Notes under the pieces: generated by a model | Told to the model about the DNA's origin: nothing | Seen by the model: the letters and a program-made list of their open reading frames with translations, nothing else | Database searches by the model: none | From: Martelella sp. HB161492 | GTDB lineage: Bacteria; Pseudomonadota; Alphaproteobacteria; Rhizobiales; Rhizobiaceae | Direction: 5' to 3' | Length of the DNA: 64,000 nucleotides | NCBI RefSeq assembly: GCF_013184775.1 | Contig: NZ_JAATVV010000003.1 | Span: 1 to 64,000, forward strand | Made by a program: the position numbers and the translations under genes | Part shown: piece after piece, positions 1-64,000 of the stretch | Layout: each line of letters begins with the position of its first letter | Position numbering within the stretch: the stretch's first letter is position 1

Positions 1-1
1 G

Positions 2-385
2 GTCCATCTCAACACGGGAAGTTATAGCGAAAACGGTACGGCCGGGCTTTATGGCGGCAGCGACAATTCCGACGTCACCTATACCACGCTCGGTATCAGG
101 GCAGGGCACAGCTTCCGTTTCAGTCGGAGCGAGGCGAAGCTCCATGGCATGCTGGGCTGGCAACATGCCTTCGGTGACACGGCGTCATCGGCAACCCATG
201 CCTTTGCCACATCCAGAGCCTTTACCGTCACCGGCGTACCGATTGCCGAAGACACAGCCCTTGTCGGAGCCGGGATCGATTTCGGCGTGACGCAAAATGC
301 GACATTCGGCCTTGGCTATCAGGGGCGGTTTGGCAGCAGTGCGAAAGAAAACGTCTTTTCGGCAAATCTGAACGTAGCGTTCTAG
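2..385 (+). CDS. Autotransporter beta-barrel domain, C-terminal end (5' partial)
   Basis: The open frame enters from the left edge of the window and ends at TAG 383-385, so only about 127 C-terminal residues are visible. They show the alternating pattern of transmembrane beta strands (for example TLGIRAGHSFRF, ATFGLGYQGRF) and finish in NVAF, an aromatic C-terminus as expected for an outer-membrane barrel recognised by the BAM machinery. Phrases such as LVGAGIDFGV and LGYQGRFG are typical of type V autotransporter translocators. The passenger domain lies outside the window, so what the protein displays on the cell surface cannot be told. Confidence 0.8.
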   Translation, partial: VHLNTGSYSENGTAGLYGGSDNSDVTYTTLGIRAGHSFRFSRSEAKLHGMLGWQHAFGDTASSATHAFATSRAFTVTGVPIAEDTALVGAGIDFGVTQNATFGLGYQGRFGSSAKENVFSANLNVAF

Positions 386-576
386 GAGCTCCAGTCGAAA
401 GTAAACTGATCGGATTGTCCGTCGGAACCACCCTTCTCAGGATGACAGGTCTTTTTGCGCGGAATGTCCAGCCCTTGACCGTCTCAAAGCGTTGCGCTTC
501 AATTACGTAATACTGATATCAACCTGCCATATCATGACAAAGATCCATCTTGGCCCGATCAAATACATCAATCGCG

Positions 577-1578
577 ATGACTTCGGTGCGTGGCATTGGC
601 CCGCTTCCGGCACTTCTTGACCGGATGGAAGGACCACATGCTGCCGCGCAGCTTTTTGCCGAGGCGGGGTTGCCGATTGATGTTGCCGGCGAAGCTGAAC
701 GCATGGTGCCGCTCAATAACCTGATTATGCTTTACGAAGCGGCGGCCCGTATGACAGGCGATCCGCTTCTGGGGCTGAAGACAGGGCGGGCGATGATCGA
801 TGCCTATGGCACTTGGGTCGCCTATTCGCGCGCTGCGCCGACACTGCGTGGTTGCCTTCAGCGGGCAGCCAGAGCGATTGCCTATCACCAGACTGGCACT
901 GCGCTGAGATTGTCGACCAGCGGATCGCGCGCGCAATTCACCTATCACATATTTGGTCTCCGTCCTGCTGAACGTCTTCAGCATCTGCAGCATACGATAC
1001 CTGCCCTGCTCAGCTCGTTTCGCTGCTATGCGGGCCAGCATTGGAAACCGGACTGGATCGAGCTGGACGTTGCTTATGACCAGCGCATCGAAGCGATGGC
1101 AAGAGCATTGTCCGTACCGATCCGCAGCGGAAGCCATGCCATGGCGTTTGCTTTCCCGTCCAGGCTTCTGGAAAACCGGAGAAATGTGCGAAGCGAGCCT
1201 TTATCGCAGCCAGGATGGCGTGACTTGAAAACGATGGTGCAGGGACGGCCGCCGAATGCCTTCTCCGCGCTCGTTCGCGAAACAATTCATCTGGATCTTC
1301 TCACCGGGACAGCGCAGATCAACGGTGTGGCGGACCGTCTGGGGCTCGGGCCAAGAACCATTCAGCGACGGCTGAAGGCCGAATCCAGTTCGTACCGGCA
1401 GCTTGTGTCCGATGTGCGGATGGAACGTGCCAGGACCTTACTCGCGGGCTCTGAAATGTCCGTGACCGAGATCGCCTTTCGTCTTGGATACAGCGATTCA
1501 ACGCATCTGACGCGCGCCTTTGCCCAAAGCCAGGGGATGTCGCCCATTGCGTTTCGCAGAGCAAACAAAGGCCTTTGA
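577..1578 (+). CDS. AraC-family transcriptional regulator
   Basis: A 333-residue protein with the two-part layout of AraC regulators that carry an Arabinose_bd-type N-terminal sensor. Residues about 10-210 form the sensor region. The C-terminal 100 residues form the double helix-turn-helix (ADRLGLGPRTIQRRLK and then MSVTEIAFRLGYSDSTHLTRAF). Family members of this length are usually activators responding to a small metabolite. An in-frame TTG at 550 would add nine residues, but ATG 577 is the more ordinary start. It stands alone between the autotransporter and the galactoside operon on the same strand. Its target is unknown, and about 390 bases separate it from the next gene. Confidence 0.88.
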   Translation: MTSVRGIGPLPALLDRMEGPHAAAQLFAEAGLPIDVAGEAERMVPLNNLIMLYEAAARMTGDPLLGLKTGRAMIDAYGTWVAYSRAAPTLRGCLQRAARAIAYHQTGTALRLSTSGSRAQFTYHIFGLRPAERLQHLQHTIPALLSSFRCYAGQHWKPDWIELDVAYDQRIEAMARALSVPIRSGSHAMAFAFPSRLLENRRNVRSEPLSQPGWRDLKTMVQGRPPNAFSALVRETIHLDLLTGTAQINGVADRLGLGPRTIQRRLKAESSSYRQLVSDVRMERARTLLAGSEMSVTEIAFRLGYSDSTHLTRAFAQSQGMSPIAFRRANKGL

Positions 1579-1972
1579 TTTGAACCGAGCCGATATTCGC
1601 TGAATGTCTGCTTGCAGGCGACGAAGTCGATGACACGAGTGGCCGAAACGGGACAGGTATCGGGCGGTCCAGTTTGGAGGCCTATTGGAAACATGTTGAC
1701 GTTCTTTGCGACCGGCCTTCATCGCACCTTTTGGTCGGTAATGGGCGCTGGAAGCACTTGTCCAGAGGTCAGGCATAACGCTGATCATGGAGCTGTATCT
1801 CTGACGTACGCTCAGGATATGGTCGCGAGCAACGAATACTAGACGCCAGTTCACCACACGTTTCGGCAGGCCAACATTTAGGTCAGGCCCTAGGTAATTA
1901 GTTTATTAAAATAATTTGACTCCGTATGAGGTCTGTGCTCTTGTCTGTCCATGCCGTACAGGGAGGAAAGTT
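1579..1972. other. Intergenic region upstream of the galactoside operon
   Basis: No convincing gene was found here. Short frames in this stretch lack ribosome binding sites and resemble no known protein. The last 90 bases turn AT-rich and hold the palindrome listed separately. The stretch most likely carries the promoter of the binding-protein gene that starts at 1973, whose Shine-Dalgarno is the GGGAGGAAAG run at 1961-1970. Confidence 0.5.
1903..1914. promoter_or_regulatory. AT-rich palindrome, candidate ROK operator
   Basis: The sequence TTATTAAAATAA is a 5-bp inverted repeat with a 2-base centre. It lies within a wider AATTA...TAATT symmetry, about 60 bases before the binding-protein start. 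ROK repressors such as the one encoded at the end of this operon bind AT-rich palindromes near the promoter they control. The link is inferred from position only, and AT-rich palindromes arise easily by chance. Confidence 0.35.
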
Positions 1973-3217
1973 ATGGCTATCAAGCTCACGAGACGTTCGT
2001 TCATCGCTGCCACCGGAGCAAGTTCACTTGCTCTTGCCGTGCCCGCGCTCGCGCAATCGCGCGAGCTCATCATTATCTCGAACCGGAGCAACCCCAAGCA
2101 GCGGGAAGCTCTTGAAACGATTGCGGCTAATTTTGGCCGGGCCGCAGGCGTGAAGGTCGCCGTCAACAATATGGACCATGAGGCCCACAAGACCGCGATC
2201 CGAAATTATCTCGTCGCCAGTCCGCCGGACATCTGTTTCTGGTATTCGGGTGAACGGATGCGTTCTTTTGTCGAAAAAGGTCTGTTCGCAGATATCACCG
2301 ATCTCGTCGAGCAAGAGGGATGGGCCAAGGTTGTCCCCTCAATGAGCGCTGTGACGGTAAAGGGCCGCCAGTATGGGCTGCCAACGGCCGGGATTTTATG
2401 GGGACTGTTCTATCGCCAGGATATGTTTGACGAAGCCGGGCTGACACCGCCAAAGACCTTTGACGACTTTTTCACGCTTGGCGAGAAGGCCAAGGCTGCG
2501 GGCATCGTTCCCGTTAGCATGGGCATCAAGAATATGTGGCCCGCCGGCGGTTGGTTCGATCATATGAACCTCAGGATCAACGGTCTGGAATTTCATCAGG
2601 CGCTGATGAATGGTGAAGTTGCCTATACGGATCAGAAAGTCGCAAATGTGATGTCCAAGTGGTCCGATCTCATCGACGCCGGTCTCTTTACACCGAATGC
2701 GACCTCTTATGCCTGGGAGCAAGCCGCATCGGCCATGGTTCAGAAGCGTGCTGCGATGCTGGATCTCGGCAGTTTTGTCAAACAGGTTACGCCTGCGGAA
2801 GATATCGACCAAATCCGCTTTCAGCTTTTCCCGACGATCGATCCATCCATCGGCCGTTATGAAGATTTCTCGGTCGATTCGATTCATATCCCGTCAGGCG
2901 CGCCGAACCCTGAGGTGGCAAGAGAATTCCTCACCTATTTCTATCAGCCGGATAATCTCGCGACCTACATCAAACCGGATGGCAATCCACCCGCGAGGAT
3001 TGATGTCGACCTCAACGACGATCCGATCATCGCGATGGCAATCAACGAGATGAAAACCGTCGAAGGCACGTCGCAGTATTATGACCGCGATACCAATCCC
3101 GATGTCGCTCAGGCCGGAATGAAGGGCTTCCAGGAGTTTATGGTCTATCCTGATCGTGCCGACAGCATTCTTGGGCAGATCGAAAAGGCGCGCGAGCGTG
3201 CCTATGGCGCGCTCTGA
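1973..3217 (+). CDS. ABC sugar transporter, periplasmic binding protein (family 1)
   Basis: A 414-residue extracellular solute-binding protein. The N-terminus KLTRRSFIAATGASSLALAVPALAQS is a signal peptide with a twin-arginine motif (Arg6-Arg7) and an AxA-type cleavage site, so it is probably exported folded by Tat. The body matches carbohydrate-binding family 1 (GLFADITDL, GRQYGLPTAGILWGLFYRQDMFDEAG). ATG 1973 is chosen because a strong GGGAGGAAAG Shine-Dalgarno precedes it; the longer frame from TTG 1916 has none. It opens an operon of two permeases, an ATPase and a GH42 galactosidase, so the ligand is probably a beta-galactoside, although the pocket itself does not prove this. Confidence 0.92.
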   Translation: MAIKLTRRSFIAATGASSLALAVPALAQSRELIIISNRSNPKQREALETIAANFGRAAGVKVAVNNMDHEAHKTAIRNYLVASPPDICFWYSGERMRSFVEKGLFADITDLVEQEGWAKVVPSMSAVTVKGRQYGLPTAGILWGLFYRQDMFDEAGLTPPKTFDDFFTLGEKAKAAGIVPVSMGIKNMWPAGGWFDHMNLRINGLEFHQALMNGEVAYTDQKVANVMSKWSDLIDAGLFTPNATSYAWEQAASAMVQKRAAMLDLGSFVKQVTPAEDIDQIRFQLFPTIDPSIGRYEDFSVDSIHIPSGAPNPEVAREFLTYFYQPDNLATYIKPDGNPPARIDVDLNDDPIIAMAINEMKTVEGTSQYYDRDTNPDVAQAGMKGFQEFMVYPDRADSILGQIEKARERAYGAL

Positions 3218-3229
3218 AAGACCTCCCGG

Positions 3230-3262
3230 GGCGGCGGCCGATTACTCCTCCCGGTCGTCGCC
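3230..3262 (+). terminator. Intercistronic hairpin after the binding-protein gene
   Basis: GGCGGCGGCC (3230-3239) can pair with GGTCGTCGCC (3253-3262) to form a 10-bp stem with two G-U pairs and a 13-base loop. No T-run follows, so it is more likely an mRNA-stabilising or attenuating hairpin than a full terminator. Such hairpins often keep binding-protein message in excess over permease message. Confidence 0.4.
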
Positions 3263-3301
3263 CAACTCCCGTAAGGGTAATCAATGGAGACATGAATAAC
3301 C

Positions 3302-4177
3302 ATGATCGCTCGCAAGTCCTTGCAGCGGTGTACGCCCGCATTTCTTCTCGCTCCCGGCCTGATCCTGTTCTTTGTCGTTATCGTCTACTCGACGTTCAAG
3401 ACGTTATGGATTTCGTTCTATCAATGGGATGGGTTTGGGGATCCGGCATTCATCGGCTTTCAAAATTACAGAGAACTCTGGCAGGATCCGCAGTTCTGGA
3501 CGGCCTTGCGCAACAATGCGATCTGGCTGGTTGTCTTTCTGCTCGCCCCTCCGATCGGCCTTGCTATATCGCTTCTGGTCAACCAGAAGATTGCCGGTAT
3601 GCGACTGGCGAAGTCGCTGTTCTTTATGCCGCTCGTGCTTTCGCTCGTTACCGTCGGCGTTATCTTCACCTGGTTTTACGATCCGACCTTTGGCATCCTT
3701 GCAAAGCTCTTCGGTCTGTTCGGGCTTCCAGCTCCCGCCTTGCTCTCAAGTGCACGCTATGTGACGCTCGCCATTGTTTTTGCCGGTTTGTGGCCACAGG
3801 TCGCTTTCTGCATGGTCTTGTTTCTGGCGGGGCTCAATAATCTCGATAGCGAAATCATTGGGGCCGGACGTGTCGACAATGCACGTGGGTGGCAGATGTT
3901 ACGCCACATCATCCTGCCGCAACTCAAACAAGTCAGCTTCATCGCCGTAGCGATCTCGATGATCGGGGCTCTGCGTTCCTTTGACATCATTTCCGTCATG
4001 ACGTCAGGCGGCCCTTTCGGCTCCTCAAGCGTCCTTGCCTACCAGATGTACGAGGAATCGCTATTTTCATACCGCTTCGGTTACGGCGCCGCGATCGCAA
4101 CGGTTCTGTTCGCAATCATGCTCGTCTTTATCGTCTGGTACGTCGCCAGCCTTCTTCGAGCTGAAAACGGAGGCTGA
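3302..4177 (+). CDS. ABC sugar transporter permease (MalF/UgpA type)
   Basis: A 291-residue inner-membrane permease with about six membrane segments, beginning with a hydrophobic stretch at residues 12-36 (PAFLLAPGLILFFVVIVYSTFKTLW). The EAA-like coupling region is present near residues 190-215 (GAGRVDNARGWQMLRHIILPQL), the loop that docks on the ATPase. It pairs with the next permease, whose ATG overlaps this stop codon by one base, showing translational coupling. Role: one half of the channel that moves the sugar delivered by the binding protein. Confidence 0.92.
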   Translation: MIARKSLQRCTPAFLLAPGLILFFVVIVYSTFKTLWISFYQWDGFGDPAFIGFQNYRELWQDPQFWTALRNNAIWLVVFLLAPPIGLAISLLVNQKIAGMRLAKSLFFMPLVLSLVTVGVIFTWFYDPTFGILAKLFGLFGLPAPALLSSARYVTLAIVFAGLWPQVAFCMVLFLAGLNNLDSEIIGAGRVDNARGWQMLRHIILPQLKQVSFIAVAISMIGALRSFDIISVMTSGGPFGSSSVLAYQMYEESLFSYRFGYGAAIATVLFAIMLVFIVWYVASLLRAENGG

Positions 4178-5034
4178 TGTCTATGTATCCGCGTCCCATC
4201 GCCGAGAACAACCGGTCGGCCCGCATGCTCTATATGACGGCGGTCTGGTTCGTTCTTTTTCTCTGGCTCCTGCCTATGCTGGCCATCATCGTGACGTCCT
4301 TCCGGACCTTTGATGACATTATGGCCGGCAATTACTGGGGCTGGCCAAGTGAATTCAACATCATAGACAACTACACGGCGGTCTTCACTCAGACTGATAT
4401 GTTGACCTATTTTCGCAACAGCCTGATCATAACCGTTCCGTCTGTTGTTGCCGTGCTGATCCTGTCGACCATGACCGGCTTCGTGTTTTCACGCTACCCC
4501 TTCAGGGGAGCGACTCTCCTGTTCGCCATTTTCATCGGCGGCAACTTTATGCCGCACCAGATCTTCATGATCCCGGTACGTGACCTGATGGTCGCCCTGG
4601 GGCTCTATGACACATTCGGTGCACTTATCATCTTTCATGTTGCCTTCCAGCTTGGCTTTGCAACGCTGTTCATGCGCAACTTCATTGCTGCTTTGCCCGG
4701 TGAACTGTTTCAGGCCGCCCGAGCAGAAGGCGCCTCACCATTGCAAATCCTGGTCATCATTGTGGTGCCGCTCGTGCGCCCGGCGCTTGCAGCGCTCAGT
4801 ATCCTGCTCTTTACCTTCATATGGAATGACTACTTCTGGGCAATCGTCCTTACCCAGACTGACGCAGTAAAGCCGGTAACCGCCGGGCTTGCCAATCTGC
4901 GTGGTGAGTGGGTCTCCTCATGGAACATCATTTCGGCTGCCACGCTGATCGTCGCAGTGCCACCGGTTCTGATGTTCTTCCTCATGCAAAAACACTTTGT
5001 CTCCGGCCTGACCATGGGCGCGGTCAAAGGCTGA
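4177..5034 (+). CDS. ABC sugar transporter permease (MalG/UgpE type)
   Basis: A 285-residue inner-membrane permease, the second channel half. Six hydrophobic segments are visible, starting with the one around residues 17-40. The EAA loop reads QAARAEGASPLQILVIIVVPLVRPAL near residues 185-210. The start ATG overlaps the TGA of the preceding permease (TGATG), and a second Met at 4183 is possible. The C-terminus FVSGLTMGAVKG is the standard ending for MalG-type sugar permeases. Confidence 0.92.
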   Translation: MSMYPRPIAENNRSARMLYMTAVWFVLFLWLLPMLAIIVTSFRTFDDIMAGNYWGWPSEFNIIDNYTAVFTQTDMLTYFRNSLIITVPSVVAVLILSTMTGFVFSRYPFRGATLLFAIFIGGNFMPHQIFMIPVRDLMVALGLYDTFGALIIFHVAFQLGFATLFMRNFIAALPGELFQAARAEGASPLQILVIIVVPLVRPALAALSILLFTFIWNDYFWAIVLTQTDAVKPVTAGLANLRGEWVSSWNIISAATLIVAVPPVLMFFLMQKHFVSGLTMGAVKG

Positions 5035-5055
5035 CAGCTGACAAGGAAAACGAAA

Positions 5056-6213
5056 ATGTCGAATGTGAAGTTGGCTGACATCAACAAGAATTACGGCAGC
5101 TTTCATGCGCTGAAAAACATCAATCTCGATATCGCACCAGGTGAATTCGTTGTCATGGTCGGGCCCTCCGGCTGCGGAAAATCGACGTTGCTAAAGACAA
5201 TCGCCGGCCTTGAGGACGTCGCCTCCGGCCTAATCGAGATCGCAGGGAAAGATGTCACACATGAGGAACCCGGTGATCGGGGCATCGCGATGGTGTTTCA
5301 GTCCTATGCCCTTTATCCGCATATGACCGTGCGGGACAATATGGGCTTTGGCCTGCGGATCATGAAACGGCCCGCCGCCGAGATCGAGGCAGCGGTCGGA
5401 AAAGCCGCAAAAATCCTGCGCATCGAAAACCTGCTCGACAAGAAGCCGGCGCAGCTTTCCGGAGGCCAGCGGCAGCGAGTGGCCATCGGACGGGCAATCA
5501 CCCGCCAACCGCATGTCTTCCTCTTTGACGAGCCTCTCTCCAATCTCGACGCCGCGCTCAGAACCCAGATGCGGGTTGAACTCGCATCGCTTCACAAAGC
5601 ACTTGATGCCACGATGATCTACGTGACCCATGACCAGGTCGAAGCGATGACAATGGCTGACAGGATTGTCGTCTTGCATGCCGGTGAGATTGAACAGGTC
5701 GGGGCCCCGTTGCAGCTCTACAACAACCCCTGCAATCGCTTTGTCGCCTCGTTTCTCGGGTCTCCGCGCATGAATTTCTTTGAGGGGAGGGTTGAAACTG
5801 TAACCTCCGCGACTGCACGCGTTCACCTTGCTGGACTGGGCTCTGTTACCTTCAACAACATAAGCGAGAAACATGGTTTGAAAACCGGTGAGCAGATCAC
5901 GGTTGGGGTGCGGCCCGAACACTTCATCCTCGCCTCTGATATGCCGGTGATGGCACGTGGCAGGCTCCGCCTTTCGGAAGAGCTCGGCCGTGAAACCGTT
6001 CTCTACGTAGCTGCTGGCGCGCTCAAAGCCATTGGTTCCGACACAGGCACTAGCGATGTCACGCTGCTAACCAATCTTCCGGTTGCGCTTGAAGACGACA
6101 TGATCGACTTCGGTTTTTCGCCGGAGGACGCCTACCTCTTCGGCCCTGACGGCAAAACCATCACAATCGAGAAACCACTCCGGCATGAGCACGCCAGGCG
6201 TGCGAAAGGGTGA
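5056..6213 (+). CDS. ABC sugar transporter ATPase (MalK/UgpC/MsmK type)
   Basis: A 385-residue ATP-binding subunit. Walker A is GPSGCGKST at residues 36-44, the signature is [14 protein letters not shown], Walker B is [13 protein letters not shown] and the switch histidine lies in [10 protein letters not shown]. The last 130 residues form the TOBE/OB regulatory region ([11 protein letters not shown]), which places it in the CUT1 carbohydrate subfamily. It energises the permease pair just upstream. Its stop overlaps a possible GTG start of the galactosidase, so the enzyme is translated with the transporter. Confidence 0.94.
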
Positions 6214-6215
6214 CC

Positions 6216-8372
6216 ATGAAAAAGACTGCAAAATCCGCACCGCTTTCTGTCTGGCGGCCTGTCAATATCGACCAGTTCATCCTTGGCGTGCCACATTACC
6301 CCGAGCATGTTAGCCGTGACCTCTGGGAAAACGATGCAAAGCGCATGGCAGAGGCTGGCTTTAACACCGTTCGCATGGGGGAATTTGCCTGGCACATTTG
6401 GGAGCCTTACCAGGGGCATTTCGATTTTTCGTTATTTGATGACGCAATCGCGGTTTTGGGACGCTATGGCATCAAAACCATTCTTTGCACACCAACCGCG
6501 ACACCACCGCGATGGTTGACGGTTGCGCATCCGGAGGTTCTACGTGCCGACGAACAGGGACGGCGTGCCATTCACGGTTCGCGCCAGCATGCCGATACGA
6601 CCAGCCCGGTTCTACGCGATCATTCGCGGCGGATCACCAGGGCGATGGCAGAACACTATCAGGACGATCCTAACGTTATCGGCTGGCAGACAGACAATGA
6701 GCTGAATACCACGACTTCAATCAGCTTTTCGGAAAGTTGCGCCATTGAATTTCGCAAATGGTGCCATCTAAGATATGGCGACATTGCCGCACTTAATACG
6801 GCCTGGGGCGGTGATTTCTGGGCGACCCATTATGACAGTTTCGAGCAGATAGAATTGCCTTTGCCGATGGCGCCTGGATACGTCTCGCCTGGTCATCGCC
6901 AAGACTATCATCGGTTTCTCGCAGCTGCCACCGCGGCCTTTCAAAAAGACCAAATAGAGATCCTCCGGTCGATAAAAACTGGCTGGTTTATCTATCATAA
7001 TCTCGGCCATCTCGATGACATTGATCTGCGCGGCAATTTCGGGGAAGATCTCGATTTTCTGGGCTATGATGTTTACCCGATGTTGCATGATGAAATGCAG
7101 CGCAACGGAGGCCATGCCTATACCCAGGCGCTGGCGCTTGACTGGTTCCGCGCATTTGGCGGCAACTTCATCGTGCCGGAACAGGCATCTGGTCTGGGCA
7201 GTCAGCCAACGTTCGCCACCATGACTCCAGAGCCCGGAGAAATGCGCCGCATGGCACTTACGTCCGTAGCGCGTGGGGCCGACGGTTTGATGTTTTTCCG
7301 CTGGCGCCCGGCGCATTTCGGCGCAGAGATTTACTGGATGGGCCTGATCGATCACGACAATGAGCCGCGCAGGCGTTTCGCAGAAGCCAAGCATTTCGCT
7401 GAAGATATCGAAGCGATCAAAACGGAATTGCTGGGTACACATGTCAGAATGGATGTTGGCATTGCCGCAGCTGATTTCGACAATCAGGAGAGCTACAAGA
7501 CCTATCCCATGGGCCTACCCTCACCACGAGAGGATGGCATCCTGCTCCACAAGGTCTTGTATGAGCGCAATATCGCCGCTGGCTTCATCCACCCCTCGGA
7601 CGATCTGAGCAAGCTTAAGGCGCTCTATGTCCCGCATTTCATGATGTGGAATGACGCATGGACCGAAAACCTCCGTCGGTTTGTGGAAAATGGCGGGCTT
7701 CTGATTGTCTCGGCGATGACCGGAACGAGGACGGTCGACAACCATATCCATGAGAAACTGGCACCAGGAAACGGTTTGTCTGAGCTTCTCGGTATCAAAG
7801 TCGAGGAATTCGGCCGGATGACGGGGCCTGGCGCGGATGGCCTGTTTGAACCGCCCGGACGGGCAGATGGCTTCGGCCCAGCCGCGACCGGTCGCGTTCC
7901 CGCCTGCTCAGCCGGGAGACGCTATAACTTGCGCTTCGGCAACAAAGAATATCAGGCTGGGCATCTCTATGAGCGACTCATGTTGGAGGATGACGTCGAA
8001 ACGCTGGCTGAGTGGTCAACGCGTTTTCTGGCCGGTGAGCCCGTTTTGACAGCCCGTAAACTGGGGCAAGGTCAGGCAAGCTACCTTGGCACATATCTTA
8101 CTGAAGCCCTCGCCGAGCGACTGGCTGACACCATATGCGAAGTGGCAGACGTCGCCCCGATCCTGTCCGTTGAGACCCCGGAGGTCGAGATTAGTGAGCG
8201 AAGCGGAGACGACGGAAGGAAAATGATATTCGTGATTAATACCGGTAGCGAAAAGGTCAAGATCGAGCTCGACGGCACGTATTCAGATCGCCTTACGGAC
8301 CGGCATATCCGCGGAACGTTGGAGCTTGAGGGCTATGGTGCGGCTATCCTATCTCCAGGAAATGAGCTATGA
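6216..8372 (+). CDS. Beta-galactosidase, glycoside hydrolase family 42
   Basis: A 718-residue GH42 enzyme that removes terminal beta-D-galactose with retention of configuration. The (beta/alpha)8 barrel fills roughly residues 15-390, with acid/base Glu162 in WQTDNELN and nucleophile Glu322 in FIVPEQASG. A trimerisation domain (about 395-600) and a small C-terminal beta domain follow. No signal peptide is present, so it acts in the cytoplasm on imported sugar. ATG 6216 is chosen because AAAGGG precedes it; GTG 6210 would add two residues. Its place as the last enzyme gene of the transporter operon is the main evidence for the substrate class. Confidence 0.93.
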   Translation: MKKTAKSAPLSVWRPVNIDQFILGVPHYPEHVSRDLWENDAKRMAEAGFNTVRMGEFAWHIWEPYQGHFDFSLFDDAIAVLGRYGIKTILCTPTATPPRWLTVAHPEVLRADEQGRRAIHGSRQHADTTSPVLRDHSRRITRAMAEHYQDDPNVIGWQTDNELNTTTSISFSESCAIEFRKWCHLRYGDIAALNTAWGGDFWATHYDSFEQIELPLPMAPGYVSPGHRQDYHRFLAAATAAFQKDQIEILRSIKTGWFIYHNLGHLDDIDLRGNFGEDLDFLGYDVYPMLHDEMQRNGGHAYTQALALDWFRAFGGNFIVPEQASGLGSQPTFATMTPEPGEMRRMALTSVARGADGLMFFRWRPAHFGAEIYWMGLIDHDNEPRRRFAEAKHFAEDIEAIKTELLGTHVRMDVGIAAADFDNQESYKTYPMGLPSPREDGILLHKVLYERNIAAGFIHPSDDLSKLKALYVPHFMMWNDAWTENLRRFVENGGLLIVSAMTGTRTVDNHIHEKLAPGNGLSELLGIKVEEFGRMTGPGADGLFEPPGRADGFGPAATGRVPACSAGRRYNLRFGNKEYQAGHLYERLMLEDDVETLAEWSTRFLAGEPVLTARKLGQGQASYLGTYLTEALAERLADTICEVADVAPILSVETPEVEISERSGDDGRKMIFVINTGSEKVKIELDGTYSDRLTDRHIRGTLELEGYGAAILSPGNEL

Positions 8373-8426
8373 GCCTTCATTTGGCATATCAGGCGATCAC
8401 GGCCACAGGCCGCCATAGCGAAACAG

Positions 8427-9602
8427 ATGATTGGCGCCGAATTGATGAACCGAAATCATAGTCAGAAAATCGACCAGAAGACGGGCAGAGCGATAAATCG
8501 CCAGATGATCCTCAATCTGATCCGTCGAAACGAAGAGATGAGCCGTTCGGACCTCACCGTAAGCACCGGCCTTTCAGCAGCCGTCGTCGGCTTTGTCGTC
8601 AAAGATCTACTCGAAGAAGGCTATCTCGTGGAACATGCGCCGCGAGATAGCTCGCTCGGTCGGCGCCCTGTACCATTGAGGTTGAACCGTGAGGGCCACC
8701 TCGCCATCGGCCTTAAGCTGGGCCGTGATCGCCTTGATTGTGTGCTGACGGATCTCGCGATGGAACCGCTTGAGCAGCGAAGTGTGCCTCTGAACGACTA
8801 TGACCCCAAGGCCGTGGTCGGTTGCGCCCGCCAGGCAGTCAATGAGGTCTTGCGTTCTCGCAACGAGCCAAATCGGCCTATTCTTGGGGCCGGCTGGACA
8901 ATGCCGGCACATCTCGACACACGTACTGGCTCCTGTCTGCGCAGCTTTCGCTTCGGCTGGGAGAATGTTCCTATCGGGACGATGCTCAGCAAAGCGCTGG
9001 AGATGCCTGTATTCGTTGAGGACGATACGCTTGCCTATGCGCAGGCGCACCACCTTTTCGGCCTGGGCATGCAGCAGCAATCCTTTGGCGTTTTTGCCAT
9101 TGGCGAAGGCCTGTTCTTTGCCTCAGTCATCAACGACCAGGTCTGGCGTGGACAAATTGGCAATGCCGGCAAGGTTGGCCATATCATGCACCAAGAAGGT
9201 GGGCGTCTTTGCGAGTGTGGCAGACATGGTTGCCTGCAGGCCTACTATTCGGTGACCGCGATGCAAGAACGTTGGCAAGAGCGCGGCAATCCTACTGATC
9301 TTGCCACGGCTGTGATCGCGCAAGACCCGGCCGCGCTGGAGCTCGTTCGTGATGCCGGAGCGACGATTGGCCGTCACCTCGCACAATGGAACACGCTGAT
9401 CGACCACGAAATGATCATTTTCGGCGGTGAGAGCACATCATTCGGCGATGCATTTATGGGGCCCATGCGGGAAGCCTTCGATCACTATTACTACCGCGAA
9501 AAAGCTCCGTCGATCATAACGGATGAGACAGGATACTACTGGACCGCCGGAGCCGCCGCCGTCGTCGTACAACACGTATTTGACGGCCCCCATGTAAATT
9601 AG
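8427..9602 (+). CDS. ROK-family transcriptional regulator
   Basis: A 391-residue protein with an N-terminal winged helix (RNEEMSRSDLTVSTGLSAAVVGFVVKDLL, about residues 34-62) and a ROK sugar-kinase-like domain. The ROK zinc site is visible as His252 and the CxCGxxGC cluster at 262-269 (CECGRHGC). Fusion to a DNA-binding head marks it as a NagC/XylR-type repressor rather than a kinase, probably sensing the imported sugar and controlling the operon before it. ATG 8445 is an alternative start. The gene ends exactly where an IS3-family remnant begins, so its last few residues may have been altered by that insertion. Confidence 0.88.
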   Translation: MIGAELMNRNHSQKIDQKTGRAINRQMILNLIRRNEEMSRSDLTVSTGLSAAVVGFVVKDLLEEGYLVEHAPRDSSLGRRPVPLRLNREGHLAIGLKLGRDRLDCVLTDLAMEPLEQRSVPLNDYDPKAVVGCARQAVNEVLRSRNEPNRPILGAGWTMPAHLDTRTGSCLRSFRFGWENVPIGTMLSKALEMPVFVEDDTLAYAQAHHLFGLGMQQQSFGVFAIGEGLFFASVINDQVWRGQIGNAGKVGHIMHQEGGRLCECGRHGCLQAYYSVTAMQERWQERGNPTDLATAVIAQDPAALELVRDAGATIGRHLAQWNTLIDHEMIIFGGESTSFGDAFMGPMREAFDHYYYREKAPSIITDETGYYWTAGAAAVVVQHVFDGPHVN

Positions 9603-9780
9603 TTCCGGCTCAACGCCACAGGCCAGCGCCGAATCCGAGGAGATCAAGCGGCTTAGGAAAGAGTTGGTTCGCGTCACCGAGGAGCGCGATATCCTAAAAT
9701 AGCGGCCGCGTACTTCGCCAGGGATGCAAAGTGAAGTACGCCTCTATTGTCCTGCATCGCCTGCAATTCTGGCAATTCCA
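9601..9780 (+). pseudogene. IS3-family transposase remnant (end of OrfA, start of OrfB)
   Basis: Frame 1 from 9601 reads into a coiled segment containing ELVRVTEERDILK and stops at TAG 9700. One base out of frame, 9702-9731 continues as AAAYFARDAK, then TGA. Together these form the conserved C-terminus of OrfA of IS3-family elements (IS511/IS407-like groups), broken by a one-base deletion. GTG 9731 begins VKYASIVLHR, the usual start of OrfB overlapping the OrfA end, and similarity fades within about 20 codons. No terminal repeats or remainder of the transposase are visible, so this is a dead scrap. Confidence 0.75.
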
Positions 9781-9867
9781 TCCCGTATGTAGTGCTTTTG
9801 GTCACCACGGAGAAATGGTACATCAAGGAATTCCAGCCAGTCCTCTCCGGCCATCATGGTACGTTGC

Positions 9868-10623
9868 TTAGCGGATTCGGCCATCGACAATGACGTGGCT
9901 CAGATTTTGTGAGCAGCGTTCTATGCGTGCTTCGACCTTGTAGATGAGGCGCAACATCTCTGTCGTGACAACCTCGCTGACGGCGCCGCAGGCATGCAGC
10001 CTGCCTTTGGCAATGATCAGGGCCTTGTCGGCGAAATGCAGCGCCTGATTGAGATCGTGAATGGCGATCATCACCAGCATGCCCCGGGCCTTCGCCTCCG
10101 CTTTCACCAGATCCAGCACCTCGACCTGACGGTGAAGATCCAGCGCGCTGGTCGGCTCGTCCATCAGCAGGACATCGGGCTCACGTGCCAGTGTCTGGGC
10201 AATGGAAACAAGCTGGCGCTGGCCGCCACTGAGTGCGGAAAGCTCGCGAAAGGCGAGATCGGCAATGCCGAGTGACGCCATGACCGCATCGATCAATTGA
10301 AGGTCGTCGTCATGAACAGCCCAGCCATGGCCCTGTTTGCGGGCGAGCAGGATGGATTCATAGACCGTCAGGACGGCATTGGCGCTGATATCCTGCGGCA
10401 TATAGCCGATGGCGCGTTTTCCCTTGTCCGAGCCGTCGAGGTGAACGGTGCCGGGGCCGTGAAGAAGTCCGGCGATGCGGCGGAACAGCGTCGACTTGCC
10501 GGCCGCGTTGGGGCCGATGACGGCGACGACTTCACCGCCCCGCAGCCGTGGGGTCGTGATACCGGAAACCGCCAGGCGATGGCCGTAGCGGGCCCCGACA
10601 CCCTCAAGTCTGAGTTCTACCAT
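9868..10623 (-). CDS. Iron-siderophore-type ABC transporter ATPase (FecE/FepC type)
   Basis: A 251-residue ATPase of the FecCDE class. Walker A is GPNAAGKST (residues 37-45), the signature is LSGGQRQLVSIAQTLA, Walker B is [13 protein letters not shown] and the switch region is MIAIHDLNQAL. Class members power import of ferric siderophores, haem or cobalamin. The start overlaps the end of the permease gene by 7 bases in the order binding protein, permease, ATPase. No outer-membrane TonB receptor gene lies in the window, so the cargo is unknown beyond being iron-like. Confidence 0.92.
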   Translation of the reverse strand: MVELRLEGVGARYGHRLAVSGITTPRLRGGEVVAVIGPNAAGKSTLFRRIAGLLHGPGTVHLDGSDKGKRAIGYMPQDISANAVLTVYESILLARKQGHGWAVHDDDLQLIDAVMASLGIADLAFRELSALSGGQRQLVSIAQTLAREPDVLLMDEPTSALDLHRQVEVLDLVKAEAKARGMLVMIAIHDLNQALHFADKALIIAKGRLHACGAVSEVVTTEMLRLIYKVEARIERCSQNLSHVIVDGRIR

Positions 10624-11690
10624 GTTCGCCTCAGATTGGTCAGGATGAGCGAGAAGAAGAACGGCACACCGACCAGTGCCGTGATGATGCCGATGGGGAT
10701 GACCACGCCGGGCACGATCATCTTGGCAAGAATGGAGGTGAGCGAAAGCAGCAGGGCACCGGTGAGGATGGAGCCCGGCAGGAAGAACCGCTGATCCTCA
10801 CCAAGGATCATGCGGGCAATATGCGGTCCGACCAGGCCGATGAAGCCGATCGTGCCGACGAAGCTGACCGGAACGGCCGCCAGAACGGCAATGATCAGCA
10901 TGCTTTCAAGCCGGATCCGGCGCACATTGACCCCAAAGCTTGCCGCCTTGTCCTCGCCGAGACGAATGGCCGTCAGCGCCCATGCGTTGCGGGCAAACAG
11001 CGGAACCGAGATGACAAGCACCGCCAGCGTCATCCAGATTTTCGGCCAGGTCGCCTTGGTCAGGCTGCCCATGGTCCAGAAGACCACGGAGGACAGCGCC
11101 TGTTCGGAGGCCAGATACTGCACGAAGGCAAGCAATGCGTTGAAGGTGAACACCAGCGCGATGCCAAGCAGCACGATGGTCTGCACGGTGACACCGCGCA
11201 TCTGCGAAATGAAGTGGATGAACAGCGTTGCCAGAAGCGCCATCACAAAGGCATTGACCGGAACCATGAAGGCTTCAGCGACCGGAAGCAGCGGAATGGC
11301 AATGACGATTGCCAGAGCGGCGCCGAAGCTGGCCGCGGCCGAGATGCCGAGCGTGAACGGGCTCGCCAGCGGATTGGCGAGAATTGTCTGCATTTGTGCG
11401 CCTGCCGCCGACAATGCGGCGCCGACAACGATGGCCATGAGCGCCACAGGCATGCGGATTTCCCAGACGACAACCCGGACCTGATCCGAAACGGATGATG
11501 GCTCAAAGAGCGCACGCACCACCTGGTCAAGACTGTAGGATGCCGGCCCCACTGCAAGGTCGACAGCAAAGGACAGGCAGAGCGCACAGAAAAGCGCCAG
11601 CAGCACCAGGGTCTTGCGGCGCGCGAGAGCGCGATATTGATCGCGCCCCCTTTCACCGGCGTCTGCGATAGCCTCAGCAGCAGACATCAT
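10617..11690 (-). CDS. Iron-siderophore-type ABC transporter permease (FecCD family)
   Basis: A 357-residue inner-membrane permease with the many hydrophobic helices of BtuC/FecCD proteins. Recognisable motifs are AGAQMQTILANPLASPFTLGISAAASFGAAL near residues 105-135 and GFIGLVGPHIARMILGEDQR near residues 275-295, which includes the ATPase-coupling region. It is one protein and probably works as a homodimer. The start ATG overlaps the stop of the binding-protein gene (TGATG), so the three importer genes are translationally coupled. Confidence 0.92.
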   Translation of the reverse strand: MMSAAEAIADAGERGRDQYRALARRKTLVLLALFCALCLSFAVDLAVGPASYSLDQVVRALFEPSSVSDQVRVVVWEIRMPVALMAIVVGAALSAAGAQMQTILANPLASPFTLGISAAASFGAALAIVIAIPLLPVAEAFMVPVNAFVMALLATLFIHFISQMRGVTVQTIVLLGIALVFTFNALLAFVQYLASEQALSSVVFWTMGSLTKATWPKIWMTLAVLVISVPLFARNAWALTAIRLGEDKAASFGVNVRRIRLESMLIIAVLAAVPVSFVGTIGFIGLVGPHIARMILGEDQRFFLPGSILTGALLLSLTSILAKMIVPGVVIPIGIITALVGVPFFFSLILTNLRRTW

Positions 11691-12823
11691 CAATCCTTGC
11701 CGTCGAGCGAAACCCAGTAGCCCGGCGCGTAGGGAATGGGCAGGAAGGTTTCACTGAATTCGCGGAATGTCGCGTCCGGATCGAGATCGGCAAAGAGATC
11801 CGGGTGGAACCACTTGGCCAGTCGCTGCACGGCAACGAACTGGTAGGGGCTGGTGTAGAACTGGTGCCAGATGGCGTGGACATTGTTGTCCGCCACAGCG
11901 GTCGTTCCGGTAAAGGCGGGGGCCTGCATCAGCTTGGCCAAGGCTGCGCGGCTGTCATCGGCAACCGCTGCGGCACCCGGGCCGACATTCACAAAGCCGG
12001 AGATCCCTTCATTATGTCCCCAGTTTGCGCCCGTGGCGACGACGACATCGGGATTGGAGGCAATCACCTGTTCGGGGTTGATCGTGCCGGTATAGCCCGG
12101 AAGGAAGTCAGAGCCGATATTGTGACCGCCGGCAAGCTTGACCATCAGCCCGAAATTATCCGACCCGAATGTGCCGCAGCAATCGGAATAGCCGGCGGCC
12201 CGGTACATGAAGACCTTGGGCTCTTCGGGTTGCGCCGTCTCAAGCACATCTGTAACCCGCGCCATCTGCTGGTCCCAGTAAGCCGCGACCTGGTCAGCGC
12301 GTTCAACATTACCGAACATCTGGCCCAGAATATGCAGGCTCGGCTCGGTGTTTTCGAGAATATGTTCCCTGAAGTCGATATAGACGAGTTTCACACCCAC
12401 GGCGTTGAGCATGTCTTCAAGCCCGACTTCATCGGCTGCCTGCTTGTCTCCGATCGGCAGAAGCACGGCGTCGGGCTTCAGATCAACCAGGGTTTCGGTC
12501 TGAAGCGTGCCGTCGGTCAGGCGGCCGAGCATCGGCAGGTCCTTGACCTCGGGAAACCGCGCTGCGTAGGCATCGTAGGCATCAGCATCGTTCTTCCACA
12601 GGTCATTGCGCCAGGCCACGACCTTGGCGAAGGGGTCGTCCGTCTCGATCGTCGCCAGGGCGTAGATCATCCGCCCTTCGCCCAGAATGACATGCTCAAC
12701 CGGCTTGTCGAAGCTCACCGCGCGGCCAGCCACATCCGTGACCGTGAACGGGTCGGCCAGCACCGGGCCTGTCATGGCGGCCAGCAGCAATGCTGAGGCG
12801 GCAAAAAGCGTGTGAATTTTCAT
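11690..12823 (-). CDS. Periplasmic iron-siderophore-type binding protein (FecB/FepB-like)
   Basis: A 377-residue binding protein with a Sec signal peptide (MKIHTLFAASALLLAAMTGPVLA) and a class III fold. It opens with FTVTDVAGRAVSFDKPVEHVIL, and the middle part carries LVDLKPDAVLLP and NPDVVVATG, all typical of helical-backbone metal-chelate receptors. An unusual DCCGTFGSDNFG segment in the second lobe holds adjacent cysteines. It is the first gene of the minus-strand importer and lies 46 bases from a RirA-type box, so iron-responsive repression is likely. The ligand (ferric siderophore, haem or other chelate) cannot be told from sequence. Confidence 0.88.
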   Translation of the reverse strand: MKIHTLFAASALLLAAMTGPVLADPFTVTDVAGRAVSFDKPVEHVILGEGRMIYALATIETDDPFAKVVAWRNDLWKNDADAYDAYAARFPEVKDLPMLGRLTDGTLQTETLVDLKPDAVLLPIGDKQAADEVGLEDMLNAVGVKLVYIDFREHILENTEPSLHILGQMFGNVERADQVAAYWDQQMARVTDVLETAQPEEPKVFMYRAAGYSDCCGTFGSDNFGLMVKLAGGHNIGSDFLPGYTGTINPEQVIASNPDVVVATGANWGHNEGISGFVNVGPGAAAVADDSRAALAKLMQAPAFTGTTAVADNNVHAIWHQFYTSPYQFVAVQRLAKWFHPDLFADLDPDATFREFSETFLPIPYAPGYWVSLDGKD

Positions 12824-12868
12824 TGGCGTCCTGCTCCAAGTTTGATACAGAAGCGCTCTTATAAAACA

Positions 12869-12883
12869 TGATTAATTGAATCA
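12869..12883. promoter_or_regulatory. RirA-type iron-responsive box (TGA-N9-TCA)
   Basis: The 15-mer TGATTAATTGAATCA matches the rhizobial iron-responsive operator TGA-N9-TCA bound by RirA and is nearly palindromic (TGATT...AATCA). It sits in the 115-base divergent region, 46 bases before the binding-protein ATG and 56 before the methyltransferase GTG, so it could repress both when iron is plentiful. The surrounding sequence is markedly AT-rich, as expected of a promoter. Regulation is inferred from motif and position. Confidence 0.6.
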
Positions 12884-12938
12884 ACTTATATCTTTTAGAG
12901 TGATTCCAAACAGTTAGCAGTGGAGCAGGGACAAGCAA

Positions 12939-13733
12939 GTGGACGCGGCGAAGCCAAACTATTCCATTCGCGATGAAATTCGCGACTTCTGGTCAAAACG
13001 TGCGGCAACGTTCGACGACAGTGTCGGGCACGAGATTTTTTCAGATGCGGAGCGCAAAGGCTGGCATCGGTTGATTGCGAAACATCTCGGCCGCGGTGAT
13101 GGGCGTCGGGCGCTGGACCTCGCCTGCGGAACCGCCGTCATCTCGCATCTGCTTCATGATCTTGACTTTGCCGTCACCGGTGCCGACTGGTCCGAGGCGA
13201 TGCTGGAACGGGCGCGCAGCAAGGCGAAAATGCGGGGGGCCGATATTCGCTTCATCATGCGGGATGCGGAGAATACCATGGAGCCGCGTGAAAGCTATGA
13301 CGTCATCACCAATCGACATCTCGTGTGGACGCTGGTTGATCCGCAAGCCTGTTTCGCCGAATGGTTCGCGCTGCTGAAGCCAGGCGGCAAGCTGCTCATC
13401 GTTGACGGCAATATGGGGCACAAGAGCTGGGCAAGCCGTCTGCACCAGTTCTGTGACCGTCTGCTAGGCCGGCCGGGCGACAATCGGGGTACACATCTGT
13501 CACCGGACTTGGCGGAGCGCCACAAGCGCATCCGCGAGAATGTCCATTTCAGCGACGCCATGCCGGCCGAAGCCGTGGTCGCCCTGCTTCTGGAAGCGGG
13601 TTTCGCCGATCCCGTCATTGACCGGTCCATGGGCCGCATTCACCTCGCCCAGGCCCGCAAGATGCCGTTCTGGAAAGCGCTGGAGCGAATGACCCAGGAC
13701 CGTTTTGCGATTTGTGTCACCAGGCCCGGATGA
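12939..13733 (+). CDS. Class I SAM-dependent methyltransferase
   Basis: A 264-residue Rossmann-fold methyltransferase. Motif I is ALDLACGTAVISHLL (about residues 53-67), followed by the acidic end of strand 2 in VTGADWSEAMLERA and the post-motif LLKPGGKLLIVDG. It starts at GTG 12939 behind AGGG. Its divergent pairing with an iron-type importer across a shared RirA box suggests a part in iron or metallophore use, for instance modifying an imported chelate, but the sequence does not identify the acceptor. Confidence 0.82.
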   Translation: MDAAKPNYSIRDEIRDFWSKRAATFDDSVGHEIFSDAERKGWHRLIAKHLGRGDGRRALDLACGTAVISHLLHDLDFAVTGADWSEAMLERARSKAKMRGADIRFIMRDAENTMEPRESYDVITNRHLVWTLVDPQACFAEWFALLKPGGKLLIVDGNMGHKSWASRLHQFCDRLLGRPGDNRGTHLSPDLAERHKRIRENVHFSDAMPAEAVVALLLEAGFADPVIDRSMGRIHLAQARKMPFWKALERMTQDRFAICVTRPG

Positions 13734-13816
13734 CCTTGTCAGGTCAATGGCTGGTCGCGATTGCTGACATGCCGGCACGGGAAGATGGACCGGATGGCTG
13801 ACGGGGATCGCCGCTA

Positions 13817-14857
13817 TCAGGCGCCCCAGGTCGCGCCGAGAACGCGGATCCAGTTTTCATGCGTGACCTTGGCAATGGCTGCGTCATCATAGCCGCGGGC
13901 CTTCAGGCGATCGACGATCAGACGCACACCGCGGCAATCCTTCAGCGCTGTGGCAATCGTGGTGCCGTCGAAATCCGAGCCGAGGGCGATGTGATCAATG
14001 CCGATCCGGTTGGCGACATAATCGATATGGTCGATCAGCGGCTCGACGCCGATCGCGGGATCCTTGATGCCATCCTTGTTGAGGAAGAGAACGCCGAAAT
14101 TAATGCCGATCAGCCCGTTGGTCTCGCCGATCGCATCAAGCTGGCGGTCGGTGGCATTGCGCGAGTGCTGGCACAGCGCCTGAACATTGGAGTGGGACGC
14201 AACCAGCGGCGCGTCGGAAATCGCCGCGATGTCCCAGAAACCCTTTTCGTTCATATGCGACAGGTCGATCATGATCTTCAGGTCATTGCAGGCGCGGATC
14301 AGCGCCTTGCCGGTATCGGTGAGGCCCGGGCCGATATCGGGGCTTGAGGGAAAGCGGAAGGGCACACCGAAGGCGAAGATGTTGGGACGGCTCCAGACCG
14401 GGCCAAGCGTGCGCAGCCCCGCCTGATGCAGAACGTAGAGCGCATCGAGGTCTGCGCCGATCGCTTCAGCCCCTTCGATATGGAAAACCGCGGCAAAGGA
14501 GCCCTTAGCAATCGCATTGCGGATATCGGCTGCCGTGCGACAGACAGTCACATCACCTGCCGATCGCCGCTCGATCTCGAACAGCAACCGCGCCATGGCC
14601 ATGGTTTCGTTCAGGGCATCAGGCTGGGCGGGCGTCGGCATGTTGCCGTCGGCGTCTTTCTCATAGCTTGGCGAGGGAACATAGAGCGCGCAGAGCCCGC
14701 CGGCAAATCCGCCTTCTCGGGCGCGCGGCAGATCGATATGCCCTTCATTCTCCCCATCCAGAAAGGCTTTTGCCGGATCGGCCTTGCCGGAGCGGCGCAG
14801 GCGCAGAAGCACGTCATTATGCCCGTCGAAAACAGGCGTGTCGGAAAAGGGAGGCAT
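13817..14857 (-). CDS. Membrane dipeptidase family (M19, renal dipeptidase-like)
   Basis: A 346-residue zinc dipeptidase. The metal-binding H-x-D pair is in FDGHND (His13, Asp15); the bridging Glu lies in FHIEGAEAIG, further ligands in DLSHMNEKGF and ASHSNVQAL, and the closing strand in LGSDFDGTT. No signal peptide is apparent, so it probably acts in the cytoplasm. M19 enzymes hydrolyse dipeptides and accept D-residues at the C-terminal position. That fits its place beside a peptide importer, a D-aminopeptidase and a D-amino-acid transaminase. It is divergent from the importer genes across about 245 bases. Confidence 0.92.
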   Translation of the reverse strand: MPPFSDTPVFDGHNDVLLRLRRSGKADPAKAFLDGENEGHIDLPRAREGGFAGGLCALYVPSPSYEKDADGNMPTPAQPDALNETMAMARLLFEIERRSAGDVTVCRTAADIRNAIAKGSFAAVFHIEGAEAIGADLDALYVLHQAGLRTLGPVWSRPNIFAFGVPFRFPSSPDIGPGLTDTGKALIRACNDLKIMIDLSHMNEKGFWDIAAISDAPLVASHSNVQALCQHSRNATDRQLDAIGETNGLIGINFGVLFLNKDGIKDPAIGVEPLIDHIDYVANRIGIDHIALGSDFDGTTIATALKDCRGVRLIVDRLKARGYDDAAIAKVTHENWIRVLGATWGA

Positions 14858-15102
14858 GAATGTTGTCCTGAAAATCGTGTCGGGAGGGCCGGGAATGCTG
14901 AGCCCGAAGAGGATGTCCCTTTATGAGCCCCGCTTTGGTGGAGAACAAATGCAAAGCCTGCATAGGGCCTGCAAAAAACGGAATTGGTCAGTCCTGTCCT
15001 GCACTGATAACAGCATGCCTGGCCGTTTGCCAAAAAAATATGCAGCCCGCCTCGGCGGCGATGTTGGCACCGGCAATACAGGATTGAAAGGGAACAAGAC
15101 AG

Positions 15103-16698
15103 ATGATTTCCAGACGACAACTCTTGATCGGCAGCGCCGTTGTGCCTGTTCTTTCTTATCTCGACCTTACCAAGGCATTCGCCGATACGCCGAAGGACAT
15201 TCTGGTCGTCGCCCAGCAGCTCGACAACATCACCACCCTTGATCCGCATGCCAATTACGAGGCTCTGGCCGGTGAAGTCTGCACCAATCTCTATCAGAAT
15301 CTGATTGTTCCCGATCCTGACGATCCGTCGAAGATCCAGCCGGTTCTGGCTGCAAGCTGGAGCGTTGATGACAGCGGCAAGGTGTTCACCTTCAAGCTGG
15401 CTGAGGCAAGCTTTGCATCGGGCAATCCGGTCACGGCCGAAGACGTCGCCTATTCGCTGCAGCGCGCCATCAAGATCAATGGCGGCGCCGCTTTCATCAT
15501 CGGCCAGTTCGGCTTCACGCCTGACAATGTCGATCAGGCCATCGTTGCCGTCGATGACGAGACCGTCACCCTGACCACGGCCGAGCCGACCGCGATTTCC
15601 TTCCTGCTCTACTGCCTGTCGGCCAGCGTCGGCGCGATTGTCGAAAAGGCCGTCGTCGAAGCGCATGTCGATGGCGATGACATGGGCAAGACCTGGCTCA
15701 ACAAGAACAGCGCCGGCTCCGGCCCCTTCGTGCTGCAGGCATGGAAGCCGAGCGAGACCATTGGCCTGACGGTAAACCCGCACGGTCCGTACAAGGGCAA
15801 TCTCCAGCGCATCGTGCTGCGTCACGTCGCCGATCCGTCGTCGCAGCTTCTGATGCTGCAGAAGGGCGATGCCGATATTGCCCGCAACCTGACGACCGAA
15901 CAGCTCAAGCAGGTTGAAGGCGTTGACGGCTTCAAAACCATCCGCCAGGAAATCGCATCACTGATGCTGATCTCGCTCAACCAGAACAATGAATATCTGG
16001 CAAAGCCGGAAGTCTGGCAGGCGGTCAAGTGGGCGCTGGATTATGACGGCATGCAGAAGAACATCGTGCCGATGACCTATGCGGTGCATCAGAGCTTCGA
16101 GCCCTCAGGCATTCCCGGCGCCGTCACCGAGACGCCGTTCCACAAGGATATCGACAAGGCCAAGGCGCTGATGGCCGAAGCCGGACTTGCCGATGGTTTC
16201 GAGATCACCCTCGATCACTATTCGAACCAGCCCTATCCGGATATCGCTCAGGCGGTTCAGGCGAGCCTTGCCGAGATCGGCATCAAGGTAAACCTGCTTG
16301 CCGGTGAGAACCGTCAGGTTCTGACCAAGATGCGTGCCCGCCAGCACGAAATGGCAATGTCGTCCTGGGGGACGGACTATTTCGATCCGAACTCGAATGC
16401 GGAAGTCTTCTGCATCAATGAAGACAATGCGGATGACGCCAAGGACCGGCCGTTCATCTGGCGTTCGCATTTCCAGAATGCCGATTTCGCAGAGCGCGCC
16501 AAGGCCGCGCGTGACGAGAAGGACCCGGCAAAGCGTCTGGAACTCTACGAAGCGCTGCAGAAGGACTACATGGATAACAGCCCCTTCGCCTTCATGTTCC
16601 AGAAGACCGATACGGCCGTATGCCGCACCGGTATTGACGGTTTCCGCCTTCAGGTCTTCTCCTCTTCGAATAGCTACGAGGAGACCACCAAGTCGTGA
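15103..16698 (+). CDS. Peptide-type ABC transporter binding protein (family 5)
   Basis: A 531-residue DppA/OppA-like binding protein. The N-terminus ISRRQLLIGSAVVPVLSYL has a twin-arginine motif, suggesting Tat export. The family 5 hallmarks are present (TLDPHANYEALAGEVCTNLYQNL, then VLAASWSVDDSGKVFTFKL). A GGGAAC run precedes ATG 15103. Its stop overlaps the permease start (GTGA), beginning a tightly packed five-gene importer. Neighbouring peptidases point to short peptides, perhaps with D-residues, as the cargo. Confidence 0.92.
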   Translation: MISRRQLLIGSAVVPVLSYLDLTKAFADTPKDILVVAQQLDNITTLDPHANYEALAGEVCTNLYQNLIVPDPDDPSKIQPVLAASWSVDDSGKVFTFKLAEASFASGNPVTAEDVAYSLQRAIKINGGAAFIIGQFGFTPDNVDQAIVAVDDETVTLTTAEPTAISFLLYCLSASVGAIVEKAVVEAHVDGDDMGKTWLNKNSAGSGPFVLQAWKPSETIGLTVNPHGPYKGNLQRIVLRHVADPSSQLLMLQKGDADIARNLTTEQLKQVEGVDGFKTIRQEIASLMLISLNQNNEYLAKPEVWQAVKWALDYDGMQKNIVPMTYAVHQSFEPSGIPGAVTETPFHKDIDKAKALMAEAGLADGFEITLDHYSNQPYPDIAQAVQASLAEIGIKVNLLAGENRQVLTKMRARQHEMAMSSWGTDYFDPNSNAEVFCINEDNADDAKDRPFIWRSHFQNADFAERAKAARDEKDPAKRLELYEALQKDYMDNSPFAFMFQKTDTAVCRTGIDGFRLQVFSSSNSYEETTKS

Positions 16699-17708
16699 AG
16701 GGTTTTCTGAAGGGCTTTTCCGGCACCCTGGGCAGCGTCCTCGTGACGCTGTTCGGGCTGACGGTCGTTACCTTCCTGATCGGCCGGGTCATGCCGGTCG
16801 ATCCGGTCATTGCCGCCGTTGGCGACAACGCACCGCAATCCGTGGTCGAGCAAACCCGGATCGCCATGGGGCTGGATAAACCCCTTCCGGTGCAGTTCGC
16901 CGACTATATCTGGCAGCTGCTGCATGGTGATCTCGGCATGTCGATCCTGACCAAGAATCCGGTCACCTACGACATCGGCCATTATTTTCCGGCGACCTTC
17001 GAGCTGGCGACCTACGCCCTCATCCTGTCGATGATCATCGGCATTCCGCTCGGTGTCTGGGCCGCAGTGCGCCAGGGCTCCGTCACCGATCAGGTCATCC
17101 GCATTGTCTGCTTTGCCGGTCATTCCATTCCGGTCTTTCTGCTGGCGCTGATCTCGCTGATCGTTTTCTACAAGGCTCTGGGGCTCACCCCCGGACCGGG
17201 CCGGCAGGGCATCATCTATGATGGCATGGTTCCGGTTAAGACCGGTCTTCTGACGATCGATTCGCTGCTTGCCGGCGATACCGGTGCCTTCTGGGACGCC
17301 GTTGCCCATCTGACGCAGCCGGTCTGCATTCTTGCCTATTTCTCGATGGCCTATATCGCCCGTATGACGCGCGCTTTCATGATCGACGCGCTGAAGGGTG
17401 AATTCGTCATCACCGCCCGTGCCAAGGGGTTGCCGCTGCGCTCGGTCATCTGGTCGCATGCCTTTCCGACGGTCGCGGTGCAGCTGGTCACCGTGCTGGC
17501 GCTGACCTATGCCGGCCTGCTGGAAGGCGCTGTCGTCACCGAGACGGTGTTCGCCTGGCCCGGCCTCGGCCAGTATCTGACCACGGCGCTTCTGAATGCC
17601 GACATGAACCCGGTTGTGGGGGCGACGCTGCTCATCGGTGTCATCTATGTCGGGCTCAATCTTCTGGCCGATCTTCTCTACCGCCTGTTCGATCCACGGG
17701 TTCGCTGA
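16695..17708 (+). CDS. Peptide-type ABC transporter permease (DppB-like)
   Basis: A 337-residue inner-membrane permease starting at GTG 16695, which overlaps the preceding stop by four bases. The first helix (LVTLFGLTVVTFLIGRVMPVDP) and the D-P-x-I/V segment after it are typical of DppB. The EAA loop reads ITARAKGLPLRSVIWSHAFPT, and the C-terminal LLADLLYRLFDPRVR is the family ending. It forms the channel with the following DppC-like protein. Confidence 0.93.
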   Translation: MKGFLKGFSGTLGSVLVTLFGLTVVTFLIGRVMPVDPVIAAVGDNAPQSVVEQTRIAMGLDKPLPVQFADYIWQLLHGDLGMSILTKNPVTYDIGHYFPATFELATYALILSMIIGIPLGVWAAVRQGSVTDQVIRIVCFAGHSIPVFLLALISLIVFYKALGLTPGPGRQGIIYDGMVPVKTGLLTIDSLLAGDTGAFWDAVAHLTQPVCILAYFSMAYIARMTRAFMIDALKGEFVITARAKGLPLRSVIWSHAFPTVAVQLVTVLALTYAGLLEGAVVTETVFAWPGLGQYLTTALLNADMNPVVGATLLIGVIYVGLNLLADLLYRLFDPRVR

Positions 17709-17709
17709 C

Positions 17710-18609
17710 ATGTTTGCAAAACTTACCGACTGGCTGCTTGATGAAGCGCCGACGTCGCGACGACAGGCCAGCTGGGCCAACCGCTATCGTATCTGGCTGT
17801 CGCTGCGCCATAATACGCTCGGCATGATGGGCCTTGTCATCGTGCTGCTGTTCTTCTTCATGGCACTGGCCGCGCCGCTGCTGGCGACCCATGATCCGGC
17901 AGCGCAGAACCTTGATCTGCGCCTGTCGCCACCGTCTGCGGAATACTGGCTGGGCACCGATGAACTCGGTCGCGATATCTATTCGCGCATCATCTATGGC
18001 AGCCGTGTCACGCTTGGCATGGTGGTTTCGGTGGTCATCATTGTTGCCCCCATCGGGCTGGCGATCGGTGCGATTGCCGGCTATTTCGGCGGCATCGTCG
18101 ACAAGGCGCTGATGCGGGTGACCGATGTGTTTCTCGCCTTTCCGCGTCTCATCCTGGCGCTTGCCTTTGTTGCGGCGCTGACACCGGGTGTCGAAAGCGC
18201 CATCCTTGCCATCGCGCTCACCGCCTGGCCGCCTTATGCGCGGCTGGCACGCGCCGATACGCTGACCGTGCGCAATTCGGACTTCATCGCTGCCTACCGG
18301 CTGACGGGCGCATCCAACTGGCGCATCGTCTTTCATCATGTCGCGCCGCTTTGCACGCCGAACATGATCGTGCGGGTGACGCTCGACATGAGCTCGATCA
18401 TCATCACCGCGGCAAGCCTCGGCTTTCTCGGCATGGGCGCCCAGCCGCCATCGCCGGAATGGGGGGCGATGATTGCCACGGCCAAGCGCTTCATCTTCGA
18501 TCAGTGGTGGGTCGCGGCGGCTCCCGGTGCTGCCATCTTCATCGTTTCGCTCGCCTTCAATTTCCTCGGCGATGCCCTCCATGACGTTCTCGATCCGAAG
18601 GGAGACTGA
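17710..18609 (+). CDS. Peptide-type ABC transporter permease (DppC-like)
   Basis: A 299-residue inner-membrane permease. ATG 17710 lies one base after the DppB stop and is preferred over in-frame upstream codons that lie inside dppB. Residues 35-60 form the first helix, followed by the DppC motif YWLGTDELGRDIYSRIIYGSRVTL. The EAA region reads FIAAYRLTGASNWRIVFHHVAPL, and the ending FNFLGDALHDVLDPK is standard. Confidence 0.93.
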   Translation: MFAKLTDWLLDEAPTSRRQASWANRYRIWLSLRHNTLGMMGLVIVLLFFFMALAAPLLATHDPAAQNLDLRLSPPSAEYWLGTDELGRDIYSRIIYGSRVTLGMVVSVVIIVAPIGLAIGAIAGYFGGIVDKALMRVTDVFLAFPRLILALAFVAALTPGVESAILAIALTAWPPYARLARADTLTVRNSDFIAAYRLTGASNWRIVFHHVAPLCTPNMIVRVTLDMSSIIITAASLGFLGMGAQPPSPEWGAMIATAKRFIFDQWWVAAAPGAAIFIVSLAFNFLGDALHDVLDPKGD

Positions 18610-18611
18610 TC

Positions 18612-19442
18612 GTGCTGGTGAATATTGAAAATCTCAGGATCGGTTTTCCGACGCGGTCCGGCGGTATCTCCGAGGCGGTCAAGGGCGTTTCGCTGCATCT
18701 CGGTCGTGAGAAGCTCGGCATCGTCGGCGAATCGGGATCCGGCAAGAGCCTGACGGCGCGGGCGCTGCTGAAACTTCTGCCGCCCCAGGCAAAGGTGGAA
18801 GCCGACGCCATCAATTTTGACGGTATCGATATCCTCAAGGCCAATGAACGTGGCATGCGCCAGATCCGCGGCAAGCGGGCCGGTTTCATTCTGCAGGATC
18901 CGAAATATTCGCTCAATCCGGTGAAATCCATTGGTTCCCAGGTGGCTGAAAGCTGGCGTTTCCACAAGGGCGGCAGCCGGCGCGAAGCGCGCGAGGCAGC
19001 GATCGATCTGCTCGACAAGGTGCAGATCCGCAATCCGCGTGACGTCGCCAGTTCCTATCCGCACGAGGTCTCCGGCGGCATGGGCCAGCGTGTCATGATC
19101 GCCATGATGCTGGCGCCCGATCCGGAACTTCTGATTGCCGATGAGCCGACATCGGCGCTGGACGCCACCGTTCAGGCGGAAATCATGCGGCTGATCGACC
19201 GGCTTGTCTCGGAGCGTGGCATGGGGCTGATCATGATCAGTCATGACCTGTCACTGGTATCGCATTTCTGTGACCGGGTCATGGTCATGTATGCCGGCCA
19301 TGTGGTTGAAGAGCTTGAAGCATCCGAACTTGCGCGGGCGAAACATCCCTACACGAAAGGGCTCTTGAACTGCATGCCGTCGCTCACGCATCCGCGTGAT
19401 GAGCTGCCCGTGCTGCAACGCGATCCGGAGTGGCTGAAATGA
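18612..19442 (+). CDS. Peptide-type ABC transporter ATPase (DppD-like)
   Basis: A 276-residue ATPase beginning at GTG 18612. Walker A is GESGSGKS, the signature is [16 protein letters not shown] and Walker B is [13 protein letters not shown]. The C-terminal segment [13 protein letters not shown] is the family's conserved region, though the extension is short and I see no iron-sulfur cysteine cluster. Its stop overlaps the ATG of the partner ATPase (ATGA). Confidence 0.92.
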
Positions 19443-20200
19443 TCGACATTGCTATCGACAACCTGCGCATCGCCTTTTCCGGACGAGAGGTGGTGAAGGG
19501 CGTTTCCTTCCATGTCGAGGCCGGCGGCAGTTTCGGCATCGTCGGCGAAAGCGGCTCGGGCAAATCCACCGTTCTGCGCGCTTTGGCTGGTCTCAATGAC
19601 GACTGGCAGGGGCGGATTTCCTTTGGCGGCAGCGCCGTCGGGGCAAAGCGCGACCGCGCCTTTTTCCGCAAGGTGCAGATGGTGTTCCAGGACCCTTATG
19701 GCTCGCTGCATCCGCGCCAGACGATCGATCGCATCCTGAGCGAGTTGCCGCTGGTTCACGGCATGGACCGGATCGACCAGCGCATTGCCAGTGCGCTTGA
19801 CGATGTTGCCCTGCCGCAATCGGTCCGGTTCCGTTTTCCGCATCAGCTTTCCGGTGGCCAGCGCCAGCGCGTCGCGATTGCCCGCGCCCTGATTGCCGAG
19901 CCTGAGGTGCTGTTGCTCGACGAGCCGACGTCGGCGCTCGATGTTTCGGTGCAGGCAGAAATTCTCAATCTGCTTGTGGCGCTGCGCCGCGAGCATAATC
20001 TCACCTATGTCATGGTCAGCCATAATCTGGCGGTCGTTGCGCATATGTGTGCCAATGTCGGCGTCATGCTGGGTGGCGAGATGGTGGAGCAGGTGACGGC
20101 AGAAAAATTGCGTCTCGGCGATGTCTCTCACGCGCATACGAAAGAATTGCGGGCGCTCAGTATTGAGCTGGAAGAACCGGAGACGGATGTTTTGCCCTGA
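19439..20200 (+). CDS. Peptide-type ABC transporter ATPase (DppF-like)
   Basis: A 253-residue ATPase, partner of the preceding one. It has Walker [10 protein letters not shown], the signature [15 protein letters not shown] and Walker [17 protein letters not shown] 19439 overlaps the preceding stop; a GTG at 19430 is a weaker alternative. It completes the five-gene importer and is followed at once by the D-aminopeptidase gene, whose start lies 33 bases downstream on the same strand. Confidence 0.92.
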   Translation: MIDIAIDNLRIAFSGREVVKGVSFHVEAGGSFGIVGESGSGKSTVLRALAGLNDDWQGRISFGGSAVGAKRDRAFFRKVQMVFQDPYGSLHPRQTIDRILSELPLVHGMDRIDQRIASALDDVALPQSVRFRFPHQLSGGQRQRVAIARALIAEPEVLLLDEPTSALDVSVQAEILNLLVALRREHNLTYVMVSHNLAVVAHMCANVGVMLGGEMVEQVTAEKLRLGDVSHAHTKELRALSIELEEPETDVLP

Positions 20201-20232
20201 AACGGGCCTTGGCAATAGCAGGATATAAGGAC

Positions 20233-21738
20233 ATGACAGTGTTGGACTGGAACGCGGCGGAACGGGCAGCCAGAGGATTTTCCGCAGGCTGGGGCGCGGA
20301 TGAGCCGGGGGGCGCGATCATTGTCTTCGACGCATCCGGTCCGCAGCTTGTCATGGCGGGCGGTCTTGAAAGTCTTGCGACCAAGACGCCGTTCTCCGCC
20401 AGCAGCGTCGTCCGCTATGCCTCGGTCACCAAACATGCCTTTGCGGCCTCCATGCTTTCGCATGGGGATGTGATTGCACTCGATGAGACGCTGTCGCGCC
20501 ACCTGCCGGAACTTCAGGCGCCCCTTGCAGACGTGACGGTCGGTCAGGCGCTGGATATGACCGGCGGCCTGCCGGATGTGCGCGAATGCCTCACCCTTCT
20601 GGGGCTTTCCGTTTTCACCGAAACCAAATCCGGGCCGCTGCTCGATTTCCTGTTCCGGATGAACCGGCTGAATTTCGCCGCCGGTTCTGAGATTTCCTAT
20701 TCGAATACAGGCTACCGGCTGGTTGAGGCGGCGCTTGAGCGCAAGGGCCTGTTTTTCCGTGACTATATCCGCAAGCAGGGTGAAGCGCTTGGTGTCGTGC
20801 TCGATGCGCCGGATGTCTGGAATGATCCGGTCGATGGTCTTGTGCCTGGCTACTGGCATGATGGCGCGCGCTGGCAGCTTTCCGCCGCCGGCCTGCATAT
20901 CTCCGCCTCCGGCAGCATGACCGGCAGTGCCACGGCGCTGGCCCGCTGGGTCGGCGCGCTGATGGCGGGCAAGGGGGCATATGCGGGCATTTTTGACCGG
21001 CTGGCGCGCCCGCGCCATTTTGCTGATGGAAGCGAAACCGGCTATGGTCTCGGCATCCGTCAGGTGGTGCTCGGTTCCCGCATGCTTTACGGCCATGGCG
21101 GATCGCATCCGGGCTACAAGAGCCATTTCCTCGTTGATCGCGACAGCCAGACGGGGATTGTCGTCGTCGCCAATCGTGAAGACGTCAATGCCTACAAGAT
21201 CGCGCTGGAAACCATGGCTGCACTGACCGGCGCGGCGCTGCCGGTTGCAGGCGATGCCCTGCCGGACGGGCTTTATGTGACGGAAAGCGGTCCGTGGTGG
21301 CTGGAGGTCAGGGGGGCGGCGCTCACCTATCTCGACAATGAAGACACGCTCTATAGGGATGAGGGCGATCGCGTATCGACACGCTCGCCGACTTCGCCCG
21401 CCCTGTTGCGATACGATGGTGCGGCGATCACCGGCGTGATCGGCCATGCCGAACGCCGCTTTCTCCCGGCCCATGATGATGGTGTGCCTGAGGCGCTTTC
21501 AGGGCGGTGGCTGTCGCCCGAAGGCGCGCTGCTGGAGGTCGACGGCGATGCCGTGGTCATGGGCATCGGGCCGGTGCGCCAGCGCATGCCTTTGACAGCG
21601 CTGGGCAGGGGGCGTTTTCTGTTTACCCTCGTTGATGGCCCGTGGACCAAGCGGATCCTGCTCCACCTTTTGGATGACGACCGGCTGGAACTGGTGCTGA
21701 GCCGCGCCCGCATGATCGAATACCAGCGCCTTACTTAA
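20233..21738 (+). CDS. dap: D-aminopeptidase, family S12 (Ochrobactrum Dap-like)
   Basis: A 501-residue serine peptidase that releases N-terminal D-amino acids such as D-Ala. The penicillin-binding-protein-type motifs are all present: Ser64-x-x-Lys67 in YASVTKHAF, Tyr156-Ser-Asn158 in ISYSNTGY, and the His-containing YGHGGSHPGYK. After about residue 335 come the two beta-barrel-like C-terminal domains that give Dap its length; the Ochrobactrum enzyme is about 520 residues with catalytic residues at similar numbers, from memory. ATG 20233 follows AAGGA; the upstream TTG 20209 is unsupported. No signal peptide is seen, so it probably works on imported peptides. Confidence 0.85.
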   Translation: MTVLDWNAAERAARGFSAGWGADEPGGAIIVFDASGPQLVMAGGLESLATKTPFSASSVVRYASVTKHAFAASMLSHGDVIALDETLSRHLPELQAPLADVTVGQALDMTGGLPDVRECLTLLGLSVFTETKSGPLLDFLFRMNRLNFAAGSEISYSNTGYRLVEAALERKGLFFRDYIRKQGEALGVVLDAPDVWNDPVDGLVPGYWHDGARWQLSAAGLHISASGSMTGSATALARWVGALMAGKGAYAGIFDRLARPRHFADGSETGYGLGIRQVVLGSRMLYGHGGSHPGYKSHFLVDRDSQTGIVVVANREDVNAYKIALETMAALTGAALPVAGDALPDGLYVTESGPWWLEVRGAALTYLDNEDTLYRDEGDRVSTRSPTSPALLRYDGAAITGVIGHAERRFLPAHDDGVPEALSGRWLSPEGALLEVDGDAVVMGIGPVRQRMPLTALGRGRFLFTLVDGPWTKRILLHLLDDDRLELVLSRARMIEYQRLT

Positions 21739-21824
21739 GTCTTACGACGTTGCCAAATGGCGCCTGAAGCCTTACAGAAGGCCGCTTTCAGCCCGGCATG
21801 CGGGCTGCCGCTCAGGAATGCGCT

Positions 21825-22718
21825 ATGGAAGTGAAATGGCTTGAGGATTTTCTGGCTCTGGCAGCGACGCTCAATTTTTCCCGGGCGGCGGAAGAGCGGC
21901 ATGTCACCCAGTCAGCCTTTTCGCGGCGTATCCGTCAGCTCGAAGCCTGGCTGGGAACGACCCTGGTTGATCGCGCCACCTATCCCTCACGGCTGACCGA
22001 TGCCGGCGTGCGGTTCCTGCCTGTTGCCACGCAGATGCTGCAGGACCTCTATGATGTCCGGAAAAGTTTTCAGGCCGAGGAAATGGCCGAAGCGCGGCAG
22101 GTGACACTGACCGCGCTGCACACGCTGTCATTCACCTTCTTCCCGTCCTGGTTTACCCGGCTGAACCGGAGGATTGGTGATCTGGCCTCGCAGATGCTGC
22201 CCGATTCCGGCTCGCTGGAGGAAAATGTGATCTCGCTGGTCGACGGGCGATCGGATTTTCTGCTGACCTATCAGCATCCCGTCGTGCCGATGCTGCTGGA
22301 TCCCGGCCAGTTCGAATATTATCAGCTTGGCCGCGAAACCATATTGCCGGTCAGCGCGCCTGCGCCGGACGGAACGCCGCTGCACAGGATTGAAAACGGT
22401 TTTCACTCGGTCGCCTATCAGAAGGTGTCCTTCTTCGGGCAATTGGTGTCCGGGGCGCTGGCTGACCGCCTGCCGGAGGAAAACTGCGTTCATGTCGGCA
22501 GCATGTCTGTCGGATTGAAGGCGATGGCTGCGGCCGGCTGGGGCGTGGTCTGGGTGCCCGAAAGCCTGGTGGGCGCGGAAATTGCGGCCGGAACGCTGGT
22601 CGAGGCCGGTGCGGGTGACTGGCGCATCGACGTGGATATCCGGCTTTACCGCTCGCGCGAGAACCGGCGCGCCATTGTCGAGAGGATCTGGGCGGAACTG
22701 GCCCGCCCGGATTTTTGA
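21825..22718 (+). CDS. LysR-family regulator (HypT/YjiE-like)
   Basis: A 297-residue LysR protein. The N-terminal helix-turn-helix reads FLALAATLNFSRAAEERHVTQSAFSRRIRQLE (residues 8-40), and the effector domain fills the rest. The opening KWLEDFLALAATLNFSRAAEERHVTQSAFSRRIR pattern is close to E. coli HypT, although that regulator responds to hypochlorite and the role here may differ. ATG 21825 is chosen because LysR proteins normally begin just before this helix; ATG 21798 would add nine residues. Its position between dap and dat suggests control of the D-peptide genes. Confidence 0.85.
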   Translation: MEVKWLEDFLALAATLNFSRAAEERHVTQSAFSRRIRQLEAWLGTTLVDRATYPSRLTDAGVRFLPVATQMLQDLYDVRKSFQAEEMAEARQVTLTALHTLSFTFFPSWFTRLNRRIGDLASQMLPDSGSLEENVISLVDGRSDFLLTYQHPVVPMLLDPGQFEYYQLGRETILPVSAPAPDGTPLHRIENGFHSVAYQKVSFFGQLVSGALADRLPEENCVHVGSMSVGLKAMAAAGWGVVWVPESLVGAEIAAGTLVEAGAGDWRIDVDIRLYRSRENRRAIVERIWAELARPDF

Positions 22719-22726
22719 TCGCCGTC

Positions 22727-23593
22727 TCAGATGCCGTTCCTGCGGGCGTTTTCGATATAGAGTTCACGCAGGCGCTGATAGACCGGTCCGGGCTTGCCTG
22801 TTCCGACTGGCCTTCCGTCGATTTCGACAATCGGCGCGATGAAGTTGGAGGCGCTGGTCAAACAGATCTCTTCGGCTTCCAGTGCTTCCTTCAGCGTGAA
22901 GGGCCGTTCTTCAATGGCAAGATCCGCCTCGCGCGCCAGATCGAGAATGGCAAGACGGGTGCAGCCTGGCAGGGTGATCTGGCTGTTGCCGCGGGTGATG
23001 ATCTTGCCGTCGCTTGTGATCAGATAGGCCGTCGATGACGCCCCCTCGGTGACGAAATCGCCGTCAAGCATCCAGGCCTCACCGCAGCCGGCAGCCTTGG
23101 CCTCCCGCTTGGCGATAACCTGCGGCAGAAGGCAGATCGTCTTGATGTCGCGACGGGCCCAGCGCTGGTCGGGGACAGTCTTGACCCTGATGCCCTTTTC
23201 AGCACTCGCCGCATGCTCGATGTTCTTTGCCTGGGTGAACAGCAGCAGCGTCGGCTTGAGATCGTCCGAATAGAGGAAATTCCGGTCCTCGGCACCGCGG
23301 GTGAACTGGAGATAGACCACGCCTTCGTTGAGGCCATTCTCGGCGATCAGCTGCTTCTCGATGGCAACGATCGCGTCGGTCGAGATCGGCAGTCTGCCGT
23401 CGATCTCACGGACACTGCGTTCAAGGCGGGCCATATGAAGGTCGCTGTCAATCAGCTTGCCGTCCAGCACGGCGGTGACTTCGTAGATGCCGTCGCCGAA
23501 CAGGAAACCACGGTCAAAAATGGAGATATGGGCTTCGTTTTCAGGAAGAAAGGCGCCGTTCAGATAGACAATGCGGGTCCGTTCACCGGACAT
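22727..23593 (-). CDS. dat: D-amino-acid transaminase (class IV, PLP)
   Basis: A 288-residue fold-type IV aminotransferase that converts D-alanine plus 2-oxoglutarate to pyruvate plus D-glutamate and accepts other D-amino acids. The Schiff-base lysine is Lys151 in RRDIKTICLLPQVIAKREA, a phrase diagnostic of D-amino-acid rather than branched-chain enzymes, and GDFVTEGASSTAYLI is the cofactor phosphate region. Catalytic Tyr and Arg surround GIYEVTAVLDGKL. It is encoded next to a D-aminopeptidase, so it would pass freed D-residues into central metabolism. A downstream partner on the same strand is the P1 peptidase gene, which lies upstream in transcription. Confidence 0.9.
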   Translation of the reverse strand: MSGERTRIVYLNGAFLPENEAHISIFDRGFLFGDGIYEVTAVLDGKLIDSDLHMARLERSVREIDGRLPISTDAIVAIEKQLIAENGLNEGVVYLQFTRGAEDRNFLYSDDLKPTLLLFTQAKNIEHAASAEKGIRVKTVPDQRWARRDIKTICLLPQVIAKREAKAAGCGEAWMLDGDFVTEGASSTAYLITSDGKIITRGNSQITLPGCTRLAILDLAREADLAIEERPFTLKEALEAEEICLTSASNFIAPIVEIDGRPVGTGKPGPVYQRLRELYIENARRNGI

Positions 23594-23625
23594 GGGAGTT
23601 CCTTTCGGTCAGGATTGAGAAGGGA

Positions 23626-24672
23626 TCAGCGGCTCTGCGCGGGCAGTCTCAGAGCGTCGAAGAAGGAGGTCCGGGCTTTGGCTGTATCGTAGCCTTCAAG
23701 CGGGATCGCCATCGCAAGCGAATTGATGATTGCCTCTTCGCTTGCCTCGATTGCCGCCTCAAACAGCGGCGAGATGCTTTCATTGGCAAGGTCTTCAGCC
23801 GTTGCGACACCGCGCCTGCGTTTTGCCGTCCGCCGCACTGCCTCATGGGTGGAAAAGGCCAGCGCATAGTCGCCCGATCCGTTCGAAAGGGCAGCGCCCG
23901 TGCGGGCAAGGCCGCCGAAACAGCGCTCGGCAAGGCGGGTCAGATTGCGGGACAGAAGCGGCGCGTCGGTCGCCAGAACCATGACGATGGAGCCGTCCTT
24001 GTCGGCGTGAACGTCGTTCTCAAACGCGCGGCCGTCAATGCGCAGGCTGCCACCGAAATTGGACTGGACGAGGATGCCGAGCCGATAGGTCTCGCCGGCG
24101 ACCGGCACCAGGCGCGACGCCGTGCCGATACCGCCTTTCAGGCCAAAGGCAACGGTTCCGGTCCCGGCTCCGACGGCGCCTTCCGCCACCGGGCCGCTGC
24201 GTGCGATCTTGATCGAGGCGATCATCTCGCTGATGCTCGGTCTTTGTGCACGGATATCGTTGAGGCGGGAATCATTGGTTTCCCCGACCACGGCATTGAG
24301 CGAGGTGACGCGCTCATTGCCGGGCTGTTCCAGCGTGAAACGGTTGATCGCCTCGATTGCGCGGCCAACGGCAAGCGTATTGGTCAAAAGGATCGGGGTT
24401 TCGATTTCGCCAAGCTCGGCGATCTGCGTGCTGCCGGCGAATTTTCCATATCCGTTCAGCACCTTGAACCCGGCCGGCACCTTGTTTTGAAACAGATTGC
24501 CGCCATGCGGCAGGATTGCGGTCGCGCCGGTGCGGGTCCGCTCTCCCTCGATCAGCGTCGCGTGGCCCACCAGTACACCGGCAACATCGGTAATGGCGTT
24601 CAGCGGCCCGGTTTCATACCGGCCAAACGTGATACCGAGGGTTCTTGGTCTGACAGGTGCCGGATTTTGCAT
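23626..24672 (-). CDS. P1-family aminopeptidase (DmpA/BapA-like, self-cleaving)
   Basis: A 348-residue member of the DmpA family of N-terminal-nucleophile peptidases, which act as L-aminopeptidases, D-amidases/esterases or beta-peptidyl aminopeptidases. The N-terminal DVAGVLVGHATL and the NGSGDYALAF segment (Ser266) are family signatures. By analogy with DmpA I take the Gly-Ser in this segment as the self-cleavage point, but I could not align it. ATG 24672 is preferred, because the longer frame to 24768 begins with an unlikely Arg-rich tail. It is transcribed toward dat with 32 bases between, so the pair probably forms an operon. Confidence 0.85.
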   Translation of the reverse strand: MQNPAPVRPRTLGITFGRYETGPLNAITDVAGVLVGHATLIEGERTRTGATAILPHGGNLFQNKVPAGFKVLNGYGKFAGSTQIAELGEIETPILLTNTLAVGRAIEAINRFTLEQPGNERVTSLNAVVGETNDSRLNDIRAQRPSISEMIASIKIARSGPVAEGAVGAGTGTVAFGLKGGIGTASRLVPVAGETYRLGILVQSNFGGSLRIDGRAFENDVHADKDGSIVMVLATDAPLLSRNLTRLAERCFGGLARTGAALSNGSGDYALAFSTHEAVRRTAKRRRGVATAEDLANESISPLFEAAIEASEEAIINSLAMAIPLEGYDTAKARTSFFDALRLPAQSR

Positions 24673-24834
24673 TGCTTTCCCCGCGTTCTGGCTTTCGCCG
24701 GTGACCTTATCGGGCGATCTGCGCCGAGGGTAACGCAAAGTTCGAATAGTTTCAGACCGGCTTTGCAAGAGGGCATGGCGGTGCGGATCCGGGCGTTCGG
24801 CGGGCCGCTGGCGCGGCGGCCGGCGACGCGCGCT

Positions 24835-25734
24835 CTATTCTGTGGCAAGACCGCCAGAAAGCCCCGCGCTCAGATGGTCCAGCAGCGCTTCAAGCCGCCG
24901 CGGCTGGCGCTGGCGCGGCGGAAATACCGCATAAAGATTGGTCGCCTCCGTCGTATAGGGCTCGAGCGCCGTCTCAAGCCGTCCGGCCGCAAGATCGAAG
25001 GCAATGTCGAAGGTTGATTTCAGCACCACGCCCGCACCGGCGATCGCCCAGTCCTTCAGCACCTGACCGTCATTGGCGGTGCGATCACCGCTGATGCGGA
25101 CGCGGAAACGCTTGCCCTTGTGGCCAAATGACCAGCTTGCCTGGGTTTCTCCGGGGGTGGCGAAGACCATGCAGTTATGCTCCGTGAGCGCTTCGGGATC
25201 GGCAGGCTTTCCATGCCGTGCCCAATAGGCCGGCGCCGCGCAAACGCATTTGTGGCCGCGAACGATCAGCCGGGCGCGCAGATCGGAGCTCTGCAACGGT
25301 CCGGTGCGCAGGCCAAGGTCGAGCCCGGCATCCACCAGATCAACCACCGAATCACTGAGATAGAGCTGCACGTTGACGTTTGGATGGCGTTTCATGAATG
25401 CCTCGATCAGCGGCGCGATGCGCTGGCGCCCGAGATCCATGGTTGCTGTCATCCGGATGGTGCCAGATAGTGGCCCGTCCTCGGAGAAACTGCCCATCAG
25501 CGCGTCGAGATCCGTCAGTACGCGGCTGCATTCCTGGAGAAAACGTTCGCCTTCCGGCGTCAGCGCCATGCTGCGGGTGGTGCGGTTGATCAGCTGGGTG
25601 CCGATCCGTTCTTCCAGCTGTTTCAGCCCGAGCGTTACCGTAGACGGCGCAACGCCCCAGGCGCGCGAGACCGCCGAAAGCGAGCCGCGCTCGGCAATCG
25701 CCACGAACAGGCGCATCAGGGTCGGATCATCCAT
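24835..25734 (-). CDS. LysR-family transcriptional regulator
   Basis: A 299-residue LysR regulator. The winged helix occupies residues 5-65 (FVAIAERGSLSAVSRAWGVAPSTVTLGLKQLEERIGTQLINRTTRSMALTPEGE in pieces), followed by the periplasmic-binding-like effector domain. It belongs to the CrgA/AaeR-like group of single-operon regulators. It is divergent from the PRISE reductase operon, with about 100 bases and a TTGAAA-N7-TTTCAA dyad between, so that operon is the natural target. The inducer is unknown. Confidence 0.88.
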   Translation of the reverse strand: MDDPTLMRLFVAIAERGSLSAVSRAWGVAPSTVTLGLKQLEERIGTQLINRTTRSMALTPEGERFLQECSRVLTDLDALMGSFSEDGPLSGTIRMTATMDLGRQRIAPLIEAFMKRHPNVNVQLYLSDSVVDLVDAGLDLGLRTGPLQSSDLRARLIVRGHKCVCAAPAYWARHGKPADPEALTEHNCMVFATPGETQASWSFGHKGKRFRVRISGDRTANDGQVLKDWAIAGAGVVLKSTFDIAFDLAAGRLETALEPYTTEATNLYAVFPPRQRQPRRLEALLDHLSAGLSGGLATE

Positions 25735-25766
25735 TCTTCATTACCATCGAAAAGTCATTTGTATTC

Positions 25767-25785
25767 TTGAAACATTCTTTTTCAA
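25767..25785. promoter_or_regulatory. Inverted repeat, candidate LysR operator
   Basis: TTGAAA (25767-25772) and TTTCAA (25780-25785) form a perfect 6-bp inverted repeat with a 7-base spacer. The repeat lies 33 bases from the LysR start and 53 bases from the reductase start. Position and symmetry suit a LysR recognition site shared by the two divergent promoters. Confidence 0.45.
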
Positions 25786-25837
25786 CAGACGCAATATATC
25801 TCTAGATGCAGCACAACACGAAGTCGCGGATAGTCCG

Positions 25838-26929
25838 ATGCAGCAAAGAACGCCTCAAACACCTGACCGATACGCACCATCCCAGACGCCGCATGCCCTT
25901 GTCGCCGGCGGGCTCGGCGTCATCGGGCGCAATCTGGTGACCTATCTTGCCGATACGCTCGGCTGGAAAGTCAGCGCCATATCCCGCCGGGCACCGGATT
26001 TCGAAACCGCGGCCCATTATCTATCGGTTGATCTTGCCGATGAAACGGCGAGCCGCGCGGCGATTGTCGAGGCCGGGCCTTTCACCCATGTATTTTATGC
26101 GGCCTATCAGGAACATGATGATCCCAAGGCGCAGGTCGATATCAATCTGACCATGCTGAAAAACTGTGTCAGTGCCGCGGAGGCGGCATCGCCGGCGCTG
26201 GAGCGGGTTCTGCTCTATGAGGGTGCCAAATATTACGGGGCCCATCTCGGTGCCTTTGTCACCCCGGCGCATGAGGATCATCCGCGGGTCATGCCGCCAT
26301 TGTTCTATTATGATCAGGAGGACTGGCTGAAAGCCTATGCCGGGGGAAAATCCTGGTCATTCGTGGTGCTCCGGCCGGATGTGGTCTGTGGTTTTGCCAT
26401 CGGCAATCCGATGAACCTTGCCATGGTCATCGCTGTCTATGCCGCGATTTCGAAGGAACTGGGCTTGCCGTTGCGGTTTCCGGGATCACCCACTTGCTAT
26501 GGAAAGCTGGCCCAGGTGACGGATGCTGCCCAGCTCGCGGAAGGTTCCGTCTTCGCCGCAACCGAAGCACCGGCCGATACCGCCTATAACCTCACCAATG
26601 GCGATATCTTCCGCTGGTCGCAGCTGTGGAAGCGCATCGCTGCCTATTTCGACATGGATCCGGCGGAGCCGATGCCGATCAGTCTTGCGACCATGATGGC
26701 CGACAAAGCGCCACTGTGGGAGACGATCAAGGCAAAATATGGTCTTGCCGATGTGCCCTTCGACAAGGTCGCCGCCTGGGGCTTCGGGGATTTCATCTTC
26801 AATTGCGACTGGGATGTCATCTCCTCCACCACGCGGATCCGTCAGGCTGGCTTTGCCTCTGTCGTCGATAGTGAAACGATGTTCATCCGTCTGTTTGACG
26901 AATTTCGCGAAAGGAAGATCATTCCATGA
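25838..26929 (+). CDS. PRISE-type SDR reductase (progesterone 5-beta-reductase/iridoid synthase-like)
   Basis: A 363-residue extended short-chain dehydrogenase of the PRISE family, which reduces enones with NADPH. The nucleotide motif is AGGLGVIG (residues 23-30). The atypical catalytic pair is kept: Lys131 in YEGAKYYGAHLGAF and Tyr157/158 in LFYYDQEDWL, the counterparts of Lys147 and Tyr179 of plant 5-beta-reductase, from memory. ATG 25838 is taken as the start, because the open frame further upstream runs antisense through the LysR gene. Its stop overlaps the next start (ATGA), and it heads a five-gene redox operon. The natural substrate is unknown. Confidence 0.85.
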   Translation: MQQRTPQTPDRYAPSQTPHALVAGGLGVIGRNLVTYLADTLGWKVSAISRRAPDFETAAHYLSVDLADETASRAAIVEAGPFTHVFYAAYQEHDDPKAQVDINLTMLKNCVSAAEAASPALERVLLYEGAKYYGAHLGAFVTPAHEDHPRVMPPLFYYDQEDWLKAYAGGKSWSFVVLRPDVVCGFAIGNPMNLAMVIAVYAAISKELGLPLRFPGSPTCYGKLAQVTDAAQLAEGSVFAATEAPADTAYNLTNGDIFRWSQLWKRIAAYFDMDPAEPMPISLATMMADKAPLWETIKAKYGLADVPFDKVAAWGFGDFIFNCDWDVISSTTRIRQAGFASVVDSETMFIRLFDEFRERKIIP

Positions 26930-27456
26930 CCATCCGGGGTATCGAACATATCGGCATCACCGTGCCCGATCACGGTGAGGCTGTTGCCTTCTTCGCCGAA
27001 GCCTTTGGTGCAGAAGTGCTGTTCTCGCTGACGGACAAGACAAAAGCGCCGCTGAAGGGGACGGATCTTGCCGCCAAGAACGGTCTCAATGCCAAGGCTG
27101 CCATCGTCGCCGTTTCGATGCTGCGTCTTGCCAATGGTGCCAATATCGAGATTTTCGAGATCGATCATCCCGGTCGGCCTGGCGGTGGCAATATCGCCGA
27201 TATCGGCATCAGCCATTTCTCGATCAATGTCGATGATATTGACGCGGCCGCAGCGCGCTTTGCCAGGGCCGGCGGCACGCTGATGGAGGGTCCCTACGGG
27301 TTGACCGGGCAGGAAGAAGGTCCGGGCAATCTCGGGCGTTTCGGTCTGACGCCCTGGGGGCTGCTGATCGAGTTCGAAAGCTTTTCTTCTCCCATGAATT
27401 ACGACCCAGGCACTGCGGCTGAGCGCTGGCTGCCGGACAGCGATGAGGACAAATGA
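26926..27456 (+). CDS. VOC-superfamily protein (glyoxalase-like)
   Basis: A 176-residue protein with two beta-alpha-beta-beta-beta modules of the vicinal oxygen chelate fold. It opens with IRGIEHIGITVPDHGEAVAFFAEAF and repeats the pattern at DIGISHFSINVDDIDAAAARF. Candidate metal ligands are His7 and Glu/His residues in the second module (LLIEFES). Such proteins act as lyases, isomerases or dioxygenases; which one applies here is unclear. The start overlaps the reductase stop, showing coupled translation. Confidence 0.82.
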   Translation: MTIRGIEHIGITVPDHGEAVAFFAEAFGAEVLFSLTDKTKAPLKGTDLAAKNGLNAKAAIVAVSMLRLANGANIEIFEIDHPGRPGGGNIADIGISHFSINVDDIDAAAARFARAGGTLMEGPYGLTGQEEGPGNLGRFGLTPWGLLIEFESFSSPMNYDPGTAAERWLPDSDEDK

Positions 27457-27457
27457 C

Positions 27458-28168
27458 ATGATGCTTGAAGGACAGAAAGTGCTGGTACTGGGCGGTTCGT
27501 CCGGTATCGGTTTCGGCGTGGCAAAGGCCGCGCTTGAACAGGGTGCAGCCGTGACGATCGCTTCCCGCTCACGGGAGAAGGTCGCCGGGGCACTGGCGCG
27601 TCTCACCGGCTCGGTGGACGGGACGGTTCTTGATACCGGCGACGCGGCAATGCTTGAAGCCTTTTTCGCTGCGCGCGATCCCTTTGATCATGTCTTTTCA
27701 TCGGCGGCCAGCACCAAGGTTGCCGCGGTTAGGACGCTGCCGCTTGAAGACGCCTATGCGTCATTCAATTCGAAATTCTGGGGCGCCTACCGGCTCGCCC
27801 GTGCCGCCCGCATCGCCGATGGCGGTTCGCTTACCTTCACCACCGGCTTTCTCTCGGTGCGGCCGAAAGCGGGGGCGGCCATCCAGGGGGCGATCAATGC
27901 CGGCATCGAGGGGCTTGCCCGTGGTCTGGCGCTTGAATTCGCGCCGGTGCGCGTCAATTGCGTCGCGCCGGGGCTGATCATGACGGAGATGTACGACACG
28001 CTTGCCGGCGATGGCCGCAAGGCGATGTTCGAAGGCGCCGCAGCGCGCCTGCCAACAGGACGGGTCGGTACGCCGGACGATGTGGCCATTCAGGCGCTCG
28101 CCTTCATGGCGAACCCCTACATGACCGGTTCGACGGTCTTTGTCGATGGCGGAGGGGCCATCGCCTGA
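27458..28168 (+). CDS. SDR-family protein lacking the catalytic Tyr-Lys
   Basis: A 236-residue short-chain dehydrogenase-like protein. The cofactor loop is intact (GGSSGIG, residues 12-18), and the later VRVNCVAPGLIMTEM and GSTVFVDGGGAI segments are classical. Where a normal SDR has Y-x-x-x-K, this protein reads Q-G-A-I-N (in AAIQGAINAGIEGLARGLALEF), so both catalytic residues appear replaced. Related bacterial SDRs with this substitution exist, so it may use another mechanism or only bind cofactor. It begins one base after the VOC stop. Confidence 0.82.
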   Translation: MMLEGQKVLVLGGSSGIGFGVAKAALEQGAAVTIASRSREKVAGALARLTGSVDGTVLDTGDAAMLEAFFAARDPFDHVFSSAASTKVAAVRTLPLEDAYASFNSKFWGAYRLARAARIADGGSLTFTTGFLSVRPKAGAAIQGAINAGIEGLARGLALEFAPVRVNCVAPGLIMTEMYDTLAGDGRKAMFEGAAARLPTGRVGTPDDVAIQALAFMANPYMTGSTVFVDGGGAIA

Positions 28169-28201
28169 CACCGCCTGAAAAGAGTTTGAAGGAGAATAAT
28201 C

Positions 28202-28642
28202 ATGAAATTTCTCAACGCCTTCGAAGAAGCGAAGGGGGCAACGCCCTACGGCATTTTTCTCATGCGCCTGGTTCTGGCCCTCTATTGGGGCGTCCACTGG
28301 TGCTACAAGGTCATTCATCAGGGCATGGGCGCGACCGAGCATATGTTTGTCGGTCTCGGCTATCCTGCCTGGTTTGCCTGGGGCGATATCACCCTGGAGG
28401 TGATTGCCGTCATCTGCATGGTGCTCGGCCTTTATGTGCGCACCATGTCGCTGGCGCTTCTGGTCATCCTGGTGCCGGCGCTGGAGGTCTGGATCCCGAA
28501 CGGAATCTGGGCCATCAATGGCGGCTATGAGTTCCCGATGCTGTGGATATTCATGCAGATCGTTCTCGCCATTCTCGGCCCCGGTGCCTTCGCCATGAAG
28601 ACGTTGAAACGTTTCGATGCGCCTGCGCATGCGCTGCGCTGA
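28202..28642 (+). CDS. DoxX-family inner-membrane protein
   Basis: A 146-residue membrane protein with about four hydrophobic helices (residues 18-36, 52-73, 77-98, 110-130), matching the DoxX/DoxD-like family. It begins ATPYGIFLMRLVLALYWGVHW, the usual first helix. GGAG lies before ATG 28202. DoxX proteins often accompany redox enzymes and may form membrane oxidoreductase complexes, but no reaction can be assigned. It is fourth in the redox operon. Confidence 0.8.
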   Translation: MKFLNAFEEAKGATPYGIFLMRLVLALYWGVHWCYKVIHQGMGATEHMFVGLGYPAWFAWGDITLEVIAVICMVLGLYVRTMSLALLVILVPALEVWIPNGIWAINGGYEFPMLWIFMQIVLAILGPGAFAMKTLKRFDAPAHALR

Positions 28643-28671
28643 AATTTGAAAAATCACGAAAGGTTTGGACT

Positions 28672-29625
28672 ATGGACAGGAAACCGCTCGGAAAGACCGG
28701 GCTTGAAATCGCGCCGATCGTCTTTGGCGGAAATGTGTTTGGCTGGACGCTTGATGAGGCGGCAAGCTTTCGCGTTCTCGATGCCTTCATCGATCATGGT
28801 TTCAATGCCATTGATACTGCGGATGTCTATTCCGCCTGGGTTGATGGAAACAAGGGCGGAGAATCCGAGACGATTCTCGGGCGCTGGTTTGCAGCCCGTC
28901 CGGGCATGCGCGACAGGGTGGCGCTGTTTACCAAGGTCGGCTCGGATATGGGCGGGCCAGGCGAAAAAGGACTGTCCGAGCGCTGGATTCTCGAGGCGGT
29001 CGAGCACTCGCTGAAGCGACTTCAGACGGACCATATCGATCTCTATTTTTCCCACTGGCCGGATGCAGACGTTGCCCATGGCGAGACGCTGGGCGCCTAT
29101 GACAAGCTCATCAAGGCCGGCAAGATCGGCGCCATCGGTGCCTCGAATTATGATGCGGAAATGGTGGCAAACGCGCTTTGTATTGCAAAGTCCGAGGGCC
29201 TGCCTGCCTATCAGGTGCTGCAGCCGGAATATAATCTCTATGATCGCGATAGTTTCGACGGCCCGTTGCGGGACCTTGCAATCAAGGAAGATCTCGGCGT
29301 GATTACCTATTTCAGCCTCGCCTCCGGCTTCCTCTCCGGCAAGTACCGCTCCGAAGCGGATCTGAAGGGGCGCAAACGCGCTGGCATGGTCGAAAAATAC
29401 CTGACCGAACGCGGTATGAAGCTTCTGGATGTTCTAGAGGAGGTTGCCGCCGCGCATTCGGCCAGACCGGCGGAAGTGGCGCTTGCCTGGCTGATCGCGC
29501 GCAAGGGCGTAACCGCGCCGATCGCTTCAGCCACCGCGGTTGAACAGGTCGAAAGCTTCGCCCGTGCGGCCAGCCTGGCCCTGGCCGATGATGAGCTTGC
29601 CGCGCTCAGCGATGCCGGCAACTGA
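28672..29625 (+). CDS. Aldo/keto reductase
   Basis: A 317-residue NADPH-dependent (beta/alpha)8 reductase. The full catalytic tetrad is visible: Asp48 and Tyr53 (FNAIDTADVYSAW), Lys88 (LFTKVG) and His128 (LYFSHWP). The cofactor-binding segment near the C-terminus reads GVTAPIASATAVEQV. It resembles the AKR11/12-type bacterial reductases. ATG 28672 follows GAAAGG. As the last gene of the PRISE-VOC-SDR-DoxX operon it probably reduces a carbonyl in the same pathway. Confidence 0.9.
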   Translation: MDRKPLGKTGLEIAPIVFGGNVFGWTLDEAASFRVLDAFIDHGFNAIDTADVYSAWVDGNKGGESETILGRWFAARPGMRDRVALFTKVGSDMGGPGEKGLSERWILEAVEHSLKRLQTDHIDLYFSHWPDADVAHGETLGAYDKLIKAGKIGAIGASNYDAEMVANALCIAKSEGLPAYQVLQPEYNLYDRDSFDGPLRDLAIKEDLGVITYFSLASGFLSGKYRSEADLKGRKRAGMVEKYLTERGMKLLDVLEEVAAAHSARPAEVALAWLIARKGVTAPIASATAVEQVESFARAASLALADDELAALSDAGN

Positions 29626-29891
29626 CGGGGCGCTCCCGTTTTGAAACATGCTCGCCGGTCGCAGATGCTGCGGCCGGCTTTTGTGTCTGCTATCCTGGCC
29701 GGAGCTGATACCGGGCGCCACTTGCGCTGCGCCGGTGCCAGGGGTCAAATTCACCCGTCAGATCCAATTCCACGCCGTTGCGCATATAAGCCTTGGCCCC
29801 AGCTTCTTGAAGCCTTTTGCACTGTGGGCCAGACTGCAGAATCAGGTGCTGTGGCATCACTGCCAGGCAGGTGAAGTGAAAGGCTTGAGAT

Positions 29892-30827
29892 ATGTCGGAT
29901 GACTGGGCGATCGCGCTGCACGGCGGCGCCGGCACGATTTTGAAAGAGACGATGACACCGGAAAGGGAGGCGGCCTACCGCCAGGGGCTCGAGGCAGCCC
30001 TTGCTGCCGGTCGCGCCGTGCTTGAGGCAGGCGGTGCTGCCGAAGATGCGGTCGAGGCAAGCGTGATCGCGCTGGAGGACGATCCGCTCTTCAATGCCGG
30101 GCGGGGAGCCGTCCTGACGGCCGATGGCGGCTTCGAGCTTGATTCCGCCATCATGCGCGGACACGACCTGGCCGTGGGCGCGGTCTTTTCCGTGTGTGAT
30201 GTGGCCAATCCCATCAGGCTGGCGCGCCTGGTGATGGATTACTCGCCGCATGTGGCCTTTTGCGGTGAAGGCGCATCGCGCTTTGCCCGTGCCGGTGGGT
30301 TGCCTGCTGTACCGCCCGCCTATTTCGAGACCGCGCATCGGCGGCAGCAACTGGAAAAGGCCCGCGCCGCCAATGTGATTTCGCTTGATCACAATGACAA
30401 CAAGTTCGGCACCGTTGGTGCGGTTGCGCGCGACGCCAGGGGCAATCTCGCTGCGGCGACCTCCACCGGGGGCATGACCAACAAGGCTGTGGGGCGGATC
30501 GGCGATAGTCCGGTCATTGGCGCAGGCACCTATGCCAGCAATGCGTCCTGCGCCGTTTCGGCAACCGGGCATGGCGAATTGTTCATCCGCCTGACGGTCG
30601 CCCGTGATATTGCCGCCATGATGGAATATGGCGGCCTATCGCTGATCGAGGCGTCGCGGCGCAAGGTGCTGGTTGAACTGGCTACACTCGAAGCCGAGAG
30701 TGGCGGGATCATTGCGGTCGGCAGAACGGGCGATCCGGTTCTCGTCTTCAATTCCGCCGGCATGTACCGCGCCGCGCAGAGTGCCGGCGGAGAGCCCGTT
30801 ATTGCCATCTACCGCGACGGCGACTGA
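29892..30827 (+). CDS. iaaA: Isoaspartyl peptidase / L-asparaginase (Ntn hydrolase)
   Basis: A 311-residue plant-type asparaginase precursor. It would cleave itself before Thr174 in KFGTVGAVARD, giving an alpha and a beta chain, with Thr174 as N-terminal nucleophile. The opening IALHGGAG and the GAGTYASNASCAVSATGHGELFIR loop are diagnostic. The family removes beta-aspartyl residues from peptides and hydrolyses asparagine; relatives cleave GlcNAc-asparagine. In rhizobia and enterics the gene often lies before a peptide ABC importer, as here (binding protein starts 433 bases on). GGTG/AAGGC is a weak Shine-Dalgarno. Confidence 0.9.
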   Translation: MSDDWAIALHGGAGTILKETMTPEREAAYRQGLEAALAAGRAVLEAGGAAEDAVEASVIALEDDPLFNAGRGAVLTADGGFELDSAIMRGHDLAVGAVFSVCDVANPIRLARLVMDYSPHVAFCGEGASRFARAGGLPAVPPAYFETAHRRQQLEKARAANVISLDHNDNKFGTVGAVARDARGNLAAATSTGGMTNKAVGRIGDSPVIGAGTYASNASCAVSATGHGELFIRLTVARDIAAMMEYGGLSLIEASRRKVLVELATLEAESGGIIAVGRTGDPVLVFNSAGMYRAAQSAGGEPVIAIYRDGD

Positions 30828-31043
30828 TCGGGGAACTGATTTTCATCTGGGCAAAATGGCGAAGCTGCCGGCATTCTGCCGGCGGTCGTTTCCGCCTCGT
30901 AGCTGGCGGTACCGGCGATGGCCTGGCCACACATCTGCTGCTGCAAGCCTATGTTCCAGCCCATATGCGCCCCGAATGCCTTTGGTTGTCGGGGGCTGCC
31001 GTCAAACGTCGCGGCGCCAGGAAATCATAAATAACGACATAAA

Positions 31044-31057
31044 ATCAATATATTGAT
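31044..31057. promoter_or_regulatory. Perfect 14-bp palindrome ATCAATATATTGAT
   Basis: ATCAATATATTGAT is identical to its reverse complement. It lies about 200 bases before the binding-protein start in an AT-rich stretch, followed by TGATC-containing sequence. This suits a regulator site or an upstream promoter region, but no regulator is identified. Confidence 0.35.
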
Positions 31058-31209
31058 CATTTTCATCAATGTGATCCAGCGATCCTTCGACCGTGTCGGG
31101 CCACCGGCGCGGCAGCTTTTCTGCGCGCCTCGGCAATTGCAGCGGCCCAGCTTTGTCGCTGTTCGGAACCGCATGGGACTTGACACCGCAGACCAATTTA
31201 CCTTTAATG

Positions 31210-31225
31210 ACGTAATAATGATCTA
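31210..31225 (+). promoter_or_regulatory. Candidate IclR operator, copy 1
   Basis: The sequence ACGTAATAATGATCTA ends 35 bases before the binding-protein ATG. It matches the iclR/SelA-side sequence ACGTTATTATGATATA at 13 of 16 positions by eye, and some similarity continues for seven more bases. A near-palindrome, TGATCTATAGTTCA, overlaps its right end. Regulation by the cluster's IclR protein is inferred. Confidence 0.45.
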
Positions 31226-31260
31226 TAGTTCATAACTGTGGAATAAGTAAGGGAACTCAA

Positions 31261-32784
31261 ATGCTGAAGAGACTGCTTCTGGCAGCGACCTGCATGGCGC
31301 TGCCGCTCGTACCCATGGCTGCAAACGCGTCTGGAATCATTGATGTCGCGACGATCGGCGAGCCGCCGACCCTCGATCCGATGGCTTCGACTGCCGATGT
31401 TGTCGGCATGACGACGCAGCATATTTTTGAAACGCTTTTCACCTATGACGATCAGTGGAATGTCGTGCCACTTCTGGCCGAGACCATGCCGGAGATTTCC
31501 GGTGACGGCACGATCTACGACATCAAGCTCCGCGACAATGTCCCCTTCCATGACGGCACGATCATGGATTCGAGCGATGTGGTTGCCTGCATTGAGCGCT
31601 GGATGGATATCGCATCGCGCGGCAAGCAGGCGGCTCCCTATATCAAGAGCGTGACGGCAACGGGCGATGACACGATCCGTATCGAGCTCAACAAGCCCTA
31701 TGCTCCGCTTCTGTCGCTGCTCGCCTTCAACAATTCGGCCGCCGTCATCATGCCGAAGGAAGATCTGGCCGAGCCGTTGACCAAGTTCATCGGCACGGGC
31801 CCCTATATGCTCAAGGATCACAAGGCCGACCAGTATATCCAGCTTGTCCGCTTCGATGATTATGCAGCCCGCAGCGAGCCGGCCAGCGGCTTTGGCGGCA
31901 AGCGCGAAGCGATCCTCGACGAGATCCGTTTTGTTCCGGTCGCCGACGCCAATACGCGTCTTGAAGGCATTTCCTCGGGCCAGTTCGACTATGCCGACTC
32001 GCTGCCGACGGAAAGCTATGACCGCCTCGAAAAGTCCGACAAGGCGCTTCCGGTTATCCTGGCGCCCTATGGCGCGCCCGTCTTCGTGATGAACACGAAG
32101 GAAGGCATGATGACCAACAAGGAAATCCGCCACGCCGTGCAGGAAGCGCTCAATCCGGAAGACATGCTGCTCGCCGCTTTCGGCGACAAGCGCTTCTTCG
32201 CCGTCGACGGCTCGCTTTATCCGGAAGGCTATGTCTGGCACACCGACAAGGGCGTCGAACGCTATGGCGACGGCGACCCGGAAGCGGCTGCCAAGATGCT
32301 GAAAGAGGCCGGTTATGATGGCAGCACGCTGCGCATCCTCACCAGCCGCCAGTATGAGTTTCATTACAAGATGGCTCAGGTTGCCGCCGAATATCTGAAG
32401 GCTGCCGGTTTCAAGGTCGATCTGGAAGTCTATGACTGGGCAACGCTGACCCAGCGCCGTGCCGATCCGGGTCTTTGGGATATCTTCATCACCCATGGTC
32501 CGTTCCCGGCAGAGCCGGCGCTCAATGGCTGGATGTCTGATGATTATCCGGGCTGGTGGGCATCTGCCGAAAAGCATGCCGTTACCGATCCCTTCCTGGC
32601 GGAATCCGATCCGGCCAAGCGCAAGGAACTTTTCGGCGAGGTTCAGGCCGCATTCTATGATGATGCGCCGGTCTTCAAGGTCGGTGACTTCAATTCGCTG
32701 AGCGGTGAAGCCAAGACGCTGGAAGACTTCAACCCGTCGCCCTGGCCTTATTTCTGGAATGTCAGCACCGAAAACGGCAAGTGA
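31261..32784 (+). CDS. Peptide-type ABC transporter binding protein (family 5)
   Basis: A 507-residue DppA/OppA-like binding protein with a Sec signal peptide (MLKRLLLAATCMALPLVPMAANA). Family 5 motifs are clear: EPPTLDPMASTADVVGMTTQHIFETLF and the FHDGTIMDSSDVVA segment. Family members carry not only peptides but also oligosaccharides, opines and nickel, so the name does not fix the cargo. The cluster encodes a GH1 enzyme and a deacetylase, hinting at a glycoside or amino sugar. A hairpin after the stop probably raises its message relative to the permeases. Confidence 0.92.
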   Translation: MLKRLLLAATCMALPLVPMAANASGIIDVATIGEPPTLDPMASTADVVGMTTQHIFETLFTYDDQWNVVPLLAETMPEISGDGTIYDIKLRDNVPFHDGTIMDSSDVVACIERWMDIASRGKQAAPYIKSVTATGDDTIRIELNKPYAPLLSLLAFNNSAAVIMPKEDLAEPLTKFIGTGPYMLKDHKADQYIQLVRFDDYAARSEPASGFGGKREAILDEIRFVPVADANTRLEGISSGQFDYADSLPTESYDRLEKSDKALPVILAPYGAPVFVMNTKEGMMTNKEIRHAVQEALNPEDMLLAAFGDKRFFAVDGSLYPEGYVWHTDKGVERYGDGDPEAAAKMLKEAGYDGSTLRILTSRQYEFHYKMAQVAAEYLKAAGFKVDLEVYDWATLTQRRADPGLWDIFITHGPFPAEPALNGWMSDDYPGWWASAEKHAVTDPFLAESDPAKRKELFGEVQAAFYDDAPVFKVGDFNSLSGEAKTLEDFNPSPWPYFWNVSTENGK

Positions 32785-32811
32785 GCCGTTTCGGATCTGA
32801 AGATCAAGTTT

Positions 32812-32835
32812 CCGGCGCCCCTTTCGGGGCGTCGG
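32812..32835 (+). terminator. Intercistronic hairpin after the binding-protein gene
   Basis: CCGGCGCCCC and GGGGCGTCGG form a 10-bp stem with one G-U pair around a TTTC loop, 28 bases after the stop. A pyrimidine run ending in TTTT follows about ten bases later. Partial termination or 3'-end protection of the binding-protein message is likely, with read-through into the GH1 gene. Confidence 0.55.
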
Positions 32836-32931
32836 TCTCACCCCCCTTTTCAATAGTGTGCATTCCGGCCCGGCCTGTCGCCGCAGTTCTGCGGCGGATG
32901 GCGTCTAGCGGCTGCTGACGGATCGTGATCG

Positions 32932-34260
32932 ATGGTGCGTAAATTTCCGCGTGATTTTCTCTGGGGTGTCGCGGCCTCTGCCTACCAGACCGAAGGAGCA
33001 ACCGAGACAGACGGTCGCGGGATGAGCGTCTGGGATGCCTACGCCAAGGTTCCGGGCAATATCGTCAATGGTGATACCGCCGATATCGCCTGCGATCACT
33101 ATCATCGCTATCCCGAGGATATCGCGCTGATGCGCGGCCTTGGCGTCAGCGCCTACCGGCTTTCGATCGCCTGGCCGCGGATTTTCCCCGATGGCAGGGG
33201 CAAGGTGAACGCACGCGGTCTCGATTTCTATGACCGGCTGATCGATCTGATGCTGCATGAGGGGATCGAGCCCTGGATCTGCCTGCATCACTGGGACATG
33301 CCGGTTGCCATCGAGGCGGAGGGCGGCTGGCGCTCGCGCGATACGGCCAGCATCTTTGGCGATTATGCCGCCGAGGTGGCGCGGCATTTTGCTGACAGGG
33401 TCAAGCGCTTTGCGCCGATCAACGAGCCCAATGTCATTCCCTGGGTTGCCTATAATCTTGGCCGTCATGCGCCGGGCAAGCAGAGTTACGAAGCCTGCCT
33501 GCAATCGATTCACAATCTCAATCTCGCCCATGGCAAAACGGTCAGCGCCGTCCGCGCCGAAGCGCCGGGCGCAGAAATCGGCAATATCGTCTCGCTTGGT
33601 CCGGTGCGTCCGCATTATGACGACGCGGCACATGAAGAGGCGCGCGTCTTCGGTGACTGCATCTGGCGGCGGGTGATGGTCGATCCGCTCTGGCTCGGCA
33701 AGTATCCTGAACCGCTCGCCGAAAAGATCGCGCCGCTGATCAGGCCCGGCGACATGGAGGAAATCAGCCAGAAGCTCGATTTCTTCGGTCTCAACCACTA
33801 CAACCCAGTCTTCGTCGCGCCCAATCCGAACGCGACTCTTGGCTATTCGGAGGTGATGCCGCCGTCCGGCATGGGCCCGCTCACCGATGTCAACTGGGTC
33901 GTTGACCCGATGGCCTTCCTCGAGCAGATCCGCGACACCTCCAACCGCTATGGCCGGCCGCCGATCTATATCACTGAAAATGGCGCCTCCTATCCCGATG
34001 CCTTGCGGCCTGATCGCACGGTCCTCGACCAGGAGCGGATTTCCTATTTCAGCCAGTATCTCGGCGCGCTGCTGGATGCCCTTGATGAGGGGCATGATGT
34101 GCGCGGCTATTTCGCCTGGTCGCTGATGGACAATTTCGAGTGGGGACGCGGTTTCTCCAAGCGTTTCGGCCTCGTCTATGTCGACTACCCGACGCTGCAA
34201 CGCATCCCCAAGGCTTCCTATCACTGGCTGGCCGGGGTCATCGCTGACAATGCGCTGTGA
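32932..34260 (+). CDS. Beta-glycosidase, glycoside hydrolase family 1
   Basis: A 442-residue GH1 enzyme, the usual length for bacterial beta-glucosidases. It begins with FPRDFLWGVAASAYQTEGA; acid/base Glu165 lies in PINEPNV, nucleophile Glu349 in YITENGAS, and the FAWSLMDNFEWGRGFSKRFGLVYVD aglycone region is intact. No phosphate-binding signature of 6-phospho-glycosidases is evident, and no signal peptide, so it hydrolyses an unphosphorylated beta-glycoside in the cytoplasm. A GH1 gene placed inside a Dpp-type importer operon, between binding protein and permeases, is unusual and suggests that the imported molecule is glycosylated. Confidence 0.92.
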   Translation: MVRKFPRDFLWGVAASAYQTEGATETDGRGMSVWDAYAKVPGNIVNGDTADIACDHYHRYPEDIALMRGLGVSAYRLSIAWPRIFPDGRGKVNARGLDFYDRLIDLMLHEGIEPWICLHHWDMPVAIEAEGGWRSRDTASIFGDYAAEVARHFADRVKRFAPINEPNVIPWVAYNLGRHAPGKQSYEACLQSIHNLNLAHGKTVSAVRAEAPGAEIGNIVSLGPVRPHYDDAAHEEARVFGDCIWRRVMVDPLWLGKYPEPLAEKIAPLIRPGDMEEISQKLDFFGLNHYNPVFVAPNPNATLGYSEVMPPSGMGPLTDVNWVVDPMAFLEQIRDTSNRYGRPPIYITENGASYPDALRPDRTVLDQERISYFSQYLGALLDALDEGHDVRGYFAWSLMDNFEWGRGFSKRFGLVYVDYPTLQRIPKASYHWLAGVIADNAL

Positions 34261-34326
34261 CGACCTTCATCAAGGATACGGGCCGCTTGTGATGCGTGCG
34301 GCCCGCCGAAACGGAAAGATCTGCCC

Positions 34327-35268
34327 ATGATCCGATATATTCTCAAGCGCCTGGTCGGAATGGTCGTCGTGATGTTCCTGGTGGTGACGATCGTCTTCAT
34401 CATCGTGCGCGTCACGCCCGGCGATCCGGCCGCCGTGATGCTGGGGCCGGATGCGACGCCGCAGGATATCGCCGAGCTTAGGACCAAGCTCGGTCTCGAT
34501 CAGTCGATCCTGCAGCAATATGTGCTCTATATCGTCAGCATGCTGCATGGTGATCTCGGCCGGTCAATCTTCCTCAATATTCCGGTGACGACGGCGCTCG
34601 CCCAGCGCGCCGAGCCGACCTTTTTCCTGACCCTGTTCTCCCTCATTCTGGCGTCTGTCATTGCCCTTCCGGTCGGCATTTATGCGGCTTACCGGCGTGG
34701 TTCTTTCATCGACCAGGCCTCGACCGTGATTGCCATGACGGCGGCGAGCGTGCCGAGCTTCTGGCTTGGTCTGATCCTGATCCAGGTCTTTGCCGTGCGC
34801 TTCGGTGTCTTTCCCGTGTCGGGCTATGGCGGGCCGGATGCCAGTTTCGCCGACCGTCTGCACCATCTCATCTTGCCGGCGGTATCGCTCGGCGTGGTTT
34901 CATCGGCGCTGATCCTGCGGTTCACCCGTGCGGCAATGCTCGATGTCTTCAATGACGACTATATCCGCACCGCCCGCGCCAAGGGGCTTTCGGAAGGCAA
35001 GGTCGTGCTGAAACATGCGCTGAAGAACGCGCTGATCCCGATCCTCACCGTTCTCGGGCTGACGGCTGCCGTGCTGGTGGCCGGTGCGGTGGTGACCGAA
35101 ACCGTGTTCGCGCTTCCCGGCGTCGGCAGTCTGGTGGTTTCTGCCGTGCTCAGGCGTGATTATCCGGTGATCCAGGGCGCACTTCTGGTGATTGCCGGGC
35201 TCTATGTTCTCATCAATTTCGCAATCGACATGCTTTATCTGCTCGTCGACCCGAGGGTTCGCTACTGA
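34327..35268 (+). CDS. Peptide-type ABC transporter permease (DppB-like)
   Basis: A 313-residue inner-membrane permease. Helix 1 is VGMVVVMFLVVTIVFIIVRVTPGDP, followed by AAVMLGPDATPQDIAELRTKLGLD, both typical of DppB. The EAA loop is YIRTARAKGLSEGKVVLKHALKNALIPI, and the ending AIDMLYLLVDPRVRY is standard. The stop overlaps the start of the next permease (TGATG). Confidence 0.93.
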   Translation: MIRYILKRLVGMVVVMFLVVTIVFIIVRVTPGDPAAVMLGPDATPQDIAELRTKLGLDQSILQQYVLYIVSMLHGDLGRSIFLNIPVTTALAQRAEPTFFLTLFSLILASVIALPVGIYAAYRRGSFIDQASTVIAMTAASVPSFWLGLILIQVFAVRFGVFPVSGYGGPDASFADRLHHLILPAVSLGVVSSALILRFTRAAMLDVFNDDYIRTARAKGLSEGKVVLKHALKNALIPILTVLGLTAAVLVAGAVVTETVFALPGVGSLVVSAVLRRDYPVIQGALLVIAGLYVLINFAIDMLYLLVDPRVRY

Positions 35269-36131
35269 TGGCCGATATTCAGACAGCCGGCAGCGACCGG
35301 ACCAAATTCATCAAACAGCTGTTCAGGCGCAGAAGTGTTGCGGTCGGGCTGATCATTCTGGCGATCTTCATCCTGCTCGCCGTGTTTGCACCATGGGTGA
35401 CGCCGTTTTCGCCCTCCAAGCTTTCAATCGCCAACCGGCTGAAGCCGCCGAGTGAGCTGCACTGGTTCGGTACGGACGAATTCGGCCGCGATGTCTTCAC
35501 CCGAACCATTTTCGCCGGCCGGCTTTCTTTGCTCGTCGGGGCCTGTGTCGTGGTTCTGTCTTCGCTGGTCGGCGTGACGCTTGGTCTGCTGGCTGGGTTC
35601 TTCAAGCGGCTCGATACGCCGATTGCCCGGCTGATCGATGCGATGATGGCTTTCCCGGACATTCTGCTGGCGATTGCGCTGGTCGCAGCCCTCGGGCCCT
35701 CGCTGATGACCGTCATCATTGCGCTGTCGATCGTCTACGCGCCGCGTCTTGCCCGCATCGTCCGTGCATCGACACTGGTGCTGCGCGAACTGCCCTTTGT
35801 CGAAGCGGCAGAGGCGATGGGTATCTCCACCAGCCACATCATGACCCGGCATGTGCTGCGCAATCTCGTTTCGCCGATCCTGGTGCAGGCTACCTTCCTG
35901 TTTGCCAATGCCATCCTGGCTGAAGCGGGTCTTTCCTTCCTCGGCCTTGGCGTCAGCCCGGAAGTGCCGACCTGGGGCACGATGATCTCTGCGGGACGCC
36001 AGTATCTCGGTTCTGCCGACTGGATGACGTTCTTTCCCGGTGTGGCGATCATCCTGGCCGTTCTTTCTCTTCAAATCGTCGGCGACGGTCTGCGCGATAT
36101 GCTCGATCCCCGGCTCAAAAAGGACCTCTGA
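35268..36131 (+). CDS. Peptide-type ABC transporter permease (DppC-like)
   Basis: A 287-residue inner-membrane permease. The first helix is AVGLIILAIFILLAVFAPWV, then the HWFGTDEFGRDVFTRTIFAGRLSL motif of DppC proteins. The EAA region is FVEAAEAMGISTSHIMTRHVLRNLVSPI, and the C-terminus VGDGLRDMLDPRLKKDL is typical. It is followed after two bases by the amidohydrolase gene, so import and catabolism are co-transcribed. Confidence 0.93.
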   Translation: MADIQTAGSDRTKFIKQLFRRRSVAVGLIILAIFILLAVFAPWVTPFSPSKLSIANRLKPPSELHWFGTDEFGRDVFTRTIFAGRLSLLVGACVVVLSSLVGVTLGLLAGFFKRLDTPIARLIDAMMAFPDILLAIALVAALGPSLMTVIIALSIVYAPRLARIVRASTLVLRELPFVEAAEAMGISTSHIMTRHVLRNLVSPILVQATFLFANAILAEAGLSFLGLGVSPEVPTWGTMISAGRQYLGSADWMTFFPGVAIILAVLSLQIVGDGLRDMLDPRLKKDL

Positions 36132-36133
36132 AA

Positions 36134-37342
36134 ATGCCTGCTGAACTGAATGGTTCACCTCTTCTGATCCGCAATGTCCGTCCAGTCGCCTTCGGCCGTG
36201 ACACGCCGGACGGGCAGATCGATATCGCCATCGGCGCCGATGGCAGGATTGCCGCGACCGGGCGCGGCCTGCCGGTGACCGAAGGTGCGGAGGTGATTGA
36301 TGGGGCCGGGGCCTTTATCTCGCCGGGCTGGACCGATCTCCACGTCCATATCTGGCATGGCGGCACGGATATTTCGATCCGGCCGTCGCAATGCGGCGTC
36401 GAGCGCGGCGTCACCACGCTCGTCGATGCGGGTTCGGCGGGTGAGGCCAATTTTCACGGCTTTCGCGAATATATCATCGAACCGTCGGTCGAACGGATCA
36501 AGGCCTTCCTCAATCTCGGTTCCATCGGTCTTGTCGCCTGCAACCGCGTGCCGGAACTCAGGGATATCAAGGATGTCGATTTCGATCGGATCGTGCAATG
36601 CTATGAGGAAAACCGCGACCACATCATCGGCATCAAGGTGCGCGCCAGCCACGTGATCACGGGGTCCTGGGGCATCACGCCGGTCAAGCTCGGCAAGAAG
36701 ATCGCCAAGATCCTGAAGCTGCCGATGATGGTGCATGTCGGCGAGCCGCCGGCGCTTTACGAGGATGTTCTCGACGTGCTCGGCCCCGGCGACATCATCA
36801 CCCATTGCTTCAATGGCAAGCTCGGCTCCTCGATCATGGAAGACGAGGATCTGTTCAATCTCGCCGAACGCTGCGCCGGCGAGGGCGTCCGGCTTGATAT
36901 CGGCCATGGCGGTGCGTCCTTCTCCTTCAAGGTGGCCGAAGCTGCCATTGAGCGCGGGCTGATGCCGTTCTCGATCTCCACAGATCTGCATGGTCATTCG
37001 CTGAACGGTGCCGTCTGGGATATGGCGACCACCATGTCGAAGCTTCTGTCTGTCGGCATGCCGTTCGAGAAGGTGATTGAAGCCGTCACCCATGCACCGG
37101 CTCAGGTGATCGGGCTGCCGATGGATGATTTGCTGAAACCCGGTGCGCGCGCCGAATTTACGGTCTTCAGCCTGCTCGATGAGCCGCTGGATGTGGTCGA
37201 TTCCAATGGGGATCCGGCGCATATGACCCGGCTCTTTGATCCCGAATATGCGGTGATCGGCACCCACGCCGTCAAGGCTTCGCGGCACACGCCCGGCACC
37301 TGGCGCGCTGGCTATAACGGACAGAATTACGCATTCCGCTGA
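36134..37342 (+). CDS. Amidohydrolase/deacetylase-type metallohydrolase
   Basis: A 402-residue amidohydrolase-superfamily enzyme of the dihydroorotase-like branch often annotated amidohydrolase/deacetylase. The metal site can be traced: His70-x-His72 (TDLHVHIWHGG), probable carboxylated Lys168 (GIKVRAS), His201 (VHVGEPP), His224 (THCFNGK) and Asp284 (STDLHGHS). Relatives sit beside SelA-like ammonia-lyases of the DgaE type, as here, and some deacetylate N-acetyl compounds. I infer N-deacylation of the imported substrate, producing a free amine for the PLP enzyme. An imidase or dihydroorotase-like ring-opening reaction is the alternative. Confidence 0.82.
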   Translation: MPAELNGSPLLIRNVRPVAFGRDTPDGQIDIAIGADGRIAATGRGLPVTEGAEVIDGAGAFISPGWTDLHVHIWHGGTDISIRPSQCGVERGVTTLVDAGSAGEANFHGFREYIIEPSVERIKAFLNLGSIGLVACNRVPELRDIKDVDFDRIVQCYEENRDHIIGIKVRASHVITGSWGITPVKLGKKIAKILKLPMMVHVGEPPALYEDVLDVLGPGDIITHCFNGKLGSSIMEDEDLFNLAERCAGEGVRLDIGHGGASFSFKVAEAAIERGLMPFSISTDLHGHSLNGAVWDMATTMSKLLSVGMPFEKVIEAVTHAPAQVIGLPMDDLLKPGARAEFTVFSLLDEPLDVVDSNGDPAHMTRLFDPEYAVIGTHAVKASRHTPGTWRAGYNGQNYAFR

Positions 37343-37373
37343 TTGCGCGCGCGATCGGGCGAAGGAAATTGAA

Positions 37374-37886
37374 ATGACAGGAGCATTTGTGTCCCACACG
37401 TCTGAAATGGAAAAGATGCAGGCACCGTCGGTTGCCACACGACTGCAAGAGCTCGGTATCGAACTGCCGCCGCCGCCGCCGCCGATTGCCAATTTTGCCG
37501 CCTTCAAGCAGGAGGGCAACATGCTCTATCTCTCCGGCCAGGGGCCGAGCGAGAAGGATGGGTCGCAGCATTACGGCAAGGTGGGGGCCGAGGTCAGCGT
37601 TGAAGATGCCTATCAGCATGCCCGGCTTACCGGGCTCAACCTTCTGGCCGTGATGCAGGATGCGGTCGGTGATCTCGACCGGATCAAGCATATCGTCAAG
37701 ATCCTCGGCATGGTCAATGCGAGCCCGGATTTCACCGCGCATCCGAGCGTCATCAATGGCTGTTCGGATCTCTTCGTTTCCGTGTTCGGCGAGAACGGTA
37801 TTCATGCCCGTTCCGCCGTCGGTCTCGGTTCACTGCCGAACAACATCACGGTTGAGATCGAAGCCATCGTGGCGCTGAAGGATTGA
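37374..37886 (+). CDS. RidA-family enamine/imine deaminase
   Basis: A 170-residue Rid-family protein, longer than the usual 128 residues because of an N-terminal extension. It keeps Arg146 in HARSAVGLGSLP and the acidic pair in VEIEAIVAL, the residues expected of an active deaminase. RidA hydrolyses reactive enamines and imines released by PLP enzymes, giving a keto acid and ammonia. That is a fitting partner for the SelA-like protein of this cluster. Residues 32-37 are six consecutive prolines, which may require EF-P for translation. AAGGAAATTGAA precedes the ATG. The gene ends two bases from the convergent iclR gene. Confidence 0.87.
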   Translation: MTGAFVSHTSEMEKMQAPSVATRLQELGIELPPPPPPIANFAAFKQEGNMLYLSGQGPSEKDGSQHYGKVGAEVSVEDAYQHARLTGLNLLAVMQDAVGDLDRIKHIVKILGMVNASPDFTAHPSVINGCSDLFVSVFGENGIHARSAVGLGSLPNNITVEIEAIVALKD

Positions 37887-37888
37887 GA

Positions 37889-38692
37889 TCAATGCGAGTG
37901 CCAGCCCATCAACGTCTCGATATGCGCCGCAGACTGGCGGACGAAGTCGCCATAGGGCTGCTCGCCGGATGTCGCCTTGTGCTCGGGCAGAACGATGGAG
38001 ATCGTGGCAACGCATTCGCCTTCGGTGTTGAGAATGGGCGAGGCGATGCAGGCAACGGCATAATCGGATTCGCCGACCTGTACCGAAAGCCGCTTCTCAA
38101 AGGCTTCACCCGCCGCCTTCGAAAGGTCCACCGGGTCAATCGCGGCGCGGCCGGTCGGCGAGGCACGTGCGCCGCGTTTGAAGAGCTCGATCCGGTCCTT
38201 GTCGGGCATATGGCCGACGAGCAGCCGTCCCGACGCCGTCCAGTTGAGCGGAATGCGCGAACCAACACGCGACATGACCTGAAAATGGCTTGGGCCATCC
38301 GCCATGGCCATCACCAGCATATGGTGGCCGTCGCGGCCGCAAAGCTGCACCGTTTCGGCGGCACGGCGGCAAAGATCGTGCATTTCCTGGGTGGCAACGC
38401 GCATGAAATCGACCGACCGGGCATAGGCGATGCCGTAATTGTAAAGCCGCGGCCCCAGCCACAGCGTGCCGTCGCTGGCACGCGTCAGAATGGTCTTCTC
38501 AACGAGGTCGTCAACAATCGTGTAAACGGTGGAAAGCGGCGCCTTGATCCCCTTGGCAATCGCATAGCCGCCCGCCGGCTCGCCGGTTTCATAGAGGAAA
38601 TCGATGATCTGCAGCACGCGGTCAATACCGCTGACACGGCTGCGCTTGGCTTTGGTTTCGCTCGTTTTGGTTTCTTCAGCGCTATCGGTCAT
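37889..38692 (-). CDS. IclR-family transcriptional regulator
   Basis: A 267-residue IclR regulator. The winged helix spans about residues 20-85 (GIDRVLQIIDFLYETGEPAGGYAIAKGIKAPLSTVYTIVDDLVEK in pieces), and a GAF-like effector domain follows (VQLCGRDGHHMLVMA, LNWTASGRLLVGHM, VACIASPILNTEGECVATISIVLP). It lies inside the catabolic cluster on the opposite strand, divergent from the SelA-like gene, so it very likely controls the cluster in response to its substrate or an intermediate. A shared AT-rich motif in both cluster promoters supports this. Confidence 0.9.
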   Translation of the reverse strand: MTDSAEETKTSETKAKRSRVSGIDRVLQIIDFLYETGEPAGGYAIAKGIKAPLSTVYTIVDDLVEKTILTRASDGTLWLGPRLYNYGIAYARSVDFMRVATQEMHDLCRRAAETVQLCGRDGHHMLVMAMADGPSHFQVMSRVGSRIPLNWTASGRLLVGHMPDKDRIELFKRGARASPTGRAAIDPVDLSKAAGEAFEKRLSVQVGESDYAVACIASPILNTEGECVATISIVLPEHKATSGEQPYGDFVRQSAAHIETLMGWHSH

Positions 38693-38731
38693 GACTTCAG
38701 CTTTGGCTATTCCTGATCTTTGAGTGTTGTT

Positions 38732-38747
38732 ACGTTATTATGATATA
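38732..38747 (+). promoter_or_regulatory. Candidate IclR operator, copy 2
   Basis: ACGTTATTATGATATA lies in the 102-base divergent region, 39 bases from the iclR start and 47 bases from the SelA-like start. It resembles the sequence at 31210-31225 before the binding-protein gene. A single IclR site here could govern both its own gene and the SelA-like/ATPase genes. Confidence 0.45.
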
Positions 38748-38794
38748 CATGTCGAGTTGCAAAGGGTGCTTCCGGCATTTTCTAGGAGAATGAC

Positions 38795-39991
38795 ATGAGT
38801 GAGGATATTCGTCCGTCGCTTGGCTTGAGACCGGTGATCAATGTCTCGGGAACGATGACGAGCCTTGGCGCCTCGATTGCCGTGCCGGAGGCGGTGGCTG
38901 CCGTTCAGAAGATCATGCCGCAATTCGTGGAGATGAATGATCTCCAGCGCAAGGCGGGTGACATCATTGCCCGGCTGACCGGTGCGGAAGCCGGTTTCAT
39001 CACGGCATCCTGTTCATCCGGCATCTCGCTCGCCGTTGCCGGTACCATTACCGGCACGGATCTTCTGGCGGTTGAACGCCTGCCCGAGGTCCGGATCGCC
39101 AAGAAAGAGGTTCTGGTGCAGGTCGGCCATATGGTCAATTACGGCGCGCCGGTTGATCAGGCGATCCGGCTTGCCGGTGCCACCGTCGTGCCGATCGGTC
39201 AGGCGACCTCGACCCATCGGTTCCATCTTGAAAATGCGATCACCGAAAACACCGCTGCCGCGGTCTATGTCGTCTCCCACCACGTGGTCGATTATGGCCT
39301 GCTGCACCTTTCCGAATTCGTCGAGATCTGCCATGCGCGCGGGGTTCCGGTGATTGTCGATGCCGCGTCGGAATATGATCTGCGCGGCTTTCTGGAAACC
39401 GGGGCGGATATTGCGCTTTATTCCGGACACAAGTTTCTCGGCGGTCCCACATCGGGCATCGTCGCCGGCAAAAAGGAACTGGTGCGTCACGCCTATCTGC
39501 AAAATCTCGGTATCGGCCGGGGCATGAAGGTCGGCAAGGAAAGCATCTTCGGCGTCATGGCGGCGCTTGAAGCCTGGGAAACCCGCGATCATGAGGGTAT
39601 CCGAGCGCGCGAGGCGGGCTATCTCGATCTCTGGAAGGCGACATTGTCTGGCCGTCTCGGCGTCAATCCGGTGATCGATCCCGATCCGACCAACAACCCG
39701 CTCGACCGGCTGAAAGTGATCATCGATCCGGCGGAGGCGCGCATCACCGCCTGGGATCTGGCGGCCGCACTGGCGGCGGGCGATCCGCCGATCATCGTCC
39801 GTGATCACGAGGCGGAGCATCACTATTTCTATCTTGATCCCTGCAATCTTCACCCAGGGCAGGAAGCGATCGTGGCCCGCCGTCTCGGCGAAGAGCTCGA
39901 CAAGGCGCAACGTTCCAACGCGATCATCGCCACGCCGATCGAGGAGCTGAGCCGCCATCGTTTCGATGGCCTGCTGAGCTGGCCGGACTGA
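38795..39991 (+). CDS. SelA-like PLP-dependent enzyme (DgaE-type ammonia-lyase candidate)
   Basis: A 398-residue fold-type I PLP enzyme related to selenocysteine synthase SelA. The Schiff-base lysine is Lys213 in [17 protein letters not shown], the ring-binding Asp is Asp189 in [12 protein letters not shown], and [13 protein letters not shown] forms the phosphate loop. No selB, selD or tRNA-Sec gene is present and the protein lacks the SelA N-terminal domain, so selenium use is unlikely. Related proteins eliminate ammonia from 2-amino-3-hydroxy acids such as D-glucosaminate 6-phosphate. A RidA gene in the cluster supports an elimination that releases an enamine. It is divergent from iclR and is followed by the transporter ATPase gene. 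Confidence 0.83.
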
Positions 39992-40036
39992 CCGGCAGGC
40001 ACAGTCAACAAGACAAGGACAAAAGGGGATATCGCC

Positions 40037-41869
40037 ATGACCAGCCATGAAACCGCAAGACTGTCGGAACCTGTTCTGTCGGTTGAGAAGCTGACCACGT
40101 CCTTCTATGCCGATGGTGCATGGAACAGCGTCGTGCGCGATGTCTCCTTTGATGTCCTGCCCGGTGAAACGCTGGCCATTGTCGGCGAGAGCGGCTCGGG
40201 AAAAAGCGTCACCTCGTTGTCGATCATGGGGCTCCTGCCGCGTGATACGGCGAAGGTGACCGGCAGCATCATGCTGGGCGGGCGCAATCTTCTTGCGCTT
40301 TCCGACCGAGAGATGCGGGCAGTGCGTGGCGCCGACGTCTCGATGATCTTTCAGGAGCCGATGACCAGCCTCAATCCGCTGTTCACGATCGGAGACCAGA
40401 TCCTAGAAGCGATCCGTTGCCACTCCGGAATTTCGAGGAAGGACGCGCGGCTGGAAACGATCCGGCTTCTGGAGAAGGTGCGCATCCCCTCGGCGGCATC
40501 GCGTTTTGATGAATATCCGCATCGTTTTTCCGGCGGCATGCGTCAGCGCGCGATGATTGCCATGGCGCTGGCGGCCAAGCCGAAGCTGCTGATTGCCGAT
40601 GAGCCGACGACGGCGCTCGACGTTACCATTCAGGGGCAGATCCTCGATCTCATCAAGACGCTGCAGGATGAGGAGGGGACTTCGGTGCTGTTCATCACCC
40701 ATGATATGGGTGTGGTCGCCGAGGTGGCGGACCGCACCGTCGTTATGTTTCGCGGTGAGCAGATCGAGACAGGCCGAACGGCGGATATCTTTGCCAAAAG
40801 CGTTGAACCTTACACGCGGGCGCTGCTGTCTGCGGTTCCCGTTCTCGGGTCGATGAAGGGATCGGCGCTGCCAGCGCGGTTTCCGATCATGGATGTCAAA
40901 AGCGGCGAGACAGAAGAGGCACGTGAGACCAGCGATACGGTGAAGCGTGATGACGAGCCGGTGCTTGAGGTCAGGAATCTGACCAAGCGGTTCGATATCC
41001 ATTCAGGCCTGCTGTCGCGGCTGACGGGTCGCGTCCATGCGGTGGAAGATGTCTCCTTCAAGCTTCATGCCGGTGAGACCCTGTCGCTTGTGGGTGAGAG
41101 CGGTTGTGGCAAATCGACAACCGGCCGTGCCGTGATGCGGCTGATCGAGCCGGATGGCGGTGAGGTTCTGGTCAATGGTGAAAGCGTGCTCGGCTATGGG
41201 CGCGGCGAGATGCGCAAGCTGCGCCAGTCGGTGCAGATGATCTTCCAGGATCCTTTCGCCAGCCTGAACCCGCGCATGACCGTCGGCGAGGCCGTGGCCG
41301 AACCCTATCTCGAGCACAAAATGGGGACACGAGCCCAGGCGCGCGACAAGACGGCCGAAATTCTCGAAAAGGTCGGCCTGTCTGCCGATATGGCCAAACG
41401 GTTTCCGCACGAATTCTCCGGCGGCCAGCGCCAGCGTATCTGTATCGCCCGCGCATTGATGCTCGATCCCAAGGTCATCATCGCTGACGAGAGTGTTTCG
41501 GCACTCGACGTGTCGATCAAGGCACAGGTGATCAATCTGATGCTGGATCTTCAGGAGAGCATGAATATCGCCTTTTTGTTCATCTCGCATGATATGGCGG
41601 TGGTGGAGCGGCTCAGCCATCAGGTGGCCGTCATGTATCTCGGCGAGATTGTCGAGATCGGCCCACGGGACATGGTGTTTTCCAACCCGCAGCATCCCTA
41701 TACGCGCAAGCTGATGGAGGCGGTTCCGATCCCCGATCCCGCCCGTCTCGGCATGCGGCGTGGCGGCCAGGCGGAAGAGCTCAAAAGCCCGATCCGTCCG
41801 CTCGATTTTGCCGCGCGCACGCGCATCTATCATGAGGTTGCGCCGGGGCATCTCTGCCTCAGCGACTGA
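40037..41869 (+). CDS. Peptide-type ABC transporter ATPase, fused DppD-DppF
   Basis: A 610-residue protein with two complete ATPase cassettes in one chain. The N-terminal half has Walker [11 protein letters not shown], the signature FSGGMRQRAMIAMAL and Walker [14 protein letters not shown]. The C-terminal half has GESGCGKSTT, FSGGQRQRICIARAL and VIIADESVSALDV. A linker of about 60 residues near 275-335 joins them. It supplies both ATP-binding subunits for the permeases encoded at 34327-36131. Although separated from them by the regulator and PLP genes, no other ATPase for that importer is nearby. GGGG precedes ATG 40037. Confidence 0.93.
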   Translation: MTSHETARLSEPVLSVEKLTTSFYADGAWNSVVRDVSFDVLPGETLAIVGESGSGKSVTSLSIMGLLPRDTAKVTGSIMLGGRNLLALSDREMRAVRGADVSMIFQEPMTSLNPLFTIGDQILEAIRCHSGISRKDARLETIRLLEKVRIPSAASRFDEYPHRFSGGMRQRAMIAMALAAKPKLLIADEPTTALDVTIQGQILDLIKTLQDEEGTSVLFITHDMGVVAEVADRTVVMFRGEQIETGRTADIFAKSVEPYTRALLSAVPVLGSMKGSALPARFPIMDVKSGETEEARETSDTVKRDDEPVLEVRNLTKRFDIHSGLLSRLTGRVHAVEDVSFKLHAGETLSLVGESGCGKSTTGRAVMRLIEPDGGEVLVNGESVLGYGRGEMRKLRQSVQMIFQDPFASLNPRMTVGEAVAEPYLEHKMGTRAQARDKTAEILEKVGLSADMAKRFPHEFSGGQRQRICIARALMLDPKVIIADESVSALDVSIKAQVINLMLDLQESMNIAFLFISHDMAVVERLSHQVAVMYLGEIVEIGPRDMVFSNPQHPYTRKLMEAVPIPDPARLGMRRGGQAEELKSPIRPLDFAARTRIYHEVAPGHLCLSD

Positions 41870-42343
41870 CGTTCTCGGCAGGCGTTCCGGCACAGTTGTC
41901 CGCGCGATGAAGGCAGGAATGGGCGGTTCACGGCACACGTAATGCCGCTTGACGGGCGCCGGATCCCGCCTGGAACGGTCTGCCCTTGCCGCGGGTCCGA
42001 CACTCTGCAACTCCTGCCCTGGCTGCTCATGCGCATATCAGCTTTGCGCCGGCGGTTTCAGGCAGCGCATTATCCCGTGTATTCACAAGACCATCCTCGT
42101 GCCGGCGCACAGTATTGCTTTGTCTTACATTTTCGGCGACTGTTGCACTCATGCCCGGTTGGGTCCATTAAGATTGTTTTTGATTGGACTGTCAGGGGAA
42201 AACTCTTTATACGAGCGCCTAAATCGCGTTCGCGTTTTCTTGGGTGAAACTTTTTTCTCTCAAAGAAAAGCCTAGATTTCCTGAGATGAAATAAACCTCG
42301 GGCACAAGGCAGGTCTATCAAAGATTTGTGTGGAATTGCGTGG
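41870..42343. other. Intergenic region before the surface-glycan genes
   Basis: No gene was recognised here. GC content drops in the second half (from about 42150), which has several A/T runs, in contrast with the flanking coding DNA. This may be the promoter of the glycosyltransferase gene or a boundary of an acquired glycan patch. Short frames in the stretch have no ribosome binding site or recognisable similarity. Confidence 0.5.
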
Positions 42344-44128
42344 ATGATCTCAAAGAATATATTCATATCGGTTGTATATTTCAGGCAGTCAGAGGTTGTC
42401 CGCACATCATACCTGAACCCGATTCAAGCAGGTGCAGCGGTCTCTGGCCGGAAAAGACTTGATGGATTTATCGCTGATGACAGCGGTCGCAATATTTCTG
42501 CGAAAAATGTTGCGTGGAATGAACTCACGGCAATATACTGGATGCGCCATAATGTGGATGCCGAATATTACGGCATGATGCATTACCGGCGGCTCTTGTG
42601 TTTTTCTTCCACGCCGCCGCGGTCGCTGTCCTTCTGCTCGGTCGGCGAAAGCGAGTATGAGCGATTCGGCTGGCAAGATGCGCTGATTGAGAAAGCCTGT
42701 GCCGAAGCCGATATTCTGATCCCGCAAAAGCGCCCGGTCCTGCTTTTTGGCATGCCGGAGCTGGAGCTGACGCCGCTCGAATTCTATGCCCACCAGCATC
42801 AAGCAGCGGACATGGCGCTCATCGAGGAGATCGTGCGCGAGCAATCGCCGCACATCTATCCCTATCTGGTGAAGGTTCTGACAGGCCGGCGCGTGTTCTT
42901 CAACAACATTACCGTTATGCGCAAGGCATTGTTCTTTGAATATACCGACTGGCTGACGGCGGTCATCGAGGCAGCGGAGAAGCGCCGGGATCTGTGTGAC
43001 TACGATGCCTATCAGGGGCGGATCTGGGGCTTCCTGGCCGAGTATCTGACCAATGCCTATGTGCTTTATGCCGAAGCGGTTCACGACGCCAAGGTGAAGG
43101 AACTGCCTCTGGCCTGGGGAACGCGCCCCGTGTCCGAGTTCAAGCCGGTGAAGGCGCTTGCCCGTGCTCGCAGCCCGCAGCAGGCCGGCATGTCGGCCTC
43201 GGGCAATGGCGAAGACGTCAATGTGGTCTTCACCATCGACGGCAAATATGTGGCCCATGTGGCGACAGCGATCCTGTCCTGCCTGCAGACCGCTGACGAT
43301 CCGGCCCGGCTTTCGATCTTCATCATTCATGACGGTACTGTCGGTCAGGCCGATCGTGACCGGTTGGCGGCACTTGCCGAGACTTATGCGGCCCGGCTGC
43401 AGTTCATCGCTTTCGACGGACGCGATCTGCGCTGGCTGCCGCAAAGCCGGCGATGCGGCAGTGCGGTGGTCAACTTCCGTCTTGCCCTGCACCGGCTCCT
43501 GCCCGAGACGATGGACAAGGTCATCTACCTTGATGCCGATGTCGTAGCGGTCGCCCCGATCGAACAGTTGTGGGATACCGATCTGGAAGGCTGTGGCATC
43601 GCTGCAGCGCCCCAAAGTGCCGGGCTGCTTCATGGCAGACGTCTGCGCATGCCCTATGGCACGCGCTATTTCGCCTCCGGTGTTCTGGTCGTCGACCTGG
43701 CGGCGATGCGCAGGATGGATTTTGACCTGGCGCTTCTGGAGATCGTTCGGGACAAGGGAAGCTATATGGTTTCCCATGTCGATGACATCTTCAATCTGCT
43801 GTACTGCGGCAACGTCAAGATGCTTCATCTGCGCTGGAATGCGACGACAAAGCTCTATGAAGAGAATGTCCAGGAGCCCTCATATGATGAGGCCGAGGCG
43901 AGGCTGGCGGCTTCTGAACCGTCGATCGTGCATTTCTCGGGTACCGTCAAGCCATGGAAGCGCAAATGCGTGCATCCGTTGAGCGAGCTTTACTGGGACT
44001 ATCGCAACCAGACGGCCTGGGCGGAAAGCTGGTGGGAGCAGCGCATGCGCCGGCTGTTCCGTTATATTCGCATTAAGCATCGGGCGCGCAAGCGCCGTCT
44101 CGGGCAGAAGCTGTCTTCAGGGGGCTGA
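42344..44128 (+). CDS. DUF4422 - glycosyltransferase family 8 fusion protein
   Basis: A 594-residue cytoplasmic protein with two sugar-transfer-type domains. Residues about 4-240 match DUF4422 (NIFISVVYFRQSEVV, DDSGRNISAKNVAWNELTAIYWMRHN, YYGMMHYRRLL), a domain found beside capsule and O-antigen transferases. Residues about 285-560 form a GT8 domain (VNVVFTIDGKYVAHVATAILSCL), with the metal-binding D397-A-D399 in IYLDADVVAV and a C-terminal HFSGTVKPWK. GT8 enzymes are retaining galactosyl/glucosyl transferases. ATG 42344 is preferred over TTG 42326. The product is probably a surface polysaccharide or lipopolysaccharide part; donor and acceptor are unknown. Confidence 0.85.
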   Translation: MISKNIFISVVYFRQSEVVRTSYLNPIQAGAAVSGRKRLDGFIADDSGRNISAKNVAWNELTAIYWMRHNVDAEYYGMMHYRRLLCFSSTPPRSLSFCSVGESEYERFGWQDALIEKACAEADILIPQKRPVLLFGMPELELTPLEFYAHQHQAADMALIEEIVREQSPHIYPYLVKVLTGRRVFFNNITVMRKALFFEYTDWLTAVIEAAEKRRDLCDYDAYQGRIWGFLAEYLTNAYVLYAEAVHDAKVKELPLAWGTRPVSEFKPVKALARARSPQQAGMSASGNGEDVNVVFTIDGKYVAHVATAILSCLQTADDPARLSIFIIHDGTVGQADRDRLAALAETYAARLQFIAFDGRDLRWLPQSRRCGSAVVNFRLALHRLLPETMDKVIYLDADVVAVAPIEQLWDTDLEGCGIAAAPQSAGLLHGRRLRMPYGTRYFASGVLVVDLAAMRRMDFDLALLEIVRDKGSYMVSHVDDIFNLLYCGNVKMLHLRWNATTKLYEENVQEPSYDEAEARLAASEPSIVHFSGTVKPWKRKCVHPLSELYWDYRNQTAWAESWWEQRMRRLFRYIRIKHRARKRRLGQKLSSGG

Positions 44129-44174
44129 GGCCTTACGAGCGCCAGTCGCCATTATTCATGATACTCATACGGAA

Positions 44175-44205
44175 AAGCGCCGGTCTGCAATGCAGGCCGG
44201 CGCTT
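44175..44205 (-). terminator. Strong hairpin terminator between convergent genes
   Basis: AAGCGCCGG pairs with CCGGCGCTT, and the inner CTGC pairs with GCAG around an AAT loop, giving a 14-bp stem with one T-G pair. On the minus strand it is followed by TTCC just beyond the stem T residues (TTTT in all), so it best serves the exporter gene. It may act weakly on the plus-strand transferase gene. Confidence 0.65.
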
Positions 44206-44252
44206 CGCGATGGTGCTCAGTCATATGACGTTCGTGCAACGCCGCCGGCCCC

Positions 44253-46058
44253 TCAGGCCCTGGCCCGTTCTTCTTCATGATGCGTGTCTTCCCGGCTGAT
44301 GCGCGGCAGAAGCTGCATTTCGTAAAGCTTTCGATAGGCGCCCTGTCGCGAAAGCAGCTCATCAGGCGGGCCCTGCTCGACGATCGTTCCGTTTTCGACC
44401 ACGACGATATTGTCGGCAGCTGCCACCGTTGAAAGCCGATGGGCAATGACGATCGCCGTGCGCCCGCGCGTCAGGCGCTCAATCGCTTCCTGAATGAGGG
44501 CCTCGGAGTGGGAATCAAGCGCACTGGTGGCTTCATCAAGGATGAGGATTTCGGCCTGGCGAAGGATGGCGCGGGCAATCGCCAGACGCTGCCGCTGACC
44601 TCCGGAGAAGTTCGAGCCGTTGTCGGCAACAGGCGTGTCATAGCCCTGCGGCATGTGGGTGATGAACTCGTGGGCATTGGCGGCCTTGGCAGCCTCAATA
44701 ACCTCTTCATCACTCGCGCCTTCACGGCCGAGGCGGATATTGTCACGGATGGTCAGATCCTTGAACAGGAAGGTGTCCTGTCCGACATAGGCCATGCGGC
44801 TATGCAGGCTTTGATAGGTGATATCGCGAAGGTCGATGCCGTCAATCTTGACGGCGCCGCCATCGACATCGAACAGGCGCATCACCAGGCTGACGATCGT
44901 CGACTTGCCGCCACCTGAGCGACCGACGAGCGCGGTCATCTTGCCGGCTGGCAGGCTGATGTTGAGGCCGCTGAAGAGCGGGTTTTCAGCGTCATAGGCA
45001 AAGTTGACGTCTTCGAAAACGATATTTCCCTTGCCGCTCGGCAGGGCGATCGCATCAGGCTTTTCCTTCATGCCGACCGGATGGTCGTTGATCTCGTAAA
45101 GCATGCGGACGCCGACCATGCCAGCCTCGAGATTGACGCGCATGCGTGCCAGGCGCTTGGCAGGCTCATAGGCCAGCAGCAAGGCGGTAATGAAGGACAT
45201 CATTTCGCCGGGGGTGTTGCCCTGGCCCACGACCCAGAAGCCGCTCAGCGCGATGACGCCGGCAATGGCAAGACCGGAAAGGGTTTCCATGATCGGGCTT
45301 GTCGCCGCACTCAGTCTTGCAATCTGGTTCGAGCGGGTTTCCACCTGACGCACGACCTTATCCATGCGGCCGGACATGTAGCCCTCAAGATTGAAGGTCT
45401 TGATCACGCGAATGCCGGTGGCGGTATCCTGCACATTCTGAATGATTGCAGCCAGCGAGGCGAGTTCCTGCTGCATGATCTCGCGGACTTTTTTGGTCAG
45501 AACGCGGACGCCGTAGAAGGAAATCGGGCCAACGATCACAGCAACCAGGAACAGCATCGGCTGCTGGACGATCATCACGATGACAAGGCCGATCAGGGTG
45601 AAAAGGTCACGAACGAAAGAGGTGACCATCAGGTCGATCACGGATCGGGCCGCCTGCGCATTGTTGGTGATGCGCATGACCAGTTCGGATGACGGGAATT
45701 TCGAGAAAAAGCGGATATCCTGCAGCAGGACAAGGTTGAAGACCTTGCGCTGGACCTCGGCGATGATGTTGTTGCCGGCCTTGCTGAGAAAAACGGCCTG
45801 AATGTAGGTCGCGATGCCCTTGACGATAAAGATTACCGCCACGCCGACGGAAAGCAGGAGAACGCGCTCGAGATCTTGTGAAACGACCGTTTCATTGACA
45901 ATATCCTTCATGATCCATGCGCTCAGCGCTGTCACACCGGCAGTCACGAGCATCGCGCAGATGGCGATTGCGTACCAGGGATATTGTTTGCGAAGATTCT
46001 CGGAAAGCAAGCGCACCAGAAGCGTTTTGCTCTGCCGATCCAGAAACGATTTGAACAC
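44253..46058 (-). CDS. MsbA-like ABC exporter (fused membrane and ATPase domains)
   Basis: A 601-residue half-transporter that works as a homodimer. About six membrane helices lie in residues 25-310 (YAIAICAMLVTAGVTALSAWIM is the first), and the ATPase occupies the last 250 residues: Walker A GRSGGGKST, signature FSGGQRQRLAIARAI, Walker B ILILDEATSALDS and H-loop VIAHRLSTV. The family flips lipids, glycolipids or polysaccharides. GTG 46058 is chosen because AAAGG lies eight bases before it and the length then suits the family; the longer frame begins at 46109. Flanking glycosyltransferase genes suggest a glycan or glycolipid cargo. Confidence 0.88.
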   Translation of the reverse strand: MFKSFLDRQSKTLLVRLLSENLRKQYPWYAIAICAMLVTAGVTALSAWIMKDIVNETVVSQDLERVLLLSVGVAVIFIVKGIATYIQAVFLSKAGNNIIAEVQRKVFNLVLLQDIRFFSKFPSSELVMRITNNAQAARSVIDLMVTSFVRDLFTLIGLVIVMIVQQPMLFLVAVIVGPISFYGVRVLTKKVREIMQQELASLAAIIQNVQDTATGIRVIKTFNLEGYMSGRMDKVVRQVETRSNQIARLSAATSPIMETLSGLAIAGVIALSGFWVVGQGNTPGEMMSFITALLLAYEPAKRLARMRVNLEAGMVGVRMLYEINDHPVGMKEKPDAIALPSGKGNIVFEDVNFAYDAENPLFSGLNISLPAGKMTALVGRSGGGKSTIVSLVMRLFDVDGGAVKIDGIDLRDITYQSLHSRMAYVGQDTFLFKDLTIRDNIRLGREGASDEEVIEAAKAANAHEFITHMPQGYDTPVADNGSNFSGGQRQRLAIARAILRQAEILILDEATSALDSHSEALIQEAIERLTRGRTAIVIAHRLSTVAAADNIVVVENGTIVEQGPPDELLSRQGAYRKLYEMQLLPRISREDTHHEEERARA

Positions 46059-46416
46059 GCGAAAACCTTTACCTGTTCTCGCACCGGGCACGGGAAAACA
46101 TTTCCACATTGCGACCCGGAGCGGGTGTTCGGCGTCAGCCGAATTCAGGAGACAAGCGCTACTGCGCTGCTTTTGCCCTGTTATCTAGTCCCCGACACAT
46201 ATCTCCGGGAGCATAAAAACGCAAGATGCGCAGAAGACACGGTGGTCGCAAAAGTGTGCTGTCGGCGATACTAACATGATGGTTGTGTGTTCCATGAATC
46301 TACTGCTTTGTTAGGCGGATGCAGCAATTCAGTCTGAGTTGCGTGGGGTTTCTAATCTGTTTATAGCCGGATATCACAAACGCAGGATTGGGGCGGCGCC
46401 AGCGCAAGGAAACCAT
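46059..46416. other. Divergent intergenic region, exporter versus fucosyltransferase-like gene
   Basis: These 358 bases hold the two divergent promoters. I see no clear palindrome, riboswitch or small gene. AT content rises between 46250 and 46380. If the exporter actually starts at 46109 the region is 50 bases shorter. Confidence 0.45.
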
Positions 46417-47484
46417 ATGAACATCGAGAACTATCTGCTCTGCCGGCCCCACGGCGGGCTGAATGACATGCTGGTCCAGATTGCGTTTTGCCGGAATTAT
46501 GCAGCCCGCTCTTCGCGTTCACTGGTCATTGATATGAACAGAGGCGGCTGGAAAGACGACTTTCAGCGCTACTTCGTCCCCCTTCCGACATTCGCCGCCC
46601 GCTGGCATGACTGGACCGAGGAAACGGCCGACCGTCTTGCCGGTCTGGAAACCGTCCAGCCCTCGCAGCTCAAGGGCCGGATCAGAGACTATCCTTTCAC
46701 GCAGAAGGGCTCGGCGTTTCTGCTTGCCGGCACCGATGTCCGTCTCGGATTTGATGCCGAGCGGGATTATGACGAGCGCCTGCTGGTTCATGAGCAATGC
46801 GGTGGCGGCCTCGAGTCGATTGAATTGCTGCGATATGTGCGCTTTACCGCCGAGACGGCGAACGGCATTCTGCAGCGGATCCTGCCGCTCGGCGGCGATT
46901 ATGATGCCATACATGTGCGCCATACCGATATGAAAACGGATTATCGGGATTTCCTGAAGAAGATTGCGCCGGCGCTGGCCGGACGGCGTGTGCTGTTATG
47001 TACGGACAGTCACCGGGTGCAGCTGGAGGCGCCCGGTCTGCTGGCCAAATGTGCGGCAGTGATGACGCTCGCGGCTGTTCCTGATACGGGCGGCATGGGG
47101 CTCCATTATCATAATTCCGGCAATATTTTTGATCGCAACCTTGGCAGTCTGGCCGATCTGGTCGCGCTGGCCTGCTCGAGAAAACTCTATTTCGCCGGTG
47201 TCAGGGATGGTGACGGGATTGCCAGGGTTTCCGGCTTCTCGCTTTTGGCGGAAGGGCTGCATCAGCAACAAGGCGTGATTCGGGTTCTTCTGTCCGCAGC
47301 CGATGAGGCGCTTCGGGCGCGCTTTGAAGCCTCACACGACGCCTCGCGCTGGCCTGATCTTTCCCTCCGTCAGAGGCTGATCCGCCGTCTTGTGGATATG
47401 GGACAGCTCTTCTGGAACAGGGAAGCCCTCAAGCGGGCGAAACGTCTGCGCCGCCACATCGCTGCGACGGCGCAGATTGGCTGA
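46417..47484 (+). CDS. Putative glycosyltransferase, fucosyltransferase-like
   Basis: A 355-residue protein not recognised with certainty. GGLND at residues 13-17 resembles the glycine-rich donor loop of fucosyltransferases, and HVRHTD at 166-171 resembles the H-x-R-x-T-D motif of alpha-1,6-fucosyltransferases and NodZ. ATG 46417 is taken because AAGGA precedes it; the upstream frame to 46339 has no site. The basic C-terminus (LKRAKRLRRHIAATA) may touch the membrane. With the adjacent exporter and the DUF4422-GT8 protein it suggests a small surface-glycan locus. The sugar donor is unproven. Confidence 0.6.
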   Translation: MNIENYLLCRPHGGLNDMLVQIAFCRNYAARSSRSLVIDMNRGGWKDDFQRYFVPLPTFAARWHDWTEETADRLAGLETVQPSQLKGRIRDYPFTQKGSAFLLAGTDVRLGFDAERDYDERLLVHEQCGGGLESIELLRYVRFTAETANGILQRILPLGGDYDAIHVRHTDMKTDYRDFLKKIAPALAGRRVLLCTDSHRVQLEAPGLLAKCAAVMTLAAVPDTGGMGLHYHNSGNIFDRNLGSLADLVALACSRKLYFAGVRDGDGIARVSGFSLLAEGLHQQQGVIRVLLSAADEALRARFEASHDASRWPDLSLRQRLIRRLVDMGQLFWNREALKRAKRLRRHIAATAQIG

Positions 47485-47492
47485 CCGGTGCT

Positions 47493-49556
47493 TCAGAGAA
47501 GCCCGCGGCCCTTCAGCATCGCATCGGGGCTCGGCATGTGACCGCGGAAGGCGGTGTAGGCCTCCTCGGCATCGACTGCGCCGCCAACGGCGAGGATGTT
47601 GGTCTTCAGCTTTTCTGCCATTGCCGCATTGAAGGCATCGCCGGTTTCCTCGAAAGCCTCGAATGCATCGGCATCCAGCACTTCCGACCACATGTAGGAA
47701 TAGTAGCCGGCGGCATAGCCGTCACCGGCAAAGATATGCAGGAAATGCGGTGCGGCATGGCGCATGACGATGGCATCGGGCATGCCGATCTTCGCCAGGG
47801 TTTCAGCCTGAAGCGCCAGCGGATCCTCCGGCGGATTTTCGGCCGTGTGCAGCGCCATGTCCACAAGCGCCGAGGCGGTGAATTCCACGGTCGCGAAGGC
47901 CTGGCCGAAGGTTGCGGCCGCGAGGATCTTGTCCAGAAGCGGCTTCGGCATCGTCTCGCCCGTCTGGTAGTGAACGGCGAATTCGGACAGAACCTCCGGC
48001 ACGGTCAGCCAGTGCTCGTAGAGCTGAGATGGCAGTTCGACGAAATCGCGCGACACGCCGGTCCCCGAAACGGAGGGATAGGTGACATCCGACAGCATGC
48101 CATGCAATGCGTGGCCGAATTCATGAAACAGCGTGTGCGCATCGTCAAGCGAGAGCAGAGCGGGCTTGCCTTCGGCCGGCTTGGCGAAGTTGCAGACATT
48201 GTAGATGATCGGGATCTCGCCCTTGGCGCCATTTTTCAGCGTCAGACGGTGCTGGCTCTGGAAGGCGCTCATCCAGGCGCCGGAACGCTTCGACGGGCGG
48301 TTGAAATAGTCGCCGAGAAACAGCGCTTTCAATGTCCCGTCGGCTTCGCGGATTTCAAAGACGCGCACATCGGGATGATAGCCGGGTATGTTTTCGACGG
48401 GCACCGCCTTGATGCCGAACAGCCGTTCGGCCACTGCAAAACAGGCGGCGATCATGTTTTCCAGCTGCAGATACGGCTTGACCTCGCTTTCGGAGAATGA
48501 GAAGCGGCGGCCCTTCAGCTTTTCGGCATAATAGCGCCAGTCCCAGGCGGCAATGGCGTGGTTGGCGCCTTCCTCCTTGACCAGTTCCGACAAGGCGTCC
48601 TCGTCATGCGCGGCTGCGACGACGGCCTTTGACCAGACATCGGCGAGCAGGGCATCAACATTTTCCGCCGTCTTGGCCATGGTGTTGTCGAGCTTGAAGG
48701 CGGCGAAATTGTCGTAGCCGAGCAGCTTCGCCTTCTCATCGCGCAGCGCCAGGGTTTCGCGCATGACGGGGCGGTTGTCATGCTCACCGTCAGAGAGACC
48801 GCGGGAGATCCATGCGGCGAAGGCCTTTTCACGCAGGTCGCGGCGGGCAGAAAAGGTGAGGAACGGCTCGATGATCGAGCGTGAAAGCGTGACGGCATAA
48901 GCGCCTTTGCGGCCGCGCTCGGCGGCGGCGCCCGCCATGGCATCGATCAGGAACTCGGGCAGGCCGGCAAGGTCTGCGTCCTTGTCCAGAAACATCGCCC
49001 AGCTGCTTTCATCGGCAAGCACATTCTGGCCGAAGGCAGCGCCAAGCTCGGCCAGACGGCCGTTGATTGCCGCCAGCCGTGCCTGCTCGTCCGGCCCAAG
49101 TCTGGCGCCGGAGCGGATGAAGCCCTTCCAGTGACGCTCGAGTACACGCAAGGCCTCCCGGGTCAGGCCCAGAGCTTCCCGGGCCTGCCACAGCGTATCG
49201 ACACGCTGGAACAGGGCCTTGTTGGCACCGATTTTCGAATAGTGATCGGATAATTTTGGCGCGATCTCGCGCTCAAGTGCCTGGATTGCCGGGTTTGTAT
49301 CGGCGCTGGCACGGTTGAAGAACAGCGCAGAAACGCGCGACAGCTGGTCGCCGGAAATTTCCAATGCCACGATCGTATTGTCAAAGCTCGGCGCTTCGCC
49401 GTTTTCAGCGATTGCGGCAATTTCGAGATCATGTGCCTCCATGGCGGCTGCAAAGGCCGGTCCGTAGTCGCCGTCATCGATGGCCTGAAAGCGCGGCAGG
49501 CCCTGAAATCCGTCCCATTCGAAGACGGCGGCGTTGGGTTTTGCTTGATCCGACAT
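47493..49556 (-). CDS. M3-family oligopeptidase / peptidyl-dipeptidase (Dcp/PrlC-like)
   Basis: A 687-residue cytoplasmic zinc metallopeptidase, standard length for the family. The HExxH site is His478-Glu-Phe-Gly-His482 in TLFHEFGHALHGML, followed by the downstream Glu region SRDFVELPSQLYEHW. No signal peptide is present. These enzymes cut short peptides from protein turnover or import, removing dipeptides (Dcp) or cutting internally (oligopeptidase A); the sequence alone does not separate the two. It is convergent with the fucosyltransferase-like gene, eight bases apart. Confidence 0.93.
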   Translation of the reverse strand: MSDQAKPNAAVFEWDGFQGLPRFQAIDDGDYGPAFAAAMEAHDLEIAAIAENGEAPSFDNTIVALEISGDQLSRVSALFFNRASADTNPAIQALEREIAPKLSDHYSKIGANKALFQRVDTLWQAREALGLTREALRVLERHWKGFIRSGARLGPDEQARLAAINGRLAELGAAFGQNVLADESSWAMFLDKDADLAGLPEFLIDAMAGAAAERGRKGAYAVTLSRSIIEPFLTFSARRDLREKAFAAWISRGLSDGEHDNRPVMRETLALRDEKAKLLGYDNFAAFKLDNTMAKTAENVDALLADVWSKAVVAAAHDEDALSELVKEEGANHAIAAWDWRYYAEKLKGRRFSFSESEVKPYLQLENMIAACFAVAERLFGIKAVPVENIPGYHPDVRVFEIREADGTLKALFLGDYFNRPSKRSGAWMSAFQSQHRLTLKNGAKGEIPIIYNVCNFAKPAEGKPALLSLDDAHTLFHEFGHALHGMLSDVTYPSVSGTGVSRDFVELPSQLYEHWLTVPEVLSEFAVHYQTGETMPKPLLDKILAAATFGQAFATVEFTASALVDMALHTAENPPEDPLALQAETLAKIGMPDAIVMRHAAPHFLHIFAGDGYAAGYYSYMWSEVLDADAFEAFEETGDAFNAAMAEKLKTNILAVGGAVDAEEAYTAFRGHMPSPDAMLKGRGLL

Positions 49557-49710
49557 GGTCTATTTCCTGTTTTTATGCTTTTGCAGGCGAAATTACGAAA
49601 AAACATGCTGCCAGCACTGTGTTTGCCGCATGTCTGCCTTCTGTGCAAGGCAGGTTGCCACCTGCGGCAAAAAACAATAAGTGAAGCTTATCTTTGATGA
49701 TGGACAGAAT

Positions 49711-50151
49711 ATGGCGGCATCTTCCGACCCCAACCGGCTCGGTTTTCTTCTCGCGGATGTTGCCCGGCTTTTCCGGCATGCCTTTGAACGGGCCATCGCC
49801 GAGGCAGGGCTTGATCTCACGCCCGGTGAGGCACGCACCCTGGTCAGGGTCTCGGTCATGTCGGGGGCGCGTCAAAATGTGATTGCGGAGCATCTCGGCA
49901 TCGAGCCGATGACGCTCTGCCGCTATCTCGATCGTCTCGAGGTGGCGGGGCTTATCAGCCGTACCGCCGATCCGTCGGATCGGCGTGCCAAGGTGATCAG
50001 TACGACGGACGAGGCGGATGCAGTGCTTGCTGCGATACGCTCGGTTTCCGACACATTGTTTGAGCAGTTGCTGGAAGACTTCTCACCGGAGGAGCGGAAT
50101 GGGCTGAAGGCGGGACTGGTCGCATTGCGCAACAAGTTCGCGACGCTCTGA
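49711..50151 (+). CDS. MarR-family transcriptional regulator
   Basis: A 146-residue MarR regulator. The winged helix reads SGARQNVIAEHLGIEPMTLCRYLDRLEVAGLISRTADPSDRRAKVISTT (pieces, residues about 50-100), with flanking dimerisation helices. ATG 49711 has GGA before it; GTG 49681 would add ten residues without a ribosome site. It lies 69 bases upstream of a Bcr/CflA efflux pump on the same strand, a common arrangement in which MarR represses the pump until a toxic ligand binds. Confidence 0.87.
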   Translation: MAASSDPNRLGFLLADVARLFRHAFERAIAEAGLDLTPGEARTLVRVSVMSGARQNVIAEHLGIEPMTLCRYLDRLEVAGLISRTADPSDRRAKVISTTDEADAVLAAIRSVSDTLFEQLLEDFSPEERNGLKAGLVALRNKFATL

Positions 50152-50219
50152 GCAGCGGTTCGTCATCGGGATGCCAAAGAAGCTCCGCCAGCCCGGCGGA
50201 GCTGAAACCGGGACCTGAT

Positions 50220-51530
50220 ATGTCGACCAATTCCAGCGCAACGGCGCAAGCGCCCGTATCCAAAACGCCGATGAGCGAGGCCCAGACCAGCCTTATCGGC
50301 GCGCTTCTGACCATGCTCGGCCCGGTTTCGCTCGCGCTCTACACGCCAGCCATGCCGGCGCTGACGGAGGCCTTCGGCACCACCGATGCAGCGATCAAGA
50401 TGTCGCTGTCGCTGTTTTTCGGCGGCTTTGCCTTCGCCATGCTGATTTCGGGGCCGCTTTCCGATGCACTCGGCCGCCGTCGGGCCGTGATCATCTTCAT
50501 GGCGATCTATCTGATCGGGGCGCTCGCCTGTGCGCTGGCGCCCTCGGTCGAATATCTTCTGATCGGCCGTCTGATCCAGGGCATTGGCGCTTCTGTTGGC
50601 CTGACGGTCGGCCGGGCGATCGTGCGCGATCAGTTCGTTGGCGAGACTGCGGCGCGGATCATGAACATGATCGGCATCATGCTGGCGGTCGGGCCGGCGA
50701 TCGCGCCGACGATCGGCGGGTTGATCCTGCTTGTGTCCGGCTGGTACGCCATATTCTTCGCCATGGTCGCCTTTGGTGCCGTGCTTCTGGCACTGGTGTT
50801 GCTGCTGATGGTGGAAACGACGGTGCCAGACCCGAAGAAGGCGGAGCCGAAAGCGCTGGTTAGTGCCTATCGTTCGATCCTTGGCGATCAGCGCTTTCTC
50901 GCGTCATCCATGGTGATTGCCGCCTCCGTCGGCACGCTTTACGCGCTGTCTTCGATCCTGCCCTTCGTGCTGATCAAGGTGGCCGGGCTGACGCCGACCC
51001 AATACGGGATCGGCATGCTGATGCAGACCGGGCTCTATTTTTCCGGCTCGGTCGTCTTTCGCATCGTGCTGCGCTGGTTTGCGTCCAAAAGCCTCGTCAC
51101 AGCCGGTCTTTTCTTTATCGGCTGCGGCGCAACGGCGATGGCGATCTCGACGGAAGTGCTGCCGATCTCCTATCTCTCCGTGATGCTGCCGGTCGGGCTT
51201 TTCGCGTTCGGCATTGCCTTCGTGCTGCCCTACATGACCAATGCGGCGCTTCTGCCTTTTCCCGATATTGCAGGTTCCGCCTCGGCGATGATGGGGTTCA
51301 TGCAGATGGGATCGGGCCTTTTGACCGGTGCGATTGCCGCAGCGCTCGGCTCACCGGTTCTGGCGCTGAAGATCGTTGTTCCGGTGATGGGCGCGCTTGC
51401 CATTCTCTCCTATCTCTGGCTGCTTTTTGCCGAGCGCCATGTGCCGGATGCCTTTGAGGCCGAGCTGCAGAGTGCCGAGGCATCAGAGGTGATCCTGCCG
51501 CTGAAAGCGACGTCCGAACTGGCTGAATGA
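50220..51530 (+). CDS. Bcr/CflA-type multidrug efflux MFS transporter
   Basis: A 436-residue inner-membrane drug:proton antiporter with about 12 helices. The DHA1 motif A is seen after helix 2 (GPLSDALGRRRAVI), and motif C-like glycine-rich sequence lies in helix 5 (GIMLAVGPAIAPTIGGLIL). Bcr/CflA proteins export bicyclomycin, chloramphenicol, sulfonamides or peptides; the substrate here is not known. It is probably co-regulated with the MarR gene before it. It ends at 51530, ahead of a terminator-flanked repeat element. Confidence 0.9.
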   Translation: MSTNSSATAQAPVSKTPMSEAQTSLIGALLTMLGPVSLALYTPAMPALTEAFGTTDAAIKMSLSLFFGGFAFAMLISGPLSDALGRRRAVIIFMAIYLIGALACALAPSVEYLLIGRLIQGIGASVGLTVGRAIVRDQFVGETAARIMNMIGIMLAVGPAIAPTIGGLILLVSGWYAIFFAMVAFGAVLLALVLLLMVETTVPDPKKAEPKALVSAYRSILGDQRFLASSMVIAASVGTLYALSSILPFVLIKVAGLTPTQYGIGMLMQTGLYFSGSVVFRIVLRWFASKSLVTAGLFFIGCGATAMAISTEVLPISYLSVMLPVGLFAFGIAFVLPYMTNAALLPFPDIAGSASAMMGFMQMGSGLLTGAIAAALGSPVLALKIVVPVMGALAILSYLWLLFAERHVPDAFEAELQSAEASEVILPLKATSELAE

Positions 51531-51549
51531 GCGCGAAACGCAAAAAAAA

Positions 51550-51567
51550 GGCGGCCATCGGGCCGCC
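51550..51567 (-). terminator. Outer hairpin of repeat copy A, terminator for argG direction
   Basis: GGCGGCCATCGGGCCGCC folds into a 7-bp stem. On the minus strand it is followed by a run of eight T residues (51549-51542), a canonical intrinsic terminator for transcripts coming from argG. That terminator therefore lies beyond the repeat element, about 250 bases past the argG stop. Confidence 0.7.
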
Positions 51568-51577
51568 TCTGGCTGCT

Positions 51578-51765
51578 GACAAACCGCGCCTTTTTTGCTG
51601 ACGTCATGCCTGTGCTTGTCACAGGCATCCAGCCGACGCGCGTCTGCGCGCCGAGAGAATGTTCTATTCAATGCCTTATGAAACTGGATCCCCGTGACAA
51701 GCACGGGGATGACGACGGAGGGGGCGGCCATTCCACCCCGAACAGGCAAGCTGAACGACTTTGTC
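51578..51765 (+). repeat. Palindromic intergenic element, copy A (MITE/BIME-like)
   Basis: The copy is bounded by GACAAA and TTTGTC, which extend to the imperfection-free 11-mers CTGCTGACAAA and TTTGTCAGCAG. Inside are two REP-like hairpins in opposite orientation: stem ATGCCTGTG/CACAGGCAT with loop CTTGT (51606-51628) and stem ATCCCCGTG/CACGGGGAT with loop ACAAG (51688-51710). Long stretches around both hairpins match the inverted copy at 63167-63352. It carries no gene and lies between two convergent genes. Confidence 0.8.
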
Positions 51766-51775
51766 AGCAGTCCGA

Positions 51776-51793
51776 GGCGGCCATCGGGCCGCC
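51776..51793 (+). terminator. Outer hairpin of repeat copy A, plus-strand side
   Basis: This is the same 18-base hairpin as at 51550-51567, GGCGGCCATCGGGCCGCC. Here it is followed on the plus strand by TTTCGTG, a weak terminator for transcripts from the efflux gene. Together with its flank CAGCAGTCCGA it mirrors the left arm. Confidence 0.55.
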
Positions 51794-51819
51794 TTTCGTG
51801 ATTTGGATGCGGGCTGTGA

Positions 51820-53043
51820 TCAGCCCTTTTGATTGCGCTTGGCAAGGGTGCGCAGGCGCAGGGCGTTCAGCTTGATGAAGCCGGCGGCATCCTTCTGGTC
51901 ATAGGCGCCGTGGTCGTCCTCGAAGGTGACAAGGGCTTCCGAATAGAGCGACTTGTCGCTCTCGCGGCCAATGACGATGACATTGCCCTTGTAGAGCTTC
52001 AGCGTGACTTCGCCTTCAACATGTTCCTGGCTCTTGTCGATCAGGGCCTGCAGCATTTCGCGCTCGGGCGAGAACCAGAAGCCGTAATAGATGAGCTCGG
52101 CATATTTCGGCATCAGCTCGTCCTTCAGGTGCGCTGCACCCCGGTCAAGCGTGATGCTTTCGATCGCACGGTGGGCGGAAAGCAGGATGGTGCCGCCGGG
52201 CGTTTCATAAACGCCGCGCGACTTCATGCCGACAAAACGGTTCTCGACGAGGTCGAGACGGCCGATGCCGTTGTCGCGACCATAATCGTTGAGCTTGGCC
52301 AGAAGCGTTGCCGGGCTCATCTTCTCGCCATTGATGGAAACAGCGTCGCCCTTTTCAAAGCCGATCTTGATGATGGTCGGCTGATCGGGGGCGGCTTCCG
52401 GCGAGATGGTGCGCATATGCACATATTCCGGCGCTTCGACCGCAGGATCTTCCAGCACACGGCCCTCCGAGGAGGAATGCAGCAGGTTGGCGTCAACCGA
52501 GAAGGGCGCTTCGCCGCGCTTGTTCTTGGCAATCTGGATCTGGTGCTTTTCGGCAAATTCCAGAAGCTCTGTGCGGCTCTTGAAGGTCCAGTCGCGCCAG
52601 GGGGCGATGATCTTGATATCGGGGTTCAGCGCATAGGCCGACATTTCGAAACGAACCTGGTCATTGCCCTTGCCGGTGGCGCCATGGGCAATCGCGTCAG
52701 CGCCGGTTTCGCGGGCGATCTCGATCAGCTTCTTGGAGATCAGCGGACGGGCAATCGAGGTGCCGAGCAGATAGACGCCCTCATAGACGGCATTGGCGCG
52801 GAACATCGGGAAGACGAAGTCGCGGACGAATTCTTCGCGCACATCCTCGATATAGATTTCCTTCACGCCGGCATTTTCTGCCTTCTTGCGTGCGGGTTCC
52901 AGCTCCTCACCCTGGCCGAGATCGGCGGTGAAGGTAACGACTTCAGCGCCGAGTTCGGTCTGGAGCCATTTCAAGATGATCGAGGTGTCGAGACCGCCCG
53001 AATAGGCGAGCACGACCTTCTTGATGTTATTGTGCGAGGCCAT
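51820..53043 (-). CDS. argG: Argininosuccinate synthase
   Basis: A 407-residue enzyme that joins citrulline and aspartate with ATP hydrolysis to AMP, the seventh step of arginine synthesis. The pyrophosphatase-type loop is AYSGGLDTS near residues 13-21. Other hallmarks are [45 protein letters not shown] and the [17 protein letters not shown] segment. ATG 53043 gives the normal family length; the open frame beyond it to 53208 has an unrelated Ser/Arg-rich start. No other arginine gene is nearby. Confidence 0.98.
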
Positions 53044-53243
53044 GTGTGTTTCAGTCCATCTGGTCAAAGGCTTCGAGAAGCCGTTTTCAAGCATTTGTTG
53101 CCGTTTTAGCGCCTTTGTCGCCGCGTGCAAGGAAAACAACGAGAGAGAGGCACTTCTCCTTACGCCTATCGGCTTAAGGGACTTGCAACCGCGGCACGGC
53201 GCAGTCACATTTATAGCGACAGGGATAGAAACGGGAGGAAGAC

Positions 53244-54119
53244 ATGGCGCAATCGCATCCGGCCATCAAGGCCGGCAATACCGCAGTCGTAACCGGTGGT
53301 GCGTCAGGCATTGGCCTTGCTGCAGCCCTTCGCTTTGCCGCTGGCGGCATGAATGTCGTGATTGCCGATCTGAAAAGCGAAAAGCTTGCCCGCGCGGCCG
53401 AGACGGTTCTGGCCGTTGCCGAGCCCAATGGCGGCGGCGTGCTTGCCCAGGCGGCGGATGTGTCGGATCTTTCTGCGCTCGAGGAACTGGAACGCGCTGC
53501 CTCGCAGGCCTTCGGCAATGTGCATGTGCTGATGAACAATGCTGCGATCCAGCCCGGCAGTTCCATCTTCGGCAATCAGATGGCCTGGAACCGCGTCATC
53601 GATATCAATCTGATGGGCGTGATCAATGGCACGCGGATCTTCGGCCCCGAGATGATTGATCACGGCGAGGATGCGGTCATCATCAATACCGGTTCGAAAC
53701 AGGGGATTACCACGCCGCCGGGTGATCCGGCCTATAATGTTGCCAAGGCCGGCGTGAAAGCCTTTACCGAAGCACTGCATTACGATCTGCGCAACCGCGA
53801 GGGCTGCAAGGTCGATACGCGGCTTTTCATTCCGGGTTTCGTCTTCACGCCGCTGACCGCAGGCAGCCGGACCGAAAAGCCCGAGGGCGCCTGGACCCCG
53901 GAAGAGACGGTCGCCTTCCTCCTGGAAAAGCTCGGCACGGATGATTTCTACATTCTCTGCCCCGATGGCGAGGTTGATCGCGCCACGGATGAAAAACGCA
54001 TTCTCTGGGCCGCTGGCGATATCGTCGAGAACCGGCCGCCGCTGTCGCGCTGGCATCCGACCTATTACGAGAAGTTCAAGAAGTTTCTCGTCGGCGAACC
54101 GGAAGACGTCGACAGCTGA
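53244..54119 (+). CDS. Short-chain dehydrogenase/reductase
   Basis: A 291-residue classical SDR. It shows the cofactor loop TGGASGIG (residues 18-25), NNAA, the active-site Ser region [10 protein letters not shown] and Tyr-x-x-x-Lys in [10 protein letters not shown]. The last 60 residues form an extension (DKLGTDDF-like region, then [16 protein letters not shown]) seen in a subgroup of alphaproteobacterial SDRs of unknown substrate. GGAGGAAG lies before ATG 53244. It is divergent from argG and convergent with ydfG. Confidence 0.88.
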
Positions 54120-54129
54120 GCGGATGCAA

Positions 54130-54151
54130 ATGGCGGCCTTCGGGCCGCCAT
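54130..54151. terminator. Bidirectional terminator between convergent SDR genes
   Basis: ATGGCGGCC and GGCCGCCAT form a 9-bp perfect stem capped by a stable TTCG tetraloop, 10 bases after one gene and 17 before the end of the other. It can serve both strands, though neither side has a long T-run. Confidence 0.65.
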
Positions 54152-54167
54152 CGTTCTGGCGGGAGGC

Positions 54168-54920
54168 TCAGCCTTCTTCGCGATGGACCTGGAAGGGGGC
54201 CCAGGACTGGCTGACCGGCATCAGTTCCAGTGCGTTGATGTTGACATGCGCCGGCTGGGTGGCGACCCAGAAAATCGTATCGGCAATGTCTTCCGGCGTC
54301 AGCGGTTTTGCACCGCGATAGAGATTGTCGGATGCTTCCTGGCTGCCATGGGTGCGCACCAGCGTGAATTCGCTTTCGGCCATGCCGGGCTCGATCGAGG
54401 TGACTCGCACGCCGGTGCCGTGCAGGTCGGAACGCAGACCAAGCGAAAACTGCTTCACGAAGGCCTTGGTGCCGCCATAGACATTGCCGCCCGGATAGGG
54501 ATATTTCGCGGCGATCGAGGACAGGTTGATAATGACGCCCTTCTCGGCGATCAGGCCCGGCAGCATGTGATGGGTGATGGTGACGAGACCGCGGATATTC
54601 GTGTCGATCATCCGGTTCCAGTCCTCAAGGCTGGTTTTCGGCGCTGGTGCGGTGCCGAGTGCAAGGCCTGCATTGTTGACCAGCACATCGATGGCCCTGA
54701 ACTCTTCGGGCAGCGATGCCAGCGCCGCCGTGATGGCCTTTTCATCGGAAATGTCGAAGGCAAGTCCGATGAAATCAGCGCCGAGTTCCGCCTTCAGCGC
54801 GTCCAGCCGCTCGGCGCGGCGCCCCGTTCCGATGACCTTCCAGCCGGCTTCAGCAAATTTTCTGGCCGCTGCCAGTCCGAACCCGGCCGTCGCTCCCGTG
54901 ATCAGAACCGTCTTTGCCAT
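54168..54920 (-). CDS. ydfG: NADP-dependent 3-hydroxy acid dehydrogenase (YdfG-like SDR)
   Basis: A 250-residue SDR closely resembling E. coli YdfG over its whole length, recalled from memory: VLITGATAGFG at the start, VIGTGRRAERLDALKAELG, DVLVNNAGLALG, catalytic YGGTKAF, the QFSLGLRSDLHGTGVRVTSIEPG phrase, and the ending PAHVNINALELMPVSQS. YdfG oxidises L-allo-threonine, D-serine and 3-hydroxy acids and can reduce malonic semialdehyde. It lies alone on the minus strand between a terminator and exoD. Confidence 0.9.
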   Translation of the reverse strand: MAKTVLITGATAGFGLAAARKFAEAGWKVIGTGRRAERLDALKAELGADFIGLAFDISDEKAITAALASLPEEFRAIDVLVNNAGLALGTAPAPKTSLEDWNRMIDTNIRGLVTITHHMLPGLIAEKGVIINLSSIAAKYPYPGGNVYGGTKAFVKQFSLGLRSDLHGTGVRVTSIEPGMAESEFTLVRTHGSQEASDNLYRGAKPLTPEDIADTIFWVATQPAHVNINALELMPVSQSWAPFQVHREEG

Positions 54921-55024
54921 ATTCCACCTCTTTTCAGATTTTTCTCAGTCGTGAATTTTGATTTTGTCCCGGTCTAGAGGAAATTGCGCCCCACTGCAAA
55001 AGCGTTTTGCTGCAATGCAGCGCC

Positions 55025-55612
55025 TCAGAACAGAATCGTTTGTGCGGCAAAGACGGCAGCGCAGACGGGAAGGCATGCAAACAGGGTGAAAAGCCCGTCG
55101 CGCGACAGAAGCGAGAAAGCCAGCAGGGCGATGGATATGCCGAGAAACGTCGATGAGAACGGGATCAGTTCCATCAGCGGCATCAGCATGCCGAACAGGA
55201 TGCAGGCGAGCGGCGGAATGAACACGAACGGCCGGCGAAACAGAAATGTCATGCGCCTGCGGCTGTGCCGGTCGAGGAACCGCGTGAACGGCAGGGTCAT
55301 TTCCAGGCTTTTTCTCAGCCCCCGGGTGGACAGTCGGCGCTGCCGGATCCAGCGGGGCAGCCAGACCCGTTCAAAACCGAACAGGCTTTGTGCCGCGACC
55401 AGCACGATCACCGCGCCGCAAAGCGTTGAGAGGCCGGGAATGCCGGAGATCGGCGTGATCAGCACGATCGCCGCCAGAAGGATGAGTGGCGTGAAGGCGG
55501 TGCGCCCGAAAATGCGGATGAAGTCGCCAATCATCACCGTCTCGCCGTCAATCTCGGCAAGGGCGCGTTCGGCGATCCCGGTCAGGGATTGCGGGTCATG
55601 GACTTTGCTCAT
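55025..55612 (-). CDS. exoD: ExoD-family exopolysaccharide synthesis protein
   Basis: A 195-residue inner-membrane protein of the ExoD family. Several hydrophobic helices are visible (TAFTPLILLAAIVLITPI, TLCGAVIVLVAAQSLF, IPPLACILFGMLMPLMELIPFS, LLSRDGLFTLFACLPVCAAVF). ExoD is needed for normal exopolysaccharide and alkali tolerance in Sinorhizobium; its biochemical role is unsettled. The conserved GDFIRIFGRTAFTPL and LIPFSSTFLGISIALLAFSLLSRDGLF segments are family marks. Confidence 0.9.
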   Translation of the reverse strand: MSKVHDPQSLTGIAERALAEIDGETVMIGDFIRIFGRTAFTPLILLAAIVLITPISGIPGLSTLCGAVIVLVAAQSLFGFERVWLPRWIRQRRLSTRGLRKSLEMTLPFTRFLDRHSRRRMTFLFRRPFVFIPPLACILFGMLMPLMELIPFSSTFLGISIALLAFSLLSRDGLFTLFACLPVCAAVFAAQTILF

Positions 55613-55633
55613 CGTTCAGCCTGTCTGAGAGGT

Positions 55634-55655
55634 CAGGCGGCGTCGCGGCCGCCTG
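55634..55655. terminator. Intercistronic hairpin before exoD
   Basis: CAGGCGGC and GCCGCCTG form an 8-bp stem with a six-base loop in the 49 bases between the sulfatase-like gene and exoD, both on the minus strand. A T-rich tail exists only on the plus strand, so on the coding strand it may simply stabilise or attenuate the message. Confidence 0.35.
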
Positions 55656-55661
55656 TTTGTC

Positions 55662-57194
55662 TCAGGCCTTAACGATCCCGTCGCTTGTCAGTTCCATGGA
55701 GGCGAGTGTCTGGTCGAGATGGCTTGCTCTCAGATCAAGCAGTTTTTCGGCATAGATGAGCCGGATCTCGTGGAAGGCCGGATCGTCGGCAAGGTTGTCG
55801 AGCTCCATCGGGTCGGCTTCAAGGTCGAAGAGCAGCGGCGGCAGGCCGGGGAAATGGACATATTTGAACCGGTCATCACGCACCACGGCGAGATTGCAGC
55901 GCTGATAGGGCAGGTCGAAATGGCTTTCTGCCTTCTCCTTGGCAATGCCGCGAAAATCATATTCGAAAAAGGCCGCATCACGCCAGCCGGGTGCCGTCTT
56001 GCCCTTGATGAAGGGCATCAGCGAAGCCCCGTCGGGGTGGGTCCGGGGCTCCACCTGCAGCCGCTGGGCCAGGGTTGGAAAGATATCGGCGGCTGAGGTG
56101 AAGGCCTTGACCTTGCGGCCATAGGCCTTCGGGCTCTTCGGATCGCGGATGATCAGCGGAATATGGTAGCTGCCGTCAAAAAAACCGCCCTTGCCGAGCA
56201 GCCAGTGATCGCCCATCAGCTCGCCGTGGTCGGAGGTGACGATGATGATGGTGTTGTTCCACTGGCCGGCCTTGCGGATGGCGGCGAGCATGCGGCCGAT
56301 CTGGGCATCGACTTCGGCAATCATGCCATAATAGAGGGCGCGGATCTGGTCGAAGGCGGCGCCATCCCATTCCTCGATCCTGCCCTTTGCGCCTGGAATG
56401 AAACTCTTTTTCTTCTTTGAACCCTGATCTTCGACCAGCCAGCGGACGAAGGGGTGAAGATTTGCTTCTGCCTCGCGGCTTGTGGCGCGGGCAGCGGCGA
56501 TATTCTGCTCCGGCGCAAACATCTCATTATAGGGCTCGGGCACCACATAGGGCGGATGCGGACGCAGGAAGGAGACATGGGCGAACCAGCTTGTCTCCTG
56601 TTCGGAATGCCAGCGCAGGAACTCGTCGGTCAGAAATGCGGTCTGGGTTTCGTCCTTGCTGTAGCGCGGCGGCGCATTGGAAACGCCGTCGCCATGTTTT
56701 CCGGTTGCCGTGTGATAGGAGCGGTCGATGGCCTCCTCATGGCCGCGCAGGCGCAGCCATGAGAGCCACGGCTTCTCATGCTCGGGCAAAAGCTGGCGCA
56801 CGGTAAAGCCCGGCAGGACGCCCTCATAGCTGGTCAGCTGCTGGTCGCGCTCGGACAGGGCGCGGGGATCGGGCGAGGTGTCGGTATAGCCGAAAAGTGT
56901 CGGATCATAGCCGGCGCGCCGGGCCATCTGCGCCAGATTGTCGAACCGGGCATCGAGCGGTGTGCCATTGCGGCAGACGCGGTGGTTCATCTGGTAGAGC
57001 CCGGTATAGAGCGTGGCGCGCGCTGGCGAACAGGGCGCCGTGCCGGCATAATGTTTGAGGAAGGTCACGCCTTCACTGGCCAGCGCATCGATATTGGGCG
57101 TTCTGATTGTCGGGTGGCCGGCAGCACCGAGGCAGTCGCCGCGCCACTGGTCTGCCGTGATCAGCAGAATGTTCGGCTTAATCGCTTTGCTCAC
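55662..57194 (-). CDS. Sulfatase / phosphonate monoester hydrolase-like enzyme
   Basis: A 510-residue alkaline-phosphatase-superfamily hydrolase. Cys55 in APCSPARATLYTG fits the C-x-P-x-R formylglycine motif, so the cysteine is probably oxidised to formylglycine. Metal-binding Asp residues are in LLITADQWRGD and VTSDHGELMGDHWLLGK. The overall pattern (RVCRNGTPLD, HPPYVVPEPYNEMF, AADIFPTLAQRL, FFEYDFRG, KYVHFPGLPPLLFDLEADPMELDNLADDP) closely follows rhizobial phosphonate monoester hydrolases, from memory. Sulfate, phosphonate and phosphate diesters are all possible substrates. No signal peptide is seen, suggesting cytoplasmic action. Confidence 0.88.
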   Translation of the reverse strand: MSKAIKPNILLITADQWRGDCLGAAGHPTIRTPNIDALASEGVTFLKHYAGTAPCSPARATLYTGLYQMNHRVCRNGTPLDARFDNLAQMARRAGYDPTLFGYTDTSPDPRALSERDQQLTSYEGVLPGFTVRQLLPEHEKPWLSWLRLRGHEEAIDRSYHTATGKHGDGVSNAPPRYSKDETQTAFLTDEFLRWHSEQETSWFAHVSFLRPHPPYVVPEPYNEMFAPEQNIAAARATSREAEANLHPFVRWLVEDQGSKKKKSFIPGAKGRIEEWDGAAFDQIRALYYGMIAEVDAQIGRMLAAIRKAGQWNNTIIIVTSDHGELMGDHWLLGKGGFFDGSYHIPLIIRDPKSPKAYGRKVKAFTSAADIFPTLAQRLQVEPRTHPDGASLMPFIKGKTAPGWRDAAFFEYDFRGIAKEKAESHFDLPYQRCNLAVVRDDRFKYVHFPGLPPLLFDLEADPMELDNLADDPAFHEIRLIYAEKLLDLRASHLDQTLASMELTSDGIVKA

Positions 57195-57338
57195 GTTCAG
57201 GCATCCTTGGGGAGAAGAAGATCGGACAAGTCCATAACACCCCCGGATGGCAAATCTTTCAATGACGAATGCGATGCCGGGATTGAAAAAACGTCCGGAA
57301 TGGCCAGCTTGATTTTATGAGCAACGGGAGATCACGCG

Positions 57339-57602
57339 ATGAATGATGAACGCTTCGAACAGCTGGAGGCCCGGGTCGCCGCCCAGCACGAGACAGTGGT
57401 GGCCATGCTGGCCGCAATGCTTGAGGACAAGACGCTCAGTGCCGCTTTCGGTCGCGCGATTGGCGGGCTTTTGACGGTGCGCGAACAGGATGAGGATCCG
57501 GGTCTGTCTCCCGATGGCGCCTTCGCCCACGAGGCCCGCGTTGCCGCCGCGCTGAAGGATATCATTCGCTCGGCCGAAGCGCGGTGTCGGACGCAAGAAT
57601 AG
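57339..57602 (+). CDS. Small hypothetical protein, 87 residues
   Basis: Not recognised. An acidic, mostly helical 87-residue protein. Residues 1-30 (DERFEQLEARVAAQHETVVAMLAAMLED) look like a short coiled coil, and no membrane segment or cysteine pair is present. GGGAG nine bases before ATG 57339 makes translation plausible. It is divergent from the sulfatase-like gene and convergent with the MarR gene. Base composition is like that of its neighbours. Confidence 0.6.
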   Translation: MNDERFEQLEARVAAQHETVVAMLAAMLEDKTLSAAFGRAIGGLLTVREQDEDPGLSPDGAFAHEARVAAALKDIIRSAEARCRTQE

Positions 57603-57691
57603 CAAAAGGTCGGGAACCTGTTGTCGCCCTGGCTCGTTCATCGTGCAAGCAACTAAGAACAATCAAGCCGAGCCAGCCGGGCAATGGCTGA

Positions 57692-58198
57692 TCAGCCGCC
57701 GGCCGGAAGGTCGGCGGTCTGGGGCGGCGTGATGTTTGGCTGGTCGAAAAGATCGGCGACCTTGCGGAAGGCGGCGGCGATCTCGGCACGCTCTTCAGAC
57801 GAAAAACGGGTGAAGTCCGTCGCAAACTGCGCCCCGAAAAGATTGGGTGCGGTTGTCAGCGTTTCACGGCCCGCCGCGGTCAGGACAGCGCGGACGATGC
57901 GGCGATCCTCGCGCGAGCGGTGCCGCTCGATCAGCCCCTTGGCCTCCAGCTTGTCAAGGATCGTCACCGTGGTGGCCGGGCTCAGATCCGCATGGCGCGA
58001 GATCGCCATCGTGGTCAGTGCGCCCTGATCCCGTACCGCCTCCAGCACGGCAATCTGCGGGATCGTCAGGCCGGTTTCGCGGGAGATGCGCTTGGAGCGC
58101 GTGTCCATGGCATGGGCGATGCGTCGCAGCGATTTCATCACCGAGCGGGCGCTTTCAGAGGCTCTTTGAGTGTCTTCGGTCAGGGGCGTTTCAGTCAT
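57692..58198 (-). CDS. MarR-family transcriptional regulator
   Basis: A 168-residue MarR regulator. The winged helix reads QGALTTMAISRHADLSPATTVTILDKLEAKGLIERHRSREDRRIVRAVLT (residues about 60-108), with the Asp-Arg-Arg wing tip. ATG 58198 is chosen because the longer frame to 58393 crosses the divergent promoter and runs antisense to asnO. It shares its promoter region with the NAGGN operon and a perfect inverted repeat, so it probably controls its own gene and that operon. Confidence 0.9.
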   Translation of the reverse strand: MTETPLTEDTQRASESARSVMKSLRRIAHAMDTRSKRISRETGLTIPQIAVLEAVRDQGALTTMAISRHADLSPATTVTILDKLEAKGLIERHRSREDRRIVRAVLTAAGRETLTTAPNLFGAQFATDFTRFSSEERAEIAAAFRKVADLFDQPNITPPQTADLPAGG

Positions 58199-58219
58199 GA
58201 CGATATTATTACAGTAGAG

Positions 58220-58239
58220 ATCATTTGAACTCAAATGAT
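58220..58239. promoter_or_regulatory. Perfect inverted repeat, candidate MarR operator
   Basis: ATCATTTGA and TCAAATGAT are exact reverse complements separated by AC, forming a 20-bp dyad. It lies 22 bases before the MarR start and 84 before the asnO start. Length and symmetry are typical of MarR operators, and no other strong dyad is present in this divergent region. Confidence 0.65.
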
Positions 58240-58322
58240 TTTTGATGTAATGAATTTCGCGAAACCTTTCGGGCGCTCGCCCGTTCTGATTGCGTAACAA
58301 CAATGGAGACGACGAACCGATC

Positions 58323-60098
58323 ATGTGTGGAATTGCCGGAGAACTGAGATTTGATGGAAGCCTTGCCGATGCGGAAGCGGTGGCGCGGATCACCGCAGCC
58401 CTTGCACCGCGCGGTCCGGATGGAAGCGGCGTGGTCGCCCAGGGGCGCTATGCCTTCGGACACCGGCGGCTGAAGATCATCGATCTCTCTGAAAAGGCGG
58501 CCCAGCCCATGGTTGACCCCGAGCTGGGGCTGACGGTCGTCTTCAATGGCTGCATCTACAACTATCCGGCGCTGCGGGCTGAGCTGGAGGCCAAGGGCTA
58601 CCGCTTCTTCTCCACCGGCGACACCGAAGTCATCATGAAGGCCTATCACGCCTGGGGCCGCGACTGCGTGTCTCGCTTCCATGGCATGTTCGCCTTCGTC
58701 ATTGCCGAGCGTGATAGCGGCAAGGTCATCATGGCGCGCGACCGTTTCGGCATCAAACCGCTCTATTATGCAGCCGAGGGCAAGCGCGTGCGCTTTGCCT
58801 CGACGCTTCCTGCCCTTCTGGCCGGCGGCGGCATCGACAGGAATATCGATCCGGTCGCGCTGCATCATTACATGTCGTTTCATGCGGTCGTGCCGCCGCC
58901 GCATACGATCCTGAAGGGCGTGAAAAAGCTGCCGCCGGCAACGACGCGGGTCTTTGCCGCCGATGGTTCTTACGAAGACGAGCGTTACTGGAACCCGCCG
59001 CATCAGCGTGATCCGGCGACGGCCTCGCTGTCGCGGGAAGAATGGCGTGACCGGGTGCTTGAAGCGCTTCGTCTTGCCGTCAAGCGCCGCATGGTGGCCG
59101 ATGTGCCGGTCGGCGTGCTGCTGTCGGGCGGGGTCGATTCATCGATCATCACGGGGCTTCTGGCCGAGGAAGGCCAGAAGGATCTGATGACCTTCTCGAT
59201 CGGCTTTGAAGAGGCCAATGGCGAAAAAGGCGATGAATTCACCTATTCCGACCTGATCGCCAAGCATTTCGATACCGATCACCACAAGATCTTCGTGCCG
59301 TCTTCCGATCTGATGAGCGCTTTGCCGGATACGATCCATGCCATGTCGGAGCCGATGGTGTCCTATGACAATATCGGCTTCTTCCTGCTGTCGCGCGAAG
59401 TGTCGAAACATATCAAGGTGGTTCAGTCCGGCCAGGGCGCTGACGAAATCTTTGCCGGCTATCACTGGTATCCGCCGCTTGAAAATTCCGGTGATGTCGT
59501 CGGCGACTATGCAAAGGGCTTCTTTGACCGTGATCGCGCCAAGCTTGCGCGGCATCTGTCGCCCGACTGGCTCGCCGAGACCGATGTCAGCCGCGAATTC
59601 GTTGCAGCCCATCTGATGGCCGATGGTGCGGACGGGCCGGTTGACCGGGCGCTCAGGCTCGACAGCCAGGTGATGCTGGTCGACGATCCGGTCAAGCGGG
59701 TCGACAACATGACCATGGCCTGGGGGCTCGAAGCGCGTGTGCCCTTCCTCGATCATGAACTGGCCGAACTGGCAGCAACCATTCCGGCCGAATTCAAGCT
59801 CAATGATGGTGGCAAGGGTGTGCTGAAGGATGCCGCCCGTCTTGTCGTGCCGCATGAGGTGATCGACCGGAAGAAGGGCTATTTCCCGGTTCCGCAGCTG
59901 AAATATATCTCCGGCGAATATCTTGACATGGTGCGCGATGCACTGACGAGCCAGGTCTCCTCCGAGCGCGGCCTGTTCAACAAGGCCTATCTCGACGATC
60001 TGTTCCTGGATCCGATCGGCCATATCACGCCGCTCAGGGGCTCCGAACTCTGGCAGGTGGCGTTGCTGGAAATGTGGTTGCAGTCTCACGACATCTGA
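58323..60098 (+). CDS. asnO: N-acetylglutaminylglutamine amidotransferase
   Basis: A 591-residue asparagine-synthetase-like enzyme. Cys2 (MCGIAGE) is the glutaminase nucleophile freed by Met removal. The glutaminase domain fills residues 2-210, and the synthetase domain carries the SGGVDS loop at 268-273. In the NAGGN pathway it amidates N-acetylglutaminylglutamine to the osmoprotectant N-acetylglutaminylglutamine amide. The assignment rests on the next two genes being the other members of the conserved trio rather than on a residue that separates it from AsnB. ATG 58323 must be the start, because Cys has to be residue 2. Confidence 0.92.
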   Translation: MCGIAGELRFDGSLADAEAVARITAALAPRGPDGSGVVAQGRYAFGHRRLKIIDLSEKAAQPMVDPELGLTVVFNGCIYNYPALRAELEAKGYRFFSTGDTEVIMKAYHAWGRDCVSRFHGMFAFVIAERDSGKVIMARDRFGIKPLYYAAEGKRVRFASTLPALLAGGGIDRNIDPVALHHYMSFHAVVPPPHTILKGVKKLPPATTRVFAADGSYEDERYWNPPHQRDPATASLSREEWRDRVLEALRLAVKRRMVADVPVGVLLSGGVDSSIITGLLAEEGQKDLMTFSIGFEEANGEKGDEFTYSDLIAKHFDTDHHKIFVPSSDLMSALPDTIHAMSEPMVSYDNIGFFLLSREVSKHIKVVQSGQGADEIFAGYHWYPPLENSGDVVGDYAKGFFDRDRAKLARHLSPDWLAETDVSREFVAAHLMADGADGPVDRALRLDSQVMLVDDPVKRVDNMTMAWGLEARVPFLDHELAELAATIPAEFKLNDGGKGVLKDAARLVVPHEVIDRKKGYFPVPQLKYISGEYLDMVRDALTSQVSSERGLFNKAYLDDLFLDPIGHITPLRGSELWQVALLEMWLQSHDI

Positions 60099-60109
60099 GG
60101 GAGGCCGGA

Positions 60110-61933
60110 ATGGTCAGTGACAAGCGCGGCAAGGATGCAGGCGAAGGCCGGGAGCATCGCGGCAGCGATGCCTATTCGCACCGCCTGAAGCGCCTCAGAA
60201 CGCAGGGGATGAAGCCGCCGATCGGCCCGGACGAAGGCGCGATGCAGCCGGACCGGTCGATTGACTGCGGCTGGGGCCGGGTGGTGTTCGGCCAGACCTT
60301 TTCCGATACCCGGCTTCTGATCGAGACCCTGCGTGCCGAAGGGTCGGACCGGCGCGATATCGCCATCTATGTCCGCGATCCCCATGTGGTGCTGGCAACG
60401 GCGCCGCAGGAAATCTTTCTCGATCCCTCGCACACCTACAGGCTTGATCTTTCGACCTATCGGGCCGCATCGAAACCGACGCAGGGCTTTTTTATCCGCC
60501 GCCTGACGTCGGAAATCGATGCGCAGGCGATCAACCGCATCTATGCCGCACGCGGTATGGTGCAGGTTCGCCCGGACTTCTTCTGGCGCCAGCGTGATGC
60601 ACGTTCGCTGGTTTATTTCGTCGCCGAAGACGAGCACACGGGCGAGGTTTTAGGCACCGTCACCGGTATCGATCATGTCCGCGTGTTCAACGATCCGGAA
60701 AAAGGCGCCTCGCTCTGGTGTCTGGCATCAGATCCGCAGGCGCGCCACCGGGGTATCGGCGAGGCGCTGGTGCGCCGGCTGGCCGAGCACTTCATCGCGC
60801 GCGGCGCTGCCTATCTCGATCTTTCGGTGCTGCATGACAATGACCCGGCGATCGGGCTTTACGAGAAGCTCGGCTTTCGCCGGGTGCCGTTCTTCACCAT
60901 CAAGCGCAAGAACCAGATCAACGAGAAGCTGTTCACCGGGCCCGAGGCTGAAGATTATGAGGCCCTGAACCCCTATGCGCAGCTGATTGTGACCGAGGCG
61001 CGCCGCCGCGGCATTTCCGTCGAGATCACCGATGCTGCCGGTGGCTTTTTCCGCCTGTCGCAGGGCGGGCGCAGTGTTCACTGCCGTGAAAGCCTGTCGG
61101 AGCTGACCTCGGCAACGGCCATGTCGATCTGCGACGACAAGTCAGTGACCCGCCGTTTTGTCGAACAGGCTGGCGTTGCCGTGCCGCGCCAGATGACGGC
61201 CGATGCCGGTACCGAGGCGATTTCGGGCTTTCTGGAGGATGCCGGCGCTCTGGTGGTCAAGCCGGCGCGCGGCGAGCAGGGGCGCGGGATTTCCGTTGGC
61301 GTGACGACGCTCGAAGAGGTTGGCGCTGCCGTTGAGAAGGCCAAGGCCTATTGCGACACCGTGCTGATCGAGGAGATGGTCGAGGGGGAGGATCTGCGGC
61401 TGATTGTCATCAATTTCCGTCTTGTGGCGGCAGCAATCCGCCGTCCGGCCCATGTGATCGGCGATGGCCGCTCCACCGTCGAGCAGCTAATTGCTGCGCA
61501 AAGTACCAGACGGGCGGCGGCGACAGGTGGTGAATCGAATATTCCGCTCGATGCCGAGACGGAGCGCACGGTGCGCGCGGCCGGATATACTTTTGCCGAT
61601 GTGCCGCAGGAGGGGAAAGAAATCCGCGTCCGGCGGACGGCCAATCTGCATACCGGCGGCACCATCCATGATGTGACGGACATCGTGCACCCACGTCTTG
61701 TGGATGCAGCGGTCAAAGCGGCCCGTGCGATCGATATTCCCGTTGTCGGCATTGATCTCATGGTCAAATCACCGCAAAGTGCCGACTATGCTTTCATTGA
61801 AGCCAATGAACGGCCGGGCCTTGCCAATCATGAGCCGCAGCCGACGGCGGAACGCTTCGTCGATCTTCTGTTTCCGCTGTCCATGCCGGCGGCTGCCCGG
61901 GCCTCTCATCGCGAGATCCAGAAACAAGAGTGA
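60110..61933 (+). CDS. ngg: N-acetylglutaminylglutamine synthetase (GNAT-ATP-grasp fusion)
   Basis: A 607-residue two-domain enzyme. Residues about 125-275 form a GNAT acetyltransferase (LWCLASDPQARHRGIGEALVRRLAEHF is the acetyl-CoA loop). Residues about 330-590 form an ATP-grasp ligase (LVVKPARGEQGRGISVGV, LIEEMVEGEDLRLIVINF, and the metal site FIEANERPGLANHEPQ). It acetylates and joins two glutamines to give N-acetylglutaminylglutamine, the step before asnO. ATG 60110 follows GAGGCCGGA, 11 bases after the asnO stop. The fusion layout is specific to this osmolyte pathway. Confidence 0.94.
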   Translation: MVSDKRGKDAGEGREHRGSDAYSHRLKRLRTQGMKPPIGPDEGAMQPDRSIDCGWGRVVFGQTFSDTRLLIETLRAEGSDRRDIAIYVRDPHVVLATAPQEIFLDPSHTYRLDLSTYRAASKPTQGFFIRRLTSEIDAQAINRIYAARGMVQVRPDFFWRQRDARSLVYFVAEDEHTGEVLGTVTGIDHVRVFNDPEKGASLWCLASDPQARHRGIGEALVRRLAEHFIARGAAYLDLSVLHDNDPAIGLYEKLGFRRVPFFTIKRKNQINEKLFTGPEAEDYEALNPYAQLIVTEARRRGISVEITDAAGGFFRLSQGGRSVHCRESLSELTSATAMSICDDKSVTRRFVEQAGVAVPRQMTADAGTEAISGFLEDAGALVVKPARGEQGRGISVGVTTLEEVGAAVEKAKAYCDTVLIEEMVEGEDLRLIVINFRLVAAAIRRPAHVIGDGRSTVEQLIAAQSTRRAAATGGESNIPLDAETERTVRAAGYTFADVPQEGKEIRVRRTANLHTGGTIHDVTDIVHPRLVDAAVKAARAIDIPVVGIDLMVKSPQSADYAFIEANERPGLANHEPQPTAERFVDLLFPLSMPAAARASHREIQKQE

Positions 61934-61936
61934 GAC

Positions 61937-63130
61937 ATGCCGAGACTGACCATCGATGCCGATTATCTGGCCGATATGCTGAAGGCGCTGCTTTCGATCC
62001 CTTCTCCTACCGGCTATACCGATCCCGTCGTGCGTTTCGTCTCGGGTGAACTCGAAAAACTCGGACTGTCGGTTGAACTGACACGGCGCGGCGCCATCCG
62101 CGCCGTCAGGCGCGGCGTCGAGCCGCGGGGTGCCCGCGCCATCGTCTCCCATGTCGATACGCTGGGTGCTCAGGTCAAATATCTGAAGGACAATGGCCGG
62201 CTTTCGCTGGTGCCGATCGGCACATGGTCGGCGCGGTTTGCCGAGGGCGCGCGGGCGACCATCTTTACCGAAAAAGGCAGCTATCGCGGCACGATCCTGC
62301 CGCTCAAGGCTTCGGGACATACCTATAATGACGAGGTCGACACGCTGCCGATCGGCTGGGATTATGTCGAGCTCAGGGTGGATGCGCTCACCCGCGACAT
62401 GGATGATTTCGACCGGCTGGGCATCGAGATCGGCGATATTGTTGCGATCGATCCGCAGCCGGAATTCCTTGATAACGGCTTCATCGTCTCCCGCCATCTC
62501 GATAACAAGGCTGGCGTGGCATTGATGCTTGCCGCGCTGAAGGCGATGCAGGATGACGGTGTCGAAACGCCCGTCGATAGCCACTGGCTGTTCACCATTG
62601 CCGAGGAGGTCGGCGTCGGCGCCTCTTCCATCGTTGCCGATGATGTGGCCTCGCTGGTTTCTGTCGACAACGGCACCACGGCGCCGGGCCAGAATTCCTC
62701 CGAATTCGGCGTCACCATTGCCATGGCGGACCAGACCGGGCCGTTTGATTTTCATCTGACAAAGAAGCTCGTCGATCTCTGCAAGGGACATGACATCCGC
62801 TACCAGAAGGATGTGTTTCGCTATTACCGCTCGGACAGCGCCAGTGCGGTGGAAGCCGGCGCGGATGTGCGCACAGCACTGATCACCTTCGGCGTTGATG
62901 CGTCCCACGGCTATGAGCGCATTCACATGCATGCGCTGCGCTCTCTGGCAGAGCTGATCACCGTCTATCTGACCTCCGAGGTCGAGATCAAACGCGATTT
63001 CCTCAACAAGGGCCCCGTCACCGGCTTTACCCGCCAGCCGATCGGTGCGGCCAACCAGGATCTGTCCCGCGATGTCGAGGATGAGCGTCTTGATGCGCCG
63101 GATGCACCGCATCACGCAGGCCATGCCTGA
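61937..63130 (+). CDS. M42-family peptidase of the NAGGN system
   Basis: A 397-residue cocatalytic zinc peptidase of family M42, the third gene of the conserved NAGGN trio. Metal and catalytic residues can be read in VSHVDTLG (His and Asp), HLDNKAGVALML (Asp), IAEEVGVGAS (Glu pair) and the late VDASHGYERIHMHAL (His). It lies three bases after ngg. By context it may hydrolyse the osmolyte dipeptide after stress or edit by-products; that role is inferred. The C-terminus runs into the second repeat element. Confidence 0.9.
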   Translation: MPRLTIDADYLADMLKALLSIPSPTGYTDPVVRFVSGELEKLGLSVELTRRGAIRAVRRGVEPRGARAIVSHVDTLGAQVKYLKDNGRLSLVPIGTWSARFAEGARATIFTEKGSYRGTILPLKASGHTYNDEVDTLPIGWDYVELRVDALTRDMDDFDRLGIEIGDIVAIDPQPEFLDNGFIVSRHLDNKAGVALMLAALKAMQDDGVETPVDSHWLFTIAEEVGVGASSIVADDVASLVSVDNGTTAPGQNSSEFGVTIAMADQTGPFDFHLTKKLVDLCKGHDIRYQKDVFRYYRSDSASAVEAGADVRTALITFGVDASHGYERIHMHALRSLAELITVYLTSEVEIKRDFLNKGPVTGFTRQPIGAANQDLSRDVEDERLDAPDAPHHAGHA

Positions 63131-63138
63131 CGTCAGAA

Positions 63139-63157
63139 CGCGCCGCAAGCCGGCGCG
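63139..63157 (-). terminator. Outer hairpin of repeat copy B, left side
   Basis: CGCGCCG and CGGCGCG form a 7-bp stem around CAAGC, nine bases after the M42 stop. On the minus strand it is followed by TTCTGACG, so it is at best a weak terminator for the acetamidase-direction transcript. It mirrors the hairpin at 63363-63379. Confidence 0.5.
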
Positions 63158-63166
63158 CAGACGGCA

Positions 63167-63352
63167 GACAAAGCCATTCAGATTGCATGTTTGAGGTGGA
63201 ATGCCCCCTCCGTCGTCATCCCCGTGCTTGTCACGGGGATCCAGATTGATAAGGCTTTGAATAAGCTGAGTCTTTCGCCGCGTGGACGCGCGTCGGCTGG
63301 ATGCCTGTGACAAGCACAGGCATGACGTCAACGAGATGTGGCGAACTTTGTC
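63167..63352 (-). repeat. Palindromic intergenic element, copy B (MITE/BIME-like)
   Basis: This is the inverted counterpart of 51578-51765, of almost the same length, bounded by GACAAA and TTTGTC. Both internal hairpins are conserved exactly: the CCCCGTG stem at 63218-63240 and the GCCTGTG stem at 63300-63322. The region between the hairpins is more divergent than the hairpins themselves. It lies between the convergent M42 and acetamidase genes. Confidence 0.8.
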
Positions 63353-63362
63353 TGTCGTCTGC

Positions 63363-63379
63363 GCGCCGGATTGCGGCGC
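63363..63379 (+). terminator. Outer hairpin of repeat copy B, right side
   Basis: GCGCCG and CGGCGC form a 6-bp stem around GATTG, followed by TTTGCC on the plus strand. It could end transcripts from the NAGGN operon after they have crossed the repeat element. With its flank GTCTGTCGTCTGC it mirrors the left arm. Confidence 0.5.
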
Positions 63380-63384
63380 TTTGC

Positions 63385-64000
63385 CTATTCGAAGACGATC
63401 TGCGGGAAATAGAAGGACACGACCCAGTTCGGCGCATCGACGATCTCGGAAATATGCAGGTCGCCGCAGACCGATGCGAGCATATAGGCGTCCTCCGGGC
63501 TCATGCCGTGCTCGGCTGCCAGGTGATCGATCATCGCCGAGACTGCATCGCGCGCGGCCTGCATCAGATCCGGGCCGATGCCCGTCGTCACCGCATAGCC
63601 CTTGCCGTCAAGATGGCGGGAGACCGGACCGGGGGTGACGAAATAGGGTGTCCGGGGGGCTGCGTTCTTGATGAGTTCGACCGTGATCGAAACATCCATG
63701 GCGCTTTCAATCGCCGTTCCGCAGACCTCGCCATCGCCCTGGGCGGCATGGGTGTCGCCAAGCGAAAGCAGTGCGCCGTCCACCTCGACCGGCAGGTAGA
63801 GCGTCGTTCCGGCAGCGATATCCTTGATGTCGAGATTGCCGCCGACGCGCCGCGGCGGGATCACCGAATGGAGGCCGGGCGCGGCCGGTGCCACCCCGAT
63901 CGTGCCGATAAAGGGGCGCAGCGGCACCCGGGCGATATCGGAGAAGACAGCCGGTGTCGCCGCATCGCGTTCATAGTTCCAAAGCTTCAGTCTTGGTGCC
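63385..64000 (-). CDS. Acetamidase/formamidase family protein (5' partial)
   Basis: The frame is open to the right edge, so the N-terminal part is missing; about 204 residues are visible. They read YERDAATPAVFSDIARVPLRPFIG, then HSVIPPRRVGGNLDIKDIAAGTTLYLPVEVDGALLSLGDTHAAQGDGEVCGTAIE in pieces, a clear FmdA/AmdA signature with the metal-binding GDTHAAQGDGE loop. These zinc hydrolases release ammonia from formamide, acetamide or similar amides. It ends at 63385, next to a repeat element. Substrate is not defined by sequence. Confidence 0.92.
   Translation of the reverse strand, partial: APRLKLWNYERDAATPAVFSDIARVPLRPFIGTIGVAPAAPGLHSVIPPRRVGGNLDIKDIAAGTTLYLPVEVDGALLSLGDTHAAQGDGEVCGTAIESAMDVSITVELIKNAAPRTPYFVTPGPVSRHLDGKGYAVTTGIGPDLMQAARDAVSAMIDHLAAEHGMSPEDAYMLASVCGDLHISEIVDAPNWVVSFYFPQIVFE

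What the first reader, a model, noticed from the sequence alone, without database searches (positions are those of the whole stretch)
29892..41869. Possible uncharacterised catabolic route: importer, GH1 glycosidase, deacetylase, SelA-like lyase and RidA under one IclR
Seen: a Dpp-type importer shares its cluster with a GH1 glycosidase, a dihydroorotase-like amidohydrolase, RidA, a SelA-like PLP enzyme and IclR. Known: DgaE-type SelA relatives eliminate ammonia from 2-amino-3-hydroxy acids, and RidA hydrolyses the enamines such enzymes release. Inference: a glycosylated, N-acylated amino sugar acid (for example N-acetylglucosaminate from oxidised chitin) is imported, deglycosylated, deacylated and deaminated to a keto-deoxy acid. 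The keto-deoxy sugar kinase and aldolase would be encoded elsewhere. The preceding Ntn hydrolase could alternatively indicate GlcNAc-asparagine or isoaspartyl peptides.
Basis: partly seen in the sequence, partly recalled or inferred. Interest (0 to 1): 0.8.

Follow-up and report, generated by a model that had tools for sequence, protein, structure and literature searches.

The report
Rhizobial amino-sugar-acid catabolic operon
A set of bacterial genes, shared by many root-associated bacteria, appears to import an acylated amino-sugar acid, strip off the acyl group and remove its nitrogen, using partly different enzymes from a comparable route already proven in marine bacteria.

Summary
Observation confirmed. 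A Martelella cluster encodes a family-5 binding protein (SBP), GH1, DppB/C, a COG3964 amidohydrolase, RidA, IclR, a DgaE-like PLP lyase and fused DppDF.

It is conserved: SelA-like and RidA genes accompany 60 of the 80 best amidohydrolase loci. A palindromic motif lies before SBP and between IclR and SelA, and also before the amidohydrolase where the operon has split (22 of 23 loci without SelA, 20 of 21 distinct sequences).

Best reading: a non-phosphorylated route for an N-acylated 2-amino-2-deoxy-aldonate, most likely N-acetyl-D-glucosaminate: import, deacylation, deamination to 2-keto-3-deoxygluconate. Sister loci carry GntP permeases, KDGP aldolases or glucose dehydrogenase. The lyase keeps DgaE's catalytic residues, but one of three phosphate-site arginines is Cys in 69 of 69 clade rows.

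A proven pathway of the same logic exists (Ong, PMC9537276), so this is a new variant of a known kind.

GH1 is an accessory that travels with its own SBP. The Ntn hydrolase is probably not part. An AA10 LPMO was found in 1 of 199 family genomes, not this one, so self-made oxidised chitin is unlikely. No substrate has been tested.

The parts
31225..31246 (+). Operator-like imperfect palindrome just before the SBP gene
   Evidence: PWM 16.5, second-best non-overlapping place in the 64-kb window, the best outside the cluster being 10.3; one of only two places in the 5.28-Mb genome matching the two-site pattern at <=1 mismatch (the pattern was written from these two sites)
31261..32784 (+). Family-5 solute-binding protein of the importer, GH1-paired type
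   Evidence: PF00496; SBP tree: 12 GH1-paired SBPs on one side of one branch, support 93
32932..34260 (+). GH1 beta-glucosidase-like hydrolase, no obvious signal peptide by eye (accessory member)
   Evidence: TIGR03356 549 bits, cut-off 478.5; INEP at 163 and ITENG at 347; 8 of 80 named loci
34327..35268 (+). DppB-type permease
   Evidence: PF00528/PF19300
35268..36131 (+). DppC-type permease
   Evidence: PF00528/PF12911
36134..37342 (+). COG3964-type metallo-amidohydrolase, proposed N-acyl-aminoaldonate deacylase
   Evidence: NF006689 444.9 bits, cut-off 371; 73% identity over 394 aa to PDB 2OGJ; H70 H72 K168 H201 H224 D284 invariant in 17 sequences
37374..37886 (+). RidA-family protein, proposed imine/enamine hydrolase for the lyase product
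   Evidence: PF14588/PF01042 above cut-off, TIGR00004 below; within 8 kb of SelA in 23 of 29 loci
37889..38692 (-). IclR-family regulator
   Evidence: PF01614; 73 of 80 AHS loci
38727..38748 (+). Operator-like imperfect palindrome in the divergent IclR/SelA intergenic region
   Evidence: PWM 28.3, best place in the window (this site type trained the PWM)
38795..39991 (+). DgaE-like PLP ammonia-lyase (SelA family), proposed D-glucosaminate ammonia-lyase acting without phosphorylation
   Evidence: PF03841; TIGR01437 318.6 bits (cut-off 385.3), NF047797 285.9 (cut-off 600); 7LC0 E=1e-74; H162, H163, K213 kept, R346 position Cys
40037..41869 (+). Fused DppD-DppF ATPase of the importer
   Evidence: two ABC_tran and two oligo_HPY stretches
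29892..30827 (+). Asparaginase_2 (isoaspartyl peptidase-like) Ntn hydrolase: neighbour, judged probably NOT part of the system
   Evidence: PF01112; no full-length copy at this place in 163 other loci, a 36-residue match in M. alba; 433 nt before SBP, upstream of the operator-like site

Best explanation
The cluster is an IclR-controlled catabolic regulon for an N-acylated 2-amino-2-deoxy-aldonic acid, most likely N-acetyl-D-glucosaminate (GlcNAc1A) or a close relative. The Dpp-type ABC importer brings it in. In the GH1-bearing version a dedicated binding protein is thought to admit a beta-glycoside, which GH1 cleaves in the cytoplasm. The COG3964 amidohydrolase removes the acyl group. The DgaE-like PLP enzyme eliminates water and ammonia from the free, unphosphorylated amino acid. 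RidA clears the imine or enamine, giving 2-keto-3-deoxygluconate, which a KDG kinase and KDPG aldolase encoded elsewhere would feed into the Entner-Doudoroff route. Shown here: gene families, conservation, shared operator-like motif, residue signature, SBP-GH1 cassette behaviour. Inferred: substrate identity, every enzyme activity, direction of transport, binding by IclR.
For: Linkage: 60 of 80, 25 of 28, including Rhodobacterales. AHS with IclR only in 19 of 80; the motif lies upstream of AHS in 22 of 23 loci without SelA (20 of 21 distinct sequences), which argues for one regulon. Substrate hints from sister loci: Burkholderiales orthologues (60-62%) sit as RidA-IclR-SelA-porin-GntP gluconate-type permease in 4 of 4 loci examined (two of them one species), no deacylase found. 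Priestia has AHS-DgaE-KDGP aldolase-PfkB kinase-GntP. Of six DgaE-type loci, six carry KDGP aldolase, five AHS, none a RidA found with the window's RidA as query. Halorussus has a SelA-like gene with PIG-L deacetylase, glucose 1-dehydrogenase and Rid. Natrarchaeobius chitin clusters have DGA, IclR and RutC (passages of PMC12343721). Residues: the window lyase keeps H162, H163, K213, R301 and R332; in 69 of 69 clade rows R346 is Cys and R297 Asn (H163 kept in 66), both Arg in 8 of 8 DgaE-type rows; R346 is one of three arginines near the docked phosphate (PMC9529869). Precedent: OngB deacetylates GlcNAc1A, OngC deaminates GlcN1A to KDG, RidA (OngD) is needed for growth on GlcNAc1A (PMC9537276).
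Against: No activity or growth data. R301 and R332, two of the three phosphate-site arginines, are retained. The residue split coincides with one deep split in the family, so it is one event and not independent evidence. Relatives pair SelA-RidA with a different importer and no deacylase (L040, L044-L046; amino-acid type in L044, the one scanned) or with an M81 peptidase (L048), and L055-L059 have neither RidA nor AHS, so the lyase's amino acid could differ. Dpp importers are mostly known for peptides or opines (general knowledge). The motif search found no further site in this genome, so no kinase or aldolase in the regulon by that test, and the best KdgK candidate is below its cut-off (233 of 400 bits). 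No AA10 LPMO in this genome. OngB has little or no activity on N-acetyl-D-serine, whereas Atu3266, the 2OGJ protein, as recalled (Ornelas 2013, not read) was weak on N-acetyl-D-serine and best on acetyl-(R)-mandelate, an ester.
Confidence: 0.62

Rival explanations
1. Same chemistry, different substrate: an N-acyl (or N-aminoacyl) D-serine, D-threonine or other small D-beta-hydroxy amino acid is imported, deacylated and dehydrated to a keto acid; the cluster salvages D-amino acid conjugates.
For: Importer of the Dpp type; relatives with another importer (SBP_bac_3, amino-acid type, in L044) and no deacylase; OngC, which acts on GlcN1A, also deaminates D-serine and D-threonine (PMC9537276 section 13); recalled weak N-acetyl-D-serine activity of Atu3266.
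Against: GntP permease beside the lyase in 4 of 4 Burkholderiales loci examined; sugar-acid enzymes in the sister DgaE loci; a GH1 glycosidase kept in several genera.
Confidence: 0.22
2. The amidohydrolase is really an esterase or deacylase for alpha-acyloxy acids (as in the recalled acetyl-(R)-mandelate activity of Atu3266), and the PLP enzyme handles an unrelated amine released from the same conjugate.
For: Window enzyme is 73% identical to 2OGJ, and loci 97-98% identical to 2OGJ sit in the same operon (L185, L198, L097).
Against: The strong AHS-RidA-SelA linkage and the sister AHS-DgaE-aldolase clusters make sequential steps on one molecule the simpler reading; esters are often faster substrates than the matching amides (general chemistry).
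Confidence: 0.08
3. GlcNAc-asparagine or isoaspartyl-peptide catabolism led by the Ntn hydrolase at 29892-30827.
For: Ntn hydrolase adjacent in the window; M. alba keeps a 36-residue match at the same place; one distant locus, L048, has an Asparaginase_2 gene with ROK kinase and a NagA-like gene near SelA.
Against: No full-length copy before SBP in the other loci scanned (163 loci, some with little room upstream); it lies upstream of the operator-like site. A partial remnant in M. alba fits loss, that is, dispensability.
Confidence: 0.03

Closest known systems
Ong oxidative chitin pathway, Pseudoalteromonas prydzensis (PMC9537276: outline, abstract, passages, sections 13 and 17 seen)
   Same: Importer, glycosidase, GlcNAc1A deacetylase, PLP deaminase giving KDG without prior phosphorylation, linked RidA, dedicated regulator
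   Different: Ong uses an SSS transporter, GH20, a D-aminoacylase-type OngB, a fold-type III OngC, RpiR, and KdgK in the cluster; section 17 reports Gammaproteobacteria and one Betaproteobacterium. Here: Dpp ABC importer, GH1, COG3964 amidohydrolase, SelA-family lyase, IclR, no kinase in the cluster.
Dga pathway of Salmonella (DgaABCD PTS, DgaE lyase, DgaF aldolase; PMC9529869 parts 1 and 2 of 3 seen)
   Same: Homologous PLP lyase; catalytic K213, H162 and H163 kept
   Different: DgaE acts on the 6-phosphate after PTS uptake; here no PTS or aldolase in the cluster, R346 is Cys and R297 is Asn, and RidA is present
EF_0837-type clusters (AHS + DgaE + KDGP aldolase) of Enterococcus, Priestia, Klebsiella, Bartonella
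   Same: COG3964-type amidohydrolase next to a DgaE-family lyase
   Different: They carry aldolase, and a kinase, PTS component or DUF431x-type set; no RidA or Dpp importer found with the window proteins as queries
Atu3266 (PDB 2OGJ; name recalled) of Agrobacterium
   Same: Amidohydrolase 73% identical; loci 97-98% identical to 2OGJ lie in the same operon
   Different: Studied as an isolated enzyme (recalled, Ornelas 2013); one search found no paper in the held library with the name Atu3266
Predicted GlcNAc route in Natrarchaeobius (PMC12343721, passages seen)
   Same: SelA-like 'DGA', IclR and a RutC/Rid protein in one cluster
   Different: Archaeal, in silico only; deacetylation precedes oxidation by glucose dehydrogenase; the two haloarchaeal SelA-like rows I checked (other genera) lack H162/H163 in my alignment and have Met at the R346 position

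Membership tests
[quoted passage not shown]
   Kept in the window sequence; histidine roles from PMC9529869, which numbers the lysine 217; K213 is its place in the 7LC0 chain
[quoted passage not shown]
   R301 and R332 kept as R305 and R336; R346 is C350
[quoted passage not shown]
   285.9 and 318.6 bits
[quoted passage not shown]
   None in the window cluster; KDGP aldolase in 6 of 6 DgaE-type loci
Ong pathway | Fold-type III PLP deaminase OngC | tested here: not met
   The window lyase is PF03841 SelA family, related to 7LC0
Ong pathway | Deacetylase of the D-aminoacylase type (OngB) | not tested
   The window enzyme meets NF006689; no direct comparison with OngB was run
Ong pathway | Linked RidA protein | tested here: met
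   Gene at 37374-37886; 60 of 80 AHS loci
Ong pathway | AA10 LPMO in the genome | tested here: not met
   PF03067: none in G000, 1 of 199 family genomes
Ong pathway | Activity on GlcNAc1A and GlcN1A | not testable with these tools
   Needs assay
COG3964 / EF_0837-like amidohydrolases | NF006689 curated cut-off | tested here: met
   444.9 against 371 bits; the related TIGR03583 EF_0837 is below its cut-off, 298.4 against 432.15
COG3964 / EF_0837-like amidohydrolases | Metal-site residues (assignment recalled) | tested here: met
   H70 H72 K168 H201 H224 D284 invariant in 17 sequences
GH1 beta-glucosidase | TIGR03356 cut-off and catalytic Glu motifs (motifs recalled) | tested here: met
   549 against 478.5 bits; INEP 163, ITENG 347
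RidA | Pfam family match and catalytic Arg (recalled) | tested here: met
   PF14588 72.8 (cut-off 35) and PF01042 47.3 (cut-off 27.3) bits; ARS with R146
RidA | NCBIfam TIGR00004 cut-off (core Rid subfamily) | tested here: not met
   33 bits against 106.25: a divergent member of the wider family

The most novel reading that the evidence does not exclude
Hyphomicrobiales and other Proteobacteria hold an independently assembled counterpart of the Ong route, built from the Dga lyase after it lost dependence on the 6-phosphate. A mobile binding-protein plus GH1 cassette retunes the shared importer from the free N-acyl-aminoaldonate to a beta-glycoside of it. The pool fed on may not be LPMO-made chitin products, since an AA10 LPMO was found in only 1 of 199 family genomes; oxidised amino-sugar acids such as the 2-aminogluconate of rhizobial lipid A (recalled; not examined here) would be a new nutrient source.
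Probability: 0.3. Interest if true: 0.78.

Novelty: new variant of a known kind. Interest (0 to 1): 0.62.

Why it matters
It proposes a physiological job for an orphan enzyme family with a solved structure (2OGJ) and for a widespread operon whose lyase is annotated in public records as a selenium transferase or class V aminotransferase. It would show that oxidised amino-sugar acids are used by root-associated Alphaproteobacteria through enzymes unrelated in part to the marine ones, and it gives a residue-level prediction (Cys for Arg346) about loss of phosphate dependence. The SBP-GH1 cassette suggests how an importer's diet can be changed while keeping the pathway behind it.

Tried and rejected
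Rejected, with one reservation: membership of the Ntn hydrolase. No other locus has a full-length copy before SBP, but M. alba has a 36-residue match there. My first count used an 8-kb limit too short to reach that gene, so only bears on it, in support. Rejected: GH1 as a random insertion. It sits between SBP and DppB in Martelella, Allorhizobium terrae, Agrobacterium vitis and G358, and next to an extra SBP in Pseudorhizobium and Shinella. Rejected: DgaE membership. Weakened: own-LPMO oxidised chitin as the source.

Led nowhere or little: generic promoter and terminator scans were no better than shuffles (3 found against a mean of 3.8; 7 against 8.8). A repeat search found nothing in the IclR-SelA gap; the motif emerged only by comparing relatives. 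A Priestia kinase query found only weak hits in this genome. Literature searches for Atu3266/EF0837/cog3964 (one listing with one mention of cog3964), glucosaminate with Rhizobiales/Agrobacterium/RidA (listing only) and the mandelate work (listing only) showed no study of this operon in the held library; that is no proof that none exists. LpxQ/aminogluconate papers were seen only as a listing. No structure prediction was run.

Limits. Of 82 IclR-SelA intergenic regions, 69 matched the seed well enough on the plus strand; their 44 distinct sites trained the PWM, the window's possibly among them, and 13 regions were dropped. The SBP-upstream and AHS-upstream sites were not used in training. In the control, 12 of 306 random 400-bp chunks scored >=12, and all 12 overlap the SBP-upstream, intergenic or AHS-upstream regions themselves. 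Six of 108 SBP-upstream regions scored under 10: L131, L054, L208, L212, L126, L112. Trees are 'quick' trees with SH-aLRT support only and long-branch warnings, on 50 loci that I chose out of 164 with hits, not a random draw. The GH1 label was fixed from gene maps, but identities had been seen before the trees. L022, L060 and L061 (contig fragments) were left out of the 29-locus count; L055 fell out of the residue table. Some genomes appear twice, as G-handle loci and as named loci: L087/L137, L088/L139 and L090/L138 (Martelella), L117/L159 and L118/L188, L104/L215. The first three were single in the trees and motif set. L121 and L122 are two contigs of one genome. L197's GH1 is in three tblastn pieces, so its position was set by hand for the SBP tree label.

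Full report
WHAT IS THERE. The window lies on contig C23 of a 5.28-Mb genome. Its closest named relative is Martelella alba, 94-99% identical over the shared cluster genes, so I take the genus to be Martelella. Order: SBP, GH1, DppB, DppC, amidohydrolase (AHS), RidA, IclR (minus strand), SelA-like lyase, fused DppDF. Gaps run from -1 to 147 nt.

CONSERVATION. Three surveys. (a) SelA-like protein over 297 genomes of the order: of the 29 loci with >=49% identity that I mapped, RidA lies within 8 kb in 23, IclR in 17, AHS in 14, GH1 in 0. (b) AHS in the family: 28 mapped loci with AHS >=50%; SelA and RidA present in 25, IclR in 27. Of the three without SelA, two (L117, L118) are split operons and one (L121) ends at a contig edge. 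(c) AHS alignment against named genomes: the best 80 of 445 relatives were kept, mostly close kin; SelA and RidA in 60, IclR in 73, GH1 in 8. Of the 20 without SelA, 19 show only AHS and IclR, all in Rhizobium. In two such genomes, G023 and G281, I mapped both pieces: the SBP-DppBC-RidA-SelA-ABC block lies elsewhere (the same block in R. etli plasmids). The set also occurs in Aminobacter, Phyllobacterium and the rhodobacterial Sagittula. Loci 97-98% identical to the PDB protein 2OGJ (Atu3266, name recalled) sit inside the same operon.

THE NTN HYDROLASE. It ends 433 nt before SBP. A lenient search of 163 loci found no full-length copy before SBP: M. alba has a 36-residue match (61%) there, and L048 a 29%-identical homologue in another place. 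Room upstream of SBP is 1.3-1.5 kb in L088, L092, L093 and L095, enough for only part or barely all of the gene. I judge it a neighbour that is dispensable at best.

REGULATION. Comparing the IclR-SelA intergenic regions of relatives showed a conserved imperfect palindrome of the form CTATTACATTATTATGGCATAG. A weight matrix from 44 distinct intergenic sites (69 of 82 regions; 13 dropped) scores >=12 upstream of SBP in 100 of 108 loci (99 of 107 distinct sequences) and upstream of AHS in 22 of 23 loci without SelA (20 of 21 distinct). Random 400-bp chunks have a median of -8.6 and a 95th percentile of 5.9; 12 of 306 reach 12, and all 12 overlap the true regions. In this window the two best non-overlapping places are 38727-38748 (28.3) and 31225-31246 (16.5); the best place outside the cluster scores 10.3. 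A degenerate pattern written from these two finds no other place in the genome at <=1 mismatch, so any KDG kinase or aldolase used is not in this regulon by that test. That IclR binds here is inference.

THE LYASE. It is homologous to DgaE (7LC0, E=1e-74) but below the curated cut-offs. PMC9529869 (parts 1 and 2 of 3 read) names H163 as proton donor, H162 as neighbour, and R301, R332 and R346 as the cluster near the docked phosphate. The window protein keeps H162, H163, K213, R301 and R332; R346 is Cys and R297 is Asn. In 69 distinct clade rows (the window, five named relatives and the mapped loci with identity >=49%) Cys and Asn stand there in 69 of 69; H162, K213, R301 and R332 are kept in 69, H163 in 66. 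The eight DgaE-type rows (Salmonella, 8T7J, Klebsiella, Priestia, Bartonella, Enterococcus, Lacticaseibacillus, Niallia; I do not know the gene context of 8T7J) have Arg at both. Two haloarchaeal rows have Met at R346. This fits an unphosphorylated substrate. It is one evolutionary split, two of three arginines remain, and so it is suggestive rather than proof.

SUBSTRATE CLUES FROM CONTEXT. DgaE-type loci: KDGP aldolase in 6 of 6, AHS in 5 of 6, RidA found in 0 of 6; Priestia adds a PfkB kinase and a GntP permease. Burkholderiales orthologues of the window lyase (60-62%): RidA-IclR-SelA-porin-GntP in 4 of 4 loci examined (Paraburkholderia largidicola, two P. caribensis, Caballeronia), no AHS found, which reads as direct uptake of a gluconate-like amino acid. 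Halorussus: an ABC importer with two permeases and two ATPases, MR/MLE enzyme, PIG-L deacetylase, SelA-like, glucose 1-dehydrogenase, Rid. Natrarchaeobius chitin clusters hold a putative lyase, IclR and RutC with a GDH route, proposed in silico by its authors (passages of PMC12343721). Against a single substrate: L040 and L044-L046 pair RidA-SelA with an importer that in L044, the one scanned, has a family-3 (amino-acid-type) binding protein, and no AHS; L048 has an M81 peptidase in place of AHS, near ROK, Asparaginase_2 and NagA-like genes; L055-L059 have neither RidA nor AHS.

PRECEDENT. In PMC9537276 (outline, passages, sections 13 and 17) GlcNAc1A is deacetylated by OngB, deaminated to KDG by the fold-type III enzyme OngC and phosphorylated by KdgK; deleting the RidA gene ongD abolished growth on GlcNAc1A, its role unknown. 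The survey there reports Gammaproteobacteria and one Betaproteobacterium. PMC12017989 (abstract and passages) treats OngB evolution; a term search in it found no mention of SelA, DgaE, Rhizobi-, Alphaproteobacteria or dihydroorotase. The window operon matches this pathway step by step with a different lyase fold family, importer type and regulator, and, by family assignment only, a different deacylase.

THE GH1 CASSETTE. GH1 occurs in the six Martelella-type genomes mapped (window included), Allorhizobium terrae, Agrobacterium vitis (2), Pseudorhizobium pelagicum, Shinella and G358. In Pseudorhizobium and Shinella there are two SBPs: the one beside GH1 and a second one. In the SBP tree (52 rows) all 12 GH1-paired SBPs fall on one side of one branch (SH-aLRT 93; 1 change, shuffled mean about 11), and the two second SBPs fall among the common ones. 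In the SelA, AHS and DppB trees the same loci need 5, 5 and 3 changes (starred branches alone force 2, 4 and 2), and holding them together is rejected (AU p 0.0001, 0.0004, 0.018). So SBP and GH1 move or persist together, apart from the rest. I infer that GH1 acts on what that SBP delivers. GH1 scores as a beta-glucosidase, and most of its nearest solved structures are named beta-glucosidases or beta-glycosidases, so a beta-N-acetylglucosaminide is not the obvious substrate. The genome has one further GH1.

SOURCE AND DOWNSTREAM. No AA10 LPMO in this genome and 1 of 199 in the family; one weak GH18 match. If the substrate is GlcNAc1A, it is likely made by others or comes from another pool. Eda is present above cut-off. 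Of ten PfkB-family places, one has KdgK as best NCBIfam match, 233 bits against a cut-off of 400.

RECALLED, NOT READ. Ornelas et al. 2013 on Atu3266: best on acetyl-(R)-mandelate, weak on N-acetyl-D-serine. By standard stereochemistry these share the alpha-carbon configuration of D-glucosaminate. This is a lead, not a test.

OPEN PUZZLE. The lyase keeps H163, which in DgaE is said to avoid enamine release, yet RidA is linked to this clade and was not found beside the DgaE-type loci. Why RidA is needed is unexplained, as it is in the Ong paper.

VERDICT. A real, conserved and, by motif, co-regulated gene set; chemistry well supported by homology; substrate likely but untested; new variant of a known kind.

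Noticed in passing
L119 (G000:C51), 8490-10929: A second, 35%-identical COG3964-type amidohydrolase in the same genome sits between a RidA-family gene and a CutC-family gene, with no SelA-like gene mapped nearby.
   Followed up: partly
L048 7305-10489 and 16552-19559: M81 (MlrC-type) peptidase, RidA and the SelA-like lyase in a row, close to ROK kinase, Asparaginase_2 and a NagA-like gene: a possible further variant with a different acyl hydrolase.
   Followed up: partly
L132 (Mesorhizobium plasmid) 5942-20814: A distant SelA-like enzyme with ABC importer genes, two M81 peptidases, an enolase-superfamily 'dipeptide epimerase' and MmgE/PrpD: another uncharacterised catabolic cluster.
   Followed up: no
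L040, L044, L045, L046: RidA-SelA operons with a different ABC importer (amino-acid type where scanned, L044), a divergent IclR and no amidohydrolase.
   Followed up: partly
L127, L217, L218: The SFCGS/DUF4312/DUF4311/DUF4310 gene set lies with PRD-domain regulators and AHS-DgaE in all three; possibly an uncharacterised transporter for an acylated amino-sugar acid.
   Followed up: no
L137 4381-4488 (M. alba): A 36-residue match to the window's Ntn hydrolase upstream of SBP, perhaps a remnant of a lost gene.
   Followed up: no
window 42326-44128: A protein joining DUF4422 and glycosyltransferase family 8 lies just downstream of the operon.
   Followed up: no
L197 about 5011-6334: The Shinella GH1 appears in three tblastn pieces, so it may be broken or carry sequencing errors.
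   Followed up: no
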